From the NCBI GenBank assembly GCA_017506865.1, contig JAFCMP010000179.1:496001-560000 (forward strand): a stretch of DNA of 64,000 bases, given 5' to 3'. Shown one piece after another: positions 1-64,000 of the stretch (positions are counted from its first letter, which is position 1; the number at the start of each line of letters is the position of its first letter). Both the position numbers and the translations under genes were made by a program. The DNA is from Tribonema minus (Eukaryota > Sar > Xanthophyceae > Tribonematales > Tribonemataceae). The notes under the pieces were generated by a model. That model saw only the letters and a program-made list of their open reading frames with translations, searched no databases and was not told the DNA's origin.

Positions 1-235
1 GTTCGCTTTGACGTCAGCAACAGTCATGTAGAGCAGTAATGCTGTGATGGCTGTTCAACAAGCATCTTACTGAGGCATTACATGCACTGCAGGATTTTGT
101 GATGTCGGTCATATCAGCCATCAATGGCATCTCTGACGTGGCTCGAAGGAAGCTGTATACACTGCTCTCGAGAAATCCAGGGGCAAAGCTTAATGCACTG
201 CTAGACAGCACCAAATCACTGCAGCTTGGTTGCGG

Positions 236-725
236 CACAGTCATTTGCGACCGGGCAGATACTTGCGTGCTCATAGCAAATCGAAAAAAACATTGACAAC
301 GTTCAAACATGATCGTCATCAGTGCATGTCATTATGCCTACTGGCAGCAAATCGTGCGGCAGTGAGCTGTCTCAAATCATGTTGATGTGCAGCTGTCACT
401 TGCGCAAGTCGTACAGTTGTGGAAAGTTTGGCGACGCCGTGTGGAATGGGACGTCTGTTGCCTCCGGTATTGCAATGGGGCACAGTCATTTGCGACCAGG
501 CAGATACTTGCGTGCTCATAGCAAATCGAAAAAAACATTGACAACGTTCAAACATGATCGTCATCATTTGCATCTCATTATGCCTACTGGCAGCAAATCG
601 TGCGGCAGTGTGCTGCCTGAAATCATTCTGATGTGCGGCTGTCACTTGCGCAAGTCGTACAGTTGTGGAAAGTTTGGCGATGCCGTGTGGAACGGCACGT
701 CTGTTGCCTCCGGGATGACAATGGT
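236..725. repeat. 245-bp tandem direct duplication
   Basis: Two adjacent copies, about 236-480 and 481-725, start with the same cacagtcatttgcgacc string and share most of their length with scattered substitutions. The second copy contains the 3' end of the primase-polymerase gene, whose last ~30 codons lie in repeat sequence. The first copy is therefore a duplicated gene tail with no gene of its own. Bases 1-235 hold only short overlapping frames and I call no gene there. Confidence 0.85.
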
Positions 726-2567
726 GTCTAGGCTCTGCACGCATTGTTCGCATGTCCTCACCGGCCTCAGCCCCAGCCATGACATGCCCTTGCTGATCAT
801 TGCTCTCATGACATGAGGCAAGGCGGAGCCAATGAACTCTGAGTACCCTGACTGGTGCCTGGTCCCCCAGTAGTTCTTCTCGCGCACCATCTTGCGGAGC
901 ATAATGGCGTCTATGCGTTTGGGCTTACCGTCCCTGGTGCGCTTCAACTGCCACCTCCACGGCCATGTCTGCGGTGCTGCCTCAACAGCCATCAGGTTGT
1001 GCGCACCCGGGCATGATGTATACGGCTTCAGCATATCCCTTCTCAGTGCTGGCACCAGTATCTCAAATCCTTTGCTGTAGTACTTGAATGCCCTGGACAC
1101 TGACGCGCTGTTCCAGTGCCAGAAGTTGACATATGCGGCCATATGACGCACGCTGAAAAGCCAGCTTTGAGTAACCATCACCCTGCCCTGGTACACGGCG
1201 CACTGCGATGGTGCGAGGTCAAATGTGTTGAGGATGTGTCCTACATCTCTGTACCGCCTCAAGATGATTTGTATGGTTACTTCGCCAGCAATGTAGGTCA
1301 TGGCTGACCCTGTGCGGTGCATAACGTCCGGATTGACATGGTCCTTGATGTCGCTGAGGATGTCACGCAGATGGGCGTCATCTATACCTATGTAGTACAT
1401 GTCGTAGTCTGAAGGCTCGCCCAGCACGCGAGTGCACGCCATGTGAAGCACGGAGCTTCCTGCCAACGCCAAGTCAGGGTGACGCTGTAGCACACTGCGC
1501 ACAATGCTGGGCAGGCAAATTATTTGTGTGCAAAGGTCGTTGCTGAGCACTGTGGACCCCTGCATGCTGCTATGGCGGTACTCATGAAACAGCCATTGCG
1601 CATCTTTGACAATGCGCTGATATTGCATTTGGCATCCGTTGGTGATGTCCACCAGCGCTTCCGACAGAAACGCTTGACCCCAGCCGGGCGACGCATTGTC
1701 AATGGCTTGAAGCCACGCTGACGGGCTGACTGGATTGCCGGTGTCAAGCATGTTCATGACCTTCTGCGTTGCGCACAAGTAGTCTGCCAAGTGCCTCACA
1801 CCTTGAATGTCTGTGGGCCACCTGTGGAACCTTCTATGTTGACACATGTGCATGAGGTCTTCAAACTGCTGAGCCGTGCCGACAGCTATAGGCACCTCGG
1901 TGTACTCCTGTTCCTCACCTTCCAACAGGTTGCGCAGCAGCTCGAACTTTTGAAGATGCGGGTTGTTCATGTAAACAAGCTCAGCTCCGTCAGCAAAGAC
2001 GAGCTTTACGCTCCCCATCTGTCTCGTAGGCAACGCCACAGCTCTGAGCAAATCGTCTGGTATAGCATTGAGCACATCACCTGCCATCCATGGGGTGCGG
2101 ACCCATGTCTTGCCGGTGCTGGGGGCCACCAGTATGATGCCAGCGGTCCCGGTGGTGCATTGCGTCTTGAAGTCCACATTAGGTATCACACCGGAACGCT
2201 GGTCCATGAACCCCTGTGCATCGCACAACTCGCTCCTGGAGAAGAAGTAGTGCCTCCCCTTTTTTGTATCCTCACTCGGGGACGTCTTGAGCACTGGAAA
2301 GCGCTGCTCCAGGTCCTCCACCAGCTCCTTGGTGTCCACGTCCACTACGCACAACGTCCGGAGGAGAATGGCAATGTCAAAGTCATTTTCACGGTGAGAA
2401 GCTGCAAACTTGTTGTACATGTGCCAGCTCCACCGCCCATTGGCATGAGGGAATTTGGGGCACTTCTCTCCCTTAGGCACCGGCATGAGCAAGTCATCTG
2501 GATATGTGGCCACTAGCCAGTCCCTGAGGGTATCCCACAGCATGCTAACCACAGAGTGACTGAGCAT
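642..2567 (-). CDS. AEP primase-polymerase fused to a nucleotidyltransferase-like domain
   Basis: 641 residues. Residues ~60-155 carry the motifs of an archaeo-eukaryotic primase (prim-pol) domain: VVDVD with D76 and D78, then KKGRHYFF with H106, then VDFKT (D132) followed by GIILVAPS. Such domains make RNA or DNA primers in replication or repair. About residues 365-500 resemble a nucleotidyltransferase fold protein: a Gly-Ser-Ser turn, then SDYDMYYIG with the D-x-D pair, then TIQIILRR and FDLAPSQCAV. This second domain is common in giant viruses, its substrate unknown. No helicase domain is present, although prim-pols of large viruses are often fused to one. The C-terminal tail lies in a tandem duplication. 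The start ATG at 2567 has a second ATG 24 bases inside. The prim-pol call is firm on motifs; the second domain is less certain. Confidence 0.8.
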   Translation of the reverse strand: MLSHSVVSMLWDTLRDWLVATYPDDLLMPVPKGEKCPKFPHANGRWSWHMYNKFAASHRENDFDIAILLRTLCVVDVDTKELVEDLEQRFPVLKTSPSEDTKKGRHYFFSRSELCDAQGFMDQRSGVIPNVDFKTQCTTGTAGIILVAPSTGKTWVRTPWMAGDVLNAIPDDLLRAVALPTRQMGSVKLVFADGAELVYMNNPHLQKFELLRNLLEGEEQEYTEVPIAVGTAQQFEDLMHMCQHRRFHRWPTDIQGVRHLADYLCATQKVMNMLDTGNPVSPSAWLQAIDNASPGWGQAFLSEALVDITNGCQMQYQRIVKDAQWLFHEYRHSSMQGSTVLSNDLCTQIICLPSIVRSVLQRHPDLALAGSSVLHMACTRVLGEPSDYDMYYIGIDDAHLRDILSDIKDHVNPDVMHRTGSAMTYIAGEVTIQIILRRYRDVGHILNTFDLAPSQCAVYQGRVMVTQSWLFSVRHMAAYVNFWHWNSASVSRAFKYYSKGFEILVPALRRDMLKPYTSCPGAHNLMAVEAAPQTWPWRWQLKRTRDGKPKRIDAIMLRKMVREKNYWGTRHQSGYSEFIGSALPHVMRAMISKGMSWLGLRPVRTCEQCVQSLDTIVIPEATDVPFHTASPNFPQLYDLRK

Positions 2568-2647
2568 ACAAACTCGGTATCAGATTCGCGGATTCGAATT
2601 CATGTACAATAATATGGAGAATTCGACAGGATTCAAGTAGGTGAAAT

Positions 2648-2968
2648 TCATGAATCGAATTTTCCTGCGGAAGCAGATTCAAGATTTATGCAGAGATTCG
2701 CGCACTCAGATTCCTGGGCATTGTGGTGAACATGCTCATGGCGCTTGCTGAGCAAGTAGATTGTTTGCTCTACAAACCCTAAGCAAAATGCCGAGGCTGC
2801 ACTCATGGCGATCACAGCTGCAGCACACCATGTGCTGTTGACTAGCATGTATAAAAAGTACACAAATGATGCGGTTCTGATCACTTTTATAACTGCACAT
2901 ATTGCGCTCGGTCTAGCGACAGTGTCATTCATGCTCGCTGGTACTTTTGGATGCATTGTTTCTTCCAT
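2648..2968 (-). CDS. Small two-helix membrane protein, uncertain
   Basis: 106 residues with two hydrophobic stretches at about residues 31-50 and 51-75 and a polar, His-rich C-terminus. I recognise no family. It sits between two genes on the same strand, which favours it slightly. The opposite strand has a 67-residue hydrophobic frame at 2805-3008, and only one of the two is likely real. The DNA just downstream (2575-2720) is AT-rich and full of GATTC/GAATC words like other intergenic stretches of this window, so part of the C-terminus may be spurious. Confidence 0.35.
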   Translation of the reverse strand: MEETMHPKVPASMNDTVARPSAICAVIKVIRTASFVYFLYMLVNSTWCAAAVIAMSAASAFCLGFVEQTIYLLSKRHEHVHHNAQESECANLCINLESASAGKFDS

Positions 2969-3055
2969 TGCTTCGAACCGTACAAATTTATTGATTGTGT
3001 GCGCCTAGACAGGTTTCACGCTTTAGCATGTCCCGGCATCCATCAATGCACATTC

Positions 3056-5116
3056 TCAGTGTATCACAACGTCGATGACCTCCTCCATGTCAACAGGAGT
3101 GTGTACTCCCGTGCTGTTGCTTGCCGTCTGTGTCCAGCTGCCCAACTTTGAGCTGGCAGCCGCAATGTCACGGAGTGAGTTGCCGAGCCTGACAATGTCA
3201 ATAGGCTTTGTGAAAAAGTACTGTACGGTACCCGACTCCACGACATCGTTGTCTTCCGATAACACGTCGGCGGACATGAGCAGGATGGGAACGCTAGAGC
3301 CTCCGTGCGTCGCTTCCCATTCTCGCATTTTCCTCGCGCACACATCACCGTTCATCCTGGGCATCATCACGTCCATCAGCACAGCACTGTACTGCGTATG
3401 TTGCATCATCTCCAGTGCGTCCACACCGTCCCCTGCTTCATCTATGCGAACAATGCCCCTGCGCTCCAGCTGCTTCTTCAACAGCTTTCTGAACGTCGGT
3501 ACGTCATCCACAATGAGAACTTTGAGTCTCCTCATACTGTCCTCCATAATCTCAGCGTGCTTGACACCCGCCGACAAAGCATCAGAAGAAGGTAAGGAAA
3601 TGGATGTATTCGCATCTGCGCTTGTCGGTTTGCGATCAAGCCTGCTGTCCGGATAAGAAGGGTGCCACTTCCTCAGCAGAGTACCATCCGTGAGTGGCAG
3701 GCTAAAGTGAAAAGTACAACCAGACGCTGCATTGTTGCGGACACCATAAGTCCCCCCTAGTAATCGAATGCGCCATGCACAGTTATAAAGGCCAATACCT
3801 AGACCGTGTTCGATTTTCAACTTGCTACTCAGTTTAGAGAATGGGTGAAAAAGCTTGGTGATTTCAGTTGGTGTTACACCAACACCCGTGTCCGCAATTT
3901 CAAAAACCATCCAGTGATCTTCCTTGCGAACCGACACATTCACAAATCCGTACATGGTGTTGTCATAGGCATTGCTGATGAAACTGGTCAGTATAGACTT
4001 TAGCCAATCGGCATCGCTCACAAGCGAGCACGCATCCACATCAGGTGCCACATTACATGTGACTGAAACGGATCGTGGATACGTCGACAACATCAACAGC
4101 ACATGCTGTAGCAATGGACCCACATTGATCTGTTCCAGTTGCGGGACTGGCTTCTGGCCCTGCAACACCCTACACGACTCTATTGTGCGGTCCAGTATGA
4201 ACTTCATGAACCACAGTGCATTGTCTGCGCATTCAAGTGCGTAGTCAACTGGACCGCCATGCCTTATCTCACGAACGGAGAGATCGAATATCGACAGAGA
4301 TGTTCGCAGGTCATGCGCAAGCGTGGCTGCGTGTATTCTGTTGGTCTCGATCCTTACTGCATCACCATGGCTGATGGTTTCTCTGTGAAACTCATCTAGG
4401 CGTCCCTGAATGTTTCGAGTCACTAGGAATGAAGCTGGCTGATTGTCCCACCTGCCGGCCTTACATGTTGACTCAACATGTATGTATGCACCATGGGCTG
4501 TACGCATTCGATAAATGAATGATTTCCCGATATCTTCATCAATAGTCTTGAAGGCAGCCTCCAGCATAGGGCGGTCTTCCATGTGAATGAAATCTAACAG
4601 CGATAAGCTCAAAAGCGCTGCAGGATCATATCCATAGGCGCTGCAGGCCTCGTTCACATGTAAGAATGCAAAGGTGTCTAGCTTGTGCACAGACAACATG
4701 TCGCATATATAATCCTCGGCGATTCCATAGGCTGACTTCAGCTCAGACACCTTTCCTGTGTTGCTCACTTCTACAGAGGTTATCATGAACATGATAGATC
4801 TCATGTTGCATAACAACAAGAGGACAGTCTGCAGCGAAGCGCAAGCACATATCATCATCAAGACAGGAACCACTCTGTATGGCGTGCCAAACAGCAGGGT
4901 AAAACGCCATATATGTGTCCCCCCACATGCGTAAATGAATACAATCACTGATGCAGCAACTCTTGTAGCTAACCTCTTGGTATGCTCTCCGCCCGTCACC
5001 AGCACTGATATGTTTGAACGCCGCATAAAGATCAAAATAGCTGTTGGAATGACCAGGTAGCACAATCCTATTATGAGGTCGCAATAGCGCGTTACCTCAT
5101 AGGCTACTGTTGGCAT
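3056..5116 (-). CDS. Hybrid histidine kinase with ethylene-receptor-like sensor
   Basis: 686 residues from the ATG at 5116; the frame opens at a GTG at 5143, but a TATA-like stretch at 5144-5155 fits the ATG. Three membrane helices (~11-105) resemble the ethylene-binding domain of ETR1: an Asp in helix 1 (D13) and a C-G-G-T-H motif in helix 2 (C64, H68), the spacing of the copper-binding Cys and His of ETR1. A PAS domain follows (~140-235). The kinase core has the phosphoacceptor His (AHDLR, H268), N-box (N382), G1 (ADTG, D409), F-box (FHPF) and G2 (GLGIGL). A C-terminal receiver has the acidic pair D537-D538, phosphoacceptor D582 and K637. All catalytic motifs are present, so the His-to-Asp relay should work. 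Hybrid histidine kinases are known in phaeoviruses; ethylene or copper binding here is inferred from residues only. Confidence 0.93.
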   Translation of the reverse strand: MPTVAYEVTRYCDLIIGLCYLVIPTAILIFMRRSNISVLVTGGEHTKRLATRVAASVIVFIYACGGTHIWRFTLLFGTPYRVVPVLMMICACASLQTVLLLLCNMRSIMFMITSVEVSNTGKVSELKSAYGIAEDYICDMLSVHKLDTFAFLHVNEACSAYGYDPAALLSLSLLDFIHMEDRPMLEAAFKTIDEDIGKSFIYRMRTAHGAYIHVESTCKAGRWDNQPASFLVTRNIQGRLDEFHRETISHGDAVRIETNRIHAATLAHDLRTSLSIFDLSVREIRHGGPVDYALECADNALWFMKFILDRTIESCRVLQGQKPVPQLEQINVGPLLQHVLLMLSTYPRSVSVTCNVAPDVDACSLVSDADWLKSILTSFISNAYDNTMYGFVNVSVRKEDHWMVFEIADTGVGVTPTEITKLFHPFSKLSSKLKIEHGLGIGLYNCAWRIRLLGGTYGVRNNAASGCTFHFSLPLTDGTLLRKWHPSYPDSRLDRKPTSADANTSISLPSSDALSAGVKHAEIMEDSMRRLKVLIVDDVPTFRKLLKKQLERRGIVRIDEAGDGVDALEMMQHTQYSAVLMDVMMPRMNGDVCARKMREWEATHGGSSVPILLMSADVLSEDNDVVESGTVQYFFTKPIDIVRLGNSLRDIAAASSKLGSWTQTASNSTGVHTPVDMEEVIDVVIH

Positions 5117-5143
5117 AACTACTGTACATTCACAAACTTCCAC

Positions 5144-5155
5144 ATATTATAAATC
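5144..5155 (-). promoter_or_regulatory. TATA-like box of the histidine kinase gene
   Basis: On the minus strand the stretch reads gatttataatat and lies about 30 bases upstream of the ATG at 5116. It supports that ATG over the GTG that opens the frame. Confidence 0.4.
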
Positions 5156-5245
5156 ATTGCCCCCGGCCCTGCACGGTAGTGTGGAGACTGAAAACAAAAA
5201 GTGCACTTTGTCTGTTTTTTCTAATGTTGCAAAGGTAATCAATTA

Positions 5246-5452
5246 ATGCCCGTGGTCGATTGCAACGATCTTCTGAAAGCGCTGTTGAACTGCCATATAA
5301 ACCTCGGAAAAGCCAAGGCGCAAATAGAAGTCAAGTGTGATGATGAGGAAGCCAGAGCATTGATCAAGCAGCTCGAGAGCGACCTCCAGAAATGTCGTGA
5401 TCTGCTGCCAAATAAACCAGTAGAAATAGGGAGAGCTGGTAGAAAGAGGTAG
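5246..5452 (+). CDS. Small helical protein, function unknown
   Basis: 68 residues, strongly helical and charged. The middle (~residues 20-55) has coiled-coil-like spacing and the C-terminus is basic (GRAGRKR). It starts at an ATG at 5246 and ends 5 bases before the stop of the convergent dUTPase-like gene. The opposite strand has a hydrophobic frame of similar length (5243-5461), but the plus frame has the more protein-like composition. No family recognised. Confidence 0.5.
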   Translation: MPVVDCNDLLKALLNCHINLGKAKAQIEVKCDDEEARALIKQLESDLQKCRDLLPNKPVEIGRAGRKR

Positions 5453-5457
5453 CAGGT

Positions 5458-5832
5458 TCAACTATACACGCACGATCCTTCACGCACTTGGACTATTACT
5501 GCCTGTTCTACGACGAGCTGAGCAACGCAGCCTCCCGTTGCCACAATAAAGTCATTGTCGCCGTGGTTATAAAGAACGACCCCAACATTTCCGCTGTGCT
5601 CGATGATGGGGGAGTAAACATCGATCTCATTGTCTACACTGAGGCCTGGCTTGTTCACTATGCGGCCAAATGTGCTGAACGGAACCTCCATTTCCAGGTC
5701 CGTTTGCACCAGTGCCTTGCCGTGACTTGGCACAGTTACATCATGTGCAGAATACAACTGTAAACAAACTGAATCGCTTGCTTTCTTTGTCGGTAGCTTT
5801 GCATTGCTGGAAAGTCTGCGTACTTTGATCAT
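5458..5832 (-). CDS. dUTPase-like protein, divergent or inactive
   Basis: 124 residues; trimeric dUTPases, which hydrolyse dUTP to dUMP and keep uracil out of DNA, are usually ~140-150. The fold is recognisable: SDSVCLQLYSA stands where AGYDL normally is, GRIVNKPGLSVDNEIDV spans motifs 2-3 with the substrate-loop Asp kept in IDV, SGNVGVVLYNH matches the GNVGVVLFN strand, and CVAQLVVEQ matches the RIAQL strand. Two things are abnormal. The motif 2 Arg-Ser of PRSG is replaced by Lys-Pro, and the C-terminal Gly-rich motif 5 that closes over the nucleotide is missing, the protein ending VREGSCVYS. It may be inactive or bind another nucleotide. Starts at ATG 5832. Confidence 0.75.
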   Translation of the reverse strand: MIKVRRLSSNAKLPTKKASDSVCLQLYSAHDVTVPSHGKALVQTDLEMEVPFSTFGRIVNKPGLSVDNEIDVYSPIIEHSGNVGVVLYNHGDNDFIVATGGCVAQLVVEQAVIVQVREGSCVYS

Positions 5833-6187
5833 ATTGTCCTTTTGTCCTTTGCGTGGAGGTCAACAAATTTTTCCTGCGAGAGCCACCATTGCTCATATGA
5901 CCCTTTACTGTGATTGAAGACACAGCAGGTACAGATTTGTAGGCAAACGTGACAGCAGATGAGCCCTCAACTGAAAAACATGCGTCTGACAGAGTAGGGC
6001 ATTACAGGTTACAGGGCAGGCAAAACACACGGCAAGTAACTACGTTTAGTGGCTGTCGTGTATTAACAATGTGTACATTTGCTGTAGCCCTCAAAAAAGA
6101 TATTGTCTGCTGTCATTGCTTGATGTCTCACCCCCACTATCGGCCGATCAGGTAGTAGAGACGGTCGTCAGTCATCCCCTACCGCGG
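5833..6187. other. Intergenic stretch, no gene seen
   Basis: About 355 bases between the dUTPase-like gene start and the Gly-rich frame. It has short frames only (up to 68 codons) with no recognisable domain and no clear repeat. It probably holds the promoter of the minus-strand dUTPase-like gene. Confidence 0.4.
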
Positions 6188-6415
6188 TCAGTTGTTGGAA
6201 CGGCCTGTGCCAGAGGCGTTTCCAGTGGTGGAAGGCCACCCACCGGCGTTGCCTGGGCCCATTCCCTTGCCTGCCCCTGCCTTATCACCGCCCCCTCCCT
6301 TGCTGCCACCACCGCTACCGTTGCCACCTCCACCACCGCTACCCTTACCACCTCCGCCACCGCTGCCCTTACTACCTCCGACGCCACCACCTTGCCCACC
6401 TCCACCCTTAGGCAT
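6188..6415 (-). CDS. Glycine-rich low-complexity protein
   Basis: 75 residues, starting MPKGGGG at ATG 6415 and made almost entirely of Gly runs separated by Ser, Lys and Asn, then a short GPGNAGG-type tail. The DNA is a GGT/GGC triplet tract, so the same DNA read on the plus strand gives a Pro-rich frame (6192-6473) and a third frame is Val/Ala-rich. The Gly-rich reading begins cleanly with a Lys after Met and is chosen for that reason only. Function unknown. Confidence 0.4.
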   Translation of the reverse strand: MPKGGGGQGGGVGGSKGSGGGGGKGSGGGGGNGSGGGSKGGGGDKAGAGKGMGPGNAGGWPSTTGNASGTGRSNN

Positions 6416-6473
6416 GTTTGACTACAGAGAGAAGCTGTGGTGCTGCTATATGATGGGCAGATTTATAGGGTAA

Positions 6474-7156
6474 CTCGTGTCACTTGAAGTTTGCAGTTGA
6501 AGAGAGCTGACGTCAGTAGAAGCAGCAGACAGCAGACAGCAACAGCAGCAGCAAGCTCTCATGCTCATGGCCTGACAGCAAGACGTCTTTCAGTTGGAAC
6601 TAGTGTGAGGGTAGAGTCCCTTCCTTGACAAAGGCATACCAGTTGCATGCGCGGCCGTCCATGTTGACGCCATTCAGTGATTTGGAGATCGTCGGAGATG
6701 GATAGCGCACAGCCGTACTGCGAGGGCTATAGCAGCGCAGCAGAAGCACGGGGGCGGTGCTCCGAGGACATATGCAGTAGCTGGTACGCAGCTCCCGCGC
6801 ATGCAGTCGCTGGTGCGCCGGGCTCTACATGAACAGCGATGCAGGCTGTCAACTGACTACATGTGAGACGGGGCTGGCTAGGATCGACAAGGGATGACGT
6901 TTGCTTACGGACAGTGCCTGACAGAGGGGTGGATGACGCAATATGGTCGTCCTTCAGAGACTGAGACTGATGAGGTGAGGGCTAGTGCATGAAATGTCCA
7001 CACATGCGCTATCAACTACACCCTCTGCATCGATCTGATTGCTATACCCTCACCACTTGCCTCTGCGTCAGTGTGAGCTTGACATCTTGTGTCCTTCGTA
7101 AAGCAGGGTGGTTCTGGTGAGTAGGGAAAAAATCATGATCACATAGTACCACCGTG
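6474..7156. other. Gene-free stretch with CAG-type repeats
   Basis: About 680 bases without a convincing reading frame. Bases ~6515-6560 are an imperfect CAG/CAGA repeat (agcagacagcaacagcagcagc). The rest is mixed sequence with no recognised RNA or site; a short A run lies at ~7126-7132, just upstream of the next gene. Confidence 0.5.
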
Positions 7157-7525
7157 ATGACGATCCGGGCCATGCTATGGGGCGACGAGGCGTGCACTGC
7201 GTCGCATGTGTTTGAGTTTGACTCATGGGTCGCGTTTCAGCTTCACAACCGCTGGTCGATCACCACATCAATCACGTACCTAAAGACGCACGTGTGGTGC
7301 GTACGTGTGCCTGGCACGCAGCGTAAACGTTACGGCTACCATGGACGCGCATTCATTAGGAAGCACCGCAAGTTTGACAGACAGATGGAGCGGCAACTGC
7401 GACATTCCGTCGAGTTCTGGCAGGCAAACATGAACAGAAGGTTAGGAGTAGATCTCTTTGTTGCAAACTGTCAACTACCATTGCAACTCATATTCAACAT
7501 AAAGGAGTACCTACCGCAGTTCTAG
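7157..7525 (+). CDS. Basic protein of unknown function
   Basis: 122 residues from the ATG at 7157 (the frame opens one codon earlier at a GTG). It is rich in Arg, His, Trp and Phe, with a basic middle (GTQRKRYGYHGRAFIRKHRKF) and no membrane helix. No family recognised. The composition suggests nucleic-acid contact, but nothing specific supports that. It ends 4 bases inside the tail of the convergent gene at 7522. Confidence 0.55.
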   Translation: MTIRAMLWGDEACTASHVFEFDSWVAFQLHNRWSITTSITYLKTHVWCVRVPGTQRKRYGYHGRAFIRKHRKFDRQMERQLRHSVEFWQANMNRRLGVDLFVANCQLPLQLIFNIKEYLPQF

Positions 7526-7725
7526 TAAAGAAGCGCCATCACCATCGCGAACACGACCAGGGCAGTGAATCTACACGCTATGGTCTTGACCACAGGTGAC
7601 GCACTGTTGGTGTCCCAGTTACCGCGAGGCGGGGGGGGCCGAGGCGCTGTATGCTCATGGTGAGACTCTATTGCGCACTCTGTACATGTGCATACCAAGT
7701 CTTCAAAGAAATAAGCTGTCTCCAT
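7522..7725 (-). CDS. Small tail-anchored membrane protein
   Basis: 67 residues from ATG 7725; the frame opens at a TTG at 7767, which I reject as a start. The N-terminal half has a CTCTEC cluster and a Pro run (PRPPPPRG). The last ~16 residues (FTALVVFAMVMALLY) are one hydrophobic helix ending at the stop, the layout of a tail-anchored protein. It overlaps the convergent upstream gene by 4 bases, typical of tight viral packing. Family not recognised. Confidence 0.5.
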   Translation of the reverse strand: METAYFFEDLVCTCTECAIESHHEHTAPRPPPPRGNWDTNSASPVVKTIACRFTALVVFAMVMALLY

Positions 7726-7847
7726 TGAGGGTGATGGCAAAAAAGGCTCAATATTCGAAAGTTCCAAATATTATTATTCAACAAAAACGAATGAGCCTGA
7801 TGTGATGTTTGGCGCAGGGTTTCGATTGTGTGGTTCTGGTCCTGTTG

Positions 7848-10800
7848 AAAAAAGTATTTCTCAGAGGCTGACCCTAAATGGGGTTGGTACGACGCTCGCT
7901 AGATTTTCGTAAAGTGCAAATAAATCAGGCTCCTGATCGAAAGTGTAGGTGAGATCAGTCTAGTGCAGGTTCAAGCCTCCCCTACATGAGGGGTTGCCAT
8001 ACCGAGCCTCCGTGATCAAACTTGAACTTTTGTGTGTACTTGAGGTTACTTTAGGTACCCAAAATTCATGGCTCAAGCTCTAAAGTGTAGGTGAGATCAA
8101 TGCCACACAGGTTCAATCTTTGCCTACATGAGTACTCACCATTCTGAGCCTCTAGCCACAAACTTGAACTTATTCTAAACTTGAAGTTCCTGAGTCTGGT
8201 CGTGTCGAAAAAAGTATTTCTCAGAGGCTGACCCTAAATGGGGTCGGTACGACGCTCGCTAGATTTTCGTAAAGTGCAAATAAATCAGGCTGCTGATCGA
8301 AAGTGTAGGTGAGATCAGTCTTATGCAGGTTCAACCCTTACCTACATGAGAAGTCGCCAAACTGAGCCTCTGTAATCAAACTTGAACTTTAGTGTATACT
8401 TGAGGTTACTTTAGGTACCCAACATTCACGGCTCAAGCTCTGAAGTGTAGGTGAGATCTGTGTCACACAGGTTCAATCTGTGCCTACATGAGTACTCACC
8501 ATTCTGAGCCTCTAGGCACAAACTTGAATTTACACTAAACTTGAAGTTCCTGGGTCTGGTCGAAAAAAGTATTTCTCAGAGGCTGACCCTAAATGGGGTC
8601 GGTACGACGCTCGCTAGATTTTCGTAAAGTGCAAATAAATCAGGGTCCTGATCGAAAGTGTAGGTGAGATCAGTCTAATGCAGGTTCAACCCTTACCTAC
8701 ATGAGAAGTCGCCAAACTGAGCCTCTGTAATCAAACTTGAACTTTAGTGTGTACTTGAGGTTACTTTAGGTACCCAACATTCACGGCTCAAGCTCTGAAG
8801 TGTAGGTGAGATATGTGTCACACAGGTTCAATCTGTGCCTACATGAGTACTCACCATTCTGAGCCTCTAGGCACAAACTTGAATTTACACTAAACTTGAA
8901 GTTCCTGGGTCTGGTCCTGTCGAAAAAAGTATTTCTCAGAGGCTGACCCTAAATGGGGTCGGTACGACGCTCGCTAGATTTTCGTAAAGTGCAAATAAAT
9001 CAGGGTCCTGATCGAAAGTGTAGGTGAGATCAGTCTAATGCAGGTTCAACCCTTACCTACATGAGAAGTCGCCAAACTGAGCCTCTGTAATCAAACTTGA
9101 ACTTTAGTGTGTACTTGAGGTTATTTTAGGTACCCAACATTCACGGCTCAAGCTCTGAAGTGTAGGTGAGATATGTGTCACACAGGTTCAATCTGTGCCT
9201 ACATGAGTACTCACCATTCTGAGCCTCTAGGCACAAACTTGAACTTATACTAAACTTGAAGTTCCTGAGTCTGGTCCTGTCGAAAAAAGTATTTCTCAGA
9301 GGCTGACCCTAAATGGGGTCGGTACGACGCTCGCTAGATTTTCGTAAAGTGCAAATAAATCAGGGTCCTGATCGAAAGTGTAGGTGAGATCAGTCTAATG
9401 CAGGTTCAACCCTTACCTACATGAGAAGTCGCCAAACTGAGCCTCTGTAATCAAACTTGAACTTTAGTGTGTACTTGAGGTTACTTTAGGTACCCAACAT
9501 TCACGGCTCAAGCTCTGAAGTGTAGGTGAGATATGTGTCACACAGGTTCAATCTGTGCCTACATGAGTACTCACCATTCTGAGCCTCTAGGCACAAACTT
9601 GAATTTACACTAAACTTGAAGTTCCTGGGTCTCCTGTCGAAAAAAGTATTTCTCAGAGGCTGACCCTAAATGGGGTCGGTACGACGCTCGCTAGATTTTC
9701 GTAAAGTGCAAATAAATCAGGGTCCTGATCGAAAGTGTAGGTGAGATCAGTCTAATGCAGGTTCAACCCTTACCTACATGAGAAGTCGCCAAACTGAGCC
9801 TCTGTAATCAAACTTGAACTTTAGTGTGTACTTGAGGTTACTTTAGGTACCCAACATTCACGGCTCAAGCTCTGAAGTGTAGGTGAGATATGTGTCACAC
9901 AGGTTCAATCTGTGCCTACATGAGTACTCACCATTCTGAGCCTCTAGGCACAAACTTTAATTTATACTAAACTTGAAGTTCCTGAGTCTGGTCCTGTCGA
10001 AAAAAGTATTTCTCAGAGGCTGACCCTAAATGGGGTCGGTACGACGCTCGCTAGATTTTCGTAAAGTGCAAATAAATCAGGCTCCTGATCGAAAGTGTAG
10101 GTGAAATCAGGCTTAGGCATGTTCAAGCCTCCCCTACATGAGAACTCGTCATACCGAGCCTTGAGGCCCAAACTTGAACTTATACTAAACTTGAAGTTCC
10201 TGAGTCTGGTCCTGTCAAACAAAGTATTTCTCAGAGGCTGACCCTAAATGGGGTCGGTACGACGCTCGATAGATTTTCGTAAAGTGCAAATAAATCAGGC
10301 TGCTGATCGAAAGTGTAGGTGAGATCAGGCTTAGGCATGTTCAAGCCTCCCCTACATGAGAACTCGCCATACCGAGCCTTGAGGCCCACGCTTGAACTTT
10401 TGTGTGTACTTGAGGTTACTTTAGGTACCCAGCATTCATGGCTCAAGATCAACAGTGTAGGTGAGATCAATGCCACACAGGTTCAAGTCTCCCTAACATG
10501 AGTACTCACCATTCTGAGCCTCTAGCCAGGTGATATCAATGCCACACAGCTTCAATTTTTGCCTACATGAGTACTCACCATTCTGAGCCTCTAGCCACAA
10601 ACTTGAACTTATACTAAACTTGAAGTTCCTGAGTCTGGTCCTGTCGAAAAAAGTATTTCTCAGAGGCTGACCCTAAATGGGGTCGGTACGACGCTCGCTA
10701 GATTTTCGTAAAGTGCAAATAAATCAGGGTCCTGATCGAAAGTGTAGGTGAGATCAGTGTCACACAGGTTCAAGCCTCCCCTACATGAGGGGTCGCCATA

Positions 10801-11995
10801 CCGAGCCTCTGTGATCAAACTTGAACTTTTTTGTGTACTTGAGGTTACTTTAGGTACCCAACATTCACGGCTCAAGCTCTGAAGTGTAGGTGAGATCTGT
10901 GTGATGCAGGTTCAAGTCTCCCATACATGAGTACTCACCATTCTGAGCCTCTAGCCACAAACTTGAACTTATACTAAACTTGAAGTTCCTGAGTCTGGTC
11001 CTGTCGAAAAAAGTATTTCTCAGAGGCAGACCCTAAATGGGGTCGGTACGACGCTCACTGGATTTTCGTAAAGTGCAAATAAATCAGGGTCCTGATCGAA
11101 AGTGTAGGTGAGATCAGTGTCACACAGGTTCAAGCCTCCCCTACATGAGGGGTCGCCATACCGAGCCTCTGTGATCAAACTTGAACTTTTTTGTGTACTT
11201 GAGGTTACTTTAGGTACCCAACATTCACGGCTCAATCTCTGAAGTGTAGGTGAGATCTGTGTGATGCAGGTTCAAGTCTCCCATACATGAGTACTCACCA
11301 TTCTGAGCCTCTAGCCACAAACTTGAACTTATACTAAACTTGAAGTTCCTGAGTCTGGTCCTGTCGAAAAAAGTATTTCTCAGAGGCAGACCCTAAATGG
11401 GGTCGGTACGACGCTCGCTGGATTTTCGTAAAGTGCAAATAAATCAGGCTCCTGATCGAAAGTGTAGGTGAGATCAGGCTTAGGCATGTTCAAGCCTCCC
11501 CTACATGAGAACTCGCCATACCGGGCCTTGAGGCCCACACTTGAACTTCTGTCTGTACTTGAGGTTACTTTAGGTACCCAACATTCATGGCTCAAGATCA
11601 ACAGTGTAGGTGAGATCAATGCCACACAGCTTCAATTTTTGCCTACATGAGTCCTCATCATTCTGATGCCGCTAGGCACAAACTTGAACTTATACTAAAG
11701 TTGAAGATCCTGAGTCTGGTACGACGCTCGCTAGAATTTCGTAAAGTGCAAATAAATCAGGCTCCTGATCGAAAGTGTAGGTGAGATCAGTCTAGTGCAG
11801 GTTCAAGCTTTCCCTACATGAGAACTCGCCATACCAGCCTTAAGGCCCACACTTGAACTTTTGTCTGTACTTGAGGTTACTTCAGGTACCCAACATTCAC
11901 GGCTCAAGCTCTGAAGTGTAGGTGAGATCTGTGTGATGCAGGTTCAAGTCTCCCTTACATGAGTACTCACCATTCTGAGCCTCTAGCCACAAACT
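7848..11995. repeat. Satellite-like array of ~360-bp units
   Basis: About twelve units, marked by gaaaaaagtatttctcagag, start near 7848, 8207, 8562, 8922, 9282, 9639, 9999, 10216 (variant caaacaaag), 10646, 11006 and 11366, with a partial one at ~11718. Spacing is 355-360 bp, except for a 217-bp and a 430-bp step around unit 8. Each unit has two related halves, each opening gtgtaggtgaga, running to cctacatgag ~43 bases on, then a GAGCCT..CTTGAACTT stretch. The half-units are ~142 and ~213 bp, so this is a higher-order repeat. Central copies (8.5-10.0 kb) are nearly identical; edge copies diverge. No coding gene is credible inside. Confidence 0.95.
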
Positions 11996-12072
11996 TGAAC
12001 TATTGTGTAAACTTGAAGTTATTGATGTGGCCGTGCGCGACATACGGTGAAGAAATAAAAGGTTGTTTGTGC

Positions 12073-12561
12073 ATGACGGCTTTCAAGATGTCAGCACCGC
12101 ACATTCTTGTCTCCTTGCTTGATGCTCATGATGCGCTTTCATCTGCCCTGGCCATCATGCACAGGCGCCCTCATTACAGCAGCGACAGACGCGCCTGCAA
12201 ACGTGTGAGGGCGGCTCGTCATCACTTGCTTGACTGCCTGGAAGCGATTAGAGACGTCAGCGATGTAGGGGAAGCGCCATGCATGAATGGCGCAATCATC
12301 AGCAACGTCGTCGAGGACTGTGGTGCGTGGCTGGTGCATGTCAACTACCATGACGAAGGCGCTTCAATGCTGCACAAAGTCTATCCTGCATATACCTTAC
12401 TAGGAGTGAGAGCACTGGAAGACTTTGCAATTTCAAAGCTTGACAAAGTGCAGCGCAACTCTCTACGTCGCTTCATGGGTGAGCACATAGAGTGGGCCAA
12501 TGTTAGTGGTAGGGATGATGCGTTTTCAGCAGGTGCTGGTGACTACATGTCAAATCCTTAA
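12073..12561 (+). CDS. Helical protein, function unknown
   Basis: 163 residues from the ATG at 12073. The frame is open back to 11959, but those codons are repeat-array sequence, so I start at 12073 (or 12088). It has an Arg/His-rich helical segment (RRPHYSSDRRACKRVRAARH) and, near the middle, IISNVVEDCGAWLVHVNYHDEG, which reads like beta strands. No membrane helix and no family recognised. It is followed 30 bases later by the macro-domain gene on the same strand. Confidence 0.65.
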   Translation: MTAFKMSAPHILVSLLDAHDALSSALAIMHRRPHYSSDRRACKRVRAARHHLLDCLEAIRDVSDVGEAPCMNGAIISNVVEDCGAWLVHVNYHDEGASMLHKVYPAYTLLGVRALEDFAISKLDKVQRNSLRRFMGEHIEWANVSGRDDAFSAGAGDYMSNP

Positions 12562-12590
12562 ATGTAAATATATGTAACTTAAATGTAAAC

Positions 12591-13283
12591 ATGCTGTTCC
12601 ATTTTGTGAACATTGACGCTGTTGCGTTGGAAGCATACCACTCCGTGCTCAGTGATGTGTTGCCTTGCACGTTTGCCTGCAGCACCATCATAGATTATGC
12701 AGATCACTGTGACACGTTTGTGTCCGCCTCAAATAGCCGACTGTGTTTCGATGGTGGAAGTGATCTTGATTTCATCACGCTGTTTGACCCGCACGACGCC
12801 ATGTGCGAAGCAGCACGCCGTTACCTGCACTTGTTTGGCAACAGCTCTGTAACGCACTTACCCGTCGGAGCTGCTTTGAGCTGTAGATTTGGTGCAAAGA
12901 CTCTTATAGCAGCACCAACAATGATCCTGCCACAGCCAGTTCCAAAGACTAACAATGCATACACTGCATTCAAAATGGTCCTTGAGCTGTTGGACATACA
13001 AAAGGCGGCAACCAATGTGTTGGTGCCGGGTTTGTGCACTGGCATTGGCAAAATGGACCCTTACACTAGTGCTCGCCAGATTTTGGGTGCTTGGAAGGAT
13101 TACCAAAGCGGCCTGCGCTGCAACGTGCTCCATGAGGGCGACATTGCCTATGATGGCGGTAAAGCAATGGAGGCTCAACCGGACTACTATATGAATACTC
13201 TGTACTCGACTCCTTTCAGGGGGCAAGCGGACAACAAGCCAGCTGCTGCTGCAGAAGGAACCGGCAGCAAAATTTGGTGGTGA
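12591..13283 (+). CDS. Macro-domain protein
   Basis: 230 residues. The features of a macro domain, which binds ADP-ribose and may remove it from proteins or RNA, are in order: VSASNSRLCFDGGSDLDFITLFD (the N-x-x-L-x-x-GGG-D-x-A-I region, near residues 44-66), VGAALSCRF, then IAAPTMILPQPV as the central strand, and VLVPGLCTGIGKMDPYTSARQI, the Gly-rich phosphate loop. Spacing is close to phage and bacterial macro proteins that read PGLGTGVGGM. The C-terminal ~45 residues are a low-complexity tail (KPAAAAEGTGSK). Such domains can counter host ADP-ribosylation or process ADP-ribose-1''-phosphate; which one applies here cannot be told. Confidence 0.85.
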   Translation: MLFHFVNIDAVALEAYHSVLSDVLPCTFACSTIIDYADHCDTFVSASNSRLCFDGGSDLDFITLFDPHDAMCEAARRYLHLFGNSSVTHLPVGAALSCRFGAKTLIAAPTMILPQPVPKTNNAYTAFKMVLELLDIQKAATNVLVPGLCTGIGKMDPYTSARQILGAWKDYQSGLRCNVLHEGDIAYDGGKAMEAQPDYYMNTLYSTPFRGQADNKPAAAAEGTGSKIWW

Positions 13284-13323
13284 GTGACTCAGCCCTGAAT
13301 GCGTCTAAGCTCCACTAAAACAA

Positions 13324-14178
13324 ATGTTGTGTGTGAACAACAGCACCATGAGCGCTTTCCAACTATGTGCTTCTCAAGTAGACTCTGTGCGCAAAATTAG
13401 CCGCCTCAGAGCCATGATCACGAGTTACCGCCAAGGTGAGACCCCAATGCCATTAGTGCTTTCCATTGCATGCACAGACGCAACGCTAGCACAGATAACT
13501 CGCAAAATGTTGAAAGATGAGAGAGACTTGTTTGCCGATCCGCAGTGCCTGCACCAGCATATTGTGATTGGCAAGTTTGGACCGCTGGAGCATTACAAGT
13601 GCATAGCGGAAGAACTGCCAGACAATGCCTGGGTCTGTTTCACTGGTGATTCCGACATCCACCACCCTCGTAGAGCCCAATGCTTCATGGAGCTCATGGG
13701 CGCATCAGTGGCTCAAGGGCTTGAGTACTGTGCTTTCAAAACCCACGTTGATGGACGCATGGGGGGTGAAGAGGAAGACCCCCTTTCAGCAAAGGCAGTA
13801 GACGCAATTGTGAGTGATGATAGCAATCGTGTAGTACAGCATGATCCAATCGGGGAGCTTTGGAAGCTCGGTGTGCCCTTGTCTCTGCTCAACAATTTCT
13901 TCAAGCTTACAAGTCCTGAGGTCCTGAGTCATCCTCTCGGGGACCAGTTTCTAGTCAAGTACATCAACTCAGGGGGCAAGGTCGGCATGGGTGACTCATC
14001 CGACACCAGCATATGGGGTTACTATTATCGTCGCAACAACACGGCAGCGCTGGAGCCCAAGGGGTCAGAGCGCCTGTCGAAATTGGCGTCTGCCATAACC
14101 AAAATGCAGCAACCTCCTCATCCGATTAAAACAACCCTCACCTTTGCAGCCGTCATGTTGCTCGACCCAGAGGTGTAG
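13324..14178 (+). CDS. Glycosyltransferase-like protein, truncated by an in-frame stop
   Basis: 284 residues. It resembles GT-A fold glycosyltransferases: strand and loop PMPLVLSIACTDATL near the start, HIVIGKFGPLEHYKCI, then WVCFTGDSDIHHPRR, where D-S-D would be the metal and sugar-nucleotide binding D-x-D, and later LGDQFLVKYI. Substrate unknown. The frame continues past its TAG (14176-14178) for 86 more open codons up to 14436 with no second stop and protein-like sequence, so the gene appears cut by a single nonsense codon or read through. Starts at ATG 13324, with a second ATG at 13348 equally possible. Acts after the macro gene on the same strand. Confidence 0.7.
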   Translation: MLCVNNSTMSAFQLCASQVDSVRKISRLRAMITSYRQGETPMPLVLSIACTDATLAQITRKMLKDERDLFADPQCLHQHIVIGKFGPLEHYKCIAEELPDNAWVCFTGDSDIHHPRRAQCFMELMGASVAQGLEYCAFKTHVDGRMGGEEEDPLSAKAVDAIVSDDSNRVVQHDPIGELWKLGVPLSLLNNFFKLTSPEVLSHPLGDQFLVKYINSGGKVGMGDSSDTSIWGYYYRRNNTAALEPKGSERLSKLASAITKMQQPPHPIKTTLTFAAVMLLDPEV

Positions 14179-14436
14179 TACGTATGTTGCAAAGTTACCT
14201 CCTTCACACCTGACGCCGTGGCTGTGATCACTCAGCGCGTCAACAGCAGCATCATAACGGACCTGGCTGAGGGGCTCATGAGGCAATCTAAGATGCCCGT
14301 GACAGATGATGTCCTGCGCATTCTGCACGATTTCGATACAAGCACTCTTGTGAATGAATTCTTCGTTCAGTACATGAAGCTCTGGGAAGATGAGCCTTAC
14401 ATCAATGCGCTGTTGCAGTCACCTAAGCAAGGCTGA
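14179..14436 (+). pseudogene. Separated C-terminal part of the glycosyltransferase-like frame
   Basis: This is in the same frame as 13324-14178, directly after its TAG, and is open to the TGA at 14434-14436. It reads as a helical, acidic tail (ITDLAEGL, VTDDVLRILHDFD, YMKLWEDEPYI). The only starts inside are a GTG at 14218 and an ATG at 14278, so it could also be a separate 53-residue protein. The continuous frame favours a former C-terminus lost by a nonsense mutation, or reached by readthrough. Confidence 0.5.
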
Positions 14437-14716
14437 TGACAGGCTGGCGCCAAACGTGCCTGCGTGTTGCCGGCGCATGGAGCGGTGGCCTCACTACACT
14501 GATAGGTTTAGGGACCGACATCAGGGCCGTGTGGTCATCTACATCTGGTGCACAAAACTTGTATGCTAACAGAACGATGGTGGGGAATGCAAAGGCAGTC
14601 AGCAGACTGTCTGCAATGGCCGTCGTGGAGCTGGCTTTGCTGCTGTGATTATACCGTCTACAGGCACGTACCAGCAGCTCAAGCTCAATCAACAGAATGA
14701 CAATGATCAATATCAT
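14423..14716 (-). CDS. Small membrane protein, uncertain
   Basis: 97 residues with an N-terminal hydrophobic helix (MILIIVILLIELELLV), a short basic loop, and a second helix (LLTAFAFPTIVLLAYKF), then a polar basic tail. It overlaps the tail of the glycosyltransferase-like frame by 14 bases. A competing 70-residue plus-strand frame starts at 14436 with an ATG overlapping the preceding stop and also has a hydrophobic C-terminus. The minus frame has the clearer membrane topology, but the choice is not secure. Confidence 0.4.
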   Translation of the reverse strand: MILIIVILLIELELLVRACRRYNHSSKASSTTAIADSLLTAFAFPTIVLLAYKFCAPDVDDHTALMSVPKPISVVRPPLHAPATRRHVWRQPVISLA

Positions 14717-14736
14717 TTCGATTCACACAAATATAT

Positions 14737-15483
14737 TTATGCAATTGTTACCGTTTTCGATGCTGAGTAGGGCATACACCAATTTTCATTTCTATATTGA
14801 TTTGAAATAAATCTGGTGCCCGCCTTCACAAAGTCATGGTTGAAGTGTGTATGTCCACTCACCCACAGCTGCGGCATCTGTGTAAGTGACACATCTGTTG
14901 AAAAAGCGCAGTTGGTTGGTGAGCCTGCATACCTTGGGTGTGAGGTTCTTGTTGTTTGTGGACAGTGATGTGTAATGACTACAGAGTTGGTGTCGCAGTG
15001 CTTCTCCAGAAATGCTACTGCGTCTCTGTGCAGACCAGAGGTGTATGCTGGGGTGATGGCTCTCCCCGTTCCATCCAGAATGTAGCGGTAATCATTGATG
15101 CATGTCGACACTTCATATCGGTCCTGCTGAGGGATGTGTGACCATAGTGTGCTTCCAACAAACTTGACGCCTTTCCGCTCTTCGACCTTGTTGTTCAGCA
15201 AGCTCACATTCGAAAACTCCTGCAGCACACCATGGAGATGCATATCCATCTCAGTCATGGACATGCTCAGGTCATGGCTGTATCTTTCATGATTACCTGG
15301 CACCAGTAGTACCTTTTCGAACGCCTCTGACATCTTTCTCATGAATGGTGGTATCTGAGCGTGCGTCGCATACGCAACATCACCTGCCAATATGAGTATG
15401 TCAGCCGCAGGCTTTATGATGCTGTAATAATTGCTGGTGCACCCCTGCTCCAGGTGCAAATCCGACGCTATTTGAAGTTGCAT
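14737..15483 (-). CDS. Calcineurin-like metallophosphoesterase
   Basis: 248 residues, a full-length single-domain enzyme. The metal-binding motifs of this superfamily are all present and in order: D-x-H in SDLHLE (D8, H10), GDV (D35), GNHE (N64, H65), a His in ITHHCP (H172) and GHTH (H211, H213). These enzymes bind two metals and hydrolyse phosphomono- or diesters; the substrate cannot be told from the sequence, and cyclic nucleotides, nucleic acid ends or phosphoproteins are all possible. No signal or membrane helix, so it should be soluble. Starts at the ATG at 15483. It is divergent from the next gene with about 120 bases between starts. Confidence 0.93.
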   Translation of the reverse strand: MQLQIASDLHLEQGCTSNYYSIIKPAADILILAGDVAYATHAQIPPFMRKMSEAFEKVLLVPGNHERYSHDLSMSMTEMDMHLHGVLQEFSNVSLLNNKVEERKGVKFVGSTLWSHIPQQDRYEVSTCINDYRYILDGTGRAITPAYTSGLHRDAVAFLEKHCDTNSVVITHHCPQTTRTSHPRYAGSPTNCAFSTDVSLTQMPQLWVSGHTHFNHDFVKAGTRFISNQYRNENWCMPYSASKTVTIA

Positions 15484-15602
15484 CTTATTAGCTGTGCCAC
15501 TTCACATGCTTGATGTGTGCACAATATTTAATGTTCTTGAGGGTGGACAGCAATCGCTGCTGCTTCTGGCAGTATTTTATACTGCTAAAGTTAACGCCAT
15601 TG

Positions 15603-16016
15603 ATGTCTTCGGGCTACACTACATACCAGCGCTTCCTGACCCCCGACTTCCCTGTGCAGGGGTACACACAACTACGTGATAGTATTTTAAAGATGTTCAG
15701 CAGCAGCGATCAAGCTTTAAAGTGTATAAAGAGCGGGCGGCATCGTGATGCCTGTGACTTCATTGCCAGTGCAATACAATATGAGTTTGACGTTGGTGGT
15801 GAGGGCGCGTCAGAGTGGCCGGAAGAGTTAGGACTCGATTTGATGGAGAAGGTCTACAACAGTGAATTCGGCATAGTCACACTGTATGAAGCAGTACGCG
15901 CTACACGAGACGCATGGCTGGCAAAGTATTTTGATGCTGTGGTGCAGCAACACATTCAGCAAGCTGCTGCAAAATGGGCAATGACTCATGTACAAAACAT
16001 ACATGATCATCAATAA
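15603..16016 (+). CDS. Unknown helical protein
   Basis: 137 residues from ATG 15603 (the frame is open back to 15510, but those codons are Cys/Phe-rich and probably leader). It contains a Cys-Ile-Lys segment, several amphipathic helices, an acidic GGEGASEWPEELGLD turn and a C-terminal helix (QQHIQQAAAKWAMTHVQN). No domain recognised. It stands alone on the plus strand between the phosphoesterase and the basic-protein pair. Confidence 0.6.
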   Translation: MSSGYTTYQRFLTPDFPVQGYTQLRDSILKMFSSSDQALKCIKSGRHRDACDFIASAIQYEFDVGGEGASEWPEELGLDLMEKVYNSEFGIVTLYEAVRATRDAWLAKYFDAVVQQHIQQAAAKWAMTHVQNIHDHQ

Positions 16017-16071
16017 GTAGCATGATCGAAACAACTCAGCTCATATAGTAAATGCAGTAAGTATTAGGACA

Positions 16072-16752
16072 TTATGCTCGCTTCTTAGTAGCTTTTTTGA
16101 CAGTGCGCTTGCGCTTCGCTGCCTTTGCACCAGTCTTGCTGACACGCGTGCGCGTTACGCCGCTGGCAAGCTTGTCACTGGAAAGCTTCTGTCGCATTTC
16201 CTTGTTCTTCAGCCTGTCAGCCTCGAGCTCATCTGCATGCTTCAGCAGGTCCTGATCGTAAAGCTCGCGGATTTTTGCATAGAGCGGCGTTTCTTTGCGA
16301 ATGGCAACGAAACCGACCACCCCAAGGGACTTGCGCGCCTCCATGACGGCATTGCGCCACAGCTTCAGTTGAAGTGGCTCACACTTGCGGGCGGTGTCGC
16401 TCATCGTCTTCGAAACTATTCGGAACCTCGGCTTAGCACTGGGGTCATTGCTCTTAATGGCGACCTTTACGAGGTCAGATTTTGTAAGTCCGCCAGCAGT
16501 GGTGATGTTGTCACCGTTCTTGTTCTTTTTGTCATTCAGCACCTGCAGACGAAGGTTGGGCTCGCTGTAGCTTGCCATGAGCTTCTGTGCATCTTCTGCA
16601 GCCACTGGTTCCTTAAAGTGGAGCACGACGTGGTCCGCAGTGCCCAGATCAACAGACTCATACAATGCGTGCTTCTTGGACAGAAACGCTTTCAGCATTT
16701 TAGGGCGGCGGATCTTGCGATTGAACTCATGCGTAGTCGACTCTCCCGCCAT
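16072..16752 (-). CDS. YABBY/HMG-like basic protein, paralogue 1
   Basis: 226 residues from ATG 16752, chosen because it aligns with the start of the paralogue next door. The N-terminal half matches the neighbour (DAQKLMASYSEPNLRLQVLND, ITTAGGLTKSDL). The core KCEPLQLKLWRNAVMEARKSLG..GFVAIRKETPLYAKIRELYD resembles the short HMG/YABBY-like motif of several giant-virus proteins (W-x-x-A..pikkGt-x-LY-x-x-x-iY). The C-terminus is strongly basic (TGAKAAKRKRTVKKATKKRA). Most likely a DNA-binding architectural protein of the virion or replication factory; that role is inferred. Confidence 0.7.
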   Translation of the reverse strand: MAGESTTHEFNRKIRRPKMLKAFLSKKHALYESVDLGTADHVVLHFKEPVAAEDAQKLMASYSEPNLRLQVLNDKKNKNGDNITTAGGLTKSDLVKVAIKSNDPSAKPRFRIVSKTMSDTARKCEPLQLKLWRNAVMEARKSLGVVGFVAIRKETPLYAKIRELYDQDLLKHADELEADRLKNKEMRQKLSSDKLASGVTRTRVSKTGAKAAKRKRTVKKATKKRA

Positions 16753-16826
16753 TGTTGACGGCAAGTGATTAGTCTCATGCAGTACGCGGTACAAAATTTT
16801 TCAGGCAATCTAATGGTTGGTCAAAC

Positions 16827-17726
16827 CTACGCATAGCGCTTAGGCGCCTGCTTGGCCCTGCCTGACCGACGTGGCTTGGGCGTCGGAGACTTGGCCTTTT
16901 TAGGGGTGGGAGACTTCTTTTTGGGGGAAGGAGACTTCTTTTTGGGGGAAGGAGACTTCTTTTTGGGCGTAGGGGACTTATGCTTGACGGGGGACGCCTT
17001 CTTAGGGGATGCTTTCTTGGGGGAGCCTTTCTTGGGCGAAAGCAGCTTGGCTTTGGGAGACAAGACCCCTGCCTTGAAAGCCTCGTAGCGCTTGGCAGAC
17101 TTCGGTGACTTCCCAGGGGACTTGCACTTGCTGCTAAGTGGCATGGGGCCAGGCACTCGCCTGCGTTTCAGCAGAGGCTTCTTTTTAAGCTTCGCTCTGA
17201 ATGCAGCAATCTCAGCATTGCGTTTCTTGATGTTGGACTTGTTATTCTCCACAGACTCATCGTATATATCTCTGACCGTATTGTACAAGTTGGTACCCTT
17301 CTTGATTGGATGAAACTTGCCATCGTCGAGTTTCTCGACATATAGAGCATGCTTCACCGCATCGCGCCAGAGCTGCAGTTGCAGCGGCTCACACTTCTTG
17401 GCAGTCCGACTGGCCCGCTTTGACACGATCTTGTTCTTCGTGTTGCGTGTCAGATCAGATTTGGTGAGGCCACCAGAGGTGGTGATCCGGCGACCCTCCT
17501 CATCTTCCTTCTCGTTCATAACCTGAACGCGCAAGTGCGGGTCATGGTAACTCTCCAGTGTCTTGGTGGCCTGCTTGCGCGTGACTGGACGATCGAACTT
17601 GATATCCACCCACCCACCATCAATCTTGACGTCAAGGACGTCATCACACTTGGACTCGAGGAACCTCTTGCACAGAGCTGGGCTCCTGAGATTGTGCCTG
17701 AAAAGTGAGTGATGAGTGTCAGACAT
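16827..17726 (-). CDS. YABBY/HMG-like protein with SPKK tail, paralogue 2
   Basis: 299 residues from ATG 17726. It shares with paralogue 1 the RITTSGGLTKSDL segment and the core KCEPLQLQLWRDAVKHA..HPIKKGTNLYNTVRDIYD, then adds a ~110-residue tail made of S-P-K-K, T-P-K-K and S-P-x-P-K repeats from about residue 190 to the end. S/T-P-K-K repeats occur in histone H1 tails and sea urchin sperm histones, where they bind the DNA minor groove and are switched by phosphorylation. The protein is probably an abundant DNA-condensing protein. The tandem gene pair (75 bases apart, same strand) shows a duplication followed by gain of the tail. Confidence 0.78.
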   Translation of the reverse strand: MSDTHHSLFRHNLRSPALCKRFLESKCDDVLDVKIDGGWVDIKFDRPVTRKQATKTLESYHDPHLRVQVMNEKEDEEGRRITTSGGLTKSDLTRNTKNKIVSKRASRTAKKCEPLQLQLWRDAVKHALYVEKLDDGKFHPIKKGTNLYNTVRDIYDESVENNKSNIKKRNAEIAAFRAKLKKKPLLKRRRVPGPMPLSSKCKSPGKSPKSAKRYEAFKAGVLSPKAKLLSPKKGSPKKASPKKASPVKHKSPTPKKKSPSPKKKSPSPKKKSPTPKKAKSPTPKPRRSGRAKQAPKRYA

Positions 17727-17806
17727 AGTCACGGCAGTAACTGATGTTATTTTGCAAGAAGACATAGATTATTTTTAGCTGAGCGCATCAATTGGTGCAT
17801 TACAAG

Positions 17807-19336
17807 TCATGTGTGCATTATTGTTCGAGCAGCATTGGTACCTGCAGATCTGCACATCGGACACGTTTTGACTGCATTGACCGCAAACCACGTCATAAGA
17901 CACGACATGTGGAATGTGTGTTTACAGCACGTGGTGTAGGTGTCACCTGCCATGACCTCATAGCATATGGAGCATTCACATTGGCTCGCCTCTCCACACA
18001 CCACGAATAATCGCGGCCCGGTGCATATGATTTCAAATTTGCTGTTCCCTCTCTCTATATTCCGTAATAGTGTGGCAGCTCTTGGTATCAAGTTTTGTAC
18101 AGTAGTGTCACATGCCATTGAAACCTGTGTCATGGTCTCGATGACATGCCTCACAAGTACAAGATCTGAGGAGTTCCGCTCCATAACAGTACACAAAGCA
18201 GTGGCAGCGATGCGAGCAGATGCCTGAGTCAACCGCAGCAACTGCGCCATGACGTCAATTGCTGAAATCGAGGACCTTACACACTGCTTCTTGCATACTG
18301 TCCTGAGCATTGCCGCCACACTCATGAAACATGTTTCTCCGGCTGCTGTCACCCACATTTTGATGTCTTTCTGATTGGCTGCCACTGAAGGAATCTTTAT
18401 TTCTTTGCCTTGTGCGACGAAGCAAGTTGTTCTTCTCCCCAGCAAAGAGTTTAATAAGATCAGTGAGCATTCCCGTTCCTGCTGCTGGCCACCAGCCATC
18501 TGATGTTCAAGGGTGCGCACCAGTAGGTCCACCTCAGCGGCGCCCAGTGATTTGGTGAATCTATCAATGTCATTATCGCAGGCCCTGATCAGGCACGAGG
18601 CTGATGCCGCATATCTGCACTTGTCACCTGTGGCTCCTGCAACAAAGCATGCCAGCACTCTCACCAATACCGTTCGCGACCGTGTAAGGTTTCTGTACAA
18701 GTACCTACATGCCCTGTTAAGTCTCAGCATCTGCGCCAGTAATGTAATAAATGGGCCGCGGCAGGAGCAGTGGCCTATGACAGCCCTACTGAGGCCCATG
18801 TAATGATAAATCTCCAGCGTGCTGGACGGCTGATTGTGTGTAAACAGTTCCAGTATGGTGAACGCAGTGTCCACATCATGAGCACCCAGGCGGGGGTTGA
18901 GAACAATCTCCGTGAGCAGGACGTGCAGGTTCGCATCCATAGCGGCAGTGAGCCACCCCACTTTCTCTCCAAGTGCTGTCCGAATTGCAATCAGCACAGG
19001 CGTCAGCATGGATGGCCTACACTTACAGGCGTGCAGCGCGCCTGCAAATGCATAAAAGACATCACACCTCACCAAGCTCTCCCAGTCTCCTTCTGCGAGA
19101 CTGATAATGGTAGTCAAGTTTGTGCGCAGTACCTGTGTTGGCGCAGTCAAAGCACCTGCTAAGCCCAGTACTGCGGAGGAGCACTTGAGTTCTGCATTTG
19201 CACGCGCTGCGATCGGCAAAGCTGTCCTGTAAACTCTCTCCACTGCTTTCTGGTGTTCCACTGACACACAGTTGGCCGCCATGGACTCAGGGCAGCTTAC
19301 CTGTGCGTTCACACAATGTTGAGCATGTGACGTCAT
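17807..19336 (-). CDS. Helical-repeat protein with C-terminal RING-H2 finger
   Basis: 509 residues. The first ~440 are almost wholly helical with Leu/Ala spacing like ARM or HEAT repeats. Residues 455-495 form a RING-H2 finger: CSIC, then C-C-K-H-x-x-H-M-S-C and CPMC, giving the eight zinc ligands. RING proteins pass ubiquitin from an E2 enzyme to a target, and the helical array would be the target-binding part. No membrane helix is seen. The start may be the ATG at 19336 or the one at 19282 (MAANCVS). The helical repeat call is from composition; the RING is clear from the ligands. Confidence 0.82.
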   Translation of the reverse strand: MTSHAQHCVNAQVSCPESMAANCVSVEHQKAVERVYRTALPIAARANAELKCSSAVLGLAGALTAPTQVLRTNLTTIISLAEGDWESLVRCDVFYAFAGALHACKCRPSMLTPVLIAIRTALGEKVGWLTAAMDANLHVLLTEIVLNPRLGAHDVDTAFTILELFTHNQPSSTLEIYHYMGLSRAVIGHCSCRGPFITLLAQMLRLNRACRYLYRNLTRSRTVLVRVLACFVAGATGDKCRYAASASCLIRACDNDIDRFTKSLGAAEVDLLVRTLEHQMAGGQQQERECSLILLNSLLGRRTTCFVAQGKEIKIPSVAANQKDIKMWVTAAGETCFMSVAAMLRTVCKKQCVRSSISAIDVMAQLLRLTQASARIAATALCTVMERNSSDLVLVRHVIETMTQVSMACDTTVQNLIPRAATLLRNIERGNSKFEIICTGPRLFVVCGEASQCECSICYEVMAGDTYTTCCKHTFHMSCLMTWFAVNAVKTCPMCRSAGTNAARTIMHT

Positions 19337-19410
19337 GATGATGATTAGGTATTACATAAAATGAGCTGACTCTTAAGCGCGCGCTACTCAATTGCGGGAA
19401 TGTTCCACAA

Positions 19411-20088
19411 TCATTGGACCTTGTTGTACACCCATCGTGAGCCTTCTGTGTGGAGCAGTGGTGTCTTTGATGCATCGTCAATTAGCGAAGCACACACACC
19501 TGCCGGGCCCACCCCTGTGTTGGTACAGTGCAGGACAATGTCGTTGACCCCCCAAACAAGTGTCATCGGTATGCGCGCATAGTCCTGCGCTGAGAACCCG
19601 AGCGACGCGCTGCCCACCTTCGATCCGTTCAAGAACACGTCGGCGTCATTGTCGACCAAGATGTGAAGCGTTGCAGTGACTGGTGTTGTTGACATGATCT
19701 TGTACTGGGCTGCGAAGTCATATGTCCCGACAGCTGCACTGAACCTGGCATTTGGTGATGTCCATATCCACTTGGCTGTCTTGTCTTCAAAATTACTGGC
19801 AGCGCCCCATGGAACTATACCAAAGCCGCCCTGGTCCACCACAGGCGTACCTGTAGGCGGGTCAGAGAAGCGTTCGGTCACAGCAGGCTTCGATGGGGCA
19901 AACTCCGTGACTGAAGCGCTGTTCAGCGTAGCATTGCGCGAAACAGAGCTGCTTGCTGCCTTCTTCGGCTTGGCCATGACCACGTATAGAGCAAAGGCAA
20001 TCGCAGCAAGTAGGCATGCACCAACGACAACAGCAGATGTTTGCATGAGTCTTTGTGTAGTAGTAGTGAACATTATTTTTAGTGACAT
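19411..20088 (-). CDS. Single-pass membrane protein with a beta-sandwich ectodomain
   Basis: 225 residues. One hydrophobic helix at ~17-38 (SAVVVGACLLAAIAFALYVVMA) precedes a KPKK stop and a Ser/Thr/Pro-rich linker. From ~105 a beta-rich domain follows: KWIWTSPNARF, AQYKIMSTTPVTATLHILVDNDADVFLNGSKVG, then LVWGVNDIVLHCTNTG and a C-terminal RWVYNK. This resembles PA14/galactose-binding type folds with a D-N-D-A-x-V-x-L-N-G motif, seen in virion surface proteins of large algal viruses. Most likely a virion or surface protein. The ATG at 20073 (MFTTTT) is an alternative start. The first transposon lies just upstream of the start. Confidence 0.7.
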   Translation of the reverse strand: MSLKIMFTTTTQRLMQTSAVVVGACLLAAIAFALYVVMAKPKKAASSSVSRNATLNSASVTEFAPSKPAVTERFSDPPTGTPVVDQGGFGIVPWGAASNFEDKTAKWIWTSPNARFSAAVGTYDFAAQYKIMSTTPVTATLHILVDNDADVFLNGSKVGSASLGFSAQDYARIPMTLVWGVNDIVLHCTNTGVGPAGVCASLIDDASKTPLLHTEGSRWVYNKVQ

Positions 20089-20129
20089 ATGCTTTTTGAT
20101 TGGTCGCGCAAGAGTGCAGCTCTGCTTTC

Positions 20130-20229
20130 CATTAGTGTCAACTTAAGGCAAAATGGACTCATCGCCCTCTTCACTCCCGGCTCATTCCCAATATGCTCTT
20201 TGACCCCCCAAGGAATGGGTATGTGCAGC
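20130..20229 (-). other. Candidate guide-RNA region at the Fanzor 3' end
   Basis: The 100 bases between the Fanzor stop and the element end are identical in both copies (34900-34999), while the coding parts differ at scattered sites. TnpB and Fanzor guide RNAs usually come from this position, with the guide reading out of the element end into the flank. A 6-bp stem, CATTCC with GGAATG (20212-20217 with 20183-20188), is visible on the minus strand. No expression evidence is available, so this is an inference. Confidence 0.35.
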
Positions 20230-22509
20230 TCAATACTCTTCGTCTGATGACTCGACGTCTGTGTCGTATGCTGTATCCGCCTGCCTCCTCCGCCGCCTTG
20301 TAAAGTGAGCGAAAAACGTCTTCATGATACCAGCCACCCCGCCGTCATCTCGATCGAAAGTAGTGAGCGGGCAAAGGGTATTGTTACAAACCCTTATACG
20401 TCTGCCGCTCTCTTCTCTGTTCAAGTTTACCAACTCTTGCCCGCAAGGGCAGTACTTACTGGACCCCCGCTCATCCCCCATCACCACGCTGCACTCGCAA
20501 GCGCAGGCCCGGATGATCATCTTCCTCGGCACGCTGACGTGTCCCTTCTTCGCCTTGAAGGACCCGTTGCCGAACACTATGAGCCTCTTGTCCGCTCCCT
20601 GGAAACCAGAGAATACAACCTTCTTGATATGCTGCGCCTGGCTTTGCAGAGCACGGAAGCGCTCAAACGCCTTGACCTTCCGCACCTTCCGCAGCTTCTC
20701 CGCCCAGTACCCGTGTTCAACCCGCTTCCATGCTATGCAGTAGCGCACGAGCTCTGACACGTCCGAGGTCCGCTTGCGATATCTCCACACGGTGCGGAGT
20801 GCCGATGCGTACTTGGGCTGTTGAGCACGGACCACCGCCTCCTGGTGTGCTGTTTTCTTCCGCCCGGACAGCTTCTTTATCTCTTCCTCGGTGACGACGA
20901 CGTAGTTGAAAGCAGGCCGATGCTGTAGCGCTGCTGTAGGGTCCCAGTCTGCGCCGAGGGCGTATATGTTGCAGAGCGGCTTGCAGACGCCAGGATCTAC
21001 ACCTCCCAGCATGGCGTCGTCCAGCACAGTCCTATCTTCTCCGAAGATGATGCCGTGGTCATTGTAAACCCCCCTGCCCCGCCCGACGACGTCCATTATC
21101 CCCTCGTTCTTCGTCCTCAGCTTGTACCCCGCTTCGTGGAGGTACCTGAGGCCTGGAGGTCCAGGGTTAGTGCCATGTGAGGTCATGAGAGAGAGCTTGA
21201 TCTGATGTCCGTCAGTTTCGAATGTGGGTGCCAGCATCCATGGGCATTCTGTGACTTCGGGATTGGCGATCGCCTCCATCATGCTCCTTTCGCTGCTCCC
21301 TCTGGTAGAGCAACGGAGGCATCTGATGTTGGCCTTCTTGTTGTAAGGCGACATGAAAGACCTGTATCCCCACGGTCCCATCTCGATGTTGAGGGAAGGG
21401 AAGAGACCCTTCATGGTAGACTTGTCGATGCGGATGAACACCGCCCGCGGGTTCGCATAAGGCAAGGGGGCTACTATCTTTGGAGGCGCCTTTCGTCCGA
21501 ACTTGGTGTCTATGAACTTTTTCCTTCCCTGCTTACCCTGCTTCCCTGGGTGTAGAGTATTTGCCGCCCTGATGACCATCTCAAACCTTCTCCGCGGCTC
21601 GTCGATGTACTGCCTCTGCAGGTTGAACCAGTGACGTATTTGCTCAGTCACGCCGCCCACCGCCCTGGCTCTCTCGCAGAATGTGATTATGTCGAGCCTG
21701 TAGATGATGTCATCGAACCCCAGCCCTATGAGGGCGGCCACCACGTCCGCAGCGGATGAGGGGGCCCGTGACATGAAGGCAATGAGCTGCTGCACCTTGC
21801 CAGAAAATATCTTATCCGCCATGTCGCTGTGGTGGGGGCGTATCACATCTCTGAACACCCAGTTTGCAATGGCCTTGACGCGCTTCTGATAGTGCTCTTT
21901 CATCCGTGTCATGGTCGCAGTCCACAGTTTCTTGGCCTGGTCGTTCTTGATCTCGTTGGTGTGTGCAGGGGCTGGGAAGGAGGTGATCCCTGTAAGAGAC
22001 GTGAACTGGCTGAACTGTTGCGACAGGGGGTTAGAACGGGACGGGTAGCAGAAGGCGTCGAAACAGCTTCTGAAGAAGGATGCATCGATCGTACGCATGA
22101 CCTGTCCTTGCGCGTTCAGGCTCTGGGTGATGACGAACTGGCTGAACAGGGAAGCGTAAACCCTGAGCCTTGAGAAGTAGCTAGTCAGCTCAGATAGTTT
22201 GTCCAGTATGTCCGCCTTCTCTCTGACATCCGCTACAACGGCTTTGAGACCTATGGTCACCACTCTGTAGCGAACGTCGAGCTCCTTGCCCCTCTGGCGC
22301 TCAAAGGCTCGCAGGAACAGCTCCTCCTGGTCCTGGGATTCGCTGTACAGCTCTGCATTGTCACCTGTGGTCTTCTGGACCGCCCGTCTGCCAAAGGCAT
22401 TCAGAAGGCGGTTGCGGCAGTTGTCTACGGTGGTGTCATTCTTCCTTTGCTTGCGCGCAGCTGCTATCTCATCTTTAGTGAGAAGCTGCCGCTTTGGCTT
22501 TGGCGGCAT
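20230..22509 (-). CDS. Fanzor (eukaryotic TnpB homologue), copy 1
   Basis: 759 residues from ATG 22509 (MPPKPKRQ); upstream codons in the frame look like leader. The C-terminal RuvC-type nuclease is present: RuvC-I D505 in GVDPGVC, a candidate shifted catalytic Glu (E680, in GDERGSSKYCPCG beside the zinc knuckle), zinc ligands near C671, C687, C689, C708 and C713, and RuvC-III D721 in DRDDGG. Fanzors are RNA-guided DNA nucleases related to TnpB and occur in algal viruses. It is divided from the transposase by ~180 bases holding two copies of cacgaatctccggtaaataatt. The C-terminus is basic, then acidic (ESSDEEY). All catalytic residues look intact. Confidence 0.92.
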   Translation of the reverse strand: MPPKPKRQLLTKDEIAAARKQRKNDTTVDNCRNRLLNAFGRRAVQKTTGDNAELYSESQDQEELFLRAFERQRGKELDVRYRVVTIGLKAVVADVREKADILDKLSELTSYFSRLRVYASLFSQFVITQSLNAQGQVMRTIDASFFRSCFDAFCYPSRSNPLSQQFSQFTSLTGITSFPAPAHTNEIKNDQAKKLWTATMTRMKEHYQKRVKAIANWVFRDVIRPHHSDMADKIFSGKVQQLIAFMSRAPSSAADVVAALIGLGFDDIIYRLDIITFCERARAVGGVTEQIRHWFNLQRQYIDEPRRRFEMVIRAANTLHPGKQGKQGRKKFIDTKFGRKAPPKIVAPLPYANPRAVFIRIDKSTMKGLFPSLNIEMGPWGYRSFMSPYNKKANIRCLRCSTRGSSERSMMEAIANPEVTECPWMLAPTFETDGHQIKLSLMTSHGTNPGPPGLRYLHEAGYKLRTKNEGIMDVVGRGRGVYNDHGIIFGEDRTVLDDAMLGGVDPGVCKPLCNIYALGADWDPTAALQHRPAFNYVVVTEEEIKKLSGRKKTAHQEAVVRAQQPKYASALRTVWRYRKRTSDVSELVRYCIAWKRVEHGYWAEKLRKVRKVKAFERFRALQSQAQHIKKVVFSGFQGADKRLIVFGNGSFKAKKGHVSVPRKMIIRACACECSVVMGDERGSSKYCPCGQELVNLNREESGRRIRVCNNTLCPLTTFDRDDGGVAGIMKTFFAHFTRRRRRQADTAYDTDVESSDEEY

Positions 22510-22690
22510 GCACAAGAGGTTGTGATGGGTGTGGCTGTGACAGTGGAACAATACATTTAAGTGCACAGGCAGATTCAAAATTCACGAATCTCCGGTAAAT
22601 AATTGACCTTGAATCCCGAGATTGCGGCTGATCACGAATCTCCGGTAAATAATTCTTGAATCCTTGACCTTGACTTCAGAGTGGATGACG

Positions 22691-23641
22691 TTACCTGTTT
22701 CTGCCAGGCAGGAATCCGCCATGATCGAAATCTGCATCCAAGTATGAGGCTGGGTAGTGTAACCTCAAGACGCTTGCAAATCCTCTGAGCTTCAGCCCGA
22801 CCTCTGAGCAAGCCATCATCACCACAGTGACCTTCCTGACGGCGTCAACTGTGGTCAGGAAACCCTGTCCTGGCTCAGCACAGTGATTCATACATACTGT
22901 GTCGAACAGAACCCTGGCTTCGATTTCCTGCACATACCCCTCCGGACTTCTAGAGTGACTTTTCTCCAGGTTCAGTGTGCTCTTCAGGCGTTTGAAACTC
23001 AACTCCACTCTCCATCTCATCTGGTACAGCATCTTGACTTTCGAAACAGTTGATTCGAAATTTGTGGCGCATACGTATTTGACACCGTCAATGTAGTATT
23101 TGTACAGCCACATTGGTGTGATGATCCCATCAGCGATGAGCACTACCTTCCTGTACGTACATCCTTGCCTGAAGAAGAACTTGACAGATCTGCAAGCATT
23201 TTCCCTGACTCTAAAAACTGCTTTCAGACTCTTTCCGTTTGCACTACGCAGCATTGCAAGAGAGAAGTATCCCCTATCGAACAGCATGGTGTCACCCCTG
23301 GACAATCTATTCATGTGCTGCACCGCACATGCTCTTTCATTGAAGCTTTTTGAGGTGCACATGTCAAAGCAGGTGCGAGAGTCCACATCGAGCGCAGATG
23401 AGAGCAGCATTAGACGGCGAGCTTCCGTTCGGTTGGAGGTTGTCTTACATCCATAGCGAGCGAATGAGGGGTGCACCCGTACCTTTGAACCATCGATGGC
23501 GACAATTCTAGTGCCTTTGCTGCATGGTTTTTGTCGGCTGTAGTTGAGCTCCTTGAAGTAACCTGCAGGTATCTTCATACGTGCTTTGGACAAGGCCTGG
23601 TGCGTGTACTCAGCGTAGTCCCTCGGTAGCACATGCCTCAA
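22691..23641 (-). CDS. IS4-type DDE transposase, copy 1, N-terminus altered
   Basis: 316 codons as drawn, but the frame opens at a TTG; the first in-frame ATG is at 23578 (MKIPAGYF). The IS4 signature is intact: first Asp in VAIDGSKV, second Asp in MLFDRGYF, and Y-(2)-R-(3)-E-(6)-K in YQMRWRVELSFKRLK. Copy 2 has an ATG start upstream that reads into the same sequence. Copy 1 differs there by about 66 extra bases (near 23664-23735) that bring an in-frame TGA and remove the start. This copy may therefore make a shortened or no transposase and depend on copy 2. Confidence 0.85.
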   Translation of the reverse strand: MRHVLPRDYAEYTHQALSKARMKIPAGYFKELNYSRQKPCSKGTRIVAIDGSKVRVHPSFARYGCKTTSNRTEARRLMLLSSALDVDSRTCFDMCTSKSFNERACAVQHMNRLSRGDTMLFDRGYFSLAMLRSANGKSLKAVFRVRENACRSVKFFFRQGCTYRKVVLIADGIITPMWLYKYYIDGVKYVCATNFESTVSKVKMLYQMRWRVELSFKRLKSTLNLEKSHSRSPEGYVQEIEARVLFDTVCMNHCAEPGQGFLTTVDAVRKVTVVMMACSEVGLKLRGFASVLRLHYPASYLDADFDHGGFLPGRNR

Positions 23642-23824
23642 ACCTCTGTTGTCAATAAGATGAAATCAGATGAGAGAATATTGACCCCGTTGTGATCTTA
23701 CGAGATCGCTGTCGCCAGCTAGAGCGTTCAAATTCTGCATACAAAGATTTGAACATGTCTGCATCGTGATCAAGGCAATATATATTAAGTTGACAGACAC
23801 CTTAAGTTGACAGAAGTGCTGCTT

Positions 23825-24439
23825 TCAGCGGAAGTCATGCTCCGCTCTGATCAGGTTGTGACGATCCAGCATGCGTACCGCCAACATGACGCGTTTTCGA
23901 TCAGCATCTGTTATGTTGAGCGACTCTGGGTAGCGTGGCACCATGCCTGCTTTCCTGCCCTCCTTGGCTTTGTCATAATATCTGTACACCAGTGCCTGCC
24001 ATCGGCAGAAATTTGCTGTCTCTTCCACTGGCTTTGGAGGGCTGCCTATGAGATCATTCACAAAGGCTGCTACGTCCGAGATTGCTTCTCCCCCCTCGCA
24101 AGCCGCACAGTGGGCTTGTGTCATTTGCATGATCGCAATGATGGCTCTGTTGCAAACCACTGAGCCCTCTTCACACGTGTCCTGCACCCAGGCTGTACGA
24201 TTGATCGACGCAACGGCCCTGCAACCCTCTCCATCAGAAGATGGCATCAACTGCTCCACGCGCTCAGCGTCCACATAGCTGCTCAAGGCGCCTTTGATGA
24301 ACCCTAGAGATTTCCGGTACTCCTGTACCACCGCAGAGTTTTCGGACAGCTCCATCCTGTGGTAAGTTTGTTCTACTTTGCGTGCAAGCGACTGTATCGC
24401 ATTCCTTGCAGCTGTGCCATCTGCATCATCCTCCTCCAT
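23825..24439 (-). CDS. Helical protein of unknown function
   Basis: 204 residues, starting at ATG 24439 with an acidic MEEDDAD. Mostly helical, with a Cys-rich patch in the middle (QAHCAACEGGEA) and a basic C-terminal segment (DADRKRVMLAVRMLDRHNLIRAEHDF). No family recognised. The stop codon overlaps the target-site duplication of the first transposon, which landed exactly at the gene's 3' end without changing the last codon. Confidence 0.65.
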   Translation of the reverse strand: MEEDDADGTAARNAIQSLARKVEQTYHRMELSENSAVVQEYRKSLGFIKGALSSYVDAERVEQLMPSSDGEGCRAVASINRTAWVQDTCEEGSVVCNRAIIAIMQMTQAHCAACEGGEAISDVAAFVNDLIGSPPKPVEETANFCRWQALVYRYYDKAKEGRKAGMVPRYPESLNITDADRKRVMLAVRMLDRHNLIRAEHDFR

Positions 24440-24546
24440 GGAGCCGCTTCAGGTCTGAGGTAGTGACTGCTGTACACAATAGCTCAGGCGCCCGAATCTC
24501 CGCTTCTCGAATCCAATAATAATACACGCCGAATCTCACTTTCGAA

Positions 24547-25473
24547 TCACTCCTTGAATATTTCAGGCACAGCCTTGCCTTCTCTCTGCTGCTGATGGGC
24601 AAAGTCTTTGATTCGCGCCAGTCCTGCTGGCAATTCTTTACCGTTCTTCCGCGTCACAATTTCATGGTAGTACACAAGCAACATGTATATGCCCAGCACA
24701 AACTTGAAGGAGCCGGTGCCAGTCAAGGTCCCGAATATGCACCTCCACATGACCAGACTGTCCTCACGATCCAGAAGACGCCTGCCTACAATTGTCCACA
24801 CACTGATCATTTGTTTCTTTGTCAGCCTGTCGTACACTAGCTCTGGTGCGCATTCCATGGCCTTGGCCACCTCTGCTGCAACTTTTCGAATCTCCGCTGA
24901 CAGTTCGATCCCGTTCTTGGGTTCATGAAAGTATTGTAGAATTCGATAGTTTGCATTGCCGGCGCTGCTCTTGTCACGAATCTCACTCAATGAAACACTG
25001 GTGAGAAGCTCTTCTAAGCTATAGCTTGTACCCTCCTGCGACAACGGTTCCATCACTGACAGGAGCCTGCATATGCACACCTCAACAGGACTGCGGGGCG
25101 CTCTGTTCTGAATTGCAGAGTTGATGGCTTTTGTCAGCGCTTTCACGTGATTCGAATCTCCGCGCCTCGATTTGAACAGCGCCGCTGCAGCGTATTGTGC
25201 AGAAAGCATCTCACACAGCTCTAAGGAAGAGTCATCGCCTTTGACCTCACAAGCATTCAGAGTGAGCACGACCTTACCAAAGTCGTGCACAATTACGAAC
25301 GCACCAGTGCTTGGGTGTATGATCGTTTCGCACGCCACAGTAACTGTGGATCTGCATATAGTTTCGAACTGTGAGCCGGCAAGCGCTTCGTGAGAGAGCA
25401 GCTGCTCAGTCCCTTGCCATGATTCCAGCACAAGGTTGACAGATTTTTCCTGCAGGCACAGCGATGCGGCCAT
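24547..25473 (-). CDS. Unknown protein, 309 residues
   Basis: 309 residues from ATG 25473 (MAASLCLQEK). The frame is open back to 25626, but a TATA-like gtatataaaa at 25534-25543 lies ~61 bases upstream of this ATG and would be inside any longer version. The N-terminal third is beta-rich (LVLESWQGTEQLL, GAFVIVHDFGKVVLTLNA); the rest is helical with one hydrophobic segment (GSFKFVLGIYMLLVYYHEIV) near residue 270. Family not recognised. The coding DNA contains two copies of the CGAATCTCCG word found elsewhere in the window. It is divergent from the SET-like gene. Confidence 0.7.
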   Translation of the reverse strand: MAASLCLQEKSVNLVLESWQGTEQLLSHEALAGSQFETICRSTVTVACETIIHPSTGAFVIVHDFGKVVLTLNACEVKGDDSSLELCEMLSAQYAAAALFKSRRGDSNHVKALTKAINSAIQNRAPRSPVEVCICRLLSVMEPLSQEGTSYSLEELLTSVSLSEIRDKSSAGNANYRILQYFHEPKNGIELSAEIRKVAAEVAKAMECAPELVYDRLTKKQMISVWTIVGRRLLDREDSLVMWRCIFGTLTGTGSFKFVLGIYMLLVYYHEIVTRKNGKELPAGLARIKDFAHQQQREGKAVPEIFKE

Positions 25474-25529
25474 TTGTGCACACACAGCTTCTCCAATCAC
25501 AAGACAAAAAAACTGTGGCCAGCGCTCCG

Positions 25530-25562
25530 CGTGTTTTATATACCCACACCTTGTATATACAA
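25530..25562. promoter_or_regulatory. Shared divergent TATA region
   Basis: The stretch reads gtgttttatatacccacaccttgtatatac. A TATA box on the minus strand (25534-25543) would serve the gene starting at 25473, and ttatata/tgtatata on the plus strand would serve the gene starting at 25566. The two starts are only 92 bases apart. Confidence 0.45.
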
Positions 25563-25565
25563 AGC

Positions 25566-26354
25566 ATGTACTGCTGTGGGGCGGCGCTCCGTCATAGCAA
25601 TGTACGAGTCGGAGCGAAGGGGGCATGGGCGAAGTGCTGGTTGCCTTCAGGCACAGTCATTCTAATTGAGAGATCCATTGTGCGCGAGCATCCGTCCGCT
25701 GCAACATACTCCAAAGCTGTGCGAGATGTAGCTGGGTATGAGTTGGTTGCAGATGCAAGCAGGTGGTGCCTGGTGGAGGGCAGTACAGAGGAGGAGCGCA
25801 GCGCCAACAGCAGACTGAACGGCTTTGACAGCATCAAGTGCCAAATAGCTCGCATGTACAGGATCGACAGTGCTCCGAGAGCCACCATCTGTGTGTCACC
25901 GTTCGCAGATGATGACACAGTCATGATAAAACTCGATCTGGACGTGAATGAGGGAGAGGAGATCACAATCTGTGAAGGCGTGCGGCGTATGGCCCACACT
26001 CCTGAAAGCAGCGCTCTTTCAGACTGCACGATAAAACTGCGCAAAGCTGAGCGACTGCTAGAGAGGTGGTCATCAGTCGACGTACAGAGCCTTGTGCATG
26101 ATGCTCAGCAACAAGTAAGTGAGTGCAGAGCAGCTGTGCACCAGCGGCTCAGCGATGTCAGAGCGACAGGGCCGCCGTGGCTCTTTGACATATGTGACCT
26201 TTACGTGAACACAGAACGGCTACCTCAATCGAAATGCATAACTTCGCTGCACTGCGAGCAAGCTCAAGAGTTGATAGATATTCGACAGGCAATCGGCGTT
26301 CGAGATGCAGAGAAGAAACTGCAGGATGCCTTGAACGCATTTAAAAAATGTTGA
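25566..26354 (+). CDS. SET-domain-like protein
   Basis: 262 residues from ATG 25566 (MYCCGAAL). The pattern resembles a SET lysine methyltransferase: NVRVGAKGAWAKCWLPSGTVILIE near the start, like the G-x-G-x-x-A..i-x-x-G-t-x-i-x-E strand pair, and later TVMIKLDLDVNEGEEITICEG, like the i-x-x-G-E-E-i-x-x-x-Y end of the SET core. The middle has an Asn (SRLNGFDSIKC) where the cofactor-contact NH motif would be, but NHxC itself is not seen. A coiled helical tail follows (LRKAERLLERW, AEKKLQDALNAFKK). Catalysis is doubtful. The stop overlaps the next gene's start. Confidence 0.5.
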   Translation: MYCCGAALRHSNVRVGAKGAWAKCWLPSGTVILIERSIVREHPSAATYSKAVRDVAGYELVADASRWCLVEGSTEEERSANSRLNGFDSIKCQIARMYRIDSAPRATICVSPFADDDTVMIKLDLDVNEGEEITICEGVRRMAHTPESSALSDCTIKLRKAERLLERWSSVDVQSLVHDAQQQVSECRAAVHQRLSDVRATGPPWLFDICDLYVNTERLPQSKCITSLHCEQAQELIDIRQAIGVRDAEKKLQDALNAFKKC

Positions 26355-26542
26355 GCATCTGTAGAAACCCTATGAAATACTCAGAGACAGCTGAGGCTGT
26401 GATCATGATTATCGCATCATTCATGGTGACCGTGGCCAGGGTACGAAACGCTCGCAAAGACCAGTGGTCAGGCAGAGCAATCTTTTTTGTCTTGTCTATC
26501 ATAATCGGCGCAGTGTGCGGGTTCTTGATCGAGCTAGAATGA
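26348..26542 (+). CDS. Small two-helix membrane protein
   Basis: 64 residues. Its ATG overlaps the last codons of the SET-like gene in another frame. Two hydrophobic helices (AVIMIIASFMVTVARV and AIFFVLSIIIGAVCGFLI) are separated by a basic loop (RNARKDQWSGR), giving a hairpin topology. The last bases overlap the next start (ATGA at 26539), so three plus-strand genes are stacked. Family not recognised; a virion membrane protein is possible. Confidence 0.6.
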   Translation: MLSICRNPMKYSETAEAVIMIIASFMVTVARVRNARKDQWSGRAIFFVLSIIIGAVCGFLIELE

Positions 26543-26814
26543 GACACAGGCCGCCCACCCCGCGCAAGCATAATTCACCACGAAGCGCCAAAGTGCATCG
26601 AAACCGTGTCAAGAAGGTCAATATCGCTGCATCGAAACAACGTGTCACAGCCTCGACCACGATGCGCAGGCTGATTTCATTCGCACGACCCCTTGTAGGG
26701 AGGATTCACTTCAACAAAGACGACCTACCGTCAGTAGTAGGAAAGAAGAAGAGGAAGCGTCTCACTACTGATATAACCGAAGCTTGCACAGCATTCGATT
26801 TCGAAGGAGGTTGA
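26539..26814 (+). CDS. Small very basic protein
   Basis: 91 residues starting MRHRPPTPRKHNSPRSAKVHR at the ATGA overlap with the upstream gene. It is rich in Arg, Lys, Ser and Pro through most of its length, with a second basic run (VVGKKKRKRL) and a short acidic/hydrophobic end (AFDFEGG). The composition suggests nucleic-acid binding or a nuclear localisation signal. Its last 50 bases overlap the tail of the convergent Vps62-like gene. No family recognised. Confidence 0.6.
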   Translation: MRHRPPTPRKHNSPRSAKVHRNRVKKVNIAASKQRVTASTTMRRLISFARPLVGRIHFNKDDLPSVVGKKKRKRLTTDITEACTAFDFEGG

Positions 26815-27427
26815 TCCTCACAGTAGGCACATTGAGAACAGCAGGCTCCAATCTTTTCTTGATTCCCTCAAAGGTACCTATGCTCACACTGTCTCTGATA
26901 TCTTTGTCCAGCACTGTGACACCAAACTCCTGCCGTACTGGCAGCTTGCAAGTATCATTGGCGAGGCCAAGGTACCGACGAACGGTCCCCGGTACAGGGT
27001 ACTGCGCATGCTTACCGTGGGACACGTACACACGTGGGCGCACGCCGTCCACCAGAATCATGTTCAGGTCAGCTTCATCTGAAACGCAGAAATGCTCACT
27101 TGCACTATGAGGCATGTAAAAGACTGCCTTGACGTTCGCATCTGCACCGAGCTCAATGACAACCTGCTCTATGTCATAGTCATGCCCACCTACACCGTTA
27201 ATGCCAAATATGCTCATGCCGGTATCACGCATGAAGAAAAGAAAGTAGTGGAGCAGGGCGCCTGCAGTGGGCAGCAGCTGGCACACGCCACTTACTGTCT
27301 TGTCTTTCTCGCACAGGGCACTGCGCATGTATGTAGTCAGATTTACAGGCTCTTCCGCCTCATTGCAAGCAGTATAATAAACAGGCGTGTGCTTCACAAG
27401 CAGCGCATTGGGGTCAGAAAACGACAT
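26765..27427 (-). CDS. Vps62/DUF946-like protein
   Basis: 220 residues from ATG 27427; a TATA-like cttaaatatatgtg at ~27450-27464 supports this start. The middle matches the Vps62-type pattern: GINGVGGHDYDIEQVVIELG (like H-x-x-D-x-E-x-v), VFYMPHSASEHFCV, PRVYVSHGKHAQYPVPGT (like G-x-H-a-x-y-p-x-x-G), then YLGLANDTC. The family is found in fungi, plants and bacteria and its biochemical role is unclear. The match rests on this spacing alone. Confidence 0.5.
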   Translation of the reverse strand: MSFSDPNALLVKHTPVYYTACNEAEEPVNLTTYMRSALCEKDKTVSGVCQLLPTAGALLHYFLFFMRDTGMSIFGINGVGGHDYDIEQVVIELGADANVKAVFYMPHSASEHFCVSDEADLNMILVDGVRPRVYVSHGKHAQYPVPGTVRRYLGLANDTCKLPVRQEFGVTVLDKDIRDSVSIGTFEGIKKRLEPAVLNVPTVRINLLRNRMLCKLRLYQ

Positions 27428-27491
27428 GCGATCCGCACTGTACCACAACACATATATTTAAGACACACTGTACAGCGCTTCACGGCACGCA

Positions 27492-28526
27492 TCACATAGC
27501 GCACAGCACAGTCTGCAAGCTGTCCACTATGGCAACATCAGTTTCATCTTCAAGCTCATTGAGAGCCGTTTCGATAAACTCCTCAAGCGTCGCGAAGCTC
27601 GTCACAGTTCTAGGGCCGTCCAGCACAATGTGTGCAGGGTTGAGGGAGCGATTGACGTGCTCTGCACAGAAGGACTGCTCTATCGTCTTGTCCAACAAGG
27701 TGAATGTGTCGGGCGCGGTTACTGCTGCGCTATCACAGGATTGCCACGAACACATCCGGTATGCATGTGCTGCGCCTTGAGGCGCTGCATTCTCTGAAGG
27801 TGCGCGCGCACTTGCACTGACCTCTTGTGCACCGTCTCCGTGCATAGGGAGGGGCCCCTCCGCTGCCATCTCTCCATCGTATGTGTCTGCGCTCTCCTTG
27901 AACTCCTCTGCACCGCCATCTGCACCGCCATTTGCACCGCCATTTGCACCGCCCTCCGGTGCGGCATGCATATTTTCTTTTCCTTCAGAGTTGGCCACCA
28001 GGACACTGGCGTCGGGGACGGTTGCCACTTGTATATTGGCAGCGTTGCCAAATGTGTGGTGACTCGGTGTTCGAAGAAAGCCAAGCGGCATATCGTCGGA
28101 TTCCCTCGACAAGGGTAAGACCGGTGACAACGCGCCCAATGGAAACAGAAGAGGCTCGATTTCCAGATGAGCAGGCAGTTGGGGGGCCGCGGCAGCAGCG
28201 TGCAGTGAGCAGAGCCTGTCCACTGCAAACGTGCCGCCGTCCGTCTTGACAGGGGCGACAACATACTGCACTCCTGGGTTCTCCCCGCTTTCGATGAGAA
28301 ACATGGGAACGCCAAGATCCATCAGAGCAGTGGGAGTGCTGGAGAAACTGCGCGTGCATGAAAATTGCCAGTTCATGCGTTCGTTGTACGCATTGAAAAG
28401 GTAGCTCTGTTCACCGAAGGCCATGGGGCCGACGACCGCAGCTGTATGCTCTTCGATGCACGCCATGCAGTCTCTGAGGCACTTGAACGCGACCTGCGCA
28501 CTCAGGTCCAGTCTAGCTTGGATCAT
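27492..28526 (-). CDS. Unknown protein with Gly-Ala-Asn repeat linker
   Basis: 344 residues, ATG at 28526. The N-terminal ~150 residues look globular (MACIEEHTAAVVGP, WQFSCTRSFSS, FLIESGENPGVQYVVAPVKTDGG). A low-complexity linker follows with a four-fold GGANGGANGGADGG repeat and an acidic/Ala-rich region. The end has a Cys pair (MCSWQSCDS) and a Cys/His (FCAEHVN) that could bind zinc, then an acidic helix (EEFIETALNELEDETD). No family recognised. Confidence 0.65.
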   Translation of the reverse strand: MIQARLDLSAQVAFKCLRDCMACIEEHTAAVVGPMAFGEQSYLFNAYNERMNWQFSCTRSFSSTPTALMDLGVPMFLIESGENPGVQYVVAPVKTDGGTFAVDRLCSLHAAAAAPQLPAHLEIEPLLFPLGALSPVLPLSRESDDMPLGFLRTPSHHTFGNAANIQVATVPDASVLVANSEGKENMHAAPEGGANGGANGGADGGAEEFKESADTYDGEMAAEGPLPMHGDGAQEVSASARAPSENAAPQGAAHAYRMCSWQSCDSAAVTAPDTFTLLDKTIEQSFCAEHVNRSLNPAHIVLDGPRTVTSFATLEEFIETALNELEDETDVAIVDSLQTVLCAM

Positions 28527-28602
28527 ATTGCCCAGCCTCTCGGCGAGGACATGTGTGTAGTTGTTGCGCCCAACTGCAAGTGCAAGGGAAACATGCAGAG
28601 CG

Positions 28603-29121
28603 TTAATATGTCAGCCAATGTGCTTGTCCTTCATCAACCATCTCATTGGCAACCGTTGTCACAAACATCTCACCTGCTATGGTGGCAGCTTCGATTATGT
28701 TCCTCACAATGGCATCAGGAGAGCAGCCCATGTCCCTGTGGTGATGGTACCCGTGCTCCGGGCAGTACAGCTGGTGCATGACGGTCCCGCACATGACAGA
28801 TATGCTTGCAGCTCCCGAAGGGTTGATTGCAGCGCACCAGGGGTGCATCGCGTAAGTGCATGGTGAGACTGTGCACTTCACCAAATTCTGCTTGCCGCCG
28901 CAGAAGCAGCACTCTCTGCCGTGGTAGTCGTCCTTCCCGACATTCTCGTACGCGGCAAACCACATGGAGCAGACACTATGAGCCCAGCAAGAGCCGTCAT
29001 AGAGGATGGGAGTCCACAGCGGCTGCAGGTTGAGGGGAGTGCCCGCAATCAGCTCCGTGTCGTATCCCCCTTTACGGTGGCAATAGCAGCAGGTACGCTC
29101 GCCCTGGGCCTGAGCAGCCAT
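28603..29121 (-). CDS. Extended PHD (ePHD)-type zinc finger protein
   Basis: 172 residues from ATG 29121 (MAAQAQGER). The ligand pattern of an extended PHD module is visible: CCYCH, then W-A-H-S-V-C-S-M-W, CCFCGGKQNLVKC, CTYAMHPWCA and a final YCPEH, as in chromatin readers that bind histone tails or DNA. The remaining ~45 residues are helical (AIVRNIIEAATIAGEMFV). It could read host or viral chromatin. The 5' end lies in a 77-bp tandem duplication, so a second copy of the start region is upstream. Confidence 0.8.
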   Translation of the reverse strand: MAAQAQGERTCCYCHRKGGYDTELIAGTPLNLQPLWTPILYDGSCWAHSVCSMWFAAYENVGKDDYHGRECCFCGGKQNLVKCTVSPCTYAMHPWCAAINPSGAASISVMCGTVMHQLYCPEHGYHHHRDMGCSPDAIVRNIIEAATIAGEMFVTTVANEMVDEGQAHWLTY

Positions 29122-29224
29122 GCGGCACACCAGCTGCTGCTGCAGCGTTTACGGTGGCAATAGCAGCAGGTACGCTCGCCCTGGGCCTGAGCAGCCATGC
29201 GGCACACCAGCTGCTGCTGCAGCG
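29071..29224. repeat. 77-bp tandem duplication over the ePHD gene start
   Basis: The segment beginning tttacggtggcaatagcagc at 29071 recurs at 29148 and is almost exact for 77 bases. The unit holds the start codon and first codons of the ePHD gene. Because 77 is not a multiple of 3, the extra copy is out of frame with the gene and probably sits in its leader. Confidence 0.9.
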
Positions 29225-29248
29225 CTACTACCCGCGTCGTGTTGTGGT

Positions 29249-29296
29249 GTTCTGAAGTGATACAGCCCACCCGTTCTGAAGTGATACAGCCCACCC
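29249..29296. repeat. 24-bp tandem duplication
   Basis: The string gttctgaagtgatacagcccaccc occurs at 29249-29272 and again, exactly, at 29273-29296. It lies just upstream of the 77-bp duplication and may be part of the ePHD gene promoter. Confidence 0.95.
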
Positions 29297-29437
29297 AACG
29301 CTGAATCCTAATGCCCTCCGACATCCCCGAAGGGTTTTGGTCTAGAATTCCCATGAATCTAGAGCTGTGACGGACAAATAGCGATACGGCCATATCGAGC
29401 TATGGCATAGCAAACACAGTAGCAACAGCAACAGGAT

Positions 29438-29680
29438 ATGGATCGCCCTTGCACGGCTGAGCGGGCCTGGACGTGGGCGACAGTGCTAGCATGCGTGATC
29501 GCGGCTTTGGGATTGTACCACGAAAAATTCATGTGCGGTGGCCAGACCACAAGAGGTTTTGCGGAGTGCGTGCTGCAGTATCAAAGGGTGGAGGCCGCAG
29601 GCGTCATTACAGCGTTGTTCGCCGACAGGCAGAGGAGGCGAGCTGCAAAACTTCGCAGGATTGGCTTTCGACACTGGTAA
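29438..29680 (+). CDS. Small membrane protein, uncertain
   Basis: 80 residues from ATG 29438. A hydrophobic helix at ~13-30 (WATVLACVIAALGLY) is followed by a polar, Arg-rich C-terminus (ADRQRRRAAKLRRIGF). This is the usual layout of a small type II or N-anchored protein. Overlapping frames exist on both strands (29473-29700 plus, 29486-29674 minus) without better features. Family not recognised. Confidence 0.45.
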   Translation: MDRPCTAERAWTWATVLACVIAALGLYHEKFMCGGQTTRGFAECVLQYQRVEAAGVITALFADRQRRRAAKLRRIGFRHW

Positions 29681-29689
29681 ATTACGCTT

Positions 29690-29995
29690 TCATATCTTGA
29701 TGACCTTAAAAACAAGCGGCTCGGCCCGATTCATCACATTGACGGCTCTTGTATACTCAGCCGCCCGGTAGTCAAAATTGCAGAGGTGGCTTAGGTAGTG
29801 TCGGTGCTGCTGGCACAAGTTCAGACCGCACCTGCAATTCGTAGCTGCGGTAATGTGCACACGCCTGCTGCAAAAGTCGCACCTAATAGACAATGTGTGT
29901 CCCTTCACACTCGGCTTGGATTTTATGGTGTCCTTGTCCTCAACGTTGGCTGGAAGTCGTTTCCCTATGATGATTGTTTTGCATATCAGCACCAT
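29690..29995 (-). CDS. AN1-type zinc finger protein
   Basis: 101 residues. Residues 39-72 match the AN1 consensus exactly: C39-x2-C42-x11-C54-x1-C56-x4-C61-x2-H64-x5-H70-x1-C72. AN1 fingers occur in stress-associated proteins and often work with ubiquitin or the proteasome. No A20 finger is present. It begins at ATG 29995. A plus-strand gene starts 54 bases away in the opposite direction. Confidence 0.85.
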   Translation of the reverse strand: MVLICKTIIIGKRLPANVEDKDTIKSKPSVKGHTLSIRCDFCSRRVHITAATNCRCGLNLCQQHRHYLSHLCNFDYRAAEYTRAVNVMNRAEPLVFKVIKI

Positions 29996-30049
29996 TTTGT
30001 TGTGTTTAGTAGCAAGGTGTTATTATATTTGTTCACATTCAAAGCACGT

Positions 30050-30583
30050 ATGCCCCCCTCCTACACTGAGAACCTTAAGCGCATTGCATACGAGGTTGCG
30101 AGCGATTCATTCAACGCTGTGACTCCCGAGTCTCGTGCTCCTCTAGTGTCACTACCGCAATGCGCGCCAGCTTTCGAAAAGTTATTCGAGAAAGCTAGTG
30201 ACACGGCAGCAATACATGACGTGATTCAACAGGGTGAAATGCGTCTGCGCATCAAGAACGTGATCTCAGCATGCATGACTGAAGTCTTTCAAGATGAGAA
30301 AATTACCTTGAGTGATGTCGGAGCGCTGATGAGCGCAGTGCGCGAGCTCGCGGTCGTCATGAATTCGATACCGCGAAAGAATGCACTAGCCGTGGAGATA
30401 GCAAAGAACAGCGCGGTGCCCTTTATTGAATGCCTGCTTACGATTATAGTTCAGATGTTCCTGCCGGCAGCAGGATGCGACCTGCTGCTACCGCTACTTC
30501 ATGCGGCCATTGGCTTACTGGCACTCGATGTACTGCCCCCTACGGCTGCACCATGGTGGACGAGGCTCATGTGCCCTACCTAG
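30050..30583 (+). CDS. Unknown protein with a hydrophobic C-terminus
   Basis: 177 residues from ATG 30050 (MPPSYTENL); the frame is open back to 29798, but that part is antisense to the AN1 gene. The first ~130 residues are helical and charged. The last ~50 are hydrophobic (IECLLTIIVQMFLPAAGCDLLLPLLHAAIGLLALDVL) and may form two membrane helices. It ends 8 bases inside the convergent recombinase gene. Family not recognised. Confidence 0.65.
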   Translation: MPPSYTENLKRIAYEVASDSFNAVTPESRAPLVSLPQCAPAFEKLFEKASDTAAIHDVIQQGEMRLRIKNVISACMTEVFQDEKITLSDVGALMSAVRELAVVMNSIPRKNALAVEIAKNSAVPFIECLLTIIVQMFLPAAGCDLLLPLLHAAIGLLALDVLPPTAAPWWTRLMCPT

Positions 30584-31646
30584 TTGTTGGCGCTGTCAGT
30601 TCTTTCCATTGAAACTTGTGGCGAGGGTGAATGTTGTCAACATGAATGCTGGTGTAGTTCAACGAGTTGTTTAGGCTAGCATGTCCGAGTACCTTGGCCA
30701 CGAACGCATTCAGCGAATATGTGTGGGGGAGGGTCGCATTGAACGCAATGACGGCATAGATGGCTCGAAGGTCGTGAAAGTGGTGACCATCCCCCAGCAG
30801 ACGTCGTGCTGCGGAGTTGGCAGAATTGGACCACTTCAGATTGACCTCCTTGTTGCTCAGGTCATCGGCCGGCTTGCGGTCACGCAGCTTTTGTAGTGCT
30901 GCAATGACAGTGCTGCTGTCAATCAGTGTAGGTATACGAAACACCTGTGCATCGCACGGAAATGACTTTTTCGCCTGACCAGAGAAGGTCAGAGTTCGAT
31001 TGTCCTTGCCTGCAATATCAAACTCGGCAGTCTTAAAAACCTCTACCATGCGTCGGCCAGACACGAGGCCGATGGCGCATGCGACATCGAACGAGTTAGC
31101 CCGCGGATCGCTCAAAATGCTGACACACTTGTCGATGAGCGCTGAAGCATCGATCTGCATTGAGTTTACGCTTTTCTTTTCCAACGCTTCAGTAGCCTTC
31201 TTGGCGAGTGTGTCTCTCTCATTACGCGATAGCGCGAGCTTCCTGATGTGGTCTGGCAGCAAAGGTAAAGCTGCGATGAGTTCATCCACGCTCGACACTC
31301 CAGAGTAGCTGTTCCACCTGATAGACTTTTGCACCTTGAGTTTGTCTTTCAAGGGCAGCTCGTGGAACCTGGCAAGCGCTGCCTTTGCTTGCAGCAGCGA
31401 GGTGCGCGCCTTGCCCCTGGGAGTTTCAGCTATTTGCTTGTCCACTTTGCTGAGCGCGTCAGCATAAGCCACAGGGTATCCTTCACAGTGCTGCTCCAGC
31501 TGCATCCATGCATTGCGAATGCAAGACAGGTACGTTGACATGGACTTGGGCCATTTTTCTCTAACAAAGTCCAAGACACCTTGCCAGTCTTTCGTTTCGT
31601 TGAGGTAGCCGGCTAAAAAATCTATGTGATTATTGGTGGCACTCAT
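30576..31646 (-). CDS. Tyrosine recombinase, integrase or telomere-resolvase type
   Basis: 356 residues from ATG 31646 (MSATNNH). The catalytic set is complete: Arg in SGRRMVEV (R198/R199), Lys in FSGQAKKS (K226), H-x-x-R in HFHDLRA (H291, R294), His in LGHAS (H322) and the nucleophile in NYTSI (Y331). A helical N-terminal part (~1-165) would bind core DNA. Phaeoviruses carry tyrosine integrases and insert into the host genome. The F-S-G-Q-x-K strand and the IPTL..ALQKLRDR spacing also resemble telomere resolvases, which make hairpin DNA ends, so that role is an alternative. No second recombinase is in this window. Confidence 0.88.
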   Translation of the reverse strand: MSATNNHIDFLAGYLNETKDWQGVLDFVREKWPKSMSTYLSCIRNAWMQLEQHCEGYPVAYADALSKVDKQIAETPRGKARTSLLQAKAALARFHELPLKDKLKVQKSIRWNSYSGVSSVDELIAALPLLPDHIRKLALSRNERDTLAKKATEALEKKSVNSMQIDASALIDKCVSILSDPRANSFDVACAIGLVSGRRMVEVFKTAEFDIAGKDNRTLTFSGQAKKSFPCDAQVFRIPTLIDSSTVIAALQKLRDRKPADDLSNKEVNLKWSNSANSAARRLLGDGHHFHDLRAIYAVIAFNATLPHTYSLNAFVAKVLGHASLNNSLNYTSIHVDNIHPRHKFQWKELTAPTTR

Positions 31647-31784
31647 TTTACAATTGCTAATATACAATAAATGTGCTGAAGAGTGCTTTTGCGTCTAGGC
31701 CTGACGTTCCGGCAAAAGTCAATACGCAATGAGCCTCGCCAACACCGACACCGCAAAGATGTGTGGCTTACGCGAGCACATAAA

Positions 31785-33077
31785 TTAGCTCGAGTTCCAC
31801 GTCACAGCAGGAATGTAGGCAAGGCTGTCAAACGGCGATGCAGTCGGCTGACTGACAGCAGCAACAGGGCTGGCATTTGCATGCAGTCTGAGCGCAGCCA
31901 GGGCGGGCACAAATGCAGGCTGGTCATTTGCATCTGGACACTTTATTCTTGCCTCGTCATACACTTTCTGTATGTCATCAGCTCTCAGCTCTGCCGCCTG
32001 TGCTGCAAACCACAGCAAACAAGCAGCACCGTACCCGGGCTCATGCAGCAGGTGCTTGGCGGCTCTACGCCACTTCACATAGGCAAAAGCCTTGAAGTTG
32101 ATCTCCTGTGCATGCTGAAGGTTGACACCCATTCGCTGCAGCGCTTGCACTGCAATGCCGTACGCGTATACCTCAAGCACTGAATGAGCCGGGCTTGCCC
32201 CTTTCGTTTTCATTAGCTCACACCACGCTCGGAGAGCAGGACCCAACGCTTGCATCGCTGCTTGACGAACCTCTTCTATACCACTTACTTTGTCCAGAAC
32301 TGGAATAGCAGCAATGTACGACAGCATCCGCCCTGCTGGTGAGAACTCAAAGGCTTCCACTCCAGCAGCAGTAGCAGGGGGTGTAGCCGCCATCTGTTGC
32401 TCTATGCCACCGGCGCTCCAATAGTGCAGGGCACTAAGTATGCCCAGCGTCAAAGTTTTTAACTGATCCACACTAGCCCGAGCGGCTTCAGCTTGGGCCA
32501 GCAAATCGAGCCACAACGGCAGCTCTAGAGGATCCCAGTTCAGTGCGTATCCAGTTGCGTGGTGCATGCTCCACTCGCTTGCTGACAAAGGGGCAACTAC
32601 GACTCTCTGTGGGGATGATTTGCTGCGCTGATATACACGTCCCTGCAGCTTGGGCAGTGCTCCAGCAATTGCTGAGGCTCTTGATGAGCGCGGCGGACTT
32701 TTTGGCAATGGAAGCCGTTTCTTCTTTGCCCACTTGAATTTTGGACCTGTTGCAATAACGTTGGATGGTCCCCCATCAGCAGGTGCTTCCAAGCCGTCAA
32801 ACGACAGTATTGGAGCTGGTGGTGCCATTCGCTTGGCTGCGCTTGCTGCGTTCACCACAATGTGCGAAGGGGTGCTTGCCGCAATTAGTGCAGGGGTGCT
32901 CGCCGCCCTGTGACGCTGCAGAACAGGAGAAATAACAGGGGCTGCTTTAAGCGCTTTCAAGGCTGGCGCGGCGACTTCTGCTGGCGACTCTGCATCTGAG
33001 TCGTCACTGTCACTCTCGAAGAATGCATGAGTGGCTGGATCCATCGGATCGAAGAAACGACGGCGTATGCGCCACAT
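31785..33077 (-). CDS. Ala/Pro-rich protein of unknown function
   Basis: 430 residues from ATG 33077 (MWRIRRRFFDP); the frame opens at a GTG at 33119 that I reject. An acidic patch (ESDSDDSDAESPAE) comes first, then ~130 residues of low-complexity Ala/Pro/Ser sequence with a basic run (KWAKKKRLPLPKSPPRSSR), then a helical globular part from ~185 to the end. No family recognised. The layout suggests a structural or DNA-associated protein. It is upstream of, and on the same strand as, the recombinase gene. Confidence 0.65.
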   Translation of the reverse strand: MWRIRRRFFDPMDPATHAFFESDSDDSDAESPAEVAAPALKALKAAPVISPVLQRHRAASTPALIAASTPSHIVVNAASAAKRMAPPAPILSFDGLEAPADGGPSNVIATGPKFKWAKKKRLPLPKSPPRSSRASAIAGALPKLQGRVYQRSKSSPQRVVVAPLSASEWSMHHATGYALNWDPLELPLWLDLLAQAEAARASVDQLKTLTLGILSALHYWSAGGIEQQMAATPPATAAGVEAFEFSPAGRMLSYIAAIPVLDKVSGIEEVRQAAMQALGPALRAWCELMKTKGASPAHSVLEVYAYGIAVQALQRMGVNLQHAQEINFKAFAYVKWRRAAKHLLHEPGYGAACLLWFAAQAAELRADDIQKVYDEARIKCPDANDQPAFVPALAALRLHANASPVAAVSQPTASPFDSLAYIPAVTWNSS

Positions 33078-33203
33078 GATTACGCACACTAACGCAACAA
33101 ATTTAACCAACAGCTCCACATCAATGCTGCAAGCGTTTTTACATGTATAACTGCATGGCGCAGCGTCAAGAACAGCTGCATGAGGTTGATGCGTCGCTAA
33201 CGG

Positions 33204-33986
33204 CTAGCAGCATTGAGCACCATTGTAAACTTGCCCTGCTCCTTTCTTGCTCAGGAGTGATCTGACATAGGACACGGCAAAGTCTGTTTCCTGTTGCGTA
33301 AGCCCATTTTCATTGTCAAACTCTGCGCTGCAGAAGTCGTCCAGGATCTTCAGTGCGACCCTGTTGACAATGTGTGCAGATGTTGCGCCTTTCCTCCTCT
33401 TGCGGGGCTTGGTTTTTCTCATTTCAGGAGGATAAACAGAGACCTTGACACCGTTGGTCAGCGTCTGCCTTATTAATGTCATTGCCCACAGTATGATGTC
33501 ACTTGACGCATTTAGTTGCTCCTCTGCCAGCTCCATCACTGTCTGCTCATCGTCACAATCAGCGCAAATGTGAGCTACATCGTGTAGAGTCGGTAGCTCG
33601 TGAGAGTCATAATGTAGATGTGCATCTGACATCATGCAAGTAATGAATCGCGCACGCAGAGAACGGTACATGTGTGGTGCGTGGAAGAATACCTTGTCGG
33701 ACTCGGTGGGGTTGTCTGATGTCCGCGGGCTGTGTTGTGAGGAGCATGGCGTGCTGGAAGCGTTGGAGACGCCGCCTTTGGAGTCAGTGCAAGCGGTAGA
33801 GCACGAGAGGGTGTGGCGCTTCTCGCTGCAACTTAAGCTTTGGTTTGATTCTACGTCGCTTTGAGACCCTGATGCGCCAGAGCTGCTCTCACCAGATGAG
33901 GTCTCATCAGAGCAACCATCATCACTGTCGCTCCAATCACTTCCCAAACCTGCTACATCAATATGCAAACTGATTTCCTTCCTCAT
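33204..33986 (-). CDS. Ser/Asp-rich protein with basic patch
   Basis: 260 residues, ATG 33986. The first ~95 residues are an acidic, Ser-rich disordered region (SDSDDGCSDETSSGESSSG). A helical part follows with a His/Asp/Cys-rich piece (HICADCDDEQTV), then a classical nuclear-localisation-like run (KTKPRKRRKGA) and a helical C-terminus. The design is that of a nuclear regulatory protein with an acidic activation-like region, but no family is recognised and no function is claimed. Confidence 0.65.
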   Translation of the reverse strand: MRKEISLHIDVAGLGSDWSDSDDGCSDETSSGESSSGASGSQSDVESNQSLSCSEKRHTLSCSTACTDSKGGVSNASSTPCSSQHSPRTSDNPTESDKVFFHAPHMYRSLRARFITCMMSDAHLHYDSHELPTLHDVAHICADCDDEQTVMELAEEQLNASSDIILWAMTLIRQTLTNGVKVSVYPPEMRKTKPRKRRKGATSAHIVNRVALKILDDFCSAEFDNENGLTQQETDFAVSYVRSLLSKKGAGQVYNGAQCC

Positions 33987-34102
33987 GCGTGTGTAACAAA
34001 AGTTGACAAGATTTAATTCACTGCTGGTGATGCACAGATATACTGAGATTTATGCAACAAAGCAAGTGATGTGTGGTTGCGCAAAATTAGAAATCATCAC
34101 TC

Positions 34103-34462
34103 ATGTACTGTGTGCGAAGAATGCTGAGCCTTATGCTTTTGCTCATGGCAGTCAATGCAAGCTTCTTAAGGTTTGGCAAAGTGATGGTGTGCCCTAACGG
34201 ACAGGACTCATGTGGGCGGTACATTAACGTTGATGGCTGGTTCGATGACTTCATATGCTGTGAGCAGAGCCAATTTTGTGATGATGACGGCCCCGGCGGG
34301 AGCGGTGTGTACTCATCATGCTTCTACGATTCATGTAGTGACGTCCAGTGCCAAAATGGTGGCGACTGCCAGGACGTTGGCGCCTGGTGGGGGGATGCAG
34401 GAAAGTTTCAATGCGTCTGTCCGCCGCACACACAAGGATGGCAATGCGAGTACGAAACATGA
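34103..34462 (+). CDS. Secreted EGF-like protein
   Basis: 119 residues. Residues ~8-20 (MLSLMLLLMAVNAS) form a signal peptide, with either the ATG at 34103 or 34124 as start. The mature part is Cys-rich: an N-terminal region (CPNGQDSCGR, CCEQSQFCDD) and a C-terminal EGF-like domain with C-Q-N-G-G-D-C, then F-Q-C-V-C-P-P-x..G-W-Q-C. EGF domains bind proteins outside the cell. It could be released or sit on the virion to contact the host surface or other particles. The signal is direct from sequence; the role is inference. Confidence 0.82.
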   Translation: MYCVRRMLSLMLLLMAVNASFLRFGKVMVCPNGQDSCGRYINVDGWFDDFICCEQSQFCDDDGPGGSGVYSSCFYDSCSDVQCQNGGDCQDVGAWWGDAGKFQCVCPPHTQGWQCEYET

Positions 34463-34585
34463 TAACAAAAGAGACCAAGCCGCGATTGTGTTGCAATTGT
34501 ATTTTATTGCCAGTATTGCCAGTCACGGCACACGCTGCAGTTATGGCTACTGACCAGCTCTGAGTGCAGCTTCCTTCGCCACTGT

Positions 34586-34899
34586 TCACCAGTAGTAGTC
34601 GTCATCGTCACCATAATGTTCATCATAGTCATCATCATCATCATCATATTCATCATAATCAGGCAAAGGTGCCTCCCTGATGCGCGCTGCAATCTTCGCA
34701 AAGGCCTCCTGCCATGTGTAGATGTGCTGAGGAAGTCCCCAAACACGACCTTGCTCAGTGCCTCAGGTATAGCGAGCATGGGCCCCACCGCTGCCTTCAA
34801 GTTTTGGAGTCTCTCGTTCTTCGCACGTGCTCGACGTGCATGGAGGCTGTTACCCTCTGTTTGCACAATGTGTGTGGGTCCGCTGCCACCAGTTTTCTC
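34586..34899 (-). pseudogene. Frameshifted gene remnant beside transposon copy 2
   Basis: On the minus strand, one frame reads protein-like sequence away from the transposon (HARRARAKNERLQNLKAAVG, then IPEALSKVVFGDFL). Near 34716 the protein-like reading moves to another frame (TWQEAFAKIAARIREAPLPD) and ends in a run of Asp and Tyr before a TGA at 34586-34588. A two-base AC expansion in acatctacacatgg would explain the shift. On the far side of the transposon a minus-strand ATG at 38573 opens a basic frame into the junction. It looks like a gene hit by both a frameshift and the insertion. Confidence 0.4.
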
Positions 34900-34999
34900 C
34901 ATTAGTGTCAACTTAAGGCAAAATGGACTCATCGCCCTCTTCACTCCCGGCTCATTCCCAATATGCTCTTTGACCCCCCAAGGAATGGGTATGTGCAGC

Positions 35000-37279
35000 T
35001 CACTCCTCTTCGTCTGATGACTCGTCGTCTGTGTCGTATGCTGTATCCGCCTGCCTCCTCCGCCGCCTTGTGAAGCGAGCAAAGAACGTCTTCATGATAC
35101 CAGCCACCCCGCCGTCATCTCGATCGAAAGTAGTGAGCGGGCAAAGGGTATTGTTACAAACCCTTATACGTTTGCCGCTCTTTTCTCTGTTCAAGTTTAC
35201 CAACTCTTGCCCGCAAGGGCAGTACTTACTGGACCCCCGCTCATCCCCCATCACCACGCTGCACTCGCAAGCGCAGGCCCGGATGATCATCTTCCTCGGC
35301 ACGCTGACGTGTCCCTTCTTCGCCTTGAAGGACCCGTTGCCGAACACTATGAGCCTCTTGTCCGCTCCCTGGAAACCAGAGAATACAACCTTCTTGATAT
35401 GCTGCGCCTGGCTTTGCAGAGCACGGAAGCGCTCAAACGCCTTGACCTTCCGCACCTTCCGCAGCTTCTCCGCCCAGTACCCGTGTTCGACCCGCTTCCA
35501 TGCTATGCAGTAGCGCACGAGCTCTGACACGTCCGAGGTCCGCTTGCGATATCTCCACACGGTGCGGAGTGCCGATGCGTACTTGGGCTGTTGAGCGCGG
35601 ACCACCGCCTCCTGGTGTGCTGTTTTCTTCCGCCCGGACAGCTTCTTTACCTCTTCCTCGGTGACGACGACGTAGTTGAAAGCAGGCCGATGCTGTAGCG
35701 CTGCTGTAGGGTCCCAGTCTGCGCCGAGGGCGTATATGTTGCAGAGCGGCTTGCAGACGCCAGGATCTACACCTCCTAGCATGGCGTCGTCCAGCACAGT
35801 CCTATCTTCTCCGAAGATGATGCCGTGGTCATTGTAAACCCCCCTGCCCCGCCCGACGACGTCCATTATCCCCTCGTTCTTCGTCCTCAGCTTGTACCCC
35901 GCTTCGTGGAGGTACCTGAGGCCTGGAGGTCCAGGGTTAGTGCCATGTGAGGTCATGAGAGAGAGCTTGATCTGATGTCCGTCAGTTTCGAATGTGGGCG
36001 CCACCATCCATGGGCATTCCGTGACGTCGGGATTGGCGATCGCCTCCATCATGCTCCTTTCGCTGCTCCCTCTGGTAGAGCAACGGAGGCATCTGATGTT
36101 GGCCTTCTTGTTGTAAGGCGACAGGAAAGACCTGTAACCCCACGGTCCCATCTCGATGTTGAGGGAAGGGAAGAGACCCTTCATGGTAGACTTGTCGATG
36201 CGGATGAACACCGCCCGCGGGTTCGCATAAGGCAAGGGGGCTACTATCTTTGGAGGCGCCTTTCGTGTGAAGTTAGTGTCTATGAACTTTTTCCTTCCCT
36301 GCTTACCCTGCTTCCCCGGGTGTAGAGTATTTGCCGCCCTGATGACCATCTCAAACCTTCTTCGCGGCTCGTCGATGTACTCCCTCTGCAAGTTGAACCA
36401 GTGACGTATTTGCTCAGTCACGCCGTCCACCGCCCTGGCTCTCTCGCAGAATGTGATTATGTCGAGCCTATAGATGATGTCATCGAATCCCAGCCCTATG
36501 AGGGCGGCCACCACGTCCGCAGCGGACGAGGGGCCCCGTGACATGAAGGCGATGAGCTGCTGCACCTTGCCAGAAAATATCTTATCCGCCATGTCGCTGT
36601 GGTGGGGGCGTATCACATCTCTGAACACCCAGTTTGCGATGGCCTTGACGCGCTTCTGATAGTGCTCTTTCATCCGTGTCATGGTCGCAGTCCACAGCTT
36701 CTTGGCCTGGTCGTTCTTGATCTCTTTGGTGTTTGGAGGAGCTTGCAAAGAGCCGATCCCTGTGAGAGATTTGAACTGGCTGAACTGTTGCGACAGGGGG
36801 TTAGATTGAGAAGGGTAGCAAAAGGCGTCAAAGCAGCTTCTGAAGAAGGCAGCATCGATCGTACGCATGACCTGTCCTTGCGCGTTCAGGCTTTGGGTGA
36901 TGACGAACTGGCTGAACAGGGAAGCGTAAACCCTGAGCCTTGAGAAGTAGCTAGTCAGCTCAGATAGTTTGTCCAGTATGTCCGCCTTCTCTCTGACATC
37001 CGCTACGACGGCTTTGAGACCTATGGTCACCACTCTGTAGCGGACGTCGAGCTCTTTGCCCCTCTGGCGCTCAAAGGCTCGCAGGAACAGCTCCTCTCGG
37101 TCCTGGGATTCGCTGTACAGCTCTGCATTGTCGCCTGTGGTCTTCTGGACCGCCCGTCTGCCAAAGGCCTTCAGAAGGCGGTTGCGGCAGTTGTCTACGG
37201 TGGTGTCATTCTTCCTCTGCTTGCGCGCAGCTGCTATCTCATCTTTAGTGAGAAGCTGCCGCTTCGGCTTTGGCGGCAT
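35000..37279 (-). CDS. Fanzor (eukaryotic TnpB homologue), copy 2
   Basis: 759 residues from ATG 37279, the same length as copy 1. It differs at scattered positions, most densely in the stretch corresponding to residues 150-185 of copy 1, where NPLSQQFSQF is followed by KSLTGIGSLQAPPNTKE rather than TSLTGITSFPAPAHTNE. All catalytic and zinc-binding residues named for copy 1 are kept (VDPGVC, GDERGSSKYCPCG, DRDDGG). The tail ends ESSDEEE. Both proteins should be active as nucleases if expressed with a guide RNA. Confidence 0.92.
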   Translation of the reverse strand: MPPKPKRQLLTKDEIAAARKQRKNDTTVDNCRNRLLKAFGRRAVQKTTGDNAELYSESQDREELFLRAFERQRGKELDVRYRVVTIGLKAVVADVREKADILDKLSELTSYFSRLRVYASLFSQFVITQSLNAQGQVMRTIDAAFFRSCFDAFCYPSQSNPLSQQFSQFKSLTGIGSLQAPPNTKEIKNDQAKKLWTATMTRMKEHYQKRVKAIANWVFRDVIRPHHSDMADKIFSGKVQQLIAFMSRGPSSAADVVAALIGLGFDDIIYRLDIITFCERARAVDGVTEQIRHWFNLQREYIDEPRRRFEMVIRAANTLHPGKQGKQGRKKFIDTNFTRKAPPKIVAPLPYANPRAVFIRIDKSTMKGLFPSLNIEMGPWGYRSFLSPYNKKANIRCLRCSTRGSSERSMMEAIANPDVTECPWMVAPTFETDGHQIKLSLMTSHGTNPGPPGLRYLHEAGYKLRTKNEGIMDVVGRGRGVYNDHGIIFGEDRTVLDDAMLGGVDPGVCKPLCNIYALGADWDPTAALQHRPAFNYVVVTEEEVKKLSGRKKTAHQEAVVRAQQPKYASALRTVWRYRKRTSDVSELVRYCIAWKRVEHGYWAEKLRKVRKVKAFERFRALQSQAQHIKKVVFSGFQGADKRLIVFGNGSFKAKKGHVSVPRKMIIRACACECSVVMGDERGSSKYCPCGQELVNLNREKSGKRIRVCNNTLCPLTTFDRDDGGVAGIMKTFFARFTRRRRRQADTAYDTDDESSDEEE

Positions 37280-37435
37280 GCACGAGAGGTTGTGATGGGT
37301 GTGGCTGTGACAGTGGAACAATATAATAAAGTGCACAGGCAGATTCAAGCTCACGAATCTCCGGTAATATGGCTGATCACGAATCTCCGGTAAATAATTC
37401 TTGAATCCTTGACCTTGAATTCAGAGTGTATGACG

Positions 37436-38443
37436 TTACCTGTTTCTGCCACGCATGGATCCGCCATGATCGTAATCTGCATCCCAATATGAGGTTGGCT
37501 CGTGTGCCCTCAAGACTCTTGCAAATCCTCTGAGCTTCAGCCCGACCTCTGAGCAAGCCATCATCACCACAGTGACCTTCCTGACGGCGTCAACTGTGGT
37601 CAGGTAACCCTGTCCTGGCTCAGCACAGTGACTCATGCATACTGTGTCGAACAGAACCCTGGCTTCGATTTCCTGCACATACCCCTCCGGACTTCTAGAG
37701 TGACTTTTCTCCAGGTTCAGTGTGCTCTTCAGGCGTTTGAAACTCAACTCCACTCTCCATCTCATCTGGTACAGCATCTTGACTTTCGAAACAGTTGATT
37801 CGAAATTTGTGGCGCATACGTATTTGACACCGTCAATGTAGTATTTGTACAGCCACATTGGTGTGATGATCCCATCAGCGATGAGCACTACCTTCCTGTA
37901 CGTACATCCTTGCCTGAAGAAGAACTTGACAGATCTGCAAGCATTTTCCCTGACTCTAAAAACTGCTTTCAGACCCTTTCCGTTTGCACTACGCAGCATT
38001 GCAAGAGAGAAGTATCCCCTATCGAACAGCATGGTGTCACCCCTGGACAATCTATTCATGTGCAGCACCGCACATGCTCTTTCATTGAAGCTTTGTGAGG
38101 TGCACAGGTCAAAGCAGGTGCGAGAGTCAACATCAAGCGCAGATGAGAGCAGCATTAGACGGCGAGCTTCCGTTCGGTTGGAGGTTGTCTTACATCCATA
38201 ACGAGCGAATGAGGGGTGCACCCGTACCTTTGAACCATCGATGGCGACGATTCTAGAGCCTTTGGTGCATGGATTTTGTAGGCTGTAGTTGAGCTCCTTG
38301 AAGTACCCTGCAGGTATCTTCATACGTGCTTTGGACAAGGCCTGGTGCGTGTACTCAGCGTAGTCCCTCGGTAGCACATGCCTCAAACCTCTGTTGTCGA
38401 TAGAAGACGAAATCTGCATACAAGGATTTGAACATGTGTGCAT
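37436..38443 (-). CDS. IS4-type DDE transposase, copy 2, full length
   Basis: 335 residues from ATG 38443 (MHTCSNPC). It has the D, D and Y-(2)-R-(3)-E-(6)-K motifs of the IS4 family (VAIDGSKV, MLFDRGYF, YQMRWRVELSFKRLK). The N-terminal ~30 residues that copy 1 lacks are present here. C-terminal differences from copy 1 (RVLRAHEPTSYWDADYDHGG) are near the end. It would cut at the ~19-bp ends; the 8-bp target duplication in both copies shows the staggered cut of this enzyme type in this genome. Confidence 0.92.
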   Translation of the reverse strand: MHTCSNPCMQISSSIDNRGLRHVLPRDYAEYTHQALSKARMKIPAGYFKELNYSLQNPCTKGSRIVAIDGSKVRVHPSFARYGCKTTSNRTEARRLMLLSSALDVDSRTCFDLCTSQSFNERACAVLHMNRLSRGDTMLFDRGYFSLAMLRSANGKGLKAVFRVRENACRSVKFFFRQGCTYRKVVLIADGIITPMWLYKYYIDGVKYVCATNFESTVSKVKMLYQMRWRVELSFKRLKSTLNLEKSHSRSPEGYVQEIEARVLFDTVCMSHCAEPGQGYLTTVDAVRKVTVVMMACSEVGLKLRGFARVLRAHEPTSYWDADYDHGGSMRGRNR

Positions 38444-38505
38444 CGTGATCAAGGCAATATATATTAAGTTGACAGACACCTTAAGTTGACAGTAGTGGTT
38501 TTCTC

Positions 38506-39009
38506 ACTGAGACTGCCCGTCTCTTCTTGCGCAGGATGACGGACCGGATACGGCGGCGCACTGCAGCTGTCATGACACTGTGTATGGCGTGTGGTGAGTG
38601 AGGCCTGATGCAATGTTAATGACACACAATAAATAAGGATTCGGGATTAAATACAGGGATTCGGGATCAAAATCGAAAGGAGGTAAGTGTTGGGAGCGGG
38701 GTCAAATCGAAGGACGAATCTCTGCATTTGCCACGAATCAGATTGGCTAAATCGAAAAGTGAACCTGTAAGGTTCTTCGAAAAATGAACCTGTATAGTTG
38801 ACCACCGCAGAATGCTGCTGCTGTCGGTGTACACCTGTACTTTTAATTTGCTGCAGCTGTGAAGCTCACTACTAGGTGGTTCTAACACTGGTGGATTCGA
38901 TAGTGAATTTCAAAAAAAGTACATTATGCACGAATCGGTTGATTCGACCATCAAGTTCGAATTGCTCGCACAGCTCACTGTGCAGCTCACATTGAGCACA
39001 TCTACAAAC
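38506..39009. other. Intergenic stretch with GATTCG-type words
   Basis: About 500 bases between the transposon and the next gene. It contains direct repeats of gattcggga at ~38639-38670, a repeated tgaacctgta (~38760 and ~38786), and several GATTC/GAATC words. A minus frame (38667-38888) exists but has no protein-like features. Nearest the transposon is the likely 5' remnant of the gene broken by its insertion. Confidence 0.5.
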
Positions 39010-39297
39010 ATGACTGGGAAAGATTACACAGAGGCTTTGTACAATGAGTACATCAAATTAGGGGGCCGCCTCAACTGCACAAGATTATGTGAGCTACTGA
39101 AGCATTTCTTCGCATACGTCATGCCGGCATGCATGGGGGAGTGTGAGTACTCGGTGACTGCTCCAGATGGTAATAAAGTTGTTATCGAAGACCGCTGCGG
39201 CGCAATGCTCAAGTTCACACAGCACTACCTTGAGGGAAACTTTGCGGAGGCGCAGCGCATTTTCAATACTGTTGATAATGTTGTCGGATGCACGTAA
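39010..39297 (+). CDS. Small protein, function unknown
   Basis: 95 residues from ATG 39010 (MTGKDYTEAL); the frame is open back to 38926, but that leader lies in repeat-like sequence. It is helical with a Cys-rich middle (CTRLCELLKHFFAYVMPACMGEC) and a beta-like SVTAPDGNKVVIEDRCGAM. No family recognised. The following gene on the other strand converges with it. Confidence 0.55.
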   Translation: MTGKDYTEALYNEYIKLGGRLNCTRLCELLKHFFAYVMPACMGECEYSVTAPDGNKVVIEDRCGAMLKFTQHYLEGNFAEAQRIFNTVDNVVGCT

Positions 39298-39368
39298 ATG
39301 ACAATTGAAAGACCCTGTGTTATGCATGCCGTGTGTCGTTGTATTGTCAAACTTTACTGTGCACTACA

Positions 39369-39614
39369 CTACTTTAGTTTAAGAGCTTTCATGAGTTTCT
39401 TGTTGCGATGCGTTGTGCGGTTAGCGGTGACCGCTGGCCTGAGATCTTTTAGCTTCTTGACTTCAATGCCCCTATCCTTTCTGATCATGAACCTCTGTAA
39501 GTTGTCAGAGTCTCTCTGGGTTTTCAGGCTCACTTTTGTCACCGGACGTGCACTCTTGAGCGGCACGGACCCCCTTGTCGAAACGTTCCTCTCTCGAATG
39601 GTGAGGGAAAACAT
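39369..39614 (-). CDS. Small basic protein
   Basis: 81 residues, ATG 39614, with Arg and Lys spread along the chain and a basic C-terminus (TTHRNKKLMKALKLK). A TATA-like taatatattg lies on the minus strand at ~39655-39664, upstream of the start, which favours this frame over the hydrophobic 122-codon frame on the plus strand (39298-39666). Nucleic-acid binding is plausible from composition only. Confidence 0.5.
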   Translation of the reverse strand: MFSLTIRERNVSTRGSVPLKSARPVTKVSLKTQRDSDNLQRFMIRKDRGIEVKKLKDLRPAVTANRTTHRNKKLMKALKLK

Positions 39615-39690
39615 GATGTATGGTTGTGATGCGATGGATCGCTCTTACATAGTGACAATATATTAAACTGCACACAGTAAATTCAGCAAA

Positions 39691-40998
39691 TTAACCGATC
39701 TCTATATTGATCTCATCGTCATTGTCATCATCCATGTCATGGTTTTGTGCTTCTGAGAAGATGTTGTGGAGGAGGATGTTATTCGATGCAAATGCCATGT
39801 CAGTAGGCGACTGTCCGGCAAGGTTGCGTGTATAGCGGCATATGGCATCGCATGCGGCTACATATGTCTTTGTAAAGTTGACATTCTGGTGTTTCACAGA
39901 CACATGCAGCGGATTCTCTCCCTGAAAATCTGTTGTGCTGAGGTTTTGAGATGCTTGGATCAATAACGTGGTGATGGCAGCAGGAGCCGAGCGTGCTGCA
40001 ATGTGCAGCGGCGTCTGACCCAACAGGTTTGCCAGATCGGCTGACGCTGAATGACACATTAGCGTGTACACCATAGCCACGTCATTGAGCCTCGTTGAAA
40101 AGTGCAGTGCGCTTTCCGATGCGTTGTCTGTGGCATCAACGTGACCGCCTGCAAGGATGAGTTTATTGGCGATGATCGTGTTCTTTGCTAGACTCGCAAA
40201 GTGGAGAGGGGTCTGCCCAAATTGTGTCCGTAAGCGGGGATTGGCTCCAGCTGTCAGCAGTATGCTCACTGCCTCAGCATCACCACGAGCTGTGGCATGG
40301 TGAAGAGCAGTGGTCCCGTCCTCACATCGAATGTGCACGACACGCTGATAGTTCTGTATCCTCTCGCGCATGCCTCCGTAGTCGCTGTCTGCTAGGCAGT
40401 CCATCAAGCAGTCCAACTCTTCTTCAGGGTCAAAGTCAGTTCCACGCGAAGAACCATCATGAATGCCAATCGGGTTGCCTGCTGTGCCTAGTGTAGCTGG
40501 CATTGTAGGTGTGATTACCGGTGGCTGACCTGCATTCAGTGCTGGCATGTTTATTAAGCCAAACAAGTTTTCGGTGAGACGCAATGCGTTTTGTGCAAAG
40601 GCTGCATTTGCAACAGCGGTACCGCCCCCTGCTCCTACCATATTCTCCATACCTGGCAGGTTGAATACACTGAAGGACATGGACTCTGTGGCATTTCGTG
40701 GAGCATTTGGCACGTTGGCATTAGCTGGCTGCTGTGGTACCACTGGTTGACCGACGCCCGGTACAGGCATCAGCGGCGTTCTGCAGTTGGGACAAGTCGT
40801 CGGATTACCCCGCCTGCTTTGAGTCTGATTCCATCTCAGCAGGCAGGCCAAGTGGAACGCGTGACCGCAGTTCGTGGTCACCATCGCACCAGTCGACAAC
40901 TGACATATAGGGCATGGCTCGGGCAAGGGTGGTGATGCGTCTGCATCAGCGTCTGCTGCTGCGTTCACGGAAACTGCAGGGCTGGTCTCCTCCGACAT
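39691..40998 (-). CDS. RING-H2 and ankyrin-repeat protein
   Basis: 435 residues. The N-terminal RING-H2 has all eight ligands: C29, C32, C44, H46, H49, C52, C69, C72. A low-complexity Pro/Asn/Ala linker follows (~75-200), then at least five ankyrin repeats (~225-400) with the typical G-x-T-x-L-H-x-A, A-N-P-R-x-R, G-Q-T-P-L-H and N-x-x-G-E-N-P-L-H-x-S turns. The end is acidic (DMDDDNDDEINIE). It is probably a ubiquitin ligase with the ankyrin array as the target binder, a layout common in large DNA viruses. Confidence 0.92.
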   Translation of the reverse strand: MSEETSPAVSVNAAADADADASPPLPEPCPICQLSTGAMVTTNCGHAFHLACLLRWNQTQSRRGNPTTCPNCRTPLMPVPGVGQPVVPQQPANANVPNAPRNATESMSFSVFNLPGMENMVGAGGGTAVANAAFAQNALRLTENLFGLINMPALNAGQPPVITPTMPATLGTAGNPIGIHDGSSRGTDFDPEEELDCLMDCLADSDYGGMRERIQNYQRVVHIRCEDGTTALHHATARGDAEAVSILLTAGANPRLRTQFGQTPLHFASLAKNTIIANKLILAGGHVDATDNASESALHFSTRLNDVAMVYTLMCHSASADLANLLGQTPLHIAARSAPAAITTLLIQASQNLSTTDFQGENPLHVSVKHQNVNFTKTYVAACDAICRYTRNLAGQSPTDMAFASNNILLHNIFSEAQNHDMDDDNDDEINIEIG

Positions 40999-41096
40999 GT
41001 CCTGCTCAATTATGCGGTTGCGCTATCATAACATTTTATTTGTGTCTCACTGCACACTTTGCTGTTCTTTTTGTTGCTCTGGTATCGTAAGCTTCG

Positions 41097-42092
41097 ATGC
41101 ACTACCTCTACAGGTTCTTCAGCACCTTCACGGGGCGTACGTCACAGCAAGCATTCAACACATGGATGTCCTCGCACGCACCGAAGCGGGGAGACGTCCG
41201 CAACAGGAGAGCTTTGCACTTGCAGCACATTGAGTGTGCCGGGTACTCAGGTTGCTCTATCGATGAAGCTTGCCGTAGCTTCTTCTTTCAAGTGTTGGGA
41301 GTAGCAGAGACGGGGCGAGGGCAGAAATTCACTGTATGTGATGCAGCAGCTCTTAAGCTGAGTCACACTCTCAGGTTTTGCGTCAATGGTATGAGAAATC
41401 GAGGGAGCTATGGAATTGTATTGAGTGGGTTGACTCTGCAAGGTGAGCATGTGGTCATTAAAGTGTCCAACTTGAGCCCCGGGAAGGGCGTTACAGTGCA
41501 CGGGGATGAGTGGTTTCCCACCAAGGTATCGAACTTTGAGCACGAAGTGAACATGCTAGCAGCCCTCAATCTGTGTATGCAAGGTGCTATCCCGCAGCTG
41601 CTCGAGTCAGGCATACTTAAGGCAGGGCCAAGGGCCGTGTTCGGCACCATGCTGTTGGAGGACGTTGGCACTGTCAATCTGCACACGTACCTGTCTAGCA
41701 AAACCAGTACGGATCACATGCGCTTGATGGTAGTGCGTATGTGCGGCGCAGCGCTGCGTGAGTTTCACGGCAAAGGCTTCTGTCACGGCGACCTCCACAC
41801 CGGCAACGTCATGGTGTGTAGTGGCGACTGTATCAAGTTCATTGATTTGGCGAGGTGCATGTTCTCTGACTCTGAGCAGATGAGGCTATTCGACCTTGCA
41901 ATGATTCTAAACGCCATTGATGATGTGAGTGTGCACCACACACAAAGTCTGTGCCATGAGCTACTGTCATCATACCACAGAGGGGGCCCGCATTCTACTT
42001 CAGTAGATGACTACATGATGACAGCAGAGGAACTCAATGAGATGAGGGCTTCTTACACAAGCGCTCTCAAAGCGTGGCGTAAAGGGGCATGA
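41097..42092 (+). CDS. Protein kinase-like protein
   Basis: 331 residues. The catalytic core is intact in outline: Gly-rich region MRNRGSYGIVLSG (~100-112), VVIK (K122), a helix Glu in EHEVNMLAAL, the catalytic loop HGDLHTGN (H230-N237) and FIDLA with the metal-binding Asp at 250. HGD-x-H-x-x-N is the loop type of RIO, ABC1 and aminoglycoside/choline kinase-like families rather than classical HRDLKxxN. The substrate is unknown and could be protein or small molecule. The first ~90 residues form an extra domain. The stop overlaps the start of the small downstream frame. Confidence 0.85.
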   Translation: MHYLYRFFSTFTGRTSQQAFNTWMSSHAPKRGDVRNRRALHLQHIECAGYSGCSIDEACRSFFFQVLGVAETGRGQKFTVCDAAALKLSHTLRFCVNGMRNRGSYGIVLSGLTLQGEHVVIKVSNLSPGKGVTVHGDEWFPTKVSNFEHEVNMLAALNLCMQGAIPQLLESGILKAGPRAVFGTMLLEDVGTVNLHTYLSSKTSTDHMRLMVVRMCGAALREFHGKGFCHGDLHTGNVMVCSGDCIKFIDLARCMFSDSEQMRLFDLAMILNAIDDVSVHHTQSLCHELLSSYHRGGPHSTSVDDYMMTAEELNEMRASYTSALKAWRKGA

Positions 42093-42124
42093 TAAAATGT
42101 TTGATAACTGTCAATAGTACTAGC

Positions 42125-42388
42125 ATGGCCGCATTCGTTAACAAGCTGCCACCTTTCGACATGGACGATGAAATCGAAGAATACATGTGGCTCGTGTACG
42201 ATACAATCACAAAGAGAATCGAAACGGATCAGGTTTTGCTGTTGGATAATCTGAGCTTTAAAGAGTTTGTTAGTGTGTGCTACAAATACACGAGTGAGAG
42301 GCCAGCTTTCATACAGGATGATGTTGAAGGTGACTGGTCAGATGGTGAAGACTCTGAACATGCACTTTTACAAACTACAGAGACGTGA
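42125..42388 (+). CDS. Small acidic protein
   Basis: 87 residues from ATG 42125 (MAAFVNKLPPFDMDDEIEEY); the frame is open back to 42089, overlapping the kinase-like stop, so a slightly longer version is possible. Acidic patches at both ends (DMDDEIEEY, DDVEGDWSDGEDSEH) flank a helical middle with a Cys/Tyr pair. No family recognised. It is probably in one transcription unit with the kinase-like gene. Confidence 0.6.
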   Translation: MAAFVNKLPPFDMDDEIEEYMWLVYDTITKRIETDQVLLLDNLSFKEFVSVCYKYTSERPAFIQDDVEGDWSDGEDSEHALLQTTET

Positions 42389-42844
42389 GCGTGGACACCA
42401 GTTTGCTGCAACTAGGACAACCAGTTGTTCAGTAAATGCCGGCAGATCATGCTGCCCGCAGTACCTGTAGCCAATCACATCCCAAAGACGGTTGCCACCA
42501 GGTGGTAAACAGATCAAAAATTCTTTCACAGTGCAGCACAATGGCGCGCAAAGAAGCATCTGTTGTCTGCTGTTCAAACACATCTCATTGATGCTTAAGT
42601 TCACTTTGCTTACGCACATGCATCAGCCCCTACCATGTGCTCATGTCGCATCTCGTGTTTCATTGGAGCACCGGTGACAGGATGCGTGCGCTGTGCCCAC
42701 TTCATGTTTGTGAGCGGCAACTTCTGGTGGTGTATATATCCCCCACATGCATATACACATGGACTCATCCATTCCGAACGCTGTATAAGAGTAGGTGACA
42801 TGTGAGGCCCACCTGTTTCCGTTGACATGACTCATGTGGGTCTG
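42389..42844. other. Gene-poor stretch with a promoter-like element
   Basis: Short frames only. At 42731-42745 the minus strand reads gggggatatatacacc, close to gggggtatacacac upstream of the EsV-1-7 nuclease gene (50291-50304). On the minus strand it precedes an ATG at 42706 that opens a frame of only 31 codons. This could be the promoter of a tiny gene, an RNA, or the remnant of a lost relative of the modular nucleases. Confidence 0.35.
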
Positions 42845-44233
42845 TCACACACAAGACCTGATTGTGCCGATCATGTTTTCATCAAAGCCGGTGTCCTCAC
42901 ACACAGTCGGCAGCCCGTATGTGGTCGGGTAGCACAAATATACAAGGTTGAGCGGCTCCTCGAACACCTGCTGCCCGTCTCGCACCCTTCCCAAAAACTC
43001 GAGCAACACTACCTCCCGCTCCTTGCGTGTCATCTTGACGCGCTCGCCGTCCCTGGTGATGGTCCCATTGGGGCTGTAGCGCACAAAGACCACCGGCACC
43101 GTGTACTTCCGCGACAGGATAGCCTCGTGCACCTGCAGCATACGGGTGATCTCACAGGACACCAGGTAGCTGGCATGCGCCTCCTCGTCCACCTCAACAA
43201 TAAGAATGCAGGAAGTGATGGTGACGACATAGATGTCCAGGCGCGCGCGGTGGCGGTCAGGGTCGGGCACGCAGCCTGTGTACTGAATGGTGCACTCCTC
43301 ATCAATAGTGTAGCCTGCCTCTTTCAGCACCTTGACCACACGCATCTGCTGCTTGAGCTGCCGCTTGGCACCTTCCTTGCTGTGCATTGCGCGCTTGTGT
43401 CTGGTAAGGTGGGCAACTTGTGCACAAGTGTGGTCGCAGCCCTCAAAGTCACACTTGTATGGCCGATCACCGCTGTGCTTGCGCTTGTGCTTGATGAGGT
43501 CGCCGGACTGTGCGCACTCGAAATCGCAGCCCTCAAGGTCACATGTGTATGGCTTTTCACCACTGTGCTTGCGGGTATGCCTGATGAGATTGCTGCGGTC
43601 TGCACAAGCGTAGTCACAGCCCTCAATGTTACACTTATAGGGCTTGTCGCCGCTGTGAATGCGCTTGTGTGTGGTGAGGTTGCTGGACGTTGTGCATTTG
43701 AAGTCGCACCCCTCAAAGTCACACTTGAAAGGTTTTGCACCGCTGTGAGTGAGCTTGTGTGTGGTGAGGTTGCTGGACGTTGTGCATTTGAAGTCGCACC
43801 CCTCAAAGTCACACTTGAAAGGTTTTGCGCCGCTGTGAGTGAGTGTATGCCTGTTGAGGCTGGAGGACGTTTTACACTTGTAGTCGCAGCTCTCAAAGTC
43901 ACACTTGAAAGGCTTCTCGCTTGTATGTTGGCGCTTGTGTGTGACGAGATGACCGGATGTAGGAAAGAGCATATAGCGCTCCATGTTCTCATCTGCGTCC
44001 TTCTCCATGTCTGTTGATGATGGCGCCTCCGCAGCCTCTGCCATGGCACCCCCCAGCAATATGCTTGTGAATGGGCTGGATACGGTGCCGTCTTCTTGGA
44101 CACGAGCAATAAAACCTGCAACGTACTCCTGCGCTTCTGCATCCTTTGTGGCACATGCAGCTGACAGGCGTTGTCTTATGACATCGCTCCTCTGCTGCTC
44201 CATTGAAGGCTGTTTGTGTCGCAGCTTTGGCAT
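42845..44233 (-). CDS. C2H2 zinc-finger array fused to a PD-(D/E)XK-like nuclease
   Basis: 462 residues. Residues ~10-65 form a helical module (RSDVIRQRLSAAC..AQEYVAGFIARV) that also opens the EsV-1-7 nuclease gene at 50252. Next are one degenerate and six complete C2H2 fingers of the C-x4-C-x12-H-x3-H type in 30-residue steps; recognition helices differ (TSSSLNRH, TTSSNLTTH, ADRSNLIRH, AQSGDLIKH, AQVAHLTRH), with two nearly identical fingers. From ~300 a nuclease-like core reads RARLDIYVVTITSCILIVEVDEEAH (Asp, then E-V-D) and later VVFVRYSPNG. The layout is that of a natural zinc-finger nuclease: fingers to find DNA, core to cut. DNA cutting is inferred from motifs. Confidence 0.82.
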   Translation of the reverse strand: MPKLRHKQPSMEQQRSDVIRQRLSAACATKDAEAQEYVAGFIARVQEDGTVSSPFTSILLGGAMAEAAEAPSSTDMEKDADENMERYMLFPTSGHLVTHKRQHTSEKPFKCDFESCDYKCKTSSSLNRHTLTHSGAKPFKCDFEGCDFKCTTSSNLTTHKLTHSGAKPFKCDFEGCDFKCTTSSNLTTHKRIHSGDKPYKCNIEGCDYACADRSNLIRHTRKHSGEKPYTCDLEGCDFECAQSGDLIKHKRKHSGDRPYKCDFEGCDHTCAQVAHLTRHKRAMHSKEGAKRQLKQQMRVVKVLKEAGYTIDEECTIQYTGCVPDPDRHRARLDIYVVTITSCILIVEVDEEAHASYLVSCEITRMLQVHEAILSRKYTVPVVFVRYSPNGTITRDGERVKMTRKEREVVLLEFLGRVRDGQQVFEEPLNLVYLCYPTTYGLPTVCEDTGFDENMIGTIRSCV

Positions 44234-44555
44234 AGTACAGATGCTGTAAGCCTGAAACTAGAAAACAATTTTGATGCACACACCACGCCAGCAATGAAGT
44301 GAATGAAGGCAGGCGTCGCCCGCATTGAATTTCATTTAAAGTCGAGACCTCAACAAATTCGGTTTCGAATCTGAATTTTTGAACAGGGACGCCCAATCAT
44401 TCAAATTCGGTGTCTCAATATAAATGCAACGTGATTCACTCCGGTTCCCGGCCAAAGGCACCCGTGCGCTGTGTATACATAAATGTGGACCTGCAACTAC
44501 TCATTGTCAACAATGACCTGGCATTATTTTGCACTCTGTACACACGGTGCTCAAA
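44234..44555. other. Intergenic stretch, no gene seen
   Basis: About 320 bases between the C2H2-nuclease start and the next gene's end. It is AT-rich with gaattt, attcgg and tttcgaatc words (44330-44410) like other gaps in this window. It should hold the promoter of the C2H2-nuclease gene. No RNA or coding frame is convincing. Confidence 0.45.
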
Positions 44556-44984
44556 TCACGCTGCCTGCAGTGCGGCAACCATCATGCTCAGAAACGCTTG
44601 CAACTGCGCCGGGTCACCACTGGCTTGCGCTGCAACAAACTGAGCCTTGTACGCATCACGTTGTGCTTCAGTCAGCTTGGTCATGAAATTTCGGAACATG
44701 ATAGTTTGTTGGTCTTGAGGAATGCCTGCGGCAGTGAGCTGCACGCGACCCAGCGCTCTAACGTCAAGTGGGACTGTAGCGATAAGGTCGTCCAGCGCAT
44801 TCTTCTTTGTGACGGGGTCGTACAGCTCGGTCTTGACGGGCTCACCAGCAAAACCAGCAAGACTGTCATCATCCAACTGCAGGACAGGCGCGTTGCTCAG
44901 CCCCAGCATGTTGGTACGCTTGACTTCTCCAAACATTGCCTTGGACGGTATGAAAGGTCGTTTGCCGACTTGTAAGAGCGACAT
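44556..44984 (-). CDS. Conserved-looking protein of unknown function
   Basis: 142 residues from ATG 44984 (MSLLQVGKRPF). The first half is extended with hydrophobic and Asp/Asn turns (LQLDDDSLAGFAGEPVKTELYDP); the second half is helical with Gln/Ala-rich runs (AYKAQFVAAQASGDPAQLQAFLSMMVAALQAA). No family recognised. Composition is like small structural proteins of the virion, which is only a guess. Confidence 0.6.
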   Translation of the reverse strand: MSLLQVGKRPFIPSKAMFGEVKRTNMLGLSNAPVLQLDDDSLAGFAGEPVKTELYDPVTKKNALDDLIATVPLDVRALGRVQLTAAGIPQDQQTIMFRNFMTKLTEAQRDAYKAQFVAAQASGDPAQLQAFLSMMVAALQAA

Positions 44985-45211
44985 GTGCTTGCTTGCTTTG
45001 CTCACATGCACACATAAAAAAAGCTGGGGACGCACTGCTCACGCTTTGTAGCATCGCCGATGCATGCCGCCACTGGCGCCGGTGCTTTTATTGCGGTCTG
45101 AGGTGAGCGTTGTCGCTTGCGCTCGGATTTCTATGGCCATGACTACAGAATTTCGATTGAGAGCACTCTCAGGCAGAGAAATAATACAAGTAGTATGTAC
45201 TGAAGAGAGTG

Positions 45212-45442
45212 ATGTCCACGGTTTCAATGCCGCCCCGTTCAGCCTTGAACCTCAAGCTGCATGATGTCAAGGGCGCTGCAGCGTGTATCATAACGTGCGC
45301 TGATATGATGGCGGAAGATGCAGATCCTGATGTTGTGTCCCTTCTGCTCAACGCGTGCAAACAGCTCAGAGAGGAAGTGGAACGTCTTCAAGCAATGATT
45401 CCGGCGGACCTACTCGTTGAAGGTTCACTTGTCAGCAAATAA
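45212..45442 (+). CDS. Small helical protein
   Basis: 76 residues from ATG 45212 (MSTVSMPPRS), with another ATG at 45227. The middle is a long helix with Leu and Glu spacing like a coiled coil (VVSLLLNACKQLREEVERLQAMIP). The start codon is one codon after a GTG that opens the frame. It lies 30 bases upstream of the basic KSPRR protein on the same strand. Family not recognised. Confidence 0.55.
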   Translation: MSTVSMPPRSALNLKLHDVKGAAACIITCADMMAEDADPDVVSLLLNACKQLREEVERLQAMIPADLLVEGSLVSK

Positions 45443-45472
45443 TTTATGTGTCTTTTGGTATACTGCAATCGA

Positions 45473-45682
45473 ATGGCACCCAAGTCGCCTCGTCGCACGT
45501 CGAAAAGCCCCCGCAAGCACGGCAGCACTGCGCCACGCGTGCGCAACATTGCCGCTCTAATTGATGCCATCCGCGCCAATCAGCAGCATCGCACCCACGC
45601 GTCCCCAGTGCGTCTCGCCCGCAAGTCTCCGCGGCGCCGCACGCCATCCCATCGCACTCCTTCCAGGCGGCGCAGGAGGTGA
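45473..45682 (+). CDS. Protamine-like Ser-Pro-Arg basic protein
   Basis: 69 residues from ATG 45473 (MAPKSPRRTSKSPRK). Most of the chain is Arg, Lys, Ser, Pro and Thr, with KSPRR and TPSHRTPSRRR repeats and a terminal RRRRR. A short neutral helix (ALIDAIRANQ) interrupts it. Such sequences condense DNA, as protamines and histone H1 tails do. It is probably a virion DNA-packing protein and may work with the SPKK protein at 16827. Confidence 0.65.
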   Translation: MAPKSPRRTSKSPRKHGSTAPRVRNIAALIDAIRANQQHRTHASPVRLARKSPRRRTPSHRTPSRRRRR

Positions 45683-45713
45683 ATTTTAATATAATGCAAC
45701 AAGCATCAACGCC

Positions 45714-46157
45714 ATGACTGCGGACCCTCGGATAATAGCATACACAGGGATGCGGCACAGCGATCCAGATGGGCGCATCAGACCCATCCTCAAGCCAAAT
45801 TTGTTTCGATGCATTCTTCAAGAACGAAAGTATGAGACGACGGACCGCAACGAGCCCGTGCAATGGAGCAAATGGCTGGACATGCGCGATTTTATATGGG
45901 CCAAGGCAAGCAAGGATGCTTCAGTGCAGAATGTGGACCACCAGACCATGGTTTACGATTTGGATGCAGTCATGCGGTCTGTATTCGATGCATGCATAGT
46001 GTGGGGCGACCATCGCTCCTCCATTGATTACATGACACAGGCAGCTATAGACCAGCTCATAAAAAAGTGGCACTACTCTTTCGTGTCCCCTGCTCCCACG
46101 TCTCACATGCCAATGTCAATGCGACCTCTGGTAACATCAATCAAGAAGCAATTCTAA
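45714..46157 (+). CDS. Unknown globular protein
   Basis: 147 residues from ATG 45714 (MTADPRIIAY). It is Trp- and Tyr-rich (WSKWLDMRDFIWAKAS, WGDHRSSIDYM, KKWHYSF) with mixed helix and strand. No membrane helix, signal or known motif. Spacing to the neighbours (31 bases on both sides) is typical of a gene in a compact plus-strand block. Confidence 0.65.
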   Translation: MTADPRIIAYTGMRHSDPDGRIRPILKPNLFRCILQERKYETTDRNEPVQWSKWLDMRDFIWAKASKDASVQNVDHQTMVYDLDAVMRSVFDACIVWGDHRSSIDYMTQAAIDQLIKKWHYSFVSPAPTSHMPMSMRPLVTSIKKQF

Positions 46158-46188
46158 TTATAAAAATGTTTTCAACAAGTGAACGACC

Positions 46189-46794
46189 ATGCAACGTGCT
46201 GCAGTTGTTGGCCTTGTGACAATTGGCGGTCTGGCGCTGTTGGTGTGCTTGATATTGCGTCTCCTCAAACAGAGCCAGCACAAGGCGCAGGGTGCGTCAG
46301 TTGCAGTGGCAAGCAACGCGCAATATGCAGTGATAGCCAAGCTCAGTGGGGCTGCAGGTTCCATCAATGATGGTAGGAAATCGTCGTCGTGCTGGTTCGT
46401 AGTTCTGCCAGCAGGAAAGAACCAGAGGCTAGCGCTCAAACCTGCGACCAAGCCAAAAGCGTTCAAAACGTTCACATTGAGTGATGGACACTCCATTTTA
46501 CTGGATGCAGGGACCAGGTCGACATATGTAGCCCTCGACAGGACGATGAAGCCCTTCACTGGACTTATGGGAGCTCAGGGCGCGTCGGCACCCATGCTGC
46601 TGGAAATGGGTGCAAATGGAGGGCTGCAGTTCTCCACTGCTAAAGGTCAGTGCGTCGGAGTGGACTGGCGGGCAGACGCCAACGACGGTAAACCAGTGTT
46701 TTACAGTAGCACTCAGTGCCCAGCAGGCGTCACAGCCAAGCTGCAGAAGTTACACGTAGTACCTTATGGTGTAGACTGCTCCAAGCTAGCGTAG
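46189..46794 (+). CDS. N-anchored membrane protein
   Basis: 201 residues. One N-terminal helix (AAVVGLVTIGGLALLVCLILRLL, ~4-26) is followed by a beta-rich ectodomain with paired Cys residues (SSSCWFVVLPAG, GQCVGVDWRAD, SSTQCPAGV, VDCSKLA). The layout is like the membrane proteins of virus particles with disulfide-linked domains. It overlaps the tail of the convergent acidic gene by 31 bases. Family not recognised. Confidence 0.65.
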   Translation: MQRAAVVGLVTIGGLALLVCLILRLLKQSQHKAQGASVAVASNAQYAVIAKLSGAAGSINDGRKSSSCWFVVLPAGKNQRLALKPATKPKAFKTFTLSDGHSILLDAGTRSTYVALDRTMKPFTGLMGAQGASAPMLLEMGANGGLQFSTAKGQCVGVDWRADANDGKPVFYSSTQCPAGVTAKLQKLHVVPYGVDCSKLA

Positions 46795-47054
46795 TGTAGG
46801 GGAAGCGGCTGCGCCATGTAGTTGAGTTCATCCTCTGAGTCCAACTCACTATAATCCGAACTATCACCACCATCTGAGTCAGATTCATCTTCCTCACCGC
46901 TGCTGCTACTCGTTTCGTCTAGCTCATCAGGCCATAAACTCTTGTACTCTTCTTCAGTAAAGCCAGCATTCGTGAGAGAACGCGGTGACAATGTCTGCAT
47001 TGATTGTTTCGATTGTTTCGTCTTGGCACGTGTTTGCATCGGTTCTGATGACAT
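46764..47054 (-). CDS. Acidic low-complexity protein
   Basis: 96 residues from ATG 47054 (MSSEPMQTRAKTKQSK). A basic N-terminal stretch is followed by a helix (NAGFTEEEYKSLWPDELDE) and an Asp/Ser/Glu-rich C-terminal half (GEEDESDSDGGDSSDYSELDSEDE). No family recognised. It may be a partner for basic proteins. The ATG at 47099 is a less likely start. Confidence 0.5.
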   Translation of the reverse strand: MSSEPMQTRAKTKQSKQSMQTLSPRSLTNAGFTEEEYKSLWPDELDETSSSSGEEDESDSDGGDSSDYSELDSEDELNYMAQPLPLHYASLEQSTP

Positions 47055-47118
47055 GACCAGGGTCTCTTGTTTTGAAATCAACTTTTTTTGTGTTAGCATT
47101 AGTACACACTCTCAACTT

Positions 47119-47559
47119 ATGAATTCTGATCTGTTTGTCGCTGTAGTCATCATCATCTTGTACCTACTGGGCATAGGCCAGTGCAAATATGCGACGGTGG
47201 TGGCAATAGGCCTGGCAGTGTACAGCTGGTGTGCCAAGTCAAGGCATGGAGACTGTCCATCGTGTGCAGACAAGTTCCCCATGTCCAATGATGATTTCAA
47301 CAACATGATCCTTGCAAATTTGAGGAGGCAAGAGCGAGGCAGTCAAGGGGCAGCGGCGGCGCCGCCTCCAGGTGGTGCACCACCTACCACAGCTGCCTCA
47401 GACACCCGTGACGTTCCGCCTTCAGATGACAAACCTCAGTCGCAACTGCCATCCCGCTTTGCAGGCGACAGGTCAGCGTTTTATGAAACTGTGTACAGGG
47501 ATGAAGCTCTGACGCCTAGACAGAGTCCGGGCATTTTCACTCTCGATGCACTCAGGTAA
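47119..47559 (+). CDS. Membrane protein with Pro-rich tail
   Basis: 146 residues from ATG 47119. Helix 1 (DLFVAVVIIILYLLGIG, ~3-20) and a second (YATVVAIGLAVYSW, ~23-38) open the protein; CPSC follows, then a Pro/Ala/Gly-rich linker and a polar C-terminus (FAGDRSAFYETVYRDEALTPRQSPG). It is divergent from the acidic gene. Virion membrane localisation is plausible. The longer frame from 46942 is rejected because it runs through the neighbour's promoter and coding part. Confidence 0.65.
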   Translation: MNSDLFVAVVIIILYLLGIGQCKYATVVAIGLAVYSWCAKSRHGDCPSCADKFPMSNDDFNNMILANLRRQERGSQGAAAAPPPGGAPPTTAASDTRDVPPSDDKPQSQLPSRFAGDRSAFYETVYRDEALTPRQSPGIFTLDALR

Positions 47560-47616
47560 GGCGCGTTTCGCTGAGGCTCATTAATATGTGTGCTATGTGT
47601 TATAGAGAGATACAAG

Positions 47617-48249
47617 ATGCCTCGCCACTCTAACATCGAAGATGTCGGAACGAGGGCTGCGGCGTATTTTGATATGCCCGTAGCTGACAGACTGCGTGAC
47701 GCGGACCAGAAGTATGCAGTGGTGAGCATAGTAGCACCAGAGGGCACAGCCCAAAAATCCAAGGACATGATGATACGCATCTACGGATGCCGCCCAACGA
47801 TTCAGCAGGCTAATGAGTATGCGCGCAAGCTGCGTGACTCCAACAATTTCTTTGATGTTTACACGATCGAAACGCATGAGTGGGCACCCCTTCCGCCTCA
47901 CATAGACAGCATTGAAGACGTGCAGTGCACAGACGAGCGCGTACAAAGCATTCGGGACTCTTACATTGAGCACCTCAAGGGGCAGAAAGCCGAGCTGATC
48001 GAACGTCTCGAGAACCAAGAGAGGGAAATCGCTATTAAAGAGGGGCAACGCCGGGCGCTCAAGAAGGAGAGGAAAAAGTATTACGACAAAAAGGGTAGGC
48101 CTCTTGTAAGTATGAGTCAAATACCCGAGGATGTGCGCCTACCTAGGGACAGGGCTAAGAAGCCTGCTGAAGTTGTCACCAATGACGAGGCTGAAGACAT
48201 CTTTTCAAGCGATGACGAGGGGGAATCTGCACAGGAGTCAAAGGCATGA
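47617..48249 (+). CDS. DUF5832-like NCLDV protein
   Basis: 210 residues from ATG 47617 (MPRHSNIEDVG). The pattern is that of a family conserved in many giant viruses: DQKYAVVSIVAPEGTAQKSKD, KIYG-type turn with IRIYGCRPTIQQANEYARKLR, then FFDVYTIETHEWAPLPPHIDSIEDVQ. The rest is a long charged helix (AELIERLENQEREIAIKEGQRRALKKERKKY) and an acidic tail. The family has no known activity. It is a marker for the Nucleocytoviricota origin of the window. Confidence 0.78.
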   Translation: MPRHSNIEDVGTRAAAYFDMPVADRLRDADQKYAVVSIVAPEGTAQKSKDMMIRIYGCRPTIQQANEYARKLRDSNNFFDVYTIETHEWAPLPPHIDSIEDVQCTDERVQSIRDSYIEHLKGQKAELIERLENQEREIAIKEGQRRALKKERKKYYDKKGRPLVSMSQIPEDVRLPRDRAKKPAEVVTNDEAEDIFSSDDEGESAQESKA

Positions 48250-48497
48250 AGCTCGGGCCACACATTTAAAATGTGGGTAATAGCAAACAAGACATGACGG
48301 AAAAAATTGTTGAATTCATTGCATTGTGCATACGTGTATTGAGAGCGGACCTGCCTGATGACTTGAGCTGGAAAGAAACACAAGACCGCGTGTCAGTGTT
48401 ATTGATGTAGCTGTGGCGACACTCTCATGGTAGGTGTGCTTGCCAAGTAGGTGCTCAGAAATCGCATGGAAACATTTTGTGCATATGGACTCGATCA

Positions 48498-49712
48498 TCA
48501 CACCATGTACTTCGTCATTTCAGTCTGCTTCACCTTGGCGTAGCGCTGCTGGAGGTGCAATATTGCGCGTCGTGCCAGGGAGTCCACACGAAGCCAAAGC
48601 TGACGGTCCATCGTGACGCCGTGGTGCGCGGCCACTTGCCTAGCCAAACCTTCAAGGCCCTCACGCGCGTCCACTGCAAAGTTGATTGCGCCTTCTATGG
48701 GGGGGAGGCCTCCGTCGCGGTATCGAATCACTGTATAGCCGAGTGCCGTGGTGGCACGAGTTTTGTGGGAGTCATGATCGTGCTTATCCCTGTGGTAATG
48801 GACGCCATCGTACTCGACTATGTCCTTCTTAAGCAGCAGGTCGGGGATAATGGATGTGCCGTCGGGTAGCTGGATGCGGTGGTCGAGGCAGGCAAGGTAG
48901 GGGTCGAGGGGGTCTCCCTCAAACACGGCCAAGATAAGGAAGGCCGTCGACGTTGCGAAAAATTCTTGAGTTGACTTTCCCCTGAGTTTCACCCCGCAGA
49001 TGTCGCCCAGGCAGTCAGACAGTCGCTGTCCGTGCTCACAGCGGCAGTGTTTGATGTCGATCATGCCGTCAATTTTGCAGTTAGAGCAACACGTGGGGCG
49101 TTCGTCCTCCTCAAAGCCGAAGATCGGTCGCACCTGACCACACCCGCACAAAACATTGACGACATTGACCATGTTGTCATCCTTGCAAAGTGCACAGCAA
49201 GTGGCATGTTTGTCCTCCTTAAAACCGAAGCTCGGTCGTGCCTCCCCGCAAATGCAGCGCCTGTTGACAATATCGCTCATGTTGTCCTGCTTGCAATGTG
49301 CACAGCAGGTGGCGCGCAAGTCCTCCTCAAAACCGAAGCTCGGTCTTGCCTTGCCACAGTTGCAGCGTCTGTTTGCAATGTCTGTCATGTTGTCATTTTT
49401 GCAGAGTGCACAGCAAGTGGGACGTTCGTCCTTTTCAAAACCAAAGCTCGGTCTTACCTTTCCGCACTCACAGCGCCGGCTGACGATGTTGACCATACTG
49501 TCCATCTTGCATAGCGCACAGCAAGTGGCGCGTACGTCCTCCTCAAAACCAAAGCTCGGTCTCACTCGTCCGCACTCACACCTCCTGCTAACGATGTTGA
49601 CCATGTCATCTGACTTGCAAAGTGCACAGCAGGTGGCGCGTTCGTCTTCCTCAACACCGAAGCTCGGTTGTGACTTGCCACAGCTGCAACGTCTGTGGGA
49701 GATGTTGACCAT
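48498..49712 (-). CDS. EsV-1-7 repeat array fused to a PD-(D/E)XK-like nuclease, downstream part
   Basis: 404 codons. Six EsV-1-7-type repeats of 36 residues (108 bp) come first, each C-x-C-G-x..P-S-F-G..C-C-x-x-C-K-x..M-x-x-I. The canonical motif is C-x4-C-x16-C-x2-H; here the last His is Cys. Then a nuclease-like core of the DUF559/Vsr kind: IIPDLLLKKDIVEYDGVHYH (Asp, then E-Y-D-G), followed by LGYTVIRYRDGGLP. The same frame continues upstream, past a TAA at 49728-49730 and five open codons, into the N-terminal part. The whole is probably one gene of ~585 codons with a nonsense codon, or two proteins made separately. EsV-1-7 motifs are known from phaeoviruses and brown algal developmental regulators. 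Confidence 0.82.
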   Translation of the reverse strand: MVNISHRRCSCGKSQPSFGVEEDERATCCALCKSDDMVNIVSRRCECGRVRPSFGFEEDVRATCCALCKMDSMVNIVSRRCECGKVRPSFGFEKDERPTCCALCKNDNMTDIANRRCNCGKARPSFGFEEDLRATCCAHCKQDNMSDIVNRRCICGEARPSFGFKEDKHATCCALCKDDNMVNVVNVLCGCGQVRPIFGFEEDERPTCCSNCKIDGMIDIKHCRCEHGQRLSDCLGDICGVKLRGKSTQEFFATSTAFLILAVFEGDPLDPYLACLDHRIQLPDGTSIIPDLLLKKDIVEYDGVHYHRDKHDHDSHKTRATTALGYTVIRYRDGGLPPIEGAINFAVDAREGLEGLARQVAAHHGVTMDRQLWLRVDSLARRAILHLQQRYAKVKQTEMTKYMV

Positions 49713-49727
49713 ATCGTCTTTTTTGCA

Positions 49728-50252
49728 TTACGCACAGCAAGTGGCGCACTCATCTTCCTCAAAACCAAAGCTCGGTTGTGCATTCCCGCACATACAACTC
49801 TTATCGACTACGTTTACCATACCCTCGCTTTTGTGCGTAATGCACCACTGACCTCCAGCGCCAGGGACGTTGTACTTCGCCTGCTTCGTACACGTCGGCT
49901 GCCTGCATTCATTGAGCCGCTTGTGCTCTTCACACCACTTGCGCGGCGCGTTGTGGGGGCAACCGGGAAATGCACACGGCTTCCTCACGGTGCCACCGCC
50001 ACTCACGGCGCTCGCTGCAGTCAGCACAGTGCTCGCTAAAATGGGTACGGGATCCTGTGGTTCCTCCTCCATGAACTGTGCAATGTACGCAGGGGCATCC
50101 TCTGCTCGCCTCGCATACTCTGCGGCGAGCCGTGCGCGAACGACATCCCTCCTTGCAGCAGCGTCTGATCTGTACTGCATGCGGCGCCGCCGGTTTGCTT
50201 TTGCTGCCTCAGCTGAGGGCTTGGGGAAAACCTGTTGCTTGCTCTTTGCCAT
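49728..50252 (-). CDS. N-terminal part of the EsV-1-7 nuclease gene
   Basis: 174 codons from ATG 50252 (MAKSKQQVFPKPS), ending at TAA 49728-49730. It has the helical module shared with the C2H2-nuclease (RRDVVRARLAAEY..APAYIAQFM), then a Cys-rich stretch (CAFPGCPHNAPRKWCEEHK) and a canonical EsV-1-7 motif with ECRQPTC..WCITHK and the GMVNV turn, then the first repeat of the array ending C-C-A just before the stop. The stop replaces the Leu codon of the conserved C-C-A-L-C-K, so the frame is broken in the middle of a repeat. A TATA-like ttaatatatg at 50311-50320 on the minus strand lies ~60 bases upstream. Confidence 0.75.
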   Translation of the reverse strand: MAKSKQQVFPKPSAEAAKANRRRRMQYRSDAAARRDVVRARLAAEYARRAEDAPAYIAQFMEEEPQDPVPILASTVLTAASAVSGGGTVRKPCAFPGCPHNAPRKWCEEHKRLNECRQPTCTKQAKYNVPGAGGQWCITHKSEGMVNVVDKSCMCGNAQPSFGFEEDECATCCA

Positions 50253-50576
50253 TCTTGTATCTTTGTGTGTGATGCGTGAGAGTGAAACAGTGTGTGTATA
50301 CCCCCTTGCGCATATATTAATTGCGCGCATGCAAACGCAAACTGTATTTAATACTCGAATCCTAAAGTTCGTGATCGAATTCTACAGGTCTGAACTGTCG
50401 CGCGCGCCTATTTTGCGCCAATGCAAACGAAGTGCTTTGTGTGCTAATGATGTCATGACAGCAGTCAAAGTACGACTCAATCAGTTCCATGTTTGAGAAA
50501 AAAACTTGTGCAGAGACAGAACTTATTTCTTAGCCCTTTGTTTGTGTGTATTAAGCGGTGATGGCAAGACTGCTTC

Positions 50577-51377
50577 TCACTCATGTAGAGCCAGCCACTC
50601 TTGCATGGCTGACGTACCAGCGACTGCAATCAACTCTATAAACTCAACAGGCCTTGGTCGAACTCCATGTCTCCACAGATAGTCCACTGCTTCAACGTGG
50701 CCGCGTTTCACCGCGGGAAGGAGCAGAAAATGAGCGCAGCCTAGTGCTGCTCTCACGACTTGGGCGTGCTCCTTCTCCAGTGTTGCCACCACTTGCATGC
50801 AATTGTGCGCTAGCGCAGAGTGCAGCAGTATCCCGATCCTTGCATCATCATAACAGTTCAAGCACAGGCTCTTGACCATCGTGTCCAGGATCGAAAATCT
50901 AGCGTGATCTTCAAAGCACCACGACACGAATCCGTCATAGTCAAAGGGCACGTACACGCTCAGCAGGTACCGCAATGCTCTGCCGGACGCCGTGCGTGCT
51001 GCTGCTTGCGCCACGCACTCATTTACCGGATAAAGCAAACGTTGAATTCGCCACCATCTCAAGCACGGCTCAGAGTTGGCAACAGCGGCCGCTTTGTACA
51101 CGGCATCACATGCCTCTGCATTGTTGATGCCTGACAAGTTATGAACTGCTGCCAGTTTCATGAGCGCCCCTGCATGCGCTTGTGATGATGCAATGACCCA
51201 TGCATGTAGGTCAGGCTCCTTGCCGTTCGCCAAATCACAACACCACGCTACAGTTGTGTACGTTTGTGCCATCCTCGTAGCAGTGGTGTGGGTGCCGTGT
51301 GTTGCAGCGTAAGCACGTGACCAGGCCTTATTAATGCTTGCGAGCATGTATCCTCCTCCGCTCATGTACTCCACCAT
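50577..51377 (-). CDS. F-box/ankyrin-like helical repeat protein
   Basis: 266 residues from ATG 51377 (MVEYMSGGGYM). The frame opens earlier with a Gln-rich stretch, but this overlaps the neighbouring gene and is rejected. The chain is a set of helical hairpins: CLRWWRIQRLL, ALRYLLSVYVPFDYDGFVSWCFED, ALAHNCMQVVATLEKEH, AVKRGHVEAVDYLWRHG. These are degenerate ankyrin-type repeats of a kind common in giant viruses, often with an F-box at the N-terminus (the first ~40 residues have some F-box spacing). Probable adaptor for ubiquitin ligases; the F-box is uncertain. Confidence 0.6.
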   Translation of the reverse strand: MVEYMSGGGYMLASINKAWSRAYAATHGTHTTATRMAQTYTTVAWCCDLANGKEPDLHAWVIASSQAHAGALMKLAAVHNLSGINNAEACDAVYKAAAVANSEPCLRWWRIQRLLYPVNECVAQAAARTASGRALRYLLSVYVPFDYDGFVSWCFEDHARFSILDTMVKSLCLNCYDDARIGILLHSALAHNCMQVVATLEKEHAQVVRAALGCAHFLLLPAVKRGHVEAVDYLWRHGVRPRPVEFIELIAVAGTSAMQEWLALHE

Positions 51378-51393
51378 GTTCTGGATGATGTGA

Positions 51394-51669
51394 TCACATA
51401 TAGTCCGACCACAGCGGTCTCTTTGGCGCTTGCAGGGGGACTGCTGCTGGTTTTGTGACTGCTGGTTTTGGGACTGCTGGCACAGGGACTGCTGGTGCTG
51501 GCGCGGGATGGGCTGCTGGTTTAGCATTCTGCTTCTCAAGCCCGACCTCCTTCAGTGCCTTCCTCACCTCGTCCGACACAATATCTCTGATGGTTTTTTC
51601 GAATACGTCACGGTGAGATTCGAATTGTTGTTCAAGCTGTTTCTGTAGTGATTCGATAATGCCAGACAT
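51394..51669 (-). CDS. Coiled-coil protein with Pro/Ala tail
   Basis: 91 residues from ATG 51669 (MSGIIESLQKQ), with an adjacent ATG at 51672. The first ~45 residues are a coiled coil (LQKQLEQQFESHRDVFEKTIRDIV), and the rest is a PAVP/KPAV repeat of low complexity ending RPLWSDYM. The divergent plus-strand gene also encodes a coiled coil, and the two start only 35 bases apart, so they may be partners. Confidence 0.65.
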   Translation of the reverse strand: MSGIIESLQKQLEQQFESHRDVFEKTIRDIVSDEVRKALKEVGLEKQNAKPAAHPAPAPAVPVPAVPKPAVTKPAAVPLQAPKRPLWSDYM

Positions 51670-51703
51670 CATTTTGTTTATTATAGTCAACACAAAAAAA
51701 ACA

Positions 51704-51958
51704 ATGGGAAATTCGATGGAACTAATATCGAATCTTGGGGACAGTGTGAGAAAGGTAGAACAGCGCTTAGAGGAAGTGGAACTGCATGTGACAAGGCAGG
51801 AGCTCAATGTACGTGTCACTATATGCGACATGAGAAATGAAATGCGACAGCTCCTCGAAAGACTAGATGAAATCGAAAACAAGTTGGGCGACATTCTACC
51901 CGTACAGCGCCACTTTTATCGCTCGCCAAAGACAAAGCACCTGAGCATCGAGGAATAG
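51704..51958 (+). CDS. Small coiled-coil protein
   Basis: 84 residues from ATG 51704 (MGNSMELISNLGD). Almost all of it is one long coiled coil (VRKVEQRLEEVELHVTRQELN, RNEMRQLLERLDEIENKLGD), with a short basic tail (HRFYRSP-type, KTKHLSIEE). Met-Gly-Asn-Ser at the start is a possible N-myristoylation site, so membrane anchoring is possible. Divergent from another coiled-coil gene with a short shared promoter. Confidence 0.65.
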   Translation: MGNSMELISNLGDSVRKVEQRLEEVELHVTRQELNVRVTICDMRNEMRQLLERLDEIENKLGDILPVQRHFYRSPKTKHLSIEE

Positions 51959-52363
51959 CCATCTGGTCCTTGTCATACCTGCCTATATCAGCCACCCCTC
52001 CTCATGCTGCTGGTAATTAAAGTGACATTATGAATGTGTTTACAATAACCGTTCTACCATGACACTCAACATGCACAAGCACACTTACTCTGGCCATCAC
52101 GTGTATACTACCATGATGCTTACACTTACTCACTTACTATCACACTAAGATTTGCTATGACAGCTACACTTACACACCTTACACTCACCCTCACACTTAC
52201 AATGACACTTTTTCTCACTTGCACTGACACTCGCACTGAAAGTTGCACATGTCATTCACGTCACTGGCACGAAGAGGCACTGCCGCAGTGTTTAACAACA
52301 GAGAGTGATGGACAACAGCTGTCCATTTATTATGCTTTGTAGAATGTGAGACTGCACTTAGTG
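51959..52363. other. Gap with CACTTA-type repeat upstream of the giant gene
   Basis: About 400 bases with many imperfect cacttac/acactta words (52075-52210). A 61-codon frame (52157-52342) begins with a hydrophobic Leu/Thr run like a signal peptide, made from the repeat, and ends in TAG at 52340-52342. It is in the same frame as the giant gene and no other stop lies between them. No RNA or other gene seen. Confidence 0.5.
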
Positions 52364-55300
52364 ATGTCTGTTGCGCCTTCAGGTGCAACAATCAATGTCG
52401 CCGGTGGTGACACCATGGCTCCGGCCGTAGTCGCCATCGGCACCCTAGGCACAAACGCCACCTACACATACATGGTCAGCTGGTCATCTACCAACTCAAC
52501 GGTGGCAACCATGACGGACTGTGGTACCTGCGTTGCTCAAACCGCCACTCAGACTGTGATGATCGTTGGCCTCACTGCCAACACCACCTACTACTTCTGG
52601 GTCCGTGCCAAGGACACCAGCACCTTGGCGTACACTGTCATTTCATCAACATCATCGGCGTTGACGACAGTTACTCCTCCGTCAGGGTGCACCCTCTCGG
52701 TCAGTGGTACCACCCCGCTCACGTGCAACGCTACAGTAACAATGACGACGTTAGGTACCGCAGGCAAGTACAACTACTTCATATCTTCCGCTACAACTAA
52801 CTCAACGGGCGCTGCAATGACGGACGTTGCACCTCTTCTGCGGCAGACCGCTTCGCAGACACCCGTCATTTCGGGACTGACCCCCAGTACTACCCGATAC
52901 CTCTTTGTTCGTGCGCAGAATGTCGACTCACTGCTCTACACTGTGGTATCAACGACGGGAACGGCTCTCACCGTACCTGCTGGAACACCTCCTGCAGCTT
53001 CGGCGTGCGTAGCGTCCACAGCGAATTGGAGCCAGGCGCAAGTGTCTGTGACAATCAACACACTTGGTACAGACTCACTCTACCTGTACTACGCATCGAG
53101 TTCACCTACCAACTCCACATCAGGTACGATGAAAAACTACGGTGTGTACACGAAAACAACAAGCAATCAGTATATTTCCGTGACAGACGTACAAGCTCTG
53201 AGCACCAACTATTGGTTTGTCAGAGCGCAAAATATTAGGACCGGTGCATACACTGTCCTTACCACCGGGAGCGCCCTGACCCAGGTCGGGAATATTTTGC
53301 CTACAACAGGCACCGTGTACGCGACAGCAGTTGGTGCAACTACGGCAACTGTGGGTGTCGCTTACCCTGACTGGGCTACCAATTATGAGTATTGGCTGTC
53401 GCGTTGTGCTACCAACTCAGCGAGCGGCACGATGATTGATGTCAGCTCAATGTGGACTTATGATAGCTTAGGAGGTTTTAGTTTCTACGCATCAGGCTTT
53501 CCTGCGGGAACCACGTGCTACCTCTTTGCCAGGGCCCGCAACACATACACGGGCGCTAACGTAGTGTTGAACACCAACGGACGTGCGGTCACGTTTCCTT
53601 CAGCAAGCCCTTACTACGAGTCTGCCTTATTTGTACCATACGATCTTACGGGAAGTGATAGATTTGGATGCAGCGTGGCGGTGAGTGGCAGGTACGCTGT
53701 TATTGGGGTGTGTGCTCGCTCTATTAAATACACCATTACCTCAGCGGGAGTAGCACAAGTGCAGGAGTTCAGTGGCGCTACTAATCAGTGGGTCAAGACT
53801 GCTACCCTTTACCCTGATGACGTGTACACAGGTGACAGCTTTGGATATGCGGTATCCGTGAGCGGAACTTATGCAGTGATTACAGCTAACCAAGCAGATC
53901 CGGGATGCAAGACAAATGCGGGCGCCGCATATGTGTTCGAGAGAAATGATCTGACGAGCGTATGGGAACAGAAGACCAAACTCGTCGCCAGCGATGCCCT
54001 TGCAGGAGACGGTTTTGGCTCCTCTGTAGCGGTGAGCGGGACGTATGCGATGGTAGGTGCATCGCCGAGAACCGAGCTGGGTACTGCTAATTCAGGTGGA
54101 GTGTACGTTTTTGAGCGCAATGCCAGTTCAGCGGTATGGGAGCAGAAGGCGATATTGTTCCCAAGTGATCTTCCTGCAGGATCGTATTTCGGAAACAGCG
54201 TTTCCATATCTGGTACGTACGCTATCGCGGGGGCTTACCAAAAGTCGGGGGGCGGAGGAGCATACATTTTTGAGAGAAACTCTGGGACAGGTGTCTGGGA
54301 GCAGAAGGGAATTCTCACCTGCTCCGATTCGTCCACTGCAAACTTCGGTTTCAGCGTAGCTATCGACGGGACGTATGCAATCATCGGCGCTAATGCTAAG
54401 ACCGTGAGCTCACTTGCAAATTCCGGGGGAGCGTATGTGTTTGAGAGACTCTCGGGTACATGGACACAGACTGCGGTGCTGAATGACCCCTCGCCAGCGA
54501 CAAATGACTCATTCGGATGCTCAGCAAGCATCAATGGCACCTATGCGGTAATAGGTTGCAAGGGTGCAGCCGGCATCGGGTGTACGTATGTGTACCAGCG
54601 CAATTCGGGCACTGGCACATGGGATTACAAGGCGCAGCTGACATCCTACGACAAAGCCTCCGGCGACGGCATGGGTTCCGCTGTAGCCGTGTCAGGGACA
54701 CATGTAATGTGCGGAGCGCCGGGCAAGACAATTACCCCTCCCTGGGGAAATGTCTATGCCAACGCTGGACAGGCGTACATGTTTGAGTTACCTGTTGCGC
54801 CCGCCGCAACCATCGTGGTGGCCGGCGGAGACACTACGGCTTCCGGCACCGTCGCCATCGGTACCCTCGGCACAGATGCATCCTATACCTACGTGGTGAG
54901 CTGGTCATCCACCAATTCGGCTGGCGCCACCATGACGGACTGTGGATCCTGCATCACACAGATGGACTCTCAGGCCGTCCTGCTCACTGGTCTGACCGCT
55001 GCCACCACCTATTACTTCTGGGTGCGCGCTAAGAATACCAGTACCTCGGCGTACACAGTCATCTCGACGTCGTCCGGGCTGACGACATCTACGGTGCCCT
55101 CAGGGTGCACCCTCTCAGTCAACACCATCACCCCGACAACATGCAACGCCGCCGTTACGATCACTACGCTGGGAGCGTCCGGAAAGTACAGTTACTTCAT
55201 CTCCAGTGCCTACACCAACTCGACAGGCGCTGCGATGACAGATATCATGCCCCTCCTTGCACAGACCGCGTCGCAGACACCCGTTGTTTCAGGATTGAGT

Positions 55301-58300
55301 GGAAGCAACACAGTGTACCTGTTCGTTCGCGCCCAGAACGCCTATACCTCGCTTTACACAGTGTTATCGTCAACGGGGACGACGGTGACGACTCCTGCTG
55401 GAGTCGGTCCTTCAGGAGCGACAGTGAGCACGTCATCAGTTACAGCTACCAGCGCCACCGTGACTGTGACCATGACTACACTGGGAACTGCTACGGCTTA
55501 CAAGTACTTCTTGTCCAGCTCGCCCACAAGCTCCGCAGGCGGCATTGATACCAATTTGGCGGTGCTGGCGGCACAGACGACCTCTCAAAACGTCTCGCTG
55601 ACTCAACTAGCACCGTCCACGACGAGGTATCTCTTTGTCACTTACAAGTACGCCGGGGGGGTAAGGACCAACATCAATACCACAGGCGTCGCTTTGTCTA
55701 CGCTGAGCACGGGAAGCGCACCCACAGGATCAACCATCTCGGTGACATCGGCAGCATCAACCACAGCAGTTGTATCTGTTACCATGACCACACTGGGAAC
55801 CAATGCCAATTATGCATACTACCTGTCATGGTGTTCCACCAACTCCGTCGGAGGCACCATGGTGAACGGATGCATCCTTATTGCTCAGACCGCCACCCAG
55901 ATAGCGTACCCATCGGGTTTGCCTGCGGGCACGTCTCCCTACCTATTTGTCAGGGCAAAGAACGTGCTGACTGGATCTTACACGGTGATGAGCGCCTCCG
56001 GAACTGCAATCGCAATGTCGGCAGCGACTGTTTATTACGAGGCCGCTGCGCTCACCGCATTCGACCCTCGCTCAAACGACAGGTTTGGAACTAGCGTAGC
56101 AGTGAGTGGGTCCTACGCTGTGGTGGGAGCATACCTGAAGGACTCTTACGGAGCGACAGATGTAGGAGCCGCGTATCTGCTAGAGCTCAACGCGACGACA
56201 GGTGAGTGGGAGCACAAAACCGTTCTGTACCCATATTATGCTTATGCATCTGATTACATGTCCGCAGGCGACCAATTTGGGTATGCTGCATCTGTGAGCG
56301 GAACGTTCGCCCTCATCGGATCACCCTACTCTGAGACAGGAAAGGCGGATGCTGGCTCGGTGTGTGCATTTAGCCGCAACTCAAGTACAAATGCATGGGA
56401 CGCAGAAAGTTACGGCAGAATCAGTGCTGGTGATGGACTGCCAGGGGACTGTTTTGGATACTCTGTATCCGTGGAGGGAACGTACGCAATAGTCGGTGCA
56501 CCTTATAGGACTAGATTAGGGGCTGCACAATCAGGCGCAGCGTATGTGTTTGAACGAAGCAGTTACTGGCAGCAGAGGGCCATCCTACTCCCTAGTGATA
56601 TACCCACGGCATCAAGGTTTGGATCGAGTGTCGCTGTAGACGGAACATCCAAGTATGCCATTGTGGGGGCCTACGCAAAGGCCGGAGGAGGAGGAGCATA
56701 CATTTTCGAGAAGAACTCATTTAGCGGTGCCTGGGAACAGAAGGCGATCCTTACAGCATCTGATTCCTCAAGCGGAGGCTTTGGTTACAGTGTGTCCATA
56801 GACGGTGCATATGCTATCATCGGTGCTTACTCAAAGACAGTGAACTCAGTCAGCAGTGCCGGGGGAGCTTACGTCTTTGAGAGGGTTACAGGAACATGGA
56901 CACAAGCTGCTATACTGGACAACCCCGATCCAGTGGCCTCTGACCAGTTTGGTTTCTCTGTATGTGTCAGTGGAGTATACGCGGCCATCGGGTGTTCCGG
57001 CAAGGACCCGGCCGCTAAAAGCAATGCTGGTTCTGTGTACCTGTACAAACGCAACTCGACGACGGGGACGTGGGAGGCCAAGATGCAATGGACAGCCAGC
57101 GATGGCCTCGCGAACGACCAGATGGGATGCGCCGTTTCGATTTCGGGTACCCACGTCATGGTGGGCGCGAGTATGAAGACGGCCGCAGGCGTTTCCGGCG
57201 CGGGAGGAGCTTATGTGTACAAGCTGCCGGCCGCGGCTGTTCATCCCGTTGCCACCATATCAGCACCATCAACAGTATCCCCCACGGATGTGGCGACGGT
57301 TACCATCCAAACGTTAGGAACAGACGCTACCTATACTTATGTAGTCAGCTACAGCACCATCAACTCATCCTCAGCGACCATGGTGGATTGCGGAACTTGC
57401 GTGGCACAGACAGCACCTCAGAGTGTCGCTATAGCTGGCATCGTTACGGCAACAACTTACTACCTGTGGGTACGCGCAAGGATTTCAAGCACCTCAGGAT
57501 ATACAGTTATCTCCTCGAGTGCCACCATTACCACAACTGGGACCTGGCCTCCAGGTGGAGGTACCATTACTCTTTCCGCCATTACGCCACTGACGTGCAC
57601 TGCGACGGTGACTGTAGTTGCGCTCGGCACTGCTGGGGCGTACAATTACTTTCTCTCCAGTTCGCCTACCAACTCCACTGCAGCTACTATGACCAACATT
57701 GCGTCCATGTTAAGACAGACTGGTTCTCAGGCTCTGTCGGTGTCTGGGCTAGCGCCAAACACGACAACGTACCTGTTCCTGCGCGCCCAGAGCGTCGTCG
57801 ACGGTTCGTACATTGTCATGACGATGAACGGAGTGACTCTGACCACATTGGCAGGAGTAGCGCCGTCGGGAGGAACCGTGGGAAGTCCAACGAGTATCAC
57901 TGCGACCTCCGCTACCACAGCGGTAACGCTGACTACCTTGGGCTCGGACTCCTTATATAACTATTTCTTGAGCTCGTCTCCCACCAACTCAACAGGAGGA
58001 ACGATGACAAATCTGGTGGCACTGACGGCCCAGACGACATCTCAAAATGCATCGCTGACTGTGCTTGCCCCGTCTTCGACGAGCTACCTGTTTGCGCGGG
58101 CACAGGACGCTGTCACTGGAGCATACATCTTCATGACCACCGTCGGTACCACGCTGACCACTCTTGGAACGGGCACCGCACCCACTGGATCCACCATCTC
58201 TGTTATATCCGCAGCCTCCACCACGGCAGTTACAACAGTAACGATGACTACCTTGGGGACCAATGCCAATTATGTGTATTACCTGTCGTGGTGCGCAAGT

Positions 58301-61300
58301 AACTCTGTAGCCGGATCTATGGGCAACGTCTGCCTACTCAAGGCGCAGACAGCATCCCAGACAGTGTACCCCTCGGGCCTGCCCGCGGGAACGTCAGCCT
58401 TCTTGTTTGTGCGAGCCAAGAATGTGCTGACGGGAGCTCACATTGTAATGAGCGCCAGCGGGACTCAGATTACGATGACGGCTGCAAGCCTCTACTACGA
58501 GGCCGCCGCCCTCACAGCCTTCGATCCCGTCGCAAGCGATCAATTCGGGTGGACAGTGGCGGTCAGCGGAAGCTACGCCGTCATTGGGGCAAATGGAAAA
58601 GATCCCTTTGCCCTCAGCCTTGCTGGAGGAGCATATGTGCTGGAGCTTAGCGGTACCACCGGAGAATGGGAACACAAGGCCGTCCTCTGTCCTACAGATG
58701 CGTACCCGAGCGATCAATTCGGTCGGTCCGTGTCTGTCAGTGGCACCTATGCCGCAATCGGTGCGTACGCCTCCGACCCAATAGGCAAGGCGGATGCAGG
58801 TGCCGCGTACATCTTTGAGCGCAACGCGAGCACTGGAGCGTGGGAACAGAACACCAAGCTCATTGCCAGCGACGCCATACCTGGCGACTTTTTTGGCTCG
58901 TCAATTGGGGTGAGTGGAACTTACGCCATCGTTGGCGCACCTTCGAAGAGACTATTGGGCACGTCAAACTCTGGAGGGGCATACATGTTTGAGCGCGACT
59001 CCGGAAATGGTGTGTGGTATCAAATGGCATCGTTGCTTCCAAGTGATCATCCTGTGGGCTCGAGCTTTGGCAACAGTGTCTCCATATCGGGAACGTATGC
59101 CATCTCCGGGGCTCAAGCCAAGAGCGGGGGAGGAGGAGCATATATATTCGAAAGAAACTCGGACACGGGCGCATGGGAAGAGAAGGCCACCCTGACATGT
59201 CCCGATTCTACTTCTGCACAATTTGGCTACAGCGTCTCCATCGACGGTACATACGCTGCTGTGGGCGGTCCCACGAAGACAGTAAACTCGCTCGCCAGCG
59301 CCGGAGGAGTGTATGTGTACGAGAAGGTGGCGGGCACATGGACTCTGGCGTCCATTATAGACAACCCCGATGCACTGGCTTCCGACAAATTTGGAACGGT
59401 GGCTCTCAATGGCATCTATCTCGTGGTAGGGTCTTCTGGGAAAGATCCGGCATCAAAGAGCAATGCTGGCGCCGCCTACCTGTACAAGCGCAACGCCACT
59501 ACCGGCGTATGGGAGAACAAGGTGGAGTGGGTGGCCAGTGACGCGGCTGCTGCCGATGGGATGGGTCTCTCCGTAGGCATATCGGGCACGCACGTCACCT
59601 CAAGCTCAAACGGCAAGGCCGTGAACGGCATTGTGAGTGCAGGAGGAGCCTATGTCTACGAGCTTCCGACTTCCACCGTTGCTGCTCCATCAGACGCCAC
59701 CGTATCAGCGCCTTCCACAGTGTTGGCCACAGACCTGGCGACAGTCACCATCGGAACACTAGGAACCGATGCGTATTACACATATGTTATCAGTCGCAGC
59801 ACTATCAACTCTTCGTCCGCAACTATGGTAGATTGCGGCACGTGCGTGTCTCAGACTGCGTCGCAAGGTGTTGTTCTGTGCGGCCTGGCGGCGTCGACGT
59901 CATACTACCTCTGGGTACGCTCCAAGGTGGTGAGCAGCTCAGCCTACACCGTCATCTCCCCCAGTACTATGATTGTGACGAATAGCATTGGAAACTGGCC
60001 TCCACTCGGAGGCGCCATCTCTCTCTCCTCTGTTACCCAGCTGACATGCAGTGCGACTGTGACAATAGTTGCGCTCGGTACTGCAGGTGCGTATAATTAT
60101 TTCCTCTCCAGTTCACCTACCAACTCCACTGCAGGTACTATGACTGACATTGCGTCAATGCTTAGACAGACGGCATCACAAACCCTGTCGGTGTCCGGTC
60201 TGGTCCCCAACACGACGTCATACCTCTTCCTCCGCGCTCAAAGTGTGACAGATGGTTCATATGTATTCATCACCTCTGCTGGAGTTACCCTGACTACACT
60301 GGCGGGCGTTGCTCCGGTGGGCGGCACTGTGGGCGCTCCAACGAGTGTCACCTCCACCTCGGCTACTGCAGCGGTAACGCTGACCACTCTGGGAACGGAC
60401 TCTACGTATAACTACTTCTTGAGCTCGTCACCCACTAACTCAACAGGTGGAACCATGACAAATTTGGTAGCACTGACGGCCCAGACGACATCACAAAACG
60501 CATCGCTAACGCTGCTCACCCCCTCCACCACCAGCTACTTGTTTGCCAGGGCTCAAAATGTGAGGACAGGGGCCTACATTTTCATGACCACCATCGGTGT
60601 CGCTCTCACAACGCTGGGAACGGGTAACGCGCCTGTGGGATCTACCATATCTGTGATAGCGCCAGCCTCCACTACGGCCGTCGTAGCGGTGACGATGACC
60701 ACGCTGGGCACCAACGCCAACTACGTGTACTACCTGTCGTGGTGTGCCACCAATTCGCTGGCTGGAACCATGATCAACAGCTGCCTCCTCAAGGCGCAGA
60801 CGATGTCTCAAACAGTGTACCCGTCAGGCCTTCCTGCGGGAACAGCGCCCTACCTCTTTGTGAGGGCCAAGAATGTACTGACGGGCGCTTACACAGTTAT
60901 GAGCGCTTCCGGAACTGTCATTACCTTATCTGCCGCCAATGTTTACTACGAGGCCGCAGTCCTGACGGCGTTTGACCCCGTGACGTCAGATTCGTTTGGA
61001 TATGCGGTGGCGGTGAGCGGGAGCTACGCCATTGCTACAGCCATCCAGAAAGACCCAATGGGAGTAAACAACGCTGGGGCCGCATATGTGCTAGAGCGCA
61101 ACGCGACCTCTGGCGAGTGGGAACACAAGGCGGTCATCTACCCTACCGATGCATGTGCAAGCGACCAGTTCGGGATTGCAACATCCATCAGTGAGACGTA
61201 CACCATTGTGGGAGCAAACCAGTCCGATCCAGGAGGCAAAGTAGACGCGGGCGCTGCCTACGTGTTCGAGCGTAACTCCACAACCAGCGCGTGGGATCAG

Positions 61301-64000
61301 AACACCAAGCTGGTCGCCAGTGACTCTATGCCAGGGGACCTCTTTGGATGTGCGGTGTCGGTGAGCGCTACTTATGCTATCGTCGGTGCTACTGGCCGTA
61401 AACAACTGGGCACCTCATCTTCAGGAGGAGCCTACATCTTTGAGCGCAACGTCGGTTCGGGAGTTTGGGAGCAGAAAGCCTTGCTGTATCCAAGCGACCT
61501 TCCTGTGGGATCACAGTTCGGTTACAGCGTCTCTGTTGCAGGAACGTACGCCATTGTGGGGGCGCCCGCTAAAGTCGGAGGAGGTTGTGCTTATGTGTTT
61601 GAACGCAGTTCAGGCACTGGGGTGTGGGAGCAGAAGGCAGTCCTGACGTGCTCCGATTCCACAATTGGACAATTTGGCACCTGCGTAGCAATCGACGGAT
61701 CGTGTGCTGTGATTGGTGCTCCCAACAAGACCGTCAGCACCCTCACTGGTGCTGGCGGGTTTTACATCTTCGAGAGGGTGTCAGACTCCTGGACACAAAC
61801 CGCCATTCTCGACAACCCTGATCCCGCTCCTGGCGACAGCTTTGGTGGTGCAACCAGTATCCAGGGAACCTACGTAGTGATCGGGTGTGGCGGCAAGGAC
61901 CCGGCATCAAAGAGCAGTGCAGGTTCAACATACCTGTACCAGCGCAATGCAACAACGGCAGCGTGGGAGAACAAGATGGAGTGGACGGCCAGCGACGGAC
62001 TAGCAGCCGACTACATGGGCAATTCTGTGGGAATTTCGGGAACTCATGTGGTGGCAGCTGCATTCGGCAAGACAGTCACGGGCTCCACCAGTTCAGGGGG
62101 TGTTTATGTGTACAAGCTTCCATCCGTTGCCGTTGTACCTCCATCCGACGCCACCATATTGGCAACGTCCATAGTGTCTCCTGCAGATATGGCGACGGTC
62201 ACCATCGGAACGCTCGGGACGGACGCAACTTACGCATATGTCATCAGCTACAGCGCCGTCAACTCAGCCTCTGCCACCATGGTGGATTGTGGAACCTGCC
62301 TGACACAGACAGCGTCACAGAGCGTCGCTCTATGTGGATTGACCAATTTGACGACGTACTATCTGTGGGTGCGGTCGAAGGTGGTCAGCAGCTCGGCATA
62401 TACCGTCATCTCCTCCAGTGCTGGGGTCACCACGACTGGTACCGGCAATTGGCCTCCCAATGGAGGCACCATCACTCTCTCGTCCATCACGCCATTGACA
62501 TGTACCGCGACGGTGACAGTTGTCACGCTGGGGGCTGCCAGGGCACACAACTACTTTCTGTCTGGTTCTGCGACCAACTCCACCGCGGGTACCATGACGG
62601 ACCTTGCGCCGATGCTCAGACAGACTGCCTCTCAAGCCCTGTCAGTGTCCGGTCTGGCGCCCAGCACGACGACGAATCTCTTCCTCCGTGCACAAAGTGT
62701 CTCAGGCGGTGCTTATACGTTCATCACCAACACCGGAGTGGCTCTCACGGCACTTGCAGGAGTAGCGCCGGCGGGAGGAAGCGTAGGAACGCCTTCCTCC
62801 GTCACATCCACCTCCGCTACCGTGGCTGTTACCATGACCACCCTGGGAACGGACTCCATGTACAACTACTTTCTGTCCAGCTCGCCCACTAATTCGACAG
62901 GAGGGACGATGACCAACTTGAAGTCGTTGACTGCACAGACGACCTCCCAGAACGCTTCATTGACACTGCTCGCCCCTTCTACGACAACTTACTTGTTTGC
63001 CAGGGCACAGAATGTTGTCACGGGTGCATACACCTTCATGACCACTGTTGGTGTGACTCTCACGACTCTTGGAACAGGAAACGCCCCTGCCGGCAGCACC
63101 ATCTCCGTCACTTCCAAGGCTTCCACCACCGCGGTAGCAAACGTCACCATGACTACTTTGGGCACGAATGCCAACTACGTCTACTACCTTTCATGGTGCT
63201 CGACCAATTCAGTCGGGGGTACAATGGCCAACGCCTGTCTCCTAGCTGCTCAGACGAGCTCTCAAACAGTCTATCCATCCGGGCTTCCGGCGGGAACGTC
63301 GCCTTACCTCTTCGTGCGAGCCAAGAACGTGCTTACAGGAGCATACACGGTCATGAGCGCAACAGGCACTGTGGTATCATCTCTGTCCGCTGCGGGCCTC
63401 TACTACGAGGCCGCCGCACTCACAGCCTTCGACCCCTTTGCGAGCGACTTATTTGGAAACAGCGCAGCTGTCAGCGGAAGCTACGCCATAGTGGGAGCAT
63501 CCTTCAAAGACCCTCTCGCCATTACCAATGCAGGTGGAGCGTACGTCTTGGAACTCAGTGCAACCACAGGAGAGTGGGAGCACAAGGCCGTCCTCTACCC
63601 CAGCGATGCATACACTACTGATAAATTTGGGTGCTCGGTATCCGTCAGCGGAACATATGCCATTGTCGGAGCTTACGCGTCCGATCCAGGAGGCAAGGCA
63701 GATGCAGGAGCGGCCTACCTATTCGAACGTAACTCCGGTACCGGAGCATGGGAACAGAAGACGAAACTTATAGCCAGCGATGCCATGTCCACCGACAGTT
63801 TCGGCTATTCCGTGTCAGTGAGCGGTACGTACGCAATATCAGGTGCCTACCAGAGATACCGATTGGGTGTCGGGGGCTCAGGTGGAGCATATGTATTTGA
63901 ACGCAACTCTGGAAGCGGCGTATGGGAACAGAAGGCCACCTTGTTTCCTAGTGATCTCGTCACGGGATCTAGCTTTGGTATGAGCGTCTCCGTGTCAGGC
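52364..64000 (+). CDS. Giant FN3-like and FG-GAP repeat protein, 3' end outside the window
   Basis: From ATG 52364 the frame is open to the window edge, at least 3,879 codons; I read all stretches checked without a stop. It is built of ~815-residue modules: 52364-54795, 54796-57240, 57241-59685, 59686-62130, and a fifth that leaves the window. Each has four ~100-residue FN3-like beta domains (TMTTLGTNANYxYYLSW, SGLPAGTxxYLFVRAKN) followed by seven FG-GAP blades (DxFGxSVSVSGTYAIVGA), i.e. one seven-bladed propeller like that of alpha-integrins. The visible N-terminus has no signal peptide; the upstream same-frame segment resembles one but ends in TAG. It is most likely a surface adhesin or fibre. 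Codon usage is more GC-rich than neighbours. Confidence 0.88.
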   Translation, partial: MSVAPSGATINVAGGDTMAPAVVAIGTLGTNATYTYMVSWSSTNSTVATMTDCGTCVAQTATQTVMIVGLTANTTYYFWVRAKDTSTLAYTVISSTSSALTTVTPPSGCTLSVSGTTPLTCNATVTMTTLGTAGKYNYFISSATTNSTGAAMTDVAPLLRQTASQTPVISGLTPSTTRYLFVRAQNVDSLLYTVVSTTGTALTVPAGTPPAASACVASTANWSQAQVSVTINTLGTDSLYLYYASSSPTNSTSGTMKNYGVYTKTTSNQYISVTDVQALSTNYWFVRAQNIRTGAYTVLTTGSALTQVGNILPTTGTVYATAVGATTATVGVAYPDWATNYEYWLSRCATNSASGTMIDVSSMWTYDSLGGFSFYASGFPAGTTCYLFARARNTYTGANVVLNTNGRAVTFPSASPYYESALFVPYDLTGSDRFGCSVAVSGRYAVIGVCARSIKYTITSAGVAQVQEFSGATNQWVKTATLYPDDVYTGDSFGYAVSVSGTYAVITANQADPGCKTNAGAAYVFERNDLTSVWEQKTKLVASDALAGDGFGSSVAVSGTYAMVGASPRTELGTANSGGVYVFERNASSAVWEQKAILFPSDLPAGSYFGNSVSISGTYAIAGAYQKSGGGGAYIFERNSGTGVWEQKGILTCSDSSTANFGFSVAIDGTYAIIGANAKTVSSLANSGGAYVFERLSGTWTQTAVLNDPSPATNDSFGCSASINGTYAVIGCKGAAGIGCTYVYQRNSGTGTWDYKAQLTSYDKASGDGMGSAVAVSGTHVMCGAPGKTITPPWGNVYANAGQAYMFELPVAPAATIVVAGGDTTASGTVAIGTLGTDASYTYVVSWSSTNSAGATMTDCGSCITQMDSQAVLLTGLTAATTYYFWVRAKNTSTSAYTVISTSSGLTTSTVPSGCTLSVNTITPTTCNAAVTITTLGASGKYSYFISSAYTNSTGAAMTDIMPLLAQTASQTPVVSGLSGSNTVYLFVRAQNAYTSLYTVLSSTGTTVTTPAGVGPSGATVSTSSVTATSATVTVTMTTLGTATAYKYFLSSSPTSSAGGIDTNLAVLAAQTTSQNVSLTQLAPSTTRYLFVTYKYAGGVRTNINTTGVALSTLSTGSAPTGSTISVTSAASTTAVVSVTMTTLGTNANYAYYLSWCSTNSVGGTMVNGCILIAQTATQIAYPSGLPAGTSPYLFVRAKNVLTGSYTVMSASGTAIAMSAATVYYEAAALTAFDPRSNDRFGTSVAVSGSYAVVGAYLKDSYGATDVGAAYLLELNATTGEWEHKTVLYPYYAYASDYMSAGDQFGYAASVSGTFALIGSPYSETGKADAGSVCAFSRNSSTNAWDAESYGRISAGDGLPGDCFGYSVSVEGTYAIVGAPYRTRLGAAQSGAAYVFERSSYWQQRAILLPSDIPTASRFGSSVAVDGTSKYAIVGAYAKAGGGGAYIFEKNSFSGAWEQKAILTASDSSSGGFGYSVSIDGAYAIIGAYSKTVNSVSSAGGAYVFERVTGTWTQAAILDNPDPVASDQFGFSVCVSGVYAAIGCSGKDPAAKSNAGSVYLYKRNSTTGTWEAKMQWTASDGLANDQMGCAVSISGTHVMVGASMKTAAGVSGAGGAYVYKLPAAAVHPVATISAPSTVSPTDVATVTIQTLGTDATYTYVVSYSTINSSSATMVDCGTCVAQTAPQSVAIAGIVTATTYYLWVRARISSTSGYTVISSSATITTTGTWPPGGGTITLSAITPLTCTATVTVVALGTAGAYNYFLSSSPTNSTAATMTNIASMLRQTGSQALSVSGLAPNTTTYLFLRAQSVVDGSYIVMTMNGVTLTTLAGVAPSGGTVGSPTSITATSATTAVTLTTLGSDSLYNYFLSSSPTNSTGGTMTNLVALTAQTTSQNASLTVLAPSSTSYLFARAQDAVTGAYIFMTTVGTTLTTLGTGTAPTGSTISVISAASTTAVTTVTMTTLGTNANYVYYLSWCASNSVAGSMGNVCLLKAQTASQTVYPSGLPAGTSAFLFVRAKNVLTGAHIVMSASGTQITMTAASLYYEAAALTAFDPVASDQFGWTVAVSGSYAVIGANGKDPFALSLAGGAYVLELSGTTGEWEHKAVLCPTDAYPSDQFGRSVSVSGTYAAIGAYASDPIGKADAGAAYIFERNASTGAWEQNTKLIASDAIPGDFFGSSIGVSGTYAIVGAPSKRLLGTSNSGGAYMFERDSGNGVWYQMASLLPSDHPVGSSFGNSVSISGTYAISGAQAKSGGGGAYIFERNSDTGAWEEKATLTCPDSTSAQFGYSVSIDGTYAAVGGPTKTVNSLASAGGVYVYEKVAGTWTLASIIDNPDALASDKFGTVALNGIYLVVGSSGKDPASKSNAGAAYLYKRNATTGVWENKVEWVASDAAAADGMGLSVGISGTHVTSSSNGKAVNGIVSAGGAYVYELPTSTVAAPSDATVSAPSTVLATDLATVTIGTLGTDAYYTYVISRSTINSSSATMVDCGTCVSQTASQGVVLCGLAASTSYYLWVRSKVVSSSAYTVISPSTMIVTNSIGNWPPLGGAISLSSVTQLTCSATVTIVALGTAGAYNYFLSSSPTNSTAGTMTDIASMLRQTASQTLSVSGLVPNTTSYLFLRAQSVTDGSYVFITSAGVTLTTLAGVAPVGGTVGAPTSVTSTSATAAVTLTTLGTDSTYNYFLSSSPTNSTGGTMTNLVALTAQTTSQNASLTLLTPSTTSYLFARAQNVRTGAYIFMTTIGVALTTLGTGNAPVGSTISVIAPASTTAVVAVTMTTLGTNANYVYYLSWCATNSLAGTMINSCLLKAQTMSQTVYPSGLPAGTAPYLFVRAKNVLTGAYTVMSASGTVITLSAANVYYEAAVLTAFDPVTSDSFGYAVAVSGSYAIATAIQKDPMGVNNAGAAYVLERNATSGEWEHKAVIYPTDACASDQFGIATSISETYTIVGANQSDPGGKVDAGAAYVFERNSTTSAWDQNTKLVASDSMPGDLFGCAVSVSATYAIVGATGRKQLGTSSSGGAYIFERNVGSGVWEQKALLYPSDLPVGSQFGYSVSVAGTYAIVGAPAKVGGGCAYVFERSSGTGVWEQKAVLTCSDSTIGQFGTCVAIDGSCAVIGAPNKTVSTLTGAGGFYIFERVSDSWTQTAILDNPDPAPGDSFGGATSIQGTYVVIGCGGKDPASKSSAGSTYLYQRNATTAAWENKMEWTASDGLAADYMGNSVGISGTHVVAAAFGKTVTGSTSSGGVYVYKLPSVAVVPPSDATILATSIVSPADMATVTIGTLGTDATYAYVISYSAVNSASATMVDCGTCLTQTASQSVALCGLTNLTTYYLWVRSKVVSSSAYTVISSSAGVTTTGTGNWPPNGGTITLSSITPLTCTATVTVVTLGAARAHNYFLSGSATNSTAGTMTDLAPMLRQTASQALSVSGLAPSTTTNLFLRAQSVSGGAYTFITNTGVALTALAGVAPAGGSVGTPSSVTSTSATVAVTMTTLGTDSMYNYFLSSSPTNSTGGTMTNLKSLTAQTTSQNASLTLLAPSTTTYLFARAQNVVTGAYTFMTTVGVTLTTLGTGNAPAGSTISVTSKASTTAVANVTMTTLGTNANYVYYLSWCSTNSVGGTMANACLLAAQTSSQTVYPSGLPAGTSPYLFVRAKNVLTGAYTVMSATGTVVSSLSAAGLYYEAAALTAFDPFASDLFGNSAAVSGSYAIVGASFKDPLAITNAGGAYVLELSATTGEWEHKAVLYPSDAYTTDKFGCSVSVSGTYAIVGAYASDPGGKADAGAAYLFERNSGTGAWEQKTKLIASDAMSTDSFGYSVSVSGTYAISGAYQRYRLGVGGSGGAYVFERNSGSGVWEQKATLFPSDLVTGSSFGMSVSVSG

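Follow-up and report, generated by a model that had tools for sequence, protein, structure and literature searches.

Putative free-standing homing endonucleases with exchangeable zinc-repeat arrays in endogenous giant-virus DNA of Tribonema minus

Two neighboring genes of Tribonema minus each combine an array of zinc-binding repeats with a nuclease-like core, which raises the question of whether they are natural counterparts of engineered zinc-finger nucleases and what such enzymes would do there. The window, meaning the whole 64,000-nucleotide stretch analyzed, covers positions 496001-560000 of contig C179 in an assembly of 158 Mb and 554 contigs. The major capsid family of nucleocytoviruses (PF04451) matched at 10 places in the genome, one of them at C179:469997, 26 kb ahead of the window, and another on contig C90. 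As C90 was collinear with C179 at every point checked, both contigs were taken as carrying related endogenous giant viruses. The assembly that holds the window is a eukaryote's and contains endogenous giant-virus DNA; the two genes are laid out in the window as follows.

42845..44233, minus strand: gene 1, a C2H2-array nuclease-like gene of 462 aa with an intact frame (ORF; Pfam zf-C2H2)
44024..44233, minus strand: N-terminal module of gene 1, its first 70 aa, common to gene 2 (cross-family shuffle tests, hhalign, genome search)
43382..43903, minus strand: six C2H2 fingers of gene 1 (Pfam), with the predicted site GGAGCAGACNATNATGTT
42848..43384, minus strand: core of gene 1 (alignment of 16 sequences), putatively catalytic
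48498..50252, minus strand: gene 2, a candidate EsV-1-7-array nuclease gene (Pfam), broken by an in-frame TAA at 49728-49730
49998..50252, minus strand: N-terminal module of gene 2 (shuffle tests, hhalign, genome search)
49074..49907, minus strand: EsV-1-7 repeats of gene 2, seven regular C-x-C units at 49074-49796 and a variant unit at 49830-49907
48501..49043, minus strand: core of gene 2, of DUF559/Vsr/EDxHD type, with residues D471, E480, D482, H487 and D494

The N-terminal modules of the two genes are homologous: the similarity survived statistically controlled alignment in cross-family shuffle tests, reached 96.8% in hhalign and was recovered by a genome search. This bears out the original prediction of a shared N-terminus. 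Its count of six C2H2 fingers in gene 1 also stands, since Pfam zf-C2H2 and the coordinates agree, as do its seven or so EsV-1-7 repeats in gene 2, where PF19114 scored above its cut-off in six stretches of the downstream piece and one of the upstream piece. The gene 1 array has what is expected of a DNA-binding C2H2 array, namely fingers following the Pfam consensus, near-canonical linkers and decodable helices (TSSSLNR, TSSNLTT, TSSNLTT, DRSNLIR, QSGDLIK and QVAHLTR). The proposal that reader and core were both exchanged around the common N-terminus is backed by these statistics, but the module was found in just 8 nuclease-type genes in the genome search. The two genes also do not form a family of two, as had been claimed, because 30 places in the genome hold a core of the gene 1 type and 41 a core of the gene 2 type. 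They appear instead to belong to two large families with the order optional N-terminal module, zinc-repeat array and nuclease core. The 71 places were hand-picked from 88 match rows, leaving out short fragments and second pieces. A capsid match occurs within 100 kb of 11 of them, where chance predicts at most 1.3% (p 1.7e-9), a statistic in which places sharing a contig are not independent. For the gene 1 type alone the link is weak at 100 kb (2 of 30, p 0.055), and at 200 kb the count is 5 of 30 (p 9e-4), under the same dependence.

Both cores had been described as PD-(D/E)XK-like, and for the gene 2 core this description is upheld by profile and by fold. The core matched PF04480 (DUF559) above cut-off (E=8e-6), and among 13 relatives DUF559 was matched in 7 and Vsr in 2. 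A profile of 18 sequences matched 3r3p (I-Bth0305I) with an E-value of 4.6e-8 and 3hrl with 6e-7. The AlphaFold model has a mean pLDDT of 65, with block means of 77-91 over residues 51-110, and Foldseek paired it with 3r3p at a probability of 0.97 and an E-value of 0.03. The lowest Foldseek E-values were those of R2 retrotransposon proteins (0.004 and 0.007, at probabilities of 0.75 and 0.60), and no Foldseek match to the model reached 0.001. By sequence and fold similarity, together with its conserved acidic and His residues, the gene 2 core is of the Vsr/DUF559/EDxHD nuclease type. The family is under purifying selection (dN/dS 0.09-0.26 in 6 pairs), and F replaces E at the E-x-D position in 6 of 13 aligned sequences. 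Relatives in IMG/VR occur in several contexts: L069 and L072 look like intein residents (the former by eye, the latter by an intein profile match below cut-off), L070 is part of a protein with nine helicase-associated domains, and L071 is a stand-alone DUF559 protein.

The gene 1 core has invariant E, D and H residues and no provable family, and for it the earlier description stays tentative. All 16 aligned sequences share E313, D333, E347, D349, H353 and E361; in alignment numbering the invariant positions are E30, D50, E64-x-D66, H70, E78 and R81. This E/D/ExD/H/E pattern is reminiscent of the PD-(D/E)XK/EDxHD superfamily, and the family is under purifying selection (dN/dS 0.05-0.17 in 8 pairs). 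None of our searches returned a family or fold match for this core, and a single-sequence structure model was of too poor quality for a fold search. Relatives were not found in IMG/VR (three scans), in prokaryote genomes, in phages with the window core as query or in plasmids with the core of L031 as query; contigs were scanned with short exact patterns, which distant relatives may escape. Common descent of the two cores was considered and rejected, as hhalign gave it a probability of only 0.1% and 0.3%.

Gene 1 is missing from the related provirus, and its flanks are not. Window positions 39353-42411 align with C90:1158177-1161243 at 95.3% and 44552-48412 with C90:1161290-1165140 at 94.0%, leaving an unmatched part between them that carries the gene.

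42443..44571, no strand assigned: gene 1-bearing stretch absent from C90 (2140 bp at 42412-44551 unmatched, replaced by 46 bp in C90)
44556..45035, minus strand: P159, a neighbor gene of 159 aa that contains the decoded target region (C90 protein 94% identical)
41097..42092, plus strand: kinase-like gene on the far side of the gene 1 insertion (Pfam Kdo/APH; 97% identical in C90)
44695..44712, minus strand: gene 1's own mutated copy of the predicted site, CCAACAAACTATCATGTT, where C90 has GGAGCAAACGATAATGTT (allele comparison)

P159 matched no Pfam family at an E-value of 0.1. In the outgroup contig C59, its homologue (41% identity) lies about 20 bp from the homologue of a 99-aa ORF (42089-42388), recognized by eye, with no nuclease between them, which favors an insertion in the C179 line. 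Gene order in C59 is not identical, with an extra gene past the 99-aa ORF homologue on the kinase side. The ends of the gene 1 stretch carry a direct repeat of 20 bp (42443-42462 and 44552-44571, 17/20 identical), which is weak by itself as a boundary mark, since an equally good match was seen in 35 of 2970 pairs of stretches drawn at random from the window. Such a repeat would also permit deletion by recombination. A second C2H2 locus, L025 of C179, gave a similar picture: its identity to C90 is 95% over positions 1-804 and 93% over 5780-7501, and the 4,975 bp between them, with two tandem C2H2 nuclease genes (L025a and L025b), are missing from C90. Stand-alone ORFs are present in one and absent from the other of two near-identical proviruses at both C2H2 loci compared, and the absence from C90 could at both be a loss instead of an insertion.

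If these genes are homing enzymes, the sequence that they recognize should be found in the allele without them. We decoded the arrays with a simple table for helix positions -1, 3 and 6, which follows the zinc-finger literature, is approximate and was fixed before the first scan. The gene 1 array decodes to GGAGCAGACNATNATGTT, and the top match, GGAGCAAACGATAATGTT at C90:1161433-1161450, falls inside P159, about 145-190 bp from the empty C90 junction. It scored 19.3 of 23.9, and the next match scored 13.7 (400,544 bases scanned, overlapping loci counted). The match was assessed at four distances from the empty site: the chance expectation is 1.9e-5 within 250 bp and 4.5e-4 in 11.7 kb, and nothing notable was found within 50 and 100 bp. 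Only 1 of 360 finger orders reached this score (the next gave 19.2 and the reversed order 7.4), and none of 11 other arrays, read six fingers at a time, fitted the site (best -log10 1.97). With at most one mismatch, the gene 1 pattern occurs at 6 places in the whole genome and a reversed control pattern at 2. The site remained the top match under three of four alternative codes, the strictest being the one under which it did not. In the occupied allele the same position differs from C90 at 5 of 18 bases and scores 10.4, with bases lost at fingers 5 and 6. Paired half-sites, as in engineered enzymes, were considered for gene 1 and rejected, since nothing comparable was found within 150 bp of the predicted site.

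The same procedure was applied to 12 further arrays, with gene 1 handled separately; only C-x4-C fingers were read, so that the reading of some arrays is incomplete, and at least five such fingers were required. The eight-finger array of L025b placed its top match at L025:609-632, inside the neighbor gene and 172-195 bp from its own insertion, with a score of 21.1 of 24.0 (per-position p 1.5e-9 over 452,631 bases) against 15.9 for the next unrelated match. Its own-locus -log10 E was 4.65, the maximum in 228 array-to-other-locus comparisons of the 12 arrays being 2.32. The decoded sites could be coincidental, and the genes ordinary multicopy zinc-finger genes gained and lost by recombination. 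The recognition code is approximate, 10 of the 12 arrays had no own-flank site, and L040 was marginal, at 1.41. Two separate matches, each with an expectation of about 2e-5, and 228 control comparisons that follow chance nevertheless make coincidence very unlikely in our view. The 14-finger array of L025a also lacked a site, both in its own flank and at the empty locus, where the best sub-array was equalled by 69 of 100 shuffled orders and the full array by 14 of 100.

At this second locus the alleles are reversed. A scan of the empty allele alone had pointed to that allele as the site holder (0.0185 expected per locus; shuffles as good in 0 of 100 for the full array and 5 of 100 for sub-arrays), a candidate that was rejected once the occupied allele was found to score better. 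The empty C90 allele carries the weaker site (14.3 against 21.1), where 20 substitutions cluster within 90 nt, and in the ORF that holds it 18 changed codons between C179 and C90 are silent and 3 replacing. Both decoded sites lie in dense divergence patches (the top 1.3% of 90-nt windows for gene 1 and 0.25% for L025b), and equally dense windows with 18, 17 and 16 substitutions occur elsewhere in the flanks. A better site in the occupied allele is contrary to the simplest homing expectation; possible explanations are a regulatory role, nicking or tolerated self-sites, or silent changes through which the C90 allele escaped. The proposed natural counterpart of a zinc-finger nuclease that homes finds good support in gene 1, with its empty site, a decoded target beside it and a mutated target in the occupied allele; at locus 2 the last of these points is reversed.

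The regulatory explanation would make these genes sequence-specific regulators, possibly of themselves, with arrays that bind ahead of the gene encoding them and cores that are dead or otherwise employed. Both decoded positions share the strand of the nuclease gene and precede its start codon by about 460-530 bp, the allele that carries L025b keeps its site intact, and the F-for-E replacements in the gene 2 core family could reflect such disuse. We consider this unlikely, as gene 1's own-allele site is mutated, the genes are present or absent at two loci, the gene 2 core groups with homing-type nucleases, and both cores are under purifying selection with invariant D and H and, in the gene 1 core, invariant E.

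At the gene 2 locus both proviruses carry an EsV-type nuclease, and the alleles differ in another way. Identity between C179 and C90 is 99% just before the end of gene 2, drops to 61-87% over the gene (ungapped 100-column bins) with its minimum over the repeats, is 81-97% in the upstream gene and returns to 93-98% past 51545. The gene 2 core has a dS of 1.18 against its C90 counterpart, compared with 0.09-0.22 for three neighbor genes. The flank on the core side is conserved:

47617..48249, plus strand: DUF5832 gene adjoining gene 2 (Pfam; conserved flank, 93% in C90)

Judged from this divergence, the gene 2 tract was locally replaced or converted. An Ectocarpus Tc1-type transposase carries an N-terminal EsV-1-7 domain according to the accessible text of PMC12477816, an independent hint of DNA binding by EsV-1-7. 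The transposase, the shared architecture and the low point of allele identity over the array suggest that EsV-1-7 repeats may read DNA, as originally predicted. Position variability in 30 repeats of one spacing revealed no clear recognition positions.

Taken together, we infer that both genes probably encode homing endonucleases of the free-standing kind, with zinc arrays as exchangeable readers, and reside in endogenous giant viruses. The gene 1 array would read about 18 bp in an adjacent conserved gene of a related, nuclease-free virus, and its core would cut at that predicted target. Repair from the nuclease-bearing genome would then copy gene 1 in along with nearby sequence, and the copied flank would swap the sensitive site for a resistant one. 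Gene 2 would be the same kind of enzyme with EsV-1-7 repeats as its reader, the copy in the window being broken, and reshuffling of arrays and cores among copies could open new sites through reader exchange. Alternatively, the nucleases might be retained for cutting competing related viruses during co-infection, with homing as a by-product. The C90 allele, which has the gene 1 site but no gene 1, would suit such interference; the accessible part of PMC11620839 describes an intron endonuclease acting in phage competition, and that of PMC5871332 proposes the same role for a giant virus. The present data do not separate interference from homing and both may hold, but as the main reason for retention we regard interference as quite unlikely. 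A host-DNA-degrading role, also put forward in the original prediction, finds no support in the data.

On the homing reading, engineered zinc-finger nucleases would have a natural precedent in these genes, which would serve viral self-spread or competition, and the target of a homing enzyme could be predicted from its protein and then found in the empty allele. They also open the function of EsV-1-7 repeats, whose family has expanded in brown algae, to experimental test. Whether giant viruses evolved true zinc-finger homing nucleases, with C2H2 or EsV-1-7 arrays (the latter a second, undeciphered modular code) swapped onto cores and targets readable from the protein and checkable at empty sites, is in our estimate evenly balanced.

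R2-type proteins combine zinc fingers with a restriction-like nuclease, and they gave the lowest Foldseek E-values for the gene 2 core model; unlike them, the present frames contain no reverse transcriptase and their arrays are long. Our literature searches turned up no report of a stand-alone zinc-array homing enzyme. A phrase search for zinc finger nucleases described as natural or native returned none, and EsV-1-7 and endonuclease were mentioned together only in transposable-element work, both within a coverage that leaves out most subscription papers. Brown algal and viral EsV-1-7 proteins share the PF19114 repeats; those described have developmental or unknown functions in the accessible text of PMC7457493 and PMC12993054, the former terming the member IMM a protein of unknown function, whereas here the repeats are fused to a nuclease core. 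Homing endonucleases are carried in introns and inteins by a giant virus (PMC5871332, accessible part) and in spliceosomal introns by mirusviruses, VSR-like ones included (PMC12768974, likewise). The EDxHD homing endonucleases, with I-Bth0305I (PDB 3r3p) as example, resemble the gene 2 core in profile, fold and the conserved D, E-x-D and H; they differ in that gene 2 has an EsV-1-7 array as its putative reader, and the gene 1 core has no detectable relation to them. Engineered zinc-finger nucleases are matched by gene 1 in having a C2H2 array N-terminal of a nuclease-like core and a site decodable by a triplet code, but gene 1 has no sign of their paired half-sites within 150 bp. A parallel in behavior is found in the free-standing endonucleases of T4-like phages (seg, mob; intronless homing), which are likewise stand-alone ORFs flanked by conserved genes and missing in a near relative, with a distant target in a neighbor gene and allele-specific patches. 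According to the accessible text of PMC2988022, the T4 enzymes cleave hundreds or thousands of bp from their own gene, mostly in neighbor genes, with co-conversion and marker exclusion. That text assigns them to the GIY-YIG or HNH type, whereas the genes described here join long C2H2 or EsV-1-7 arrays to other cores in giant-virus DNA borne by a eukaryote.

The gene with the EsV-1-7 array (gene 2) carries an in-frame TAA at window positions 49728-49730, which interrupts its reading frame between EsV-1-7 repeats; in the related copies on contigs C90, which holds a related provirus, and C223, the frame is open. The C2H2-array gene (gene 1) is overlapped by an antisense open frame of 396 aa, which is most likely a by-product of its repeated finger codons. 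This frame and other genes of the window are as follows:

3056-5116, hybrid histidine kinase whose N-terminus is ethylene-receptor-like (ETR1_N)
37436-38443, DDE_Tnp_1 transposase gene, close to the nuclease genes
42827-44017, plus strand, 396-aa open frame antisense to gene 1
52364-64000, frame that stays open for 3879 aa or more and continues past the window end

Within the first 1000 aa of the last of these, FG-GAP and fn3 repeats were matched.

Elsewhere in the assembly, C2H2 nuclease frames occur as a pair at locus L027:

C100:49000-54000, two frames of 674 aa each, on opposite strands, head-to-head and overlapping

This arrangement resembles an inverted duplication, or else a fold-back produced during assembly. 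EsV-type nuclease loci on contigs C346 (L051 and L056) and C40 (L057) are near-identical across the two contigs, which marks them as recent copies; the C40 copy lies less than 2 kb from a major capsid gene. Dense clusters of EsV-1-7 repeats on C70, on C549 and in the C445:43000 region have a spacing unlike that of the nuclease genes, and are perhaps host EsV-1-7 genes.

Relatives of the gene 2 core were also observed on viral contigs from IMG/VR. Two of these, L069 and L072, hold Vsr/DUF559-type cores within apparent inteins, recognized by an intein profile match below its cut-off in L072 and by eye, without a profile match, in L069. In L070, an EYDG..WH core is surrounded by nine helicase-associated domains, a further modular array fused to the same core type as in gene 2.
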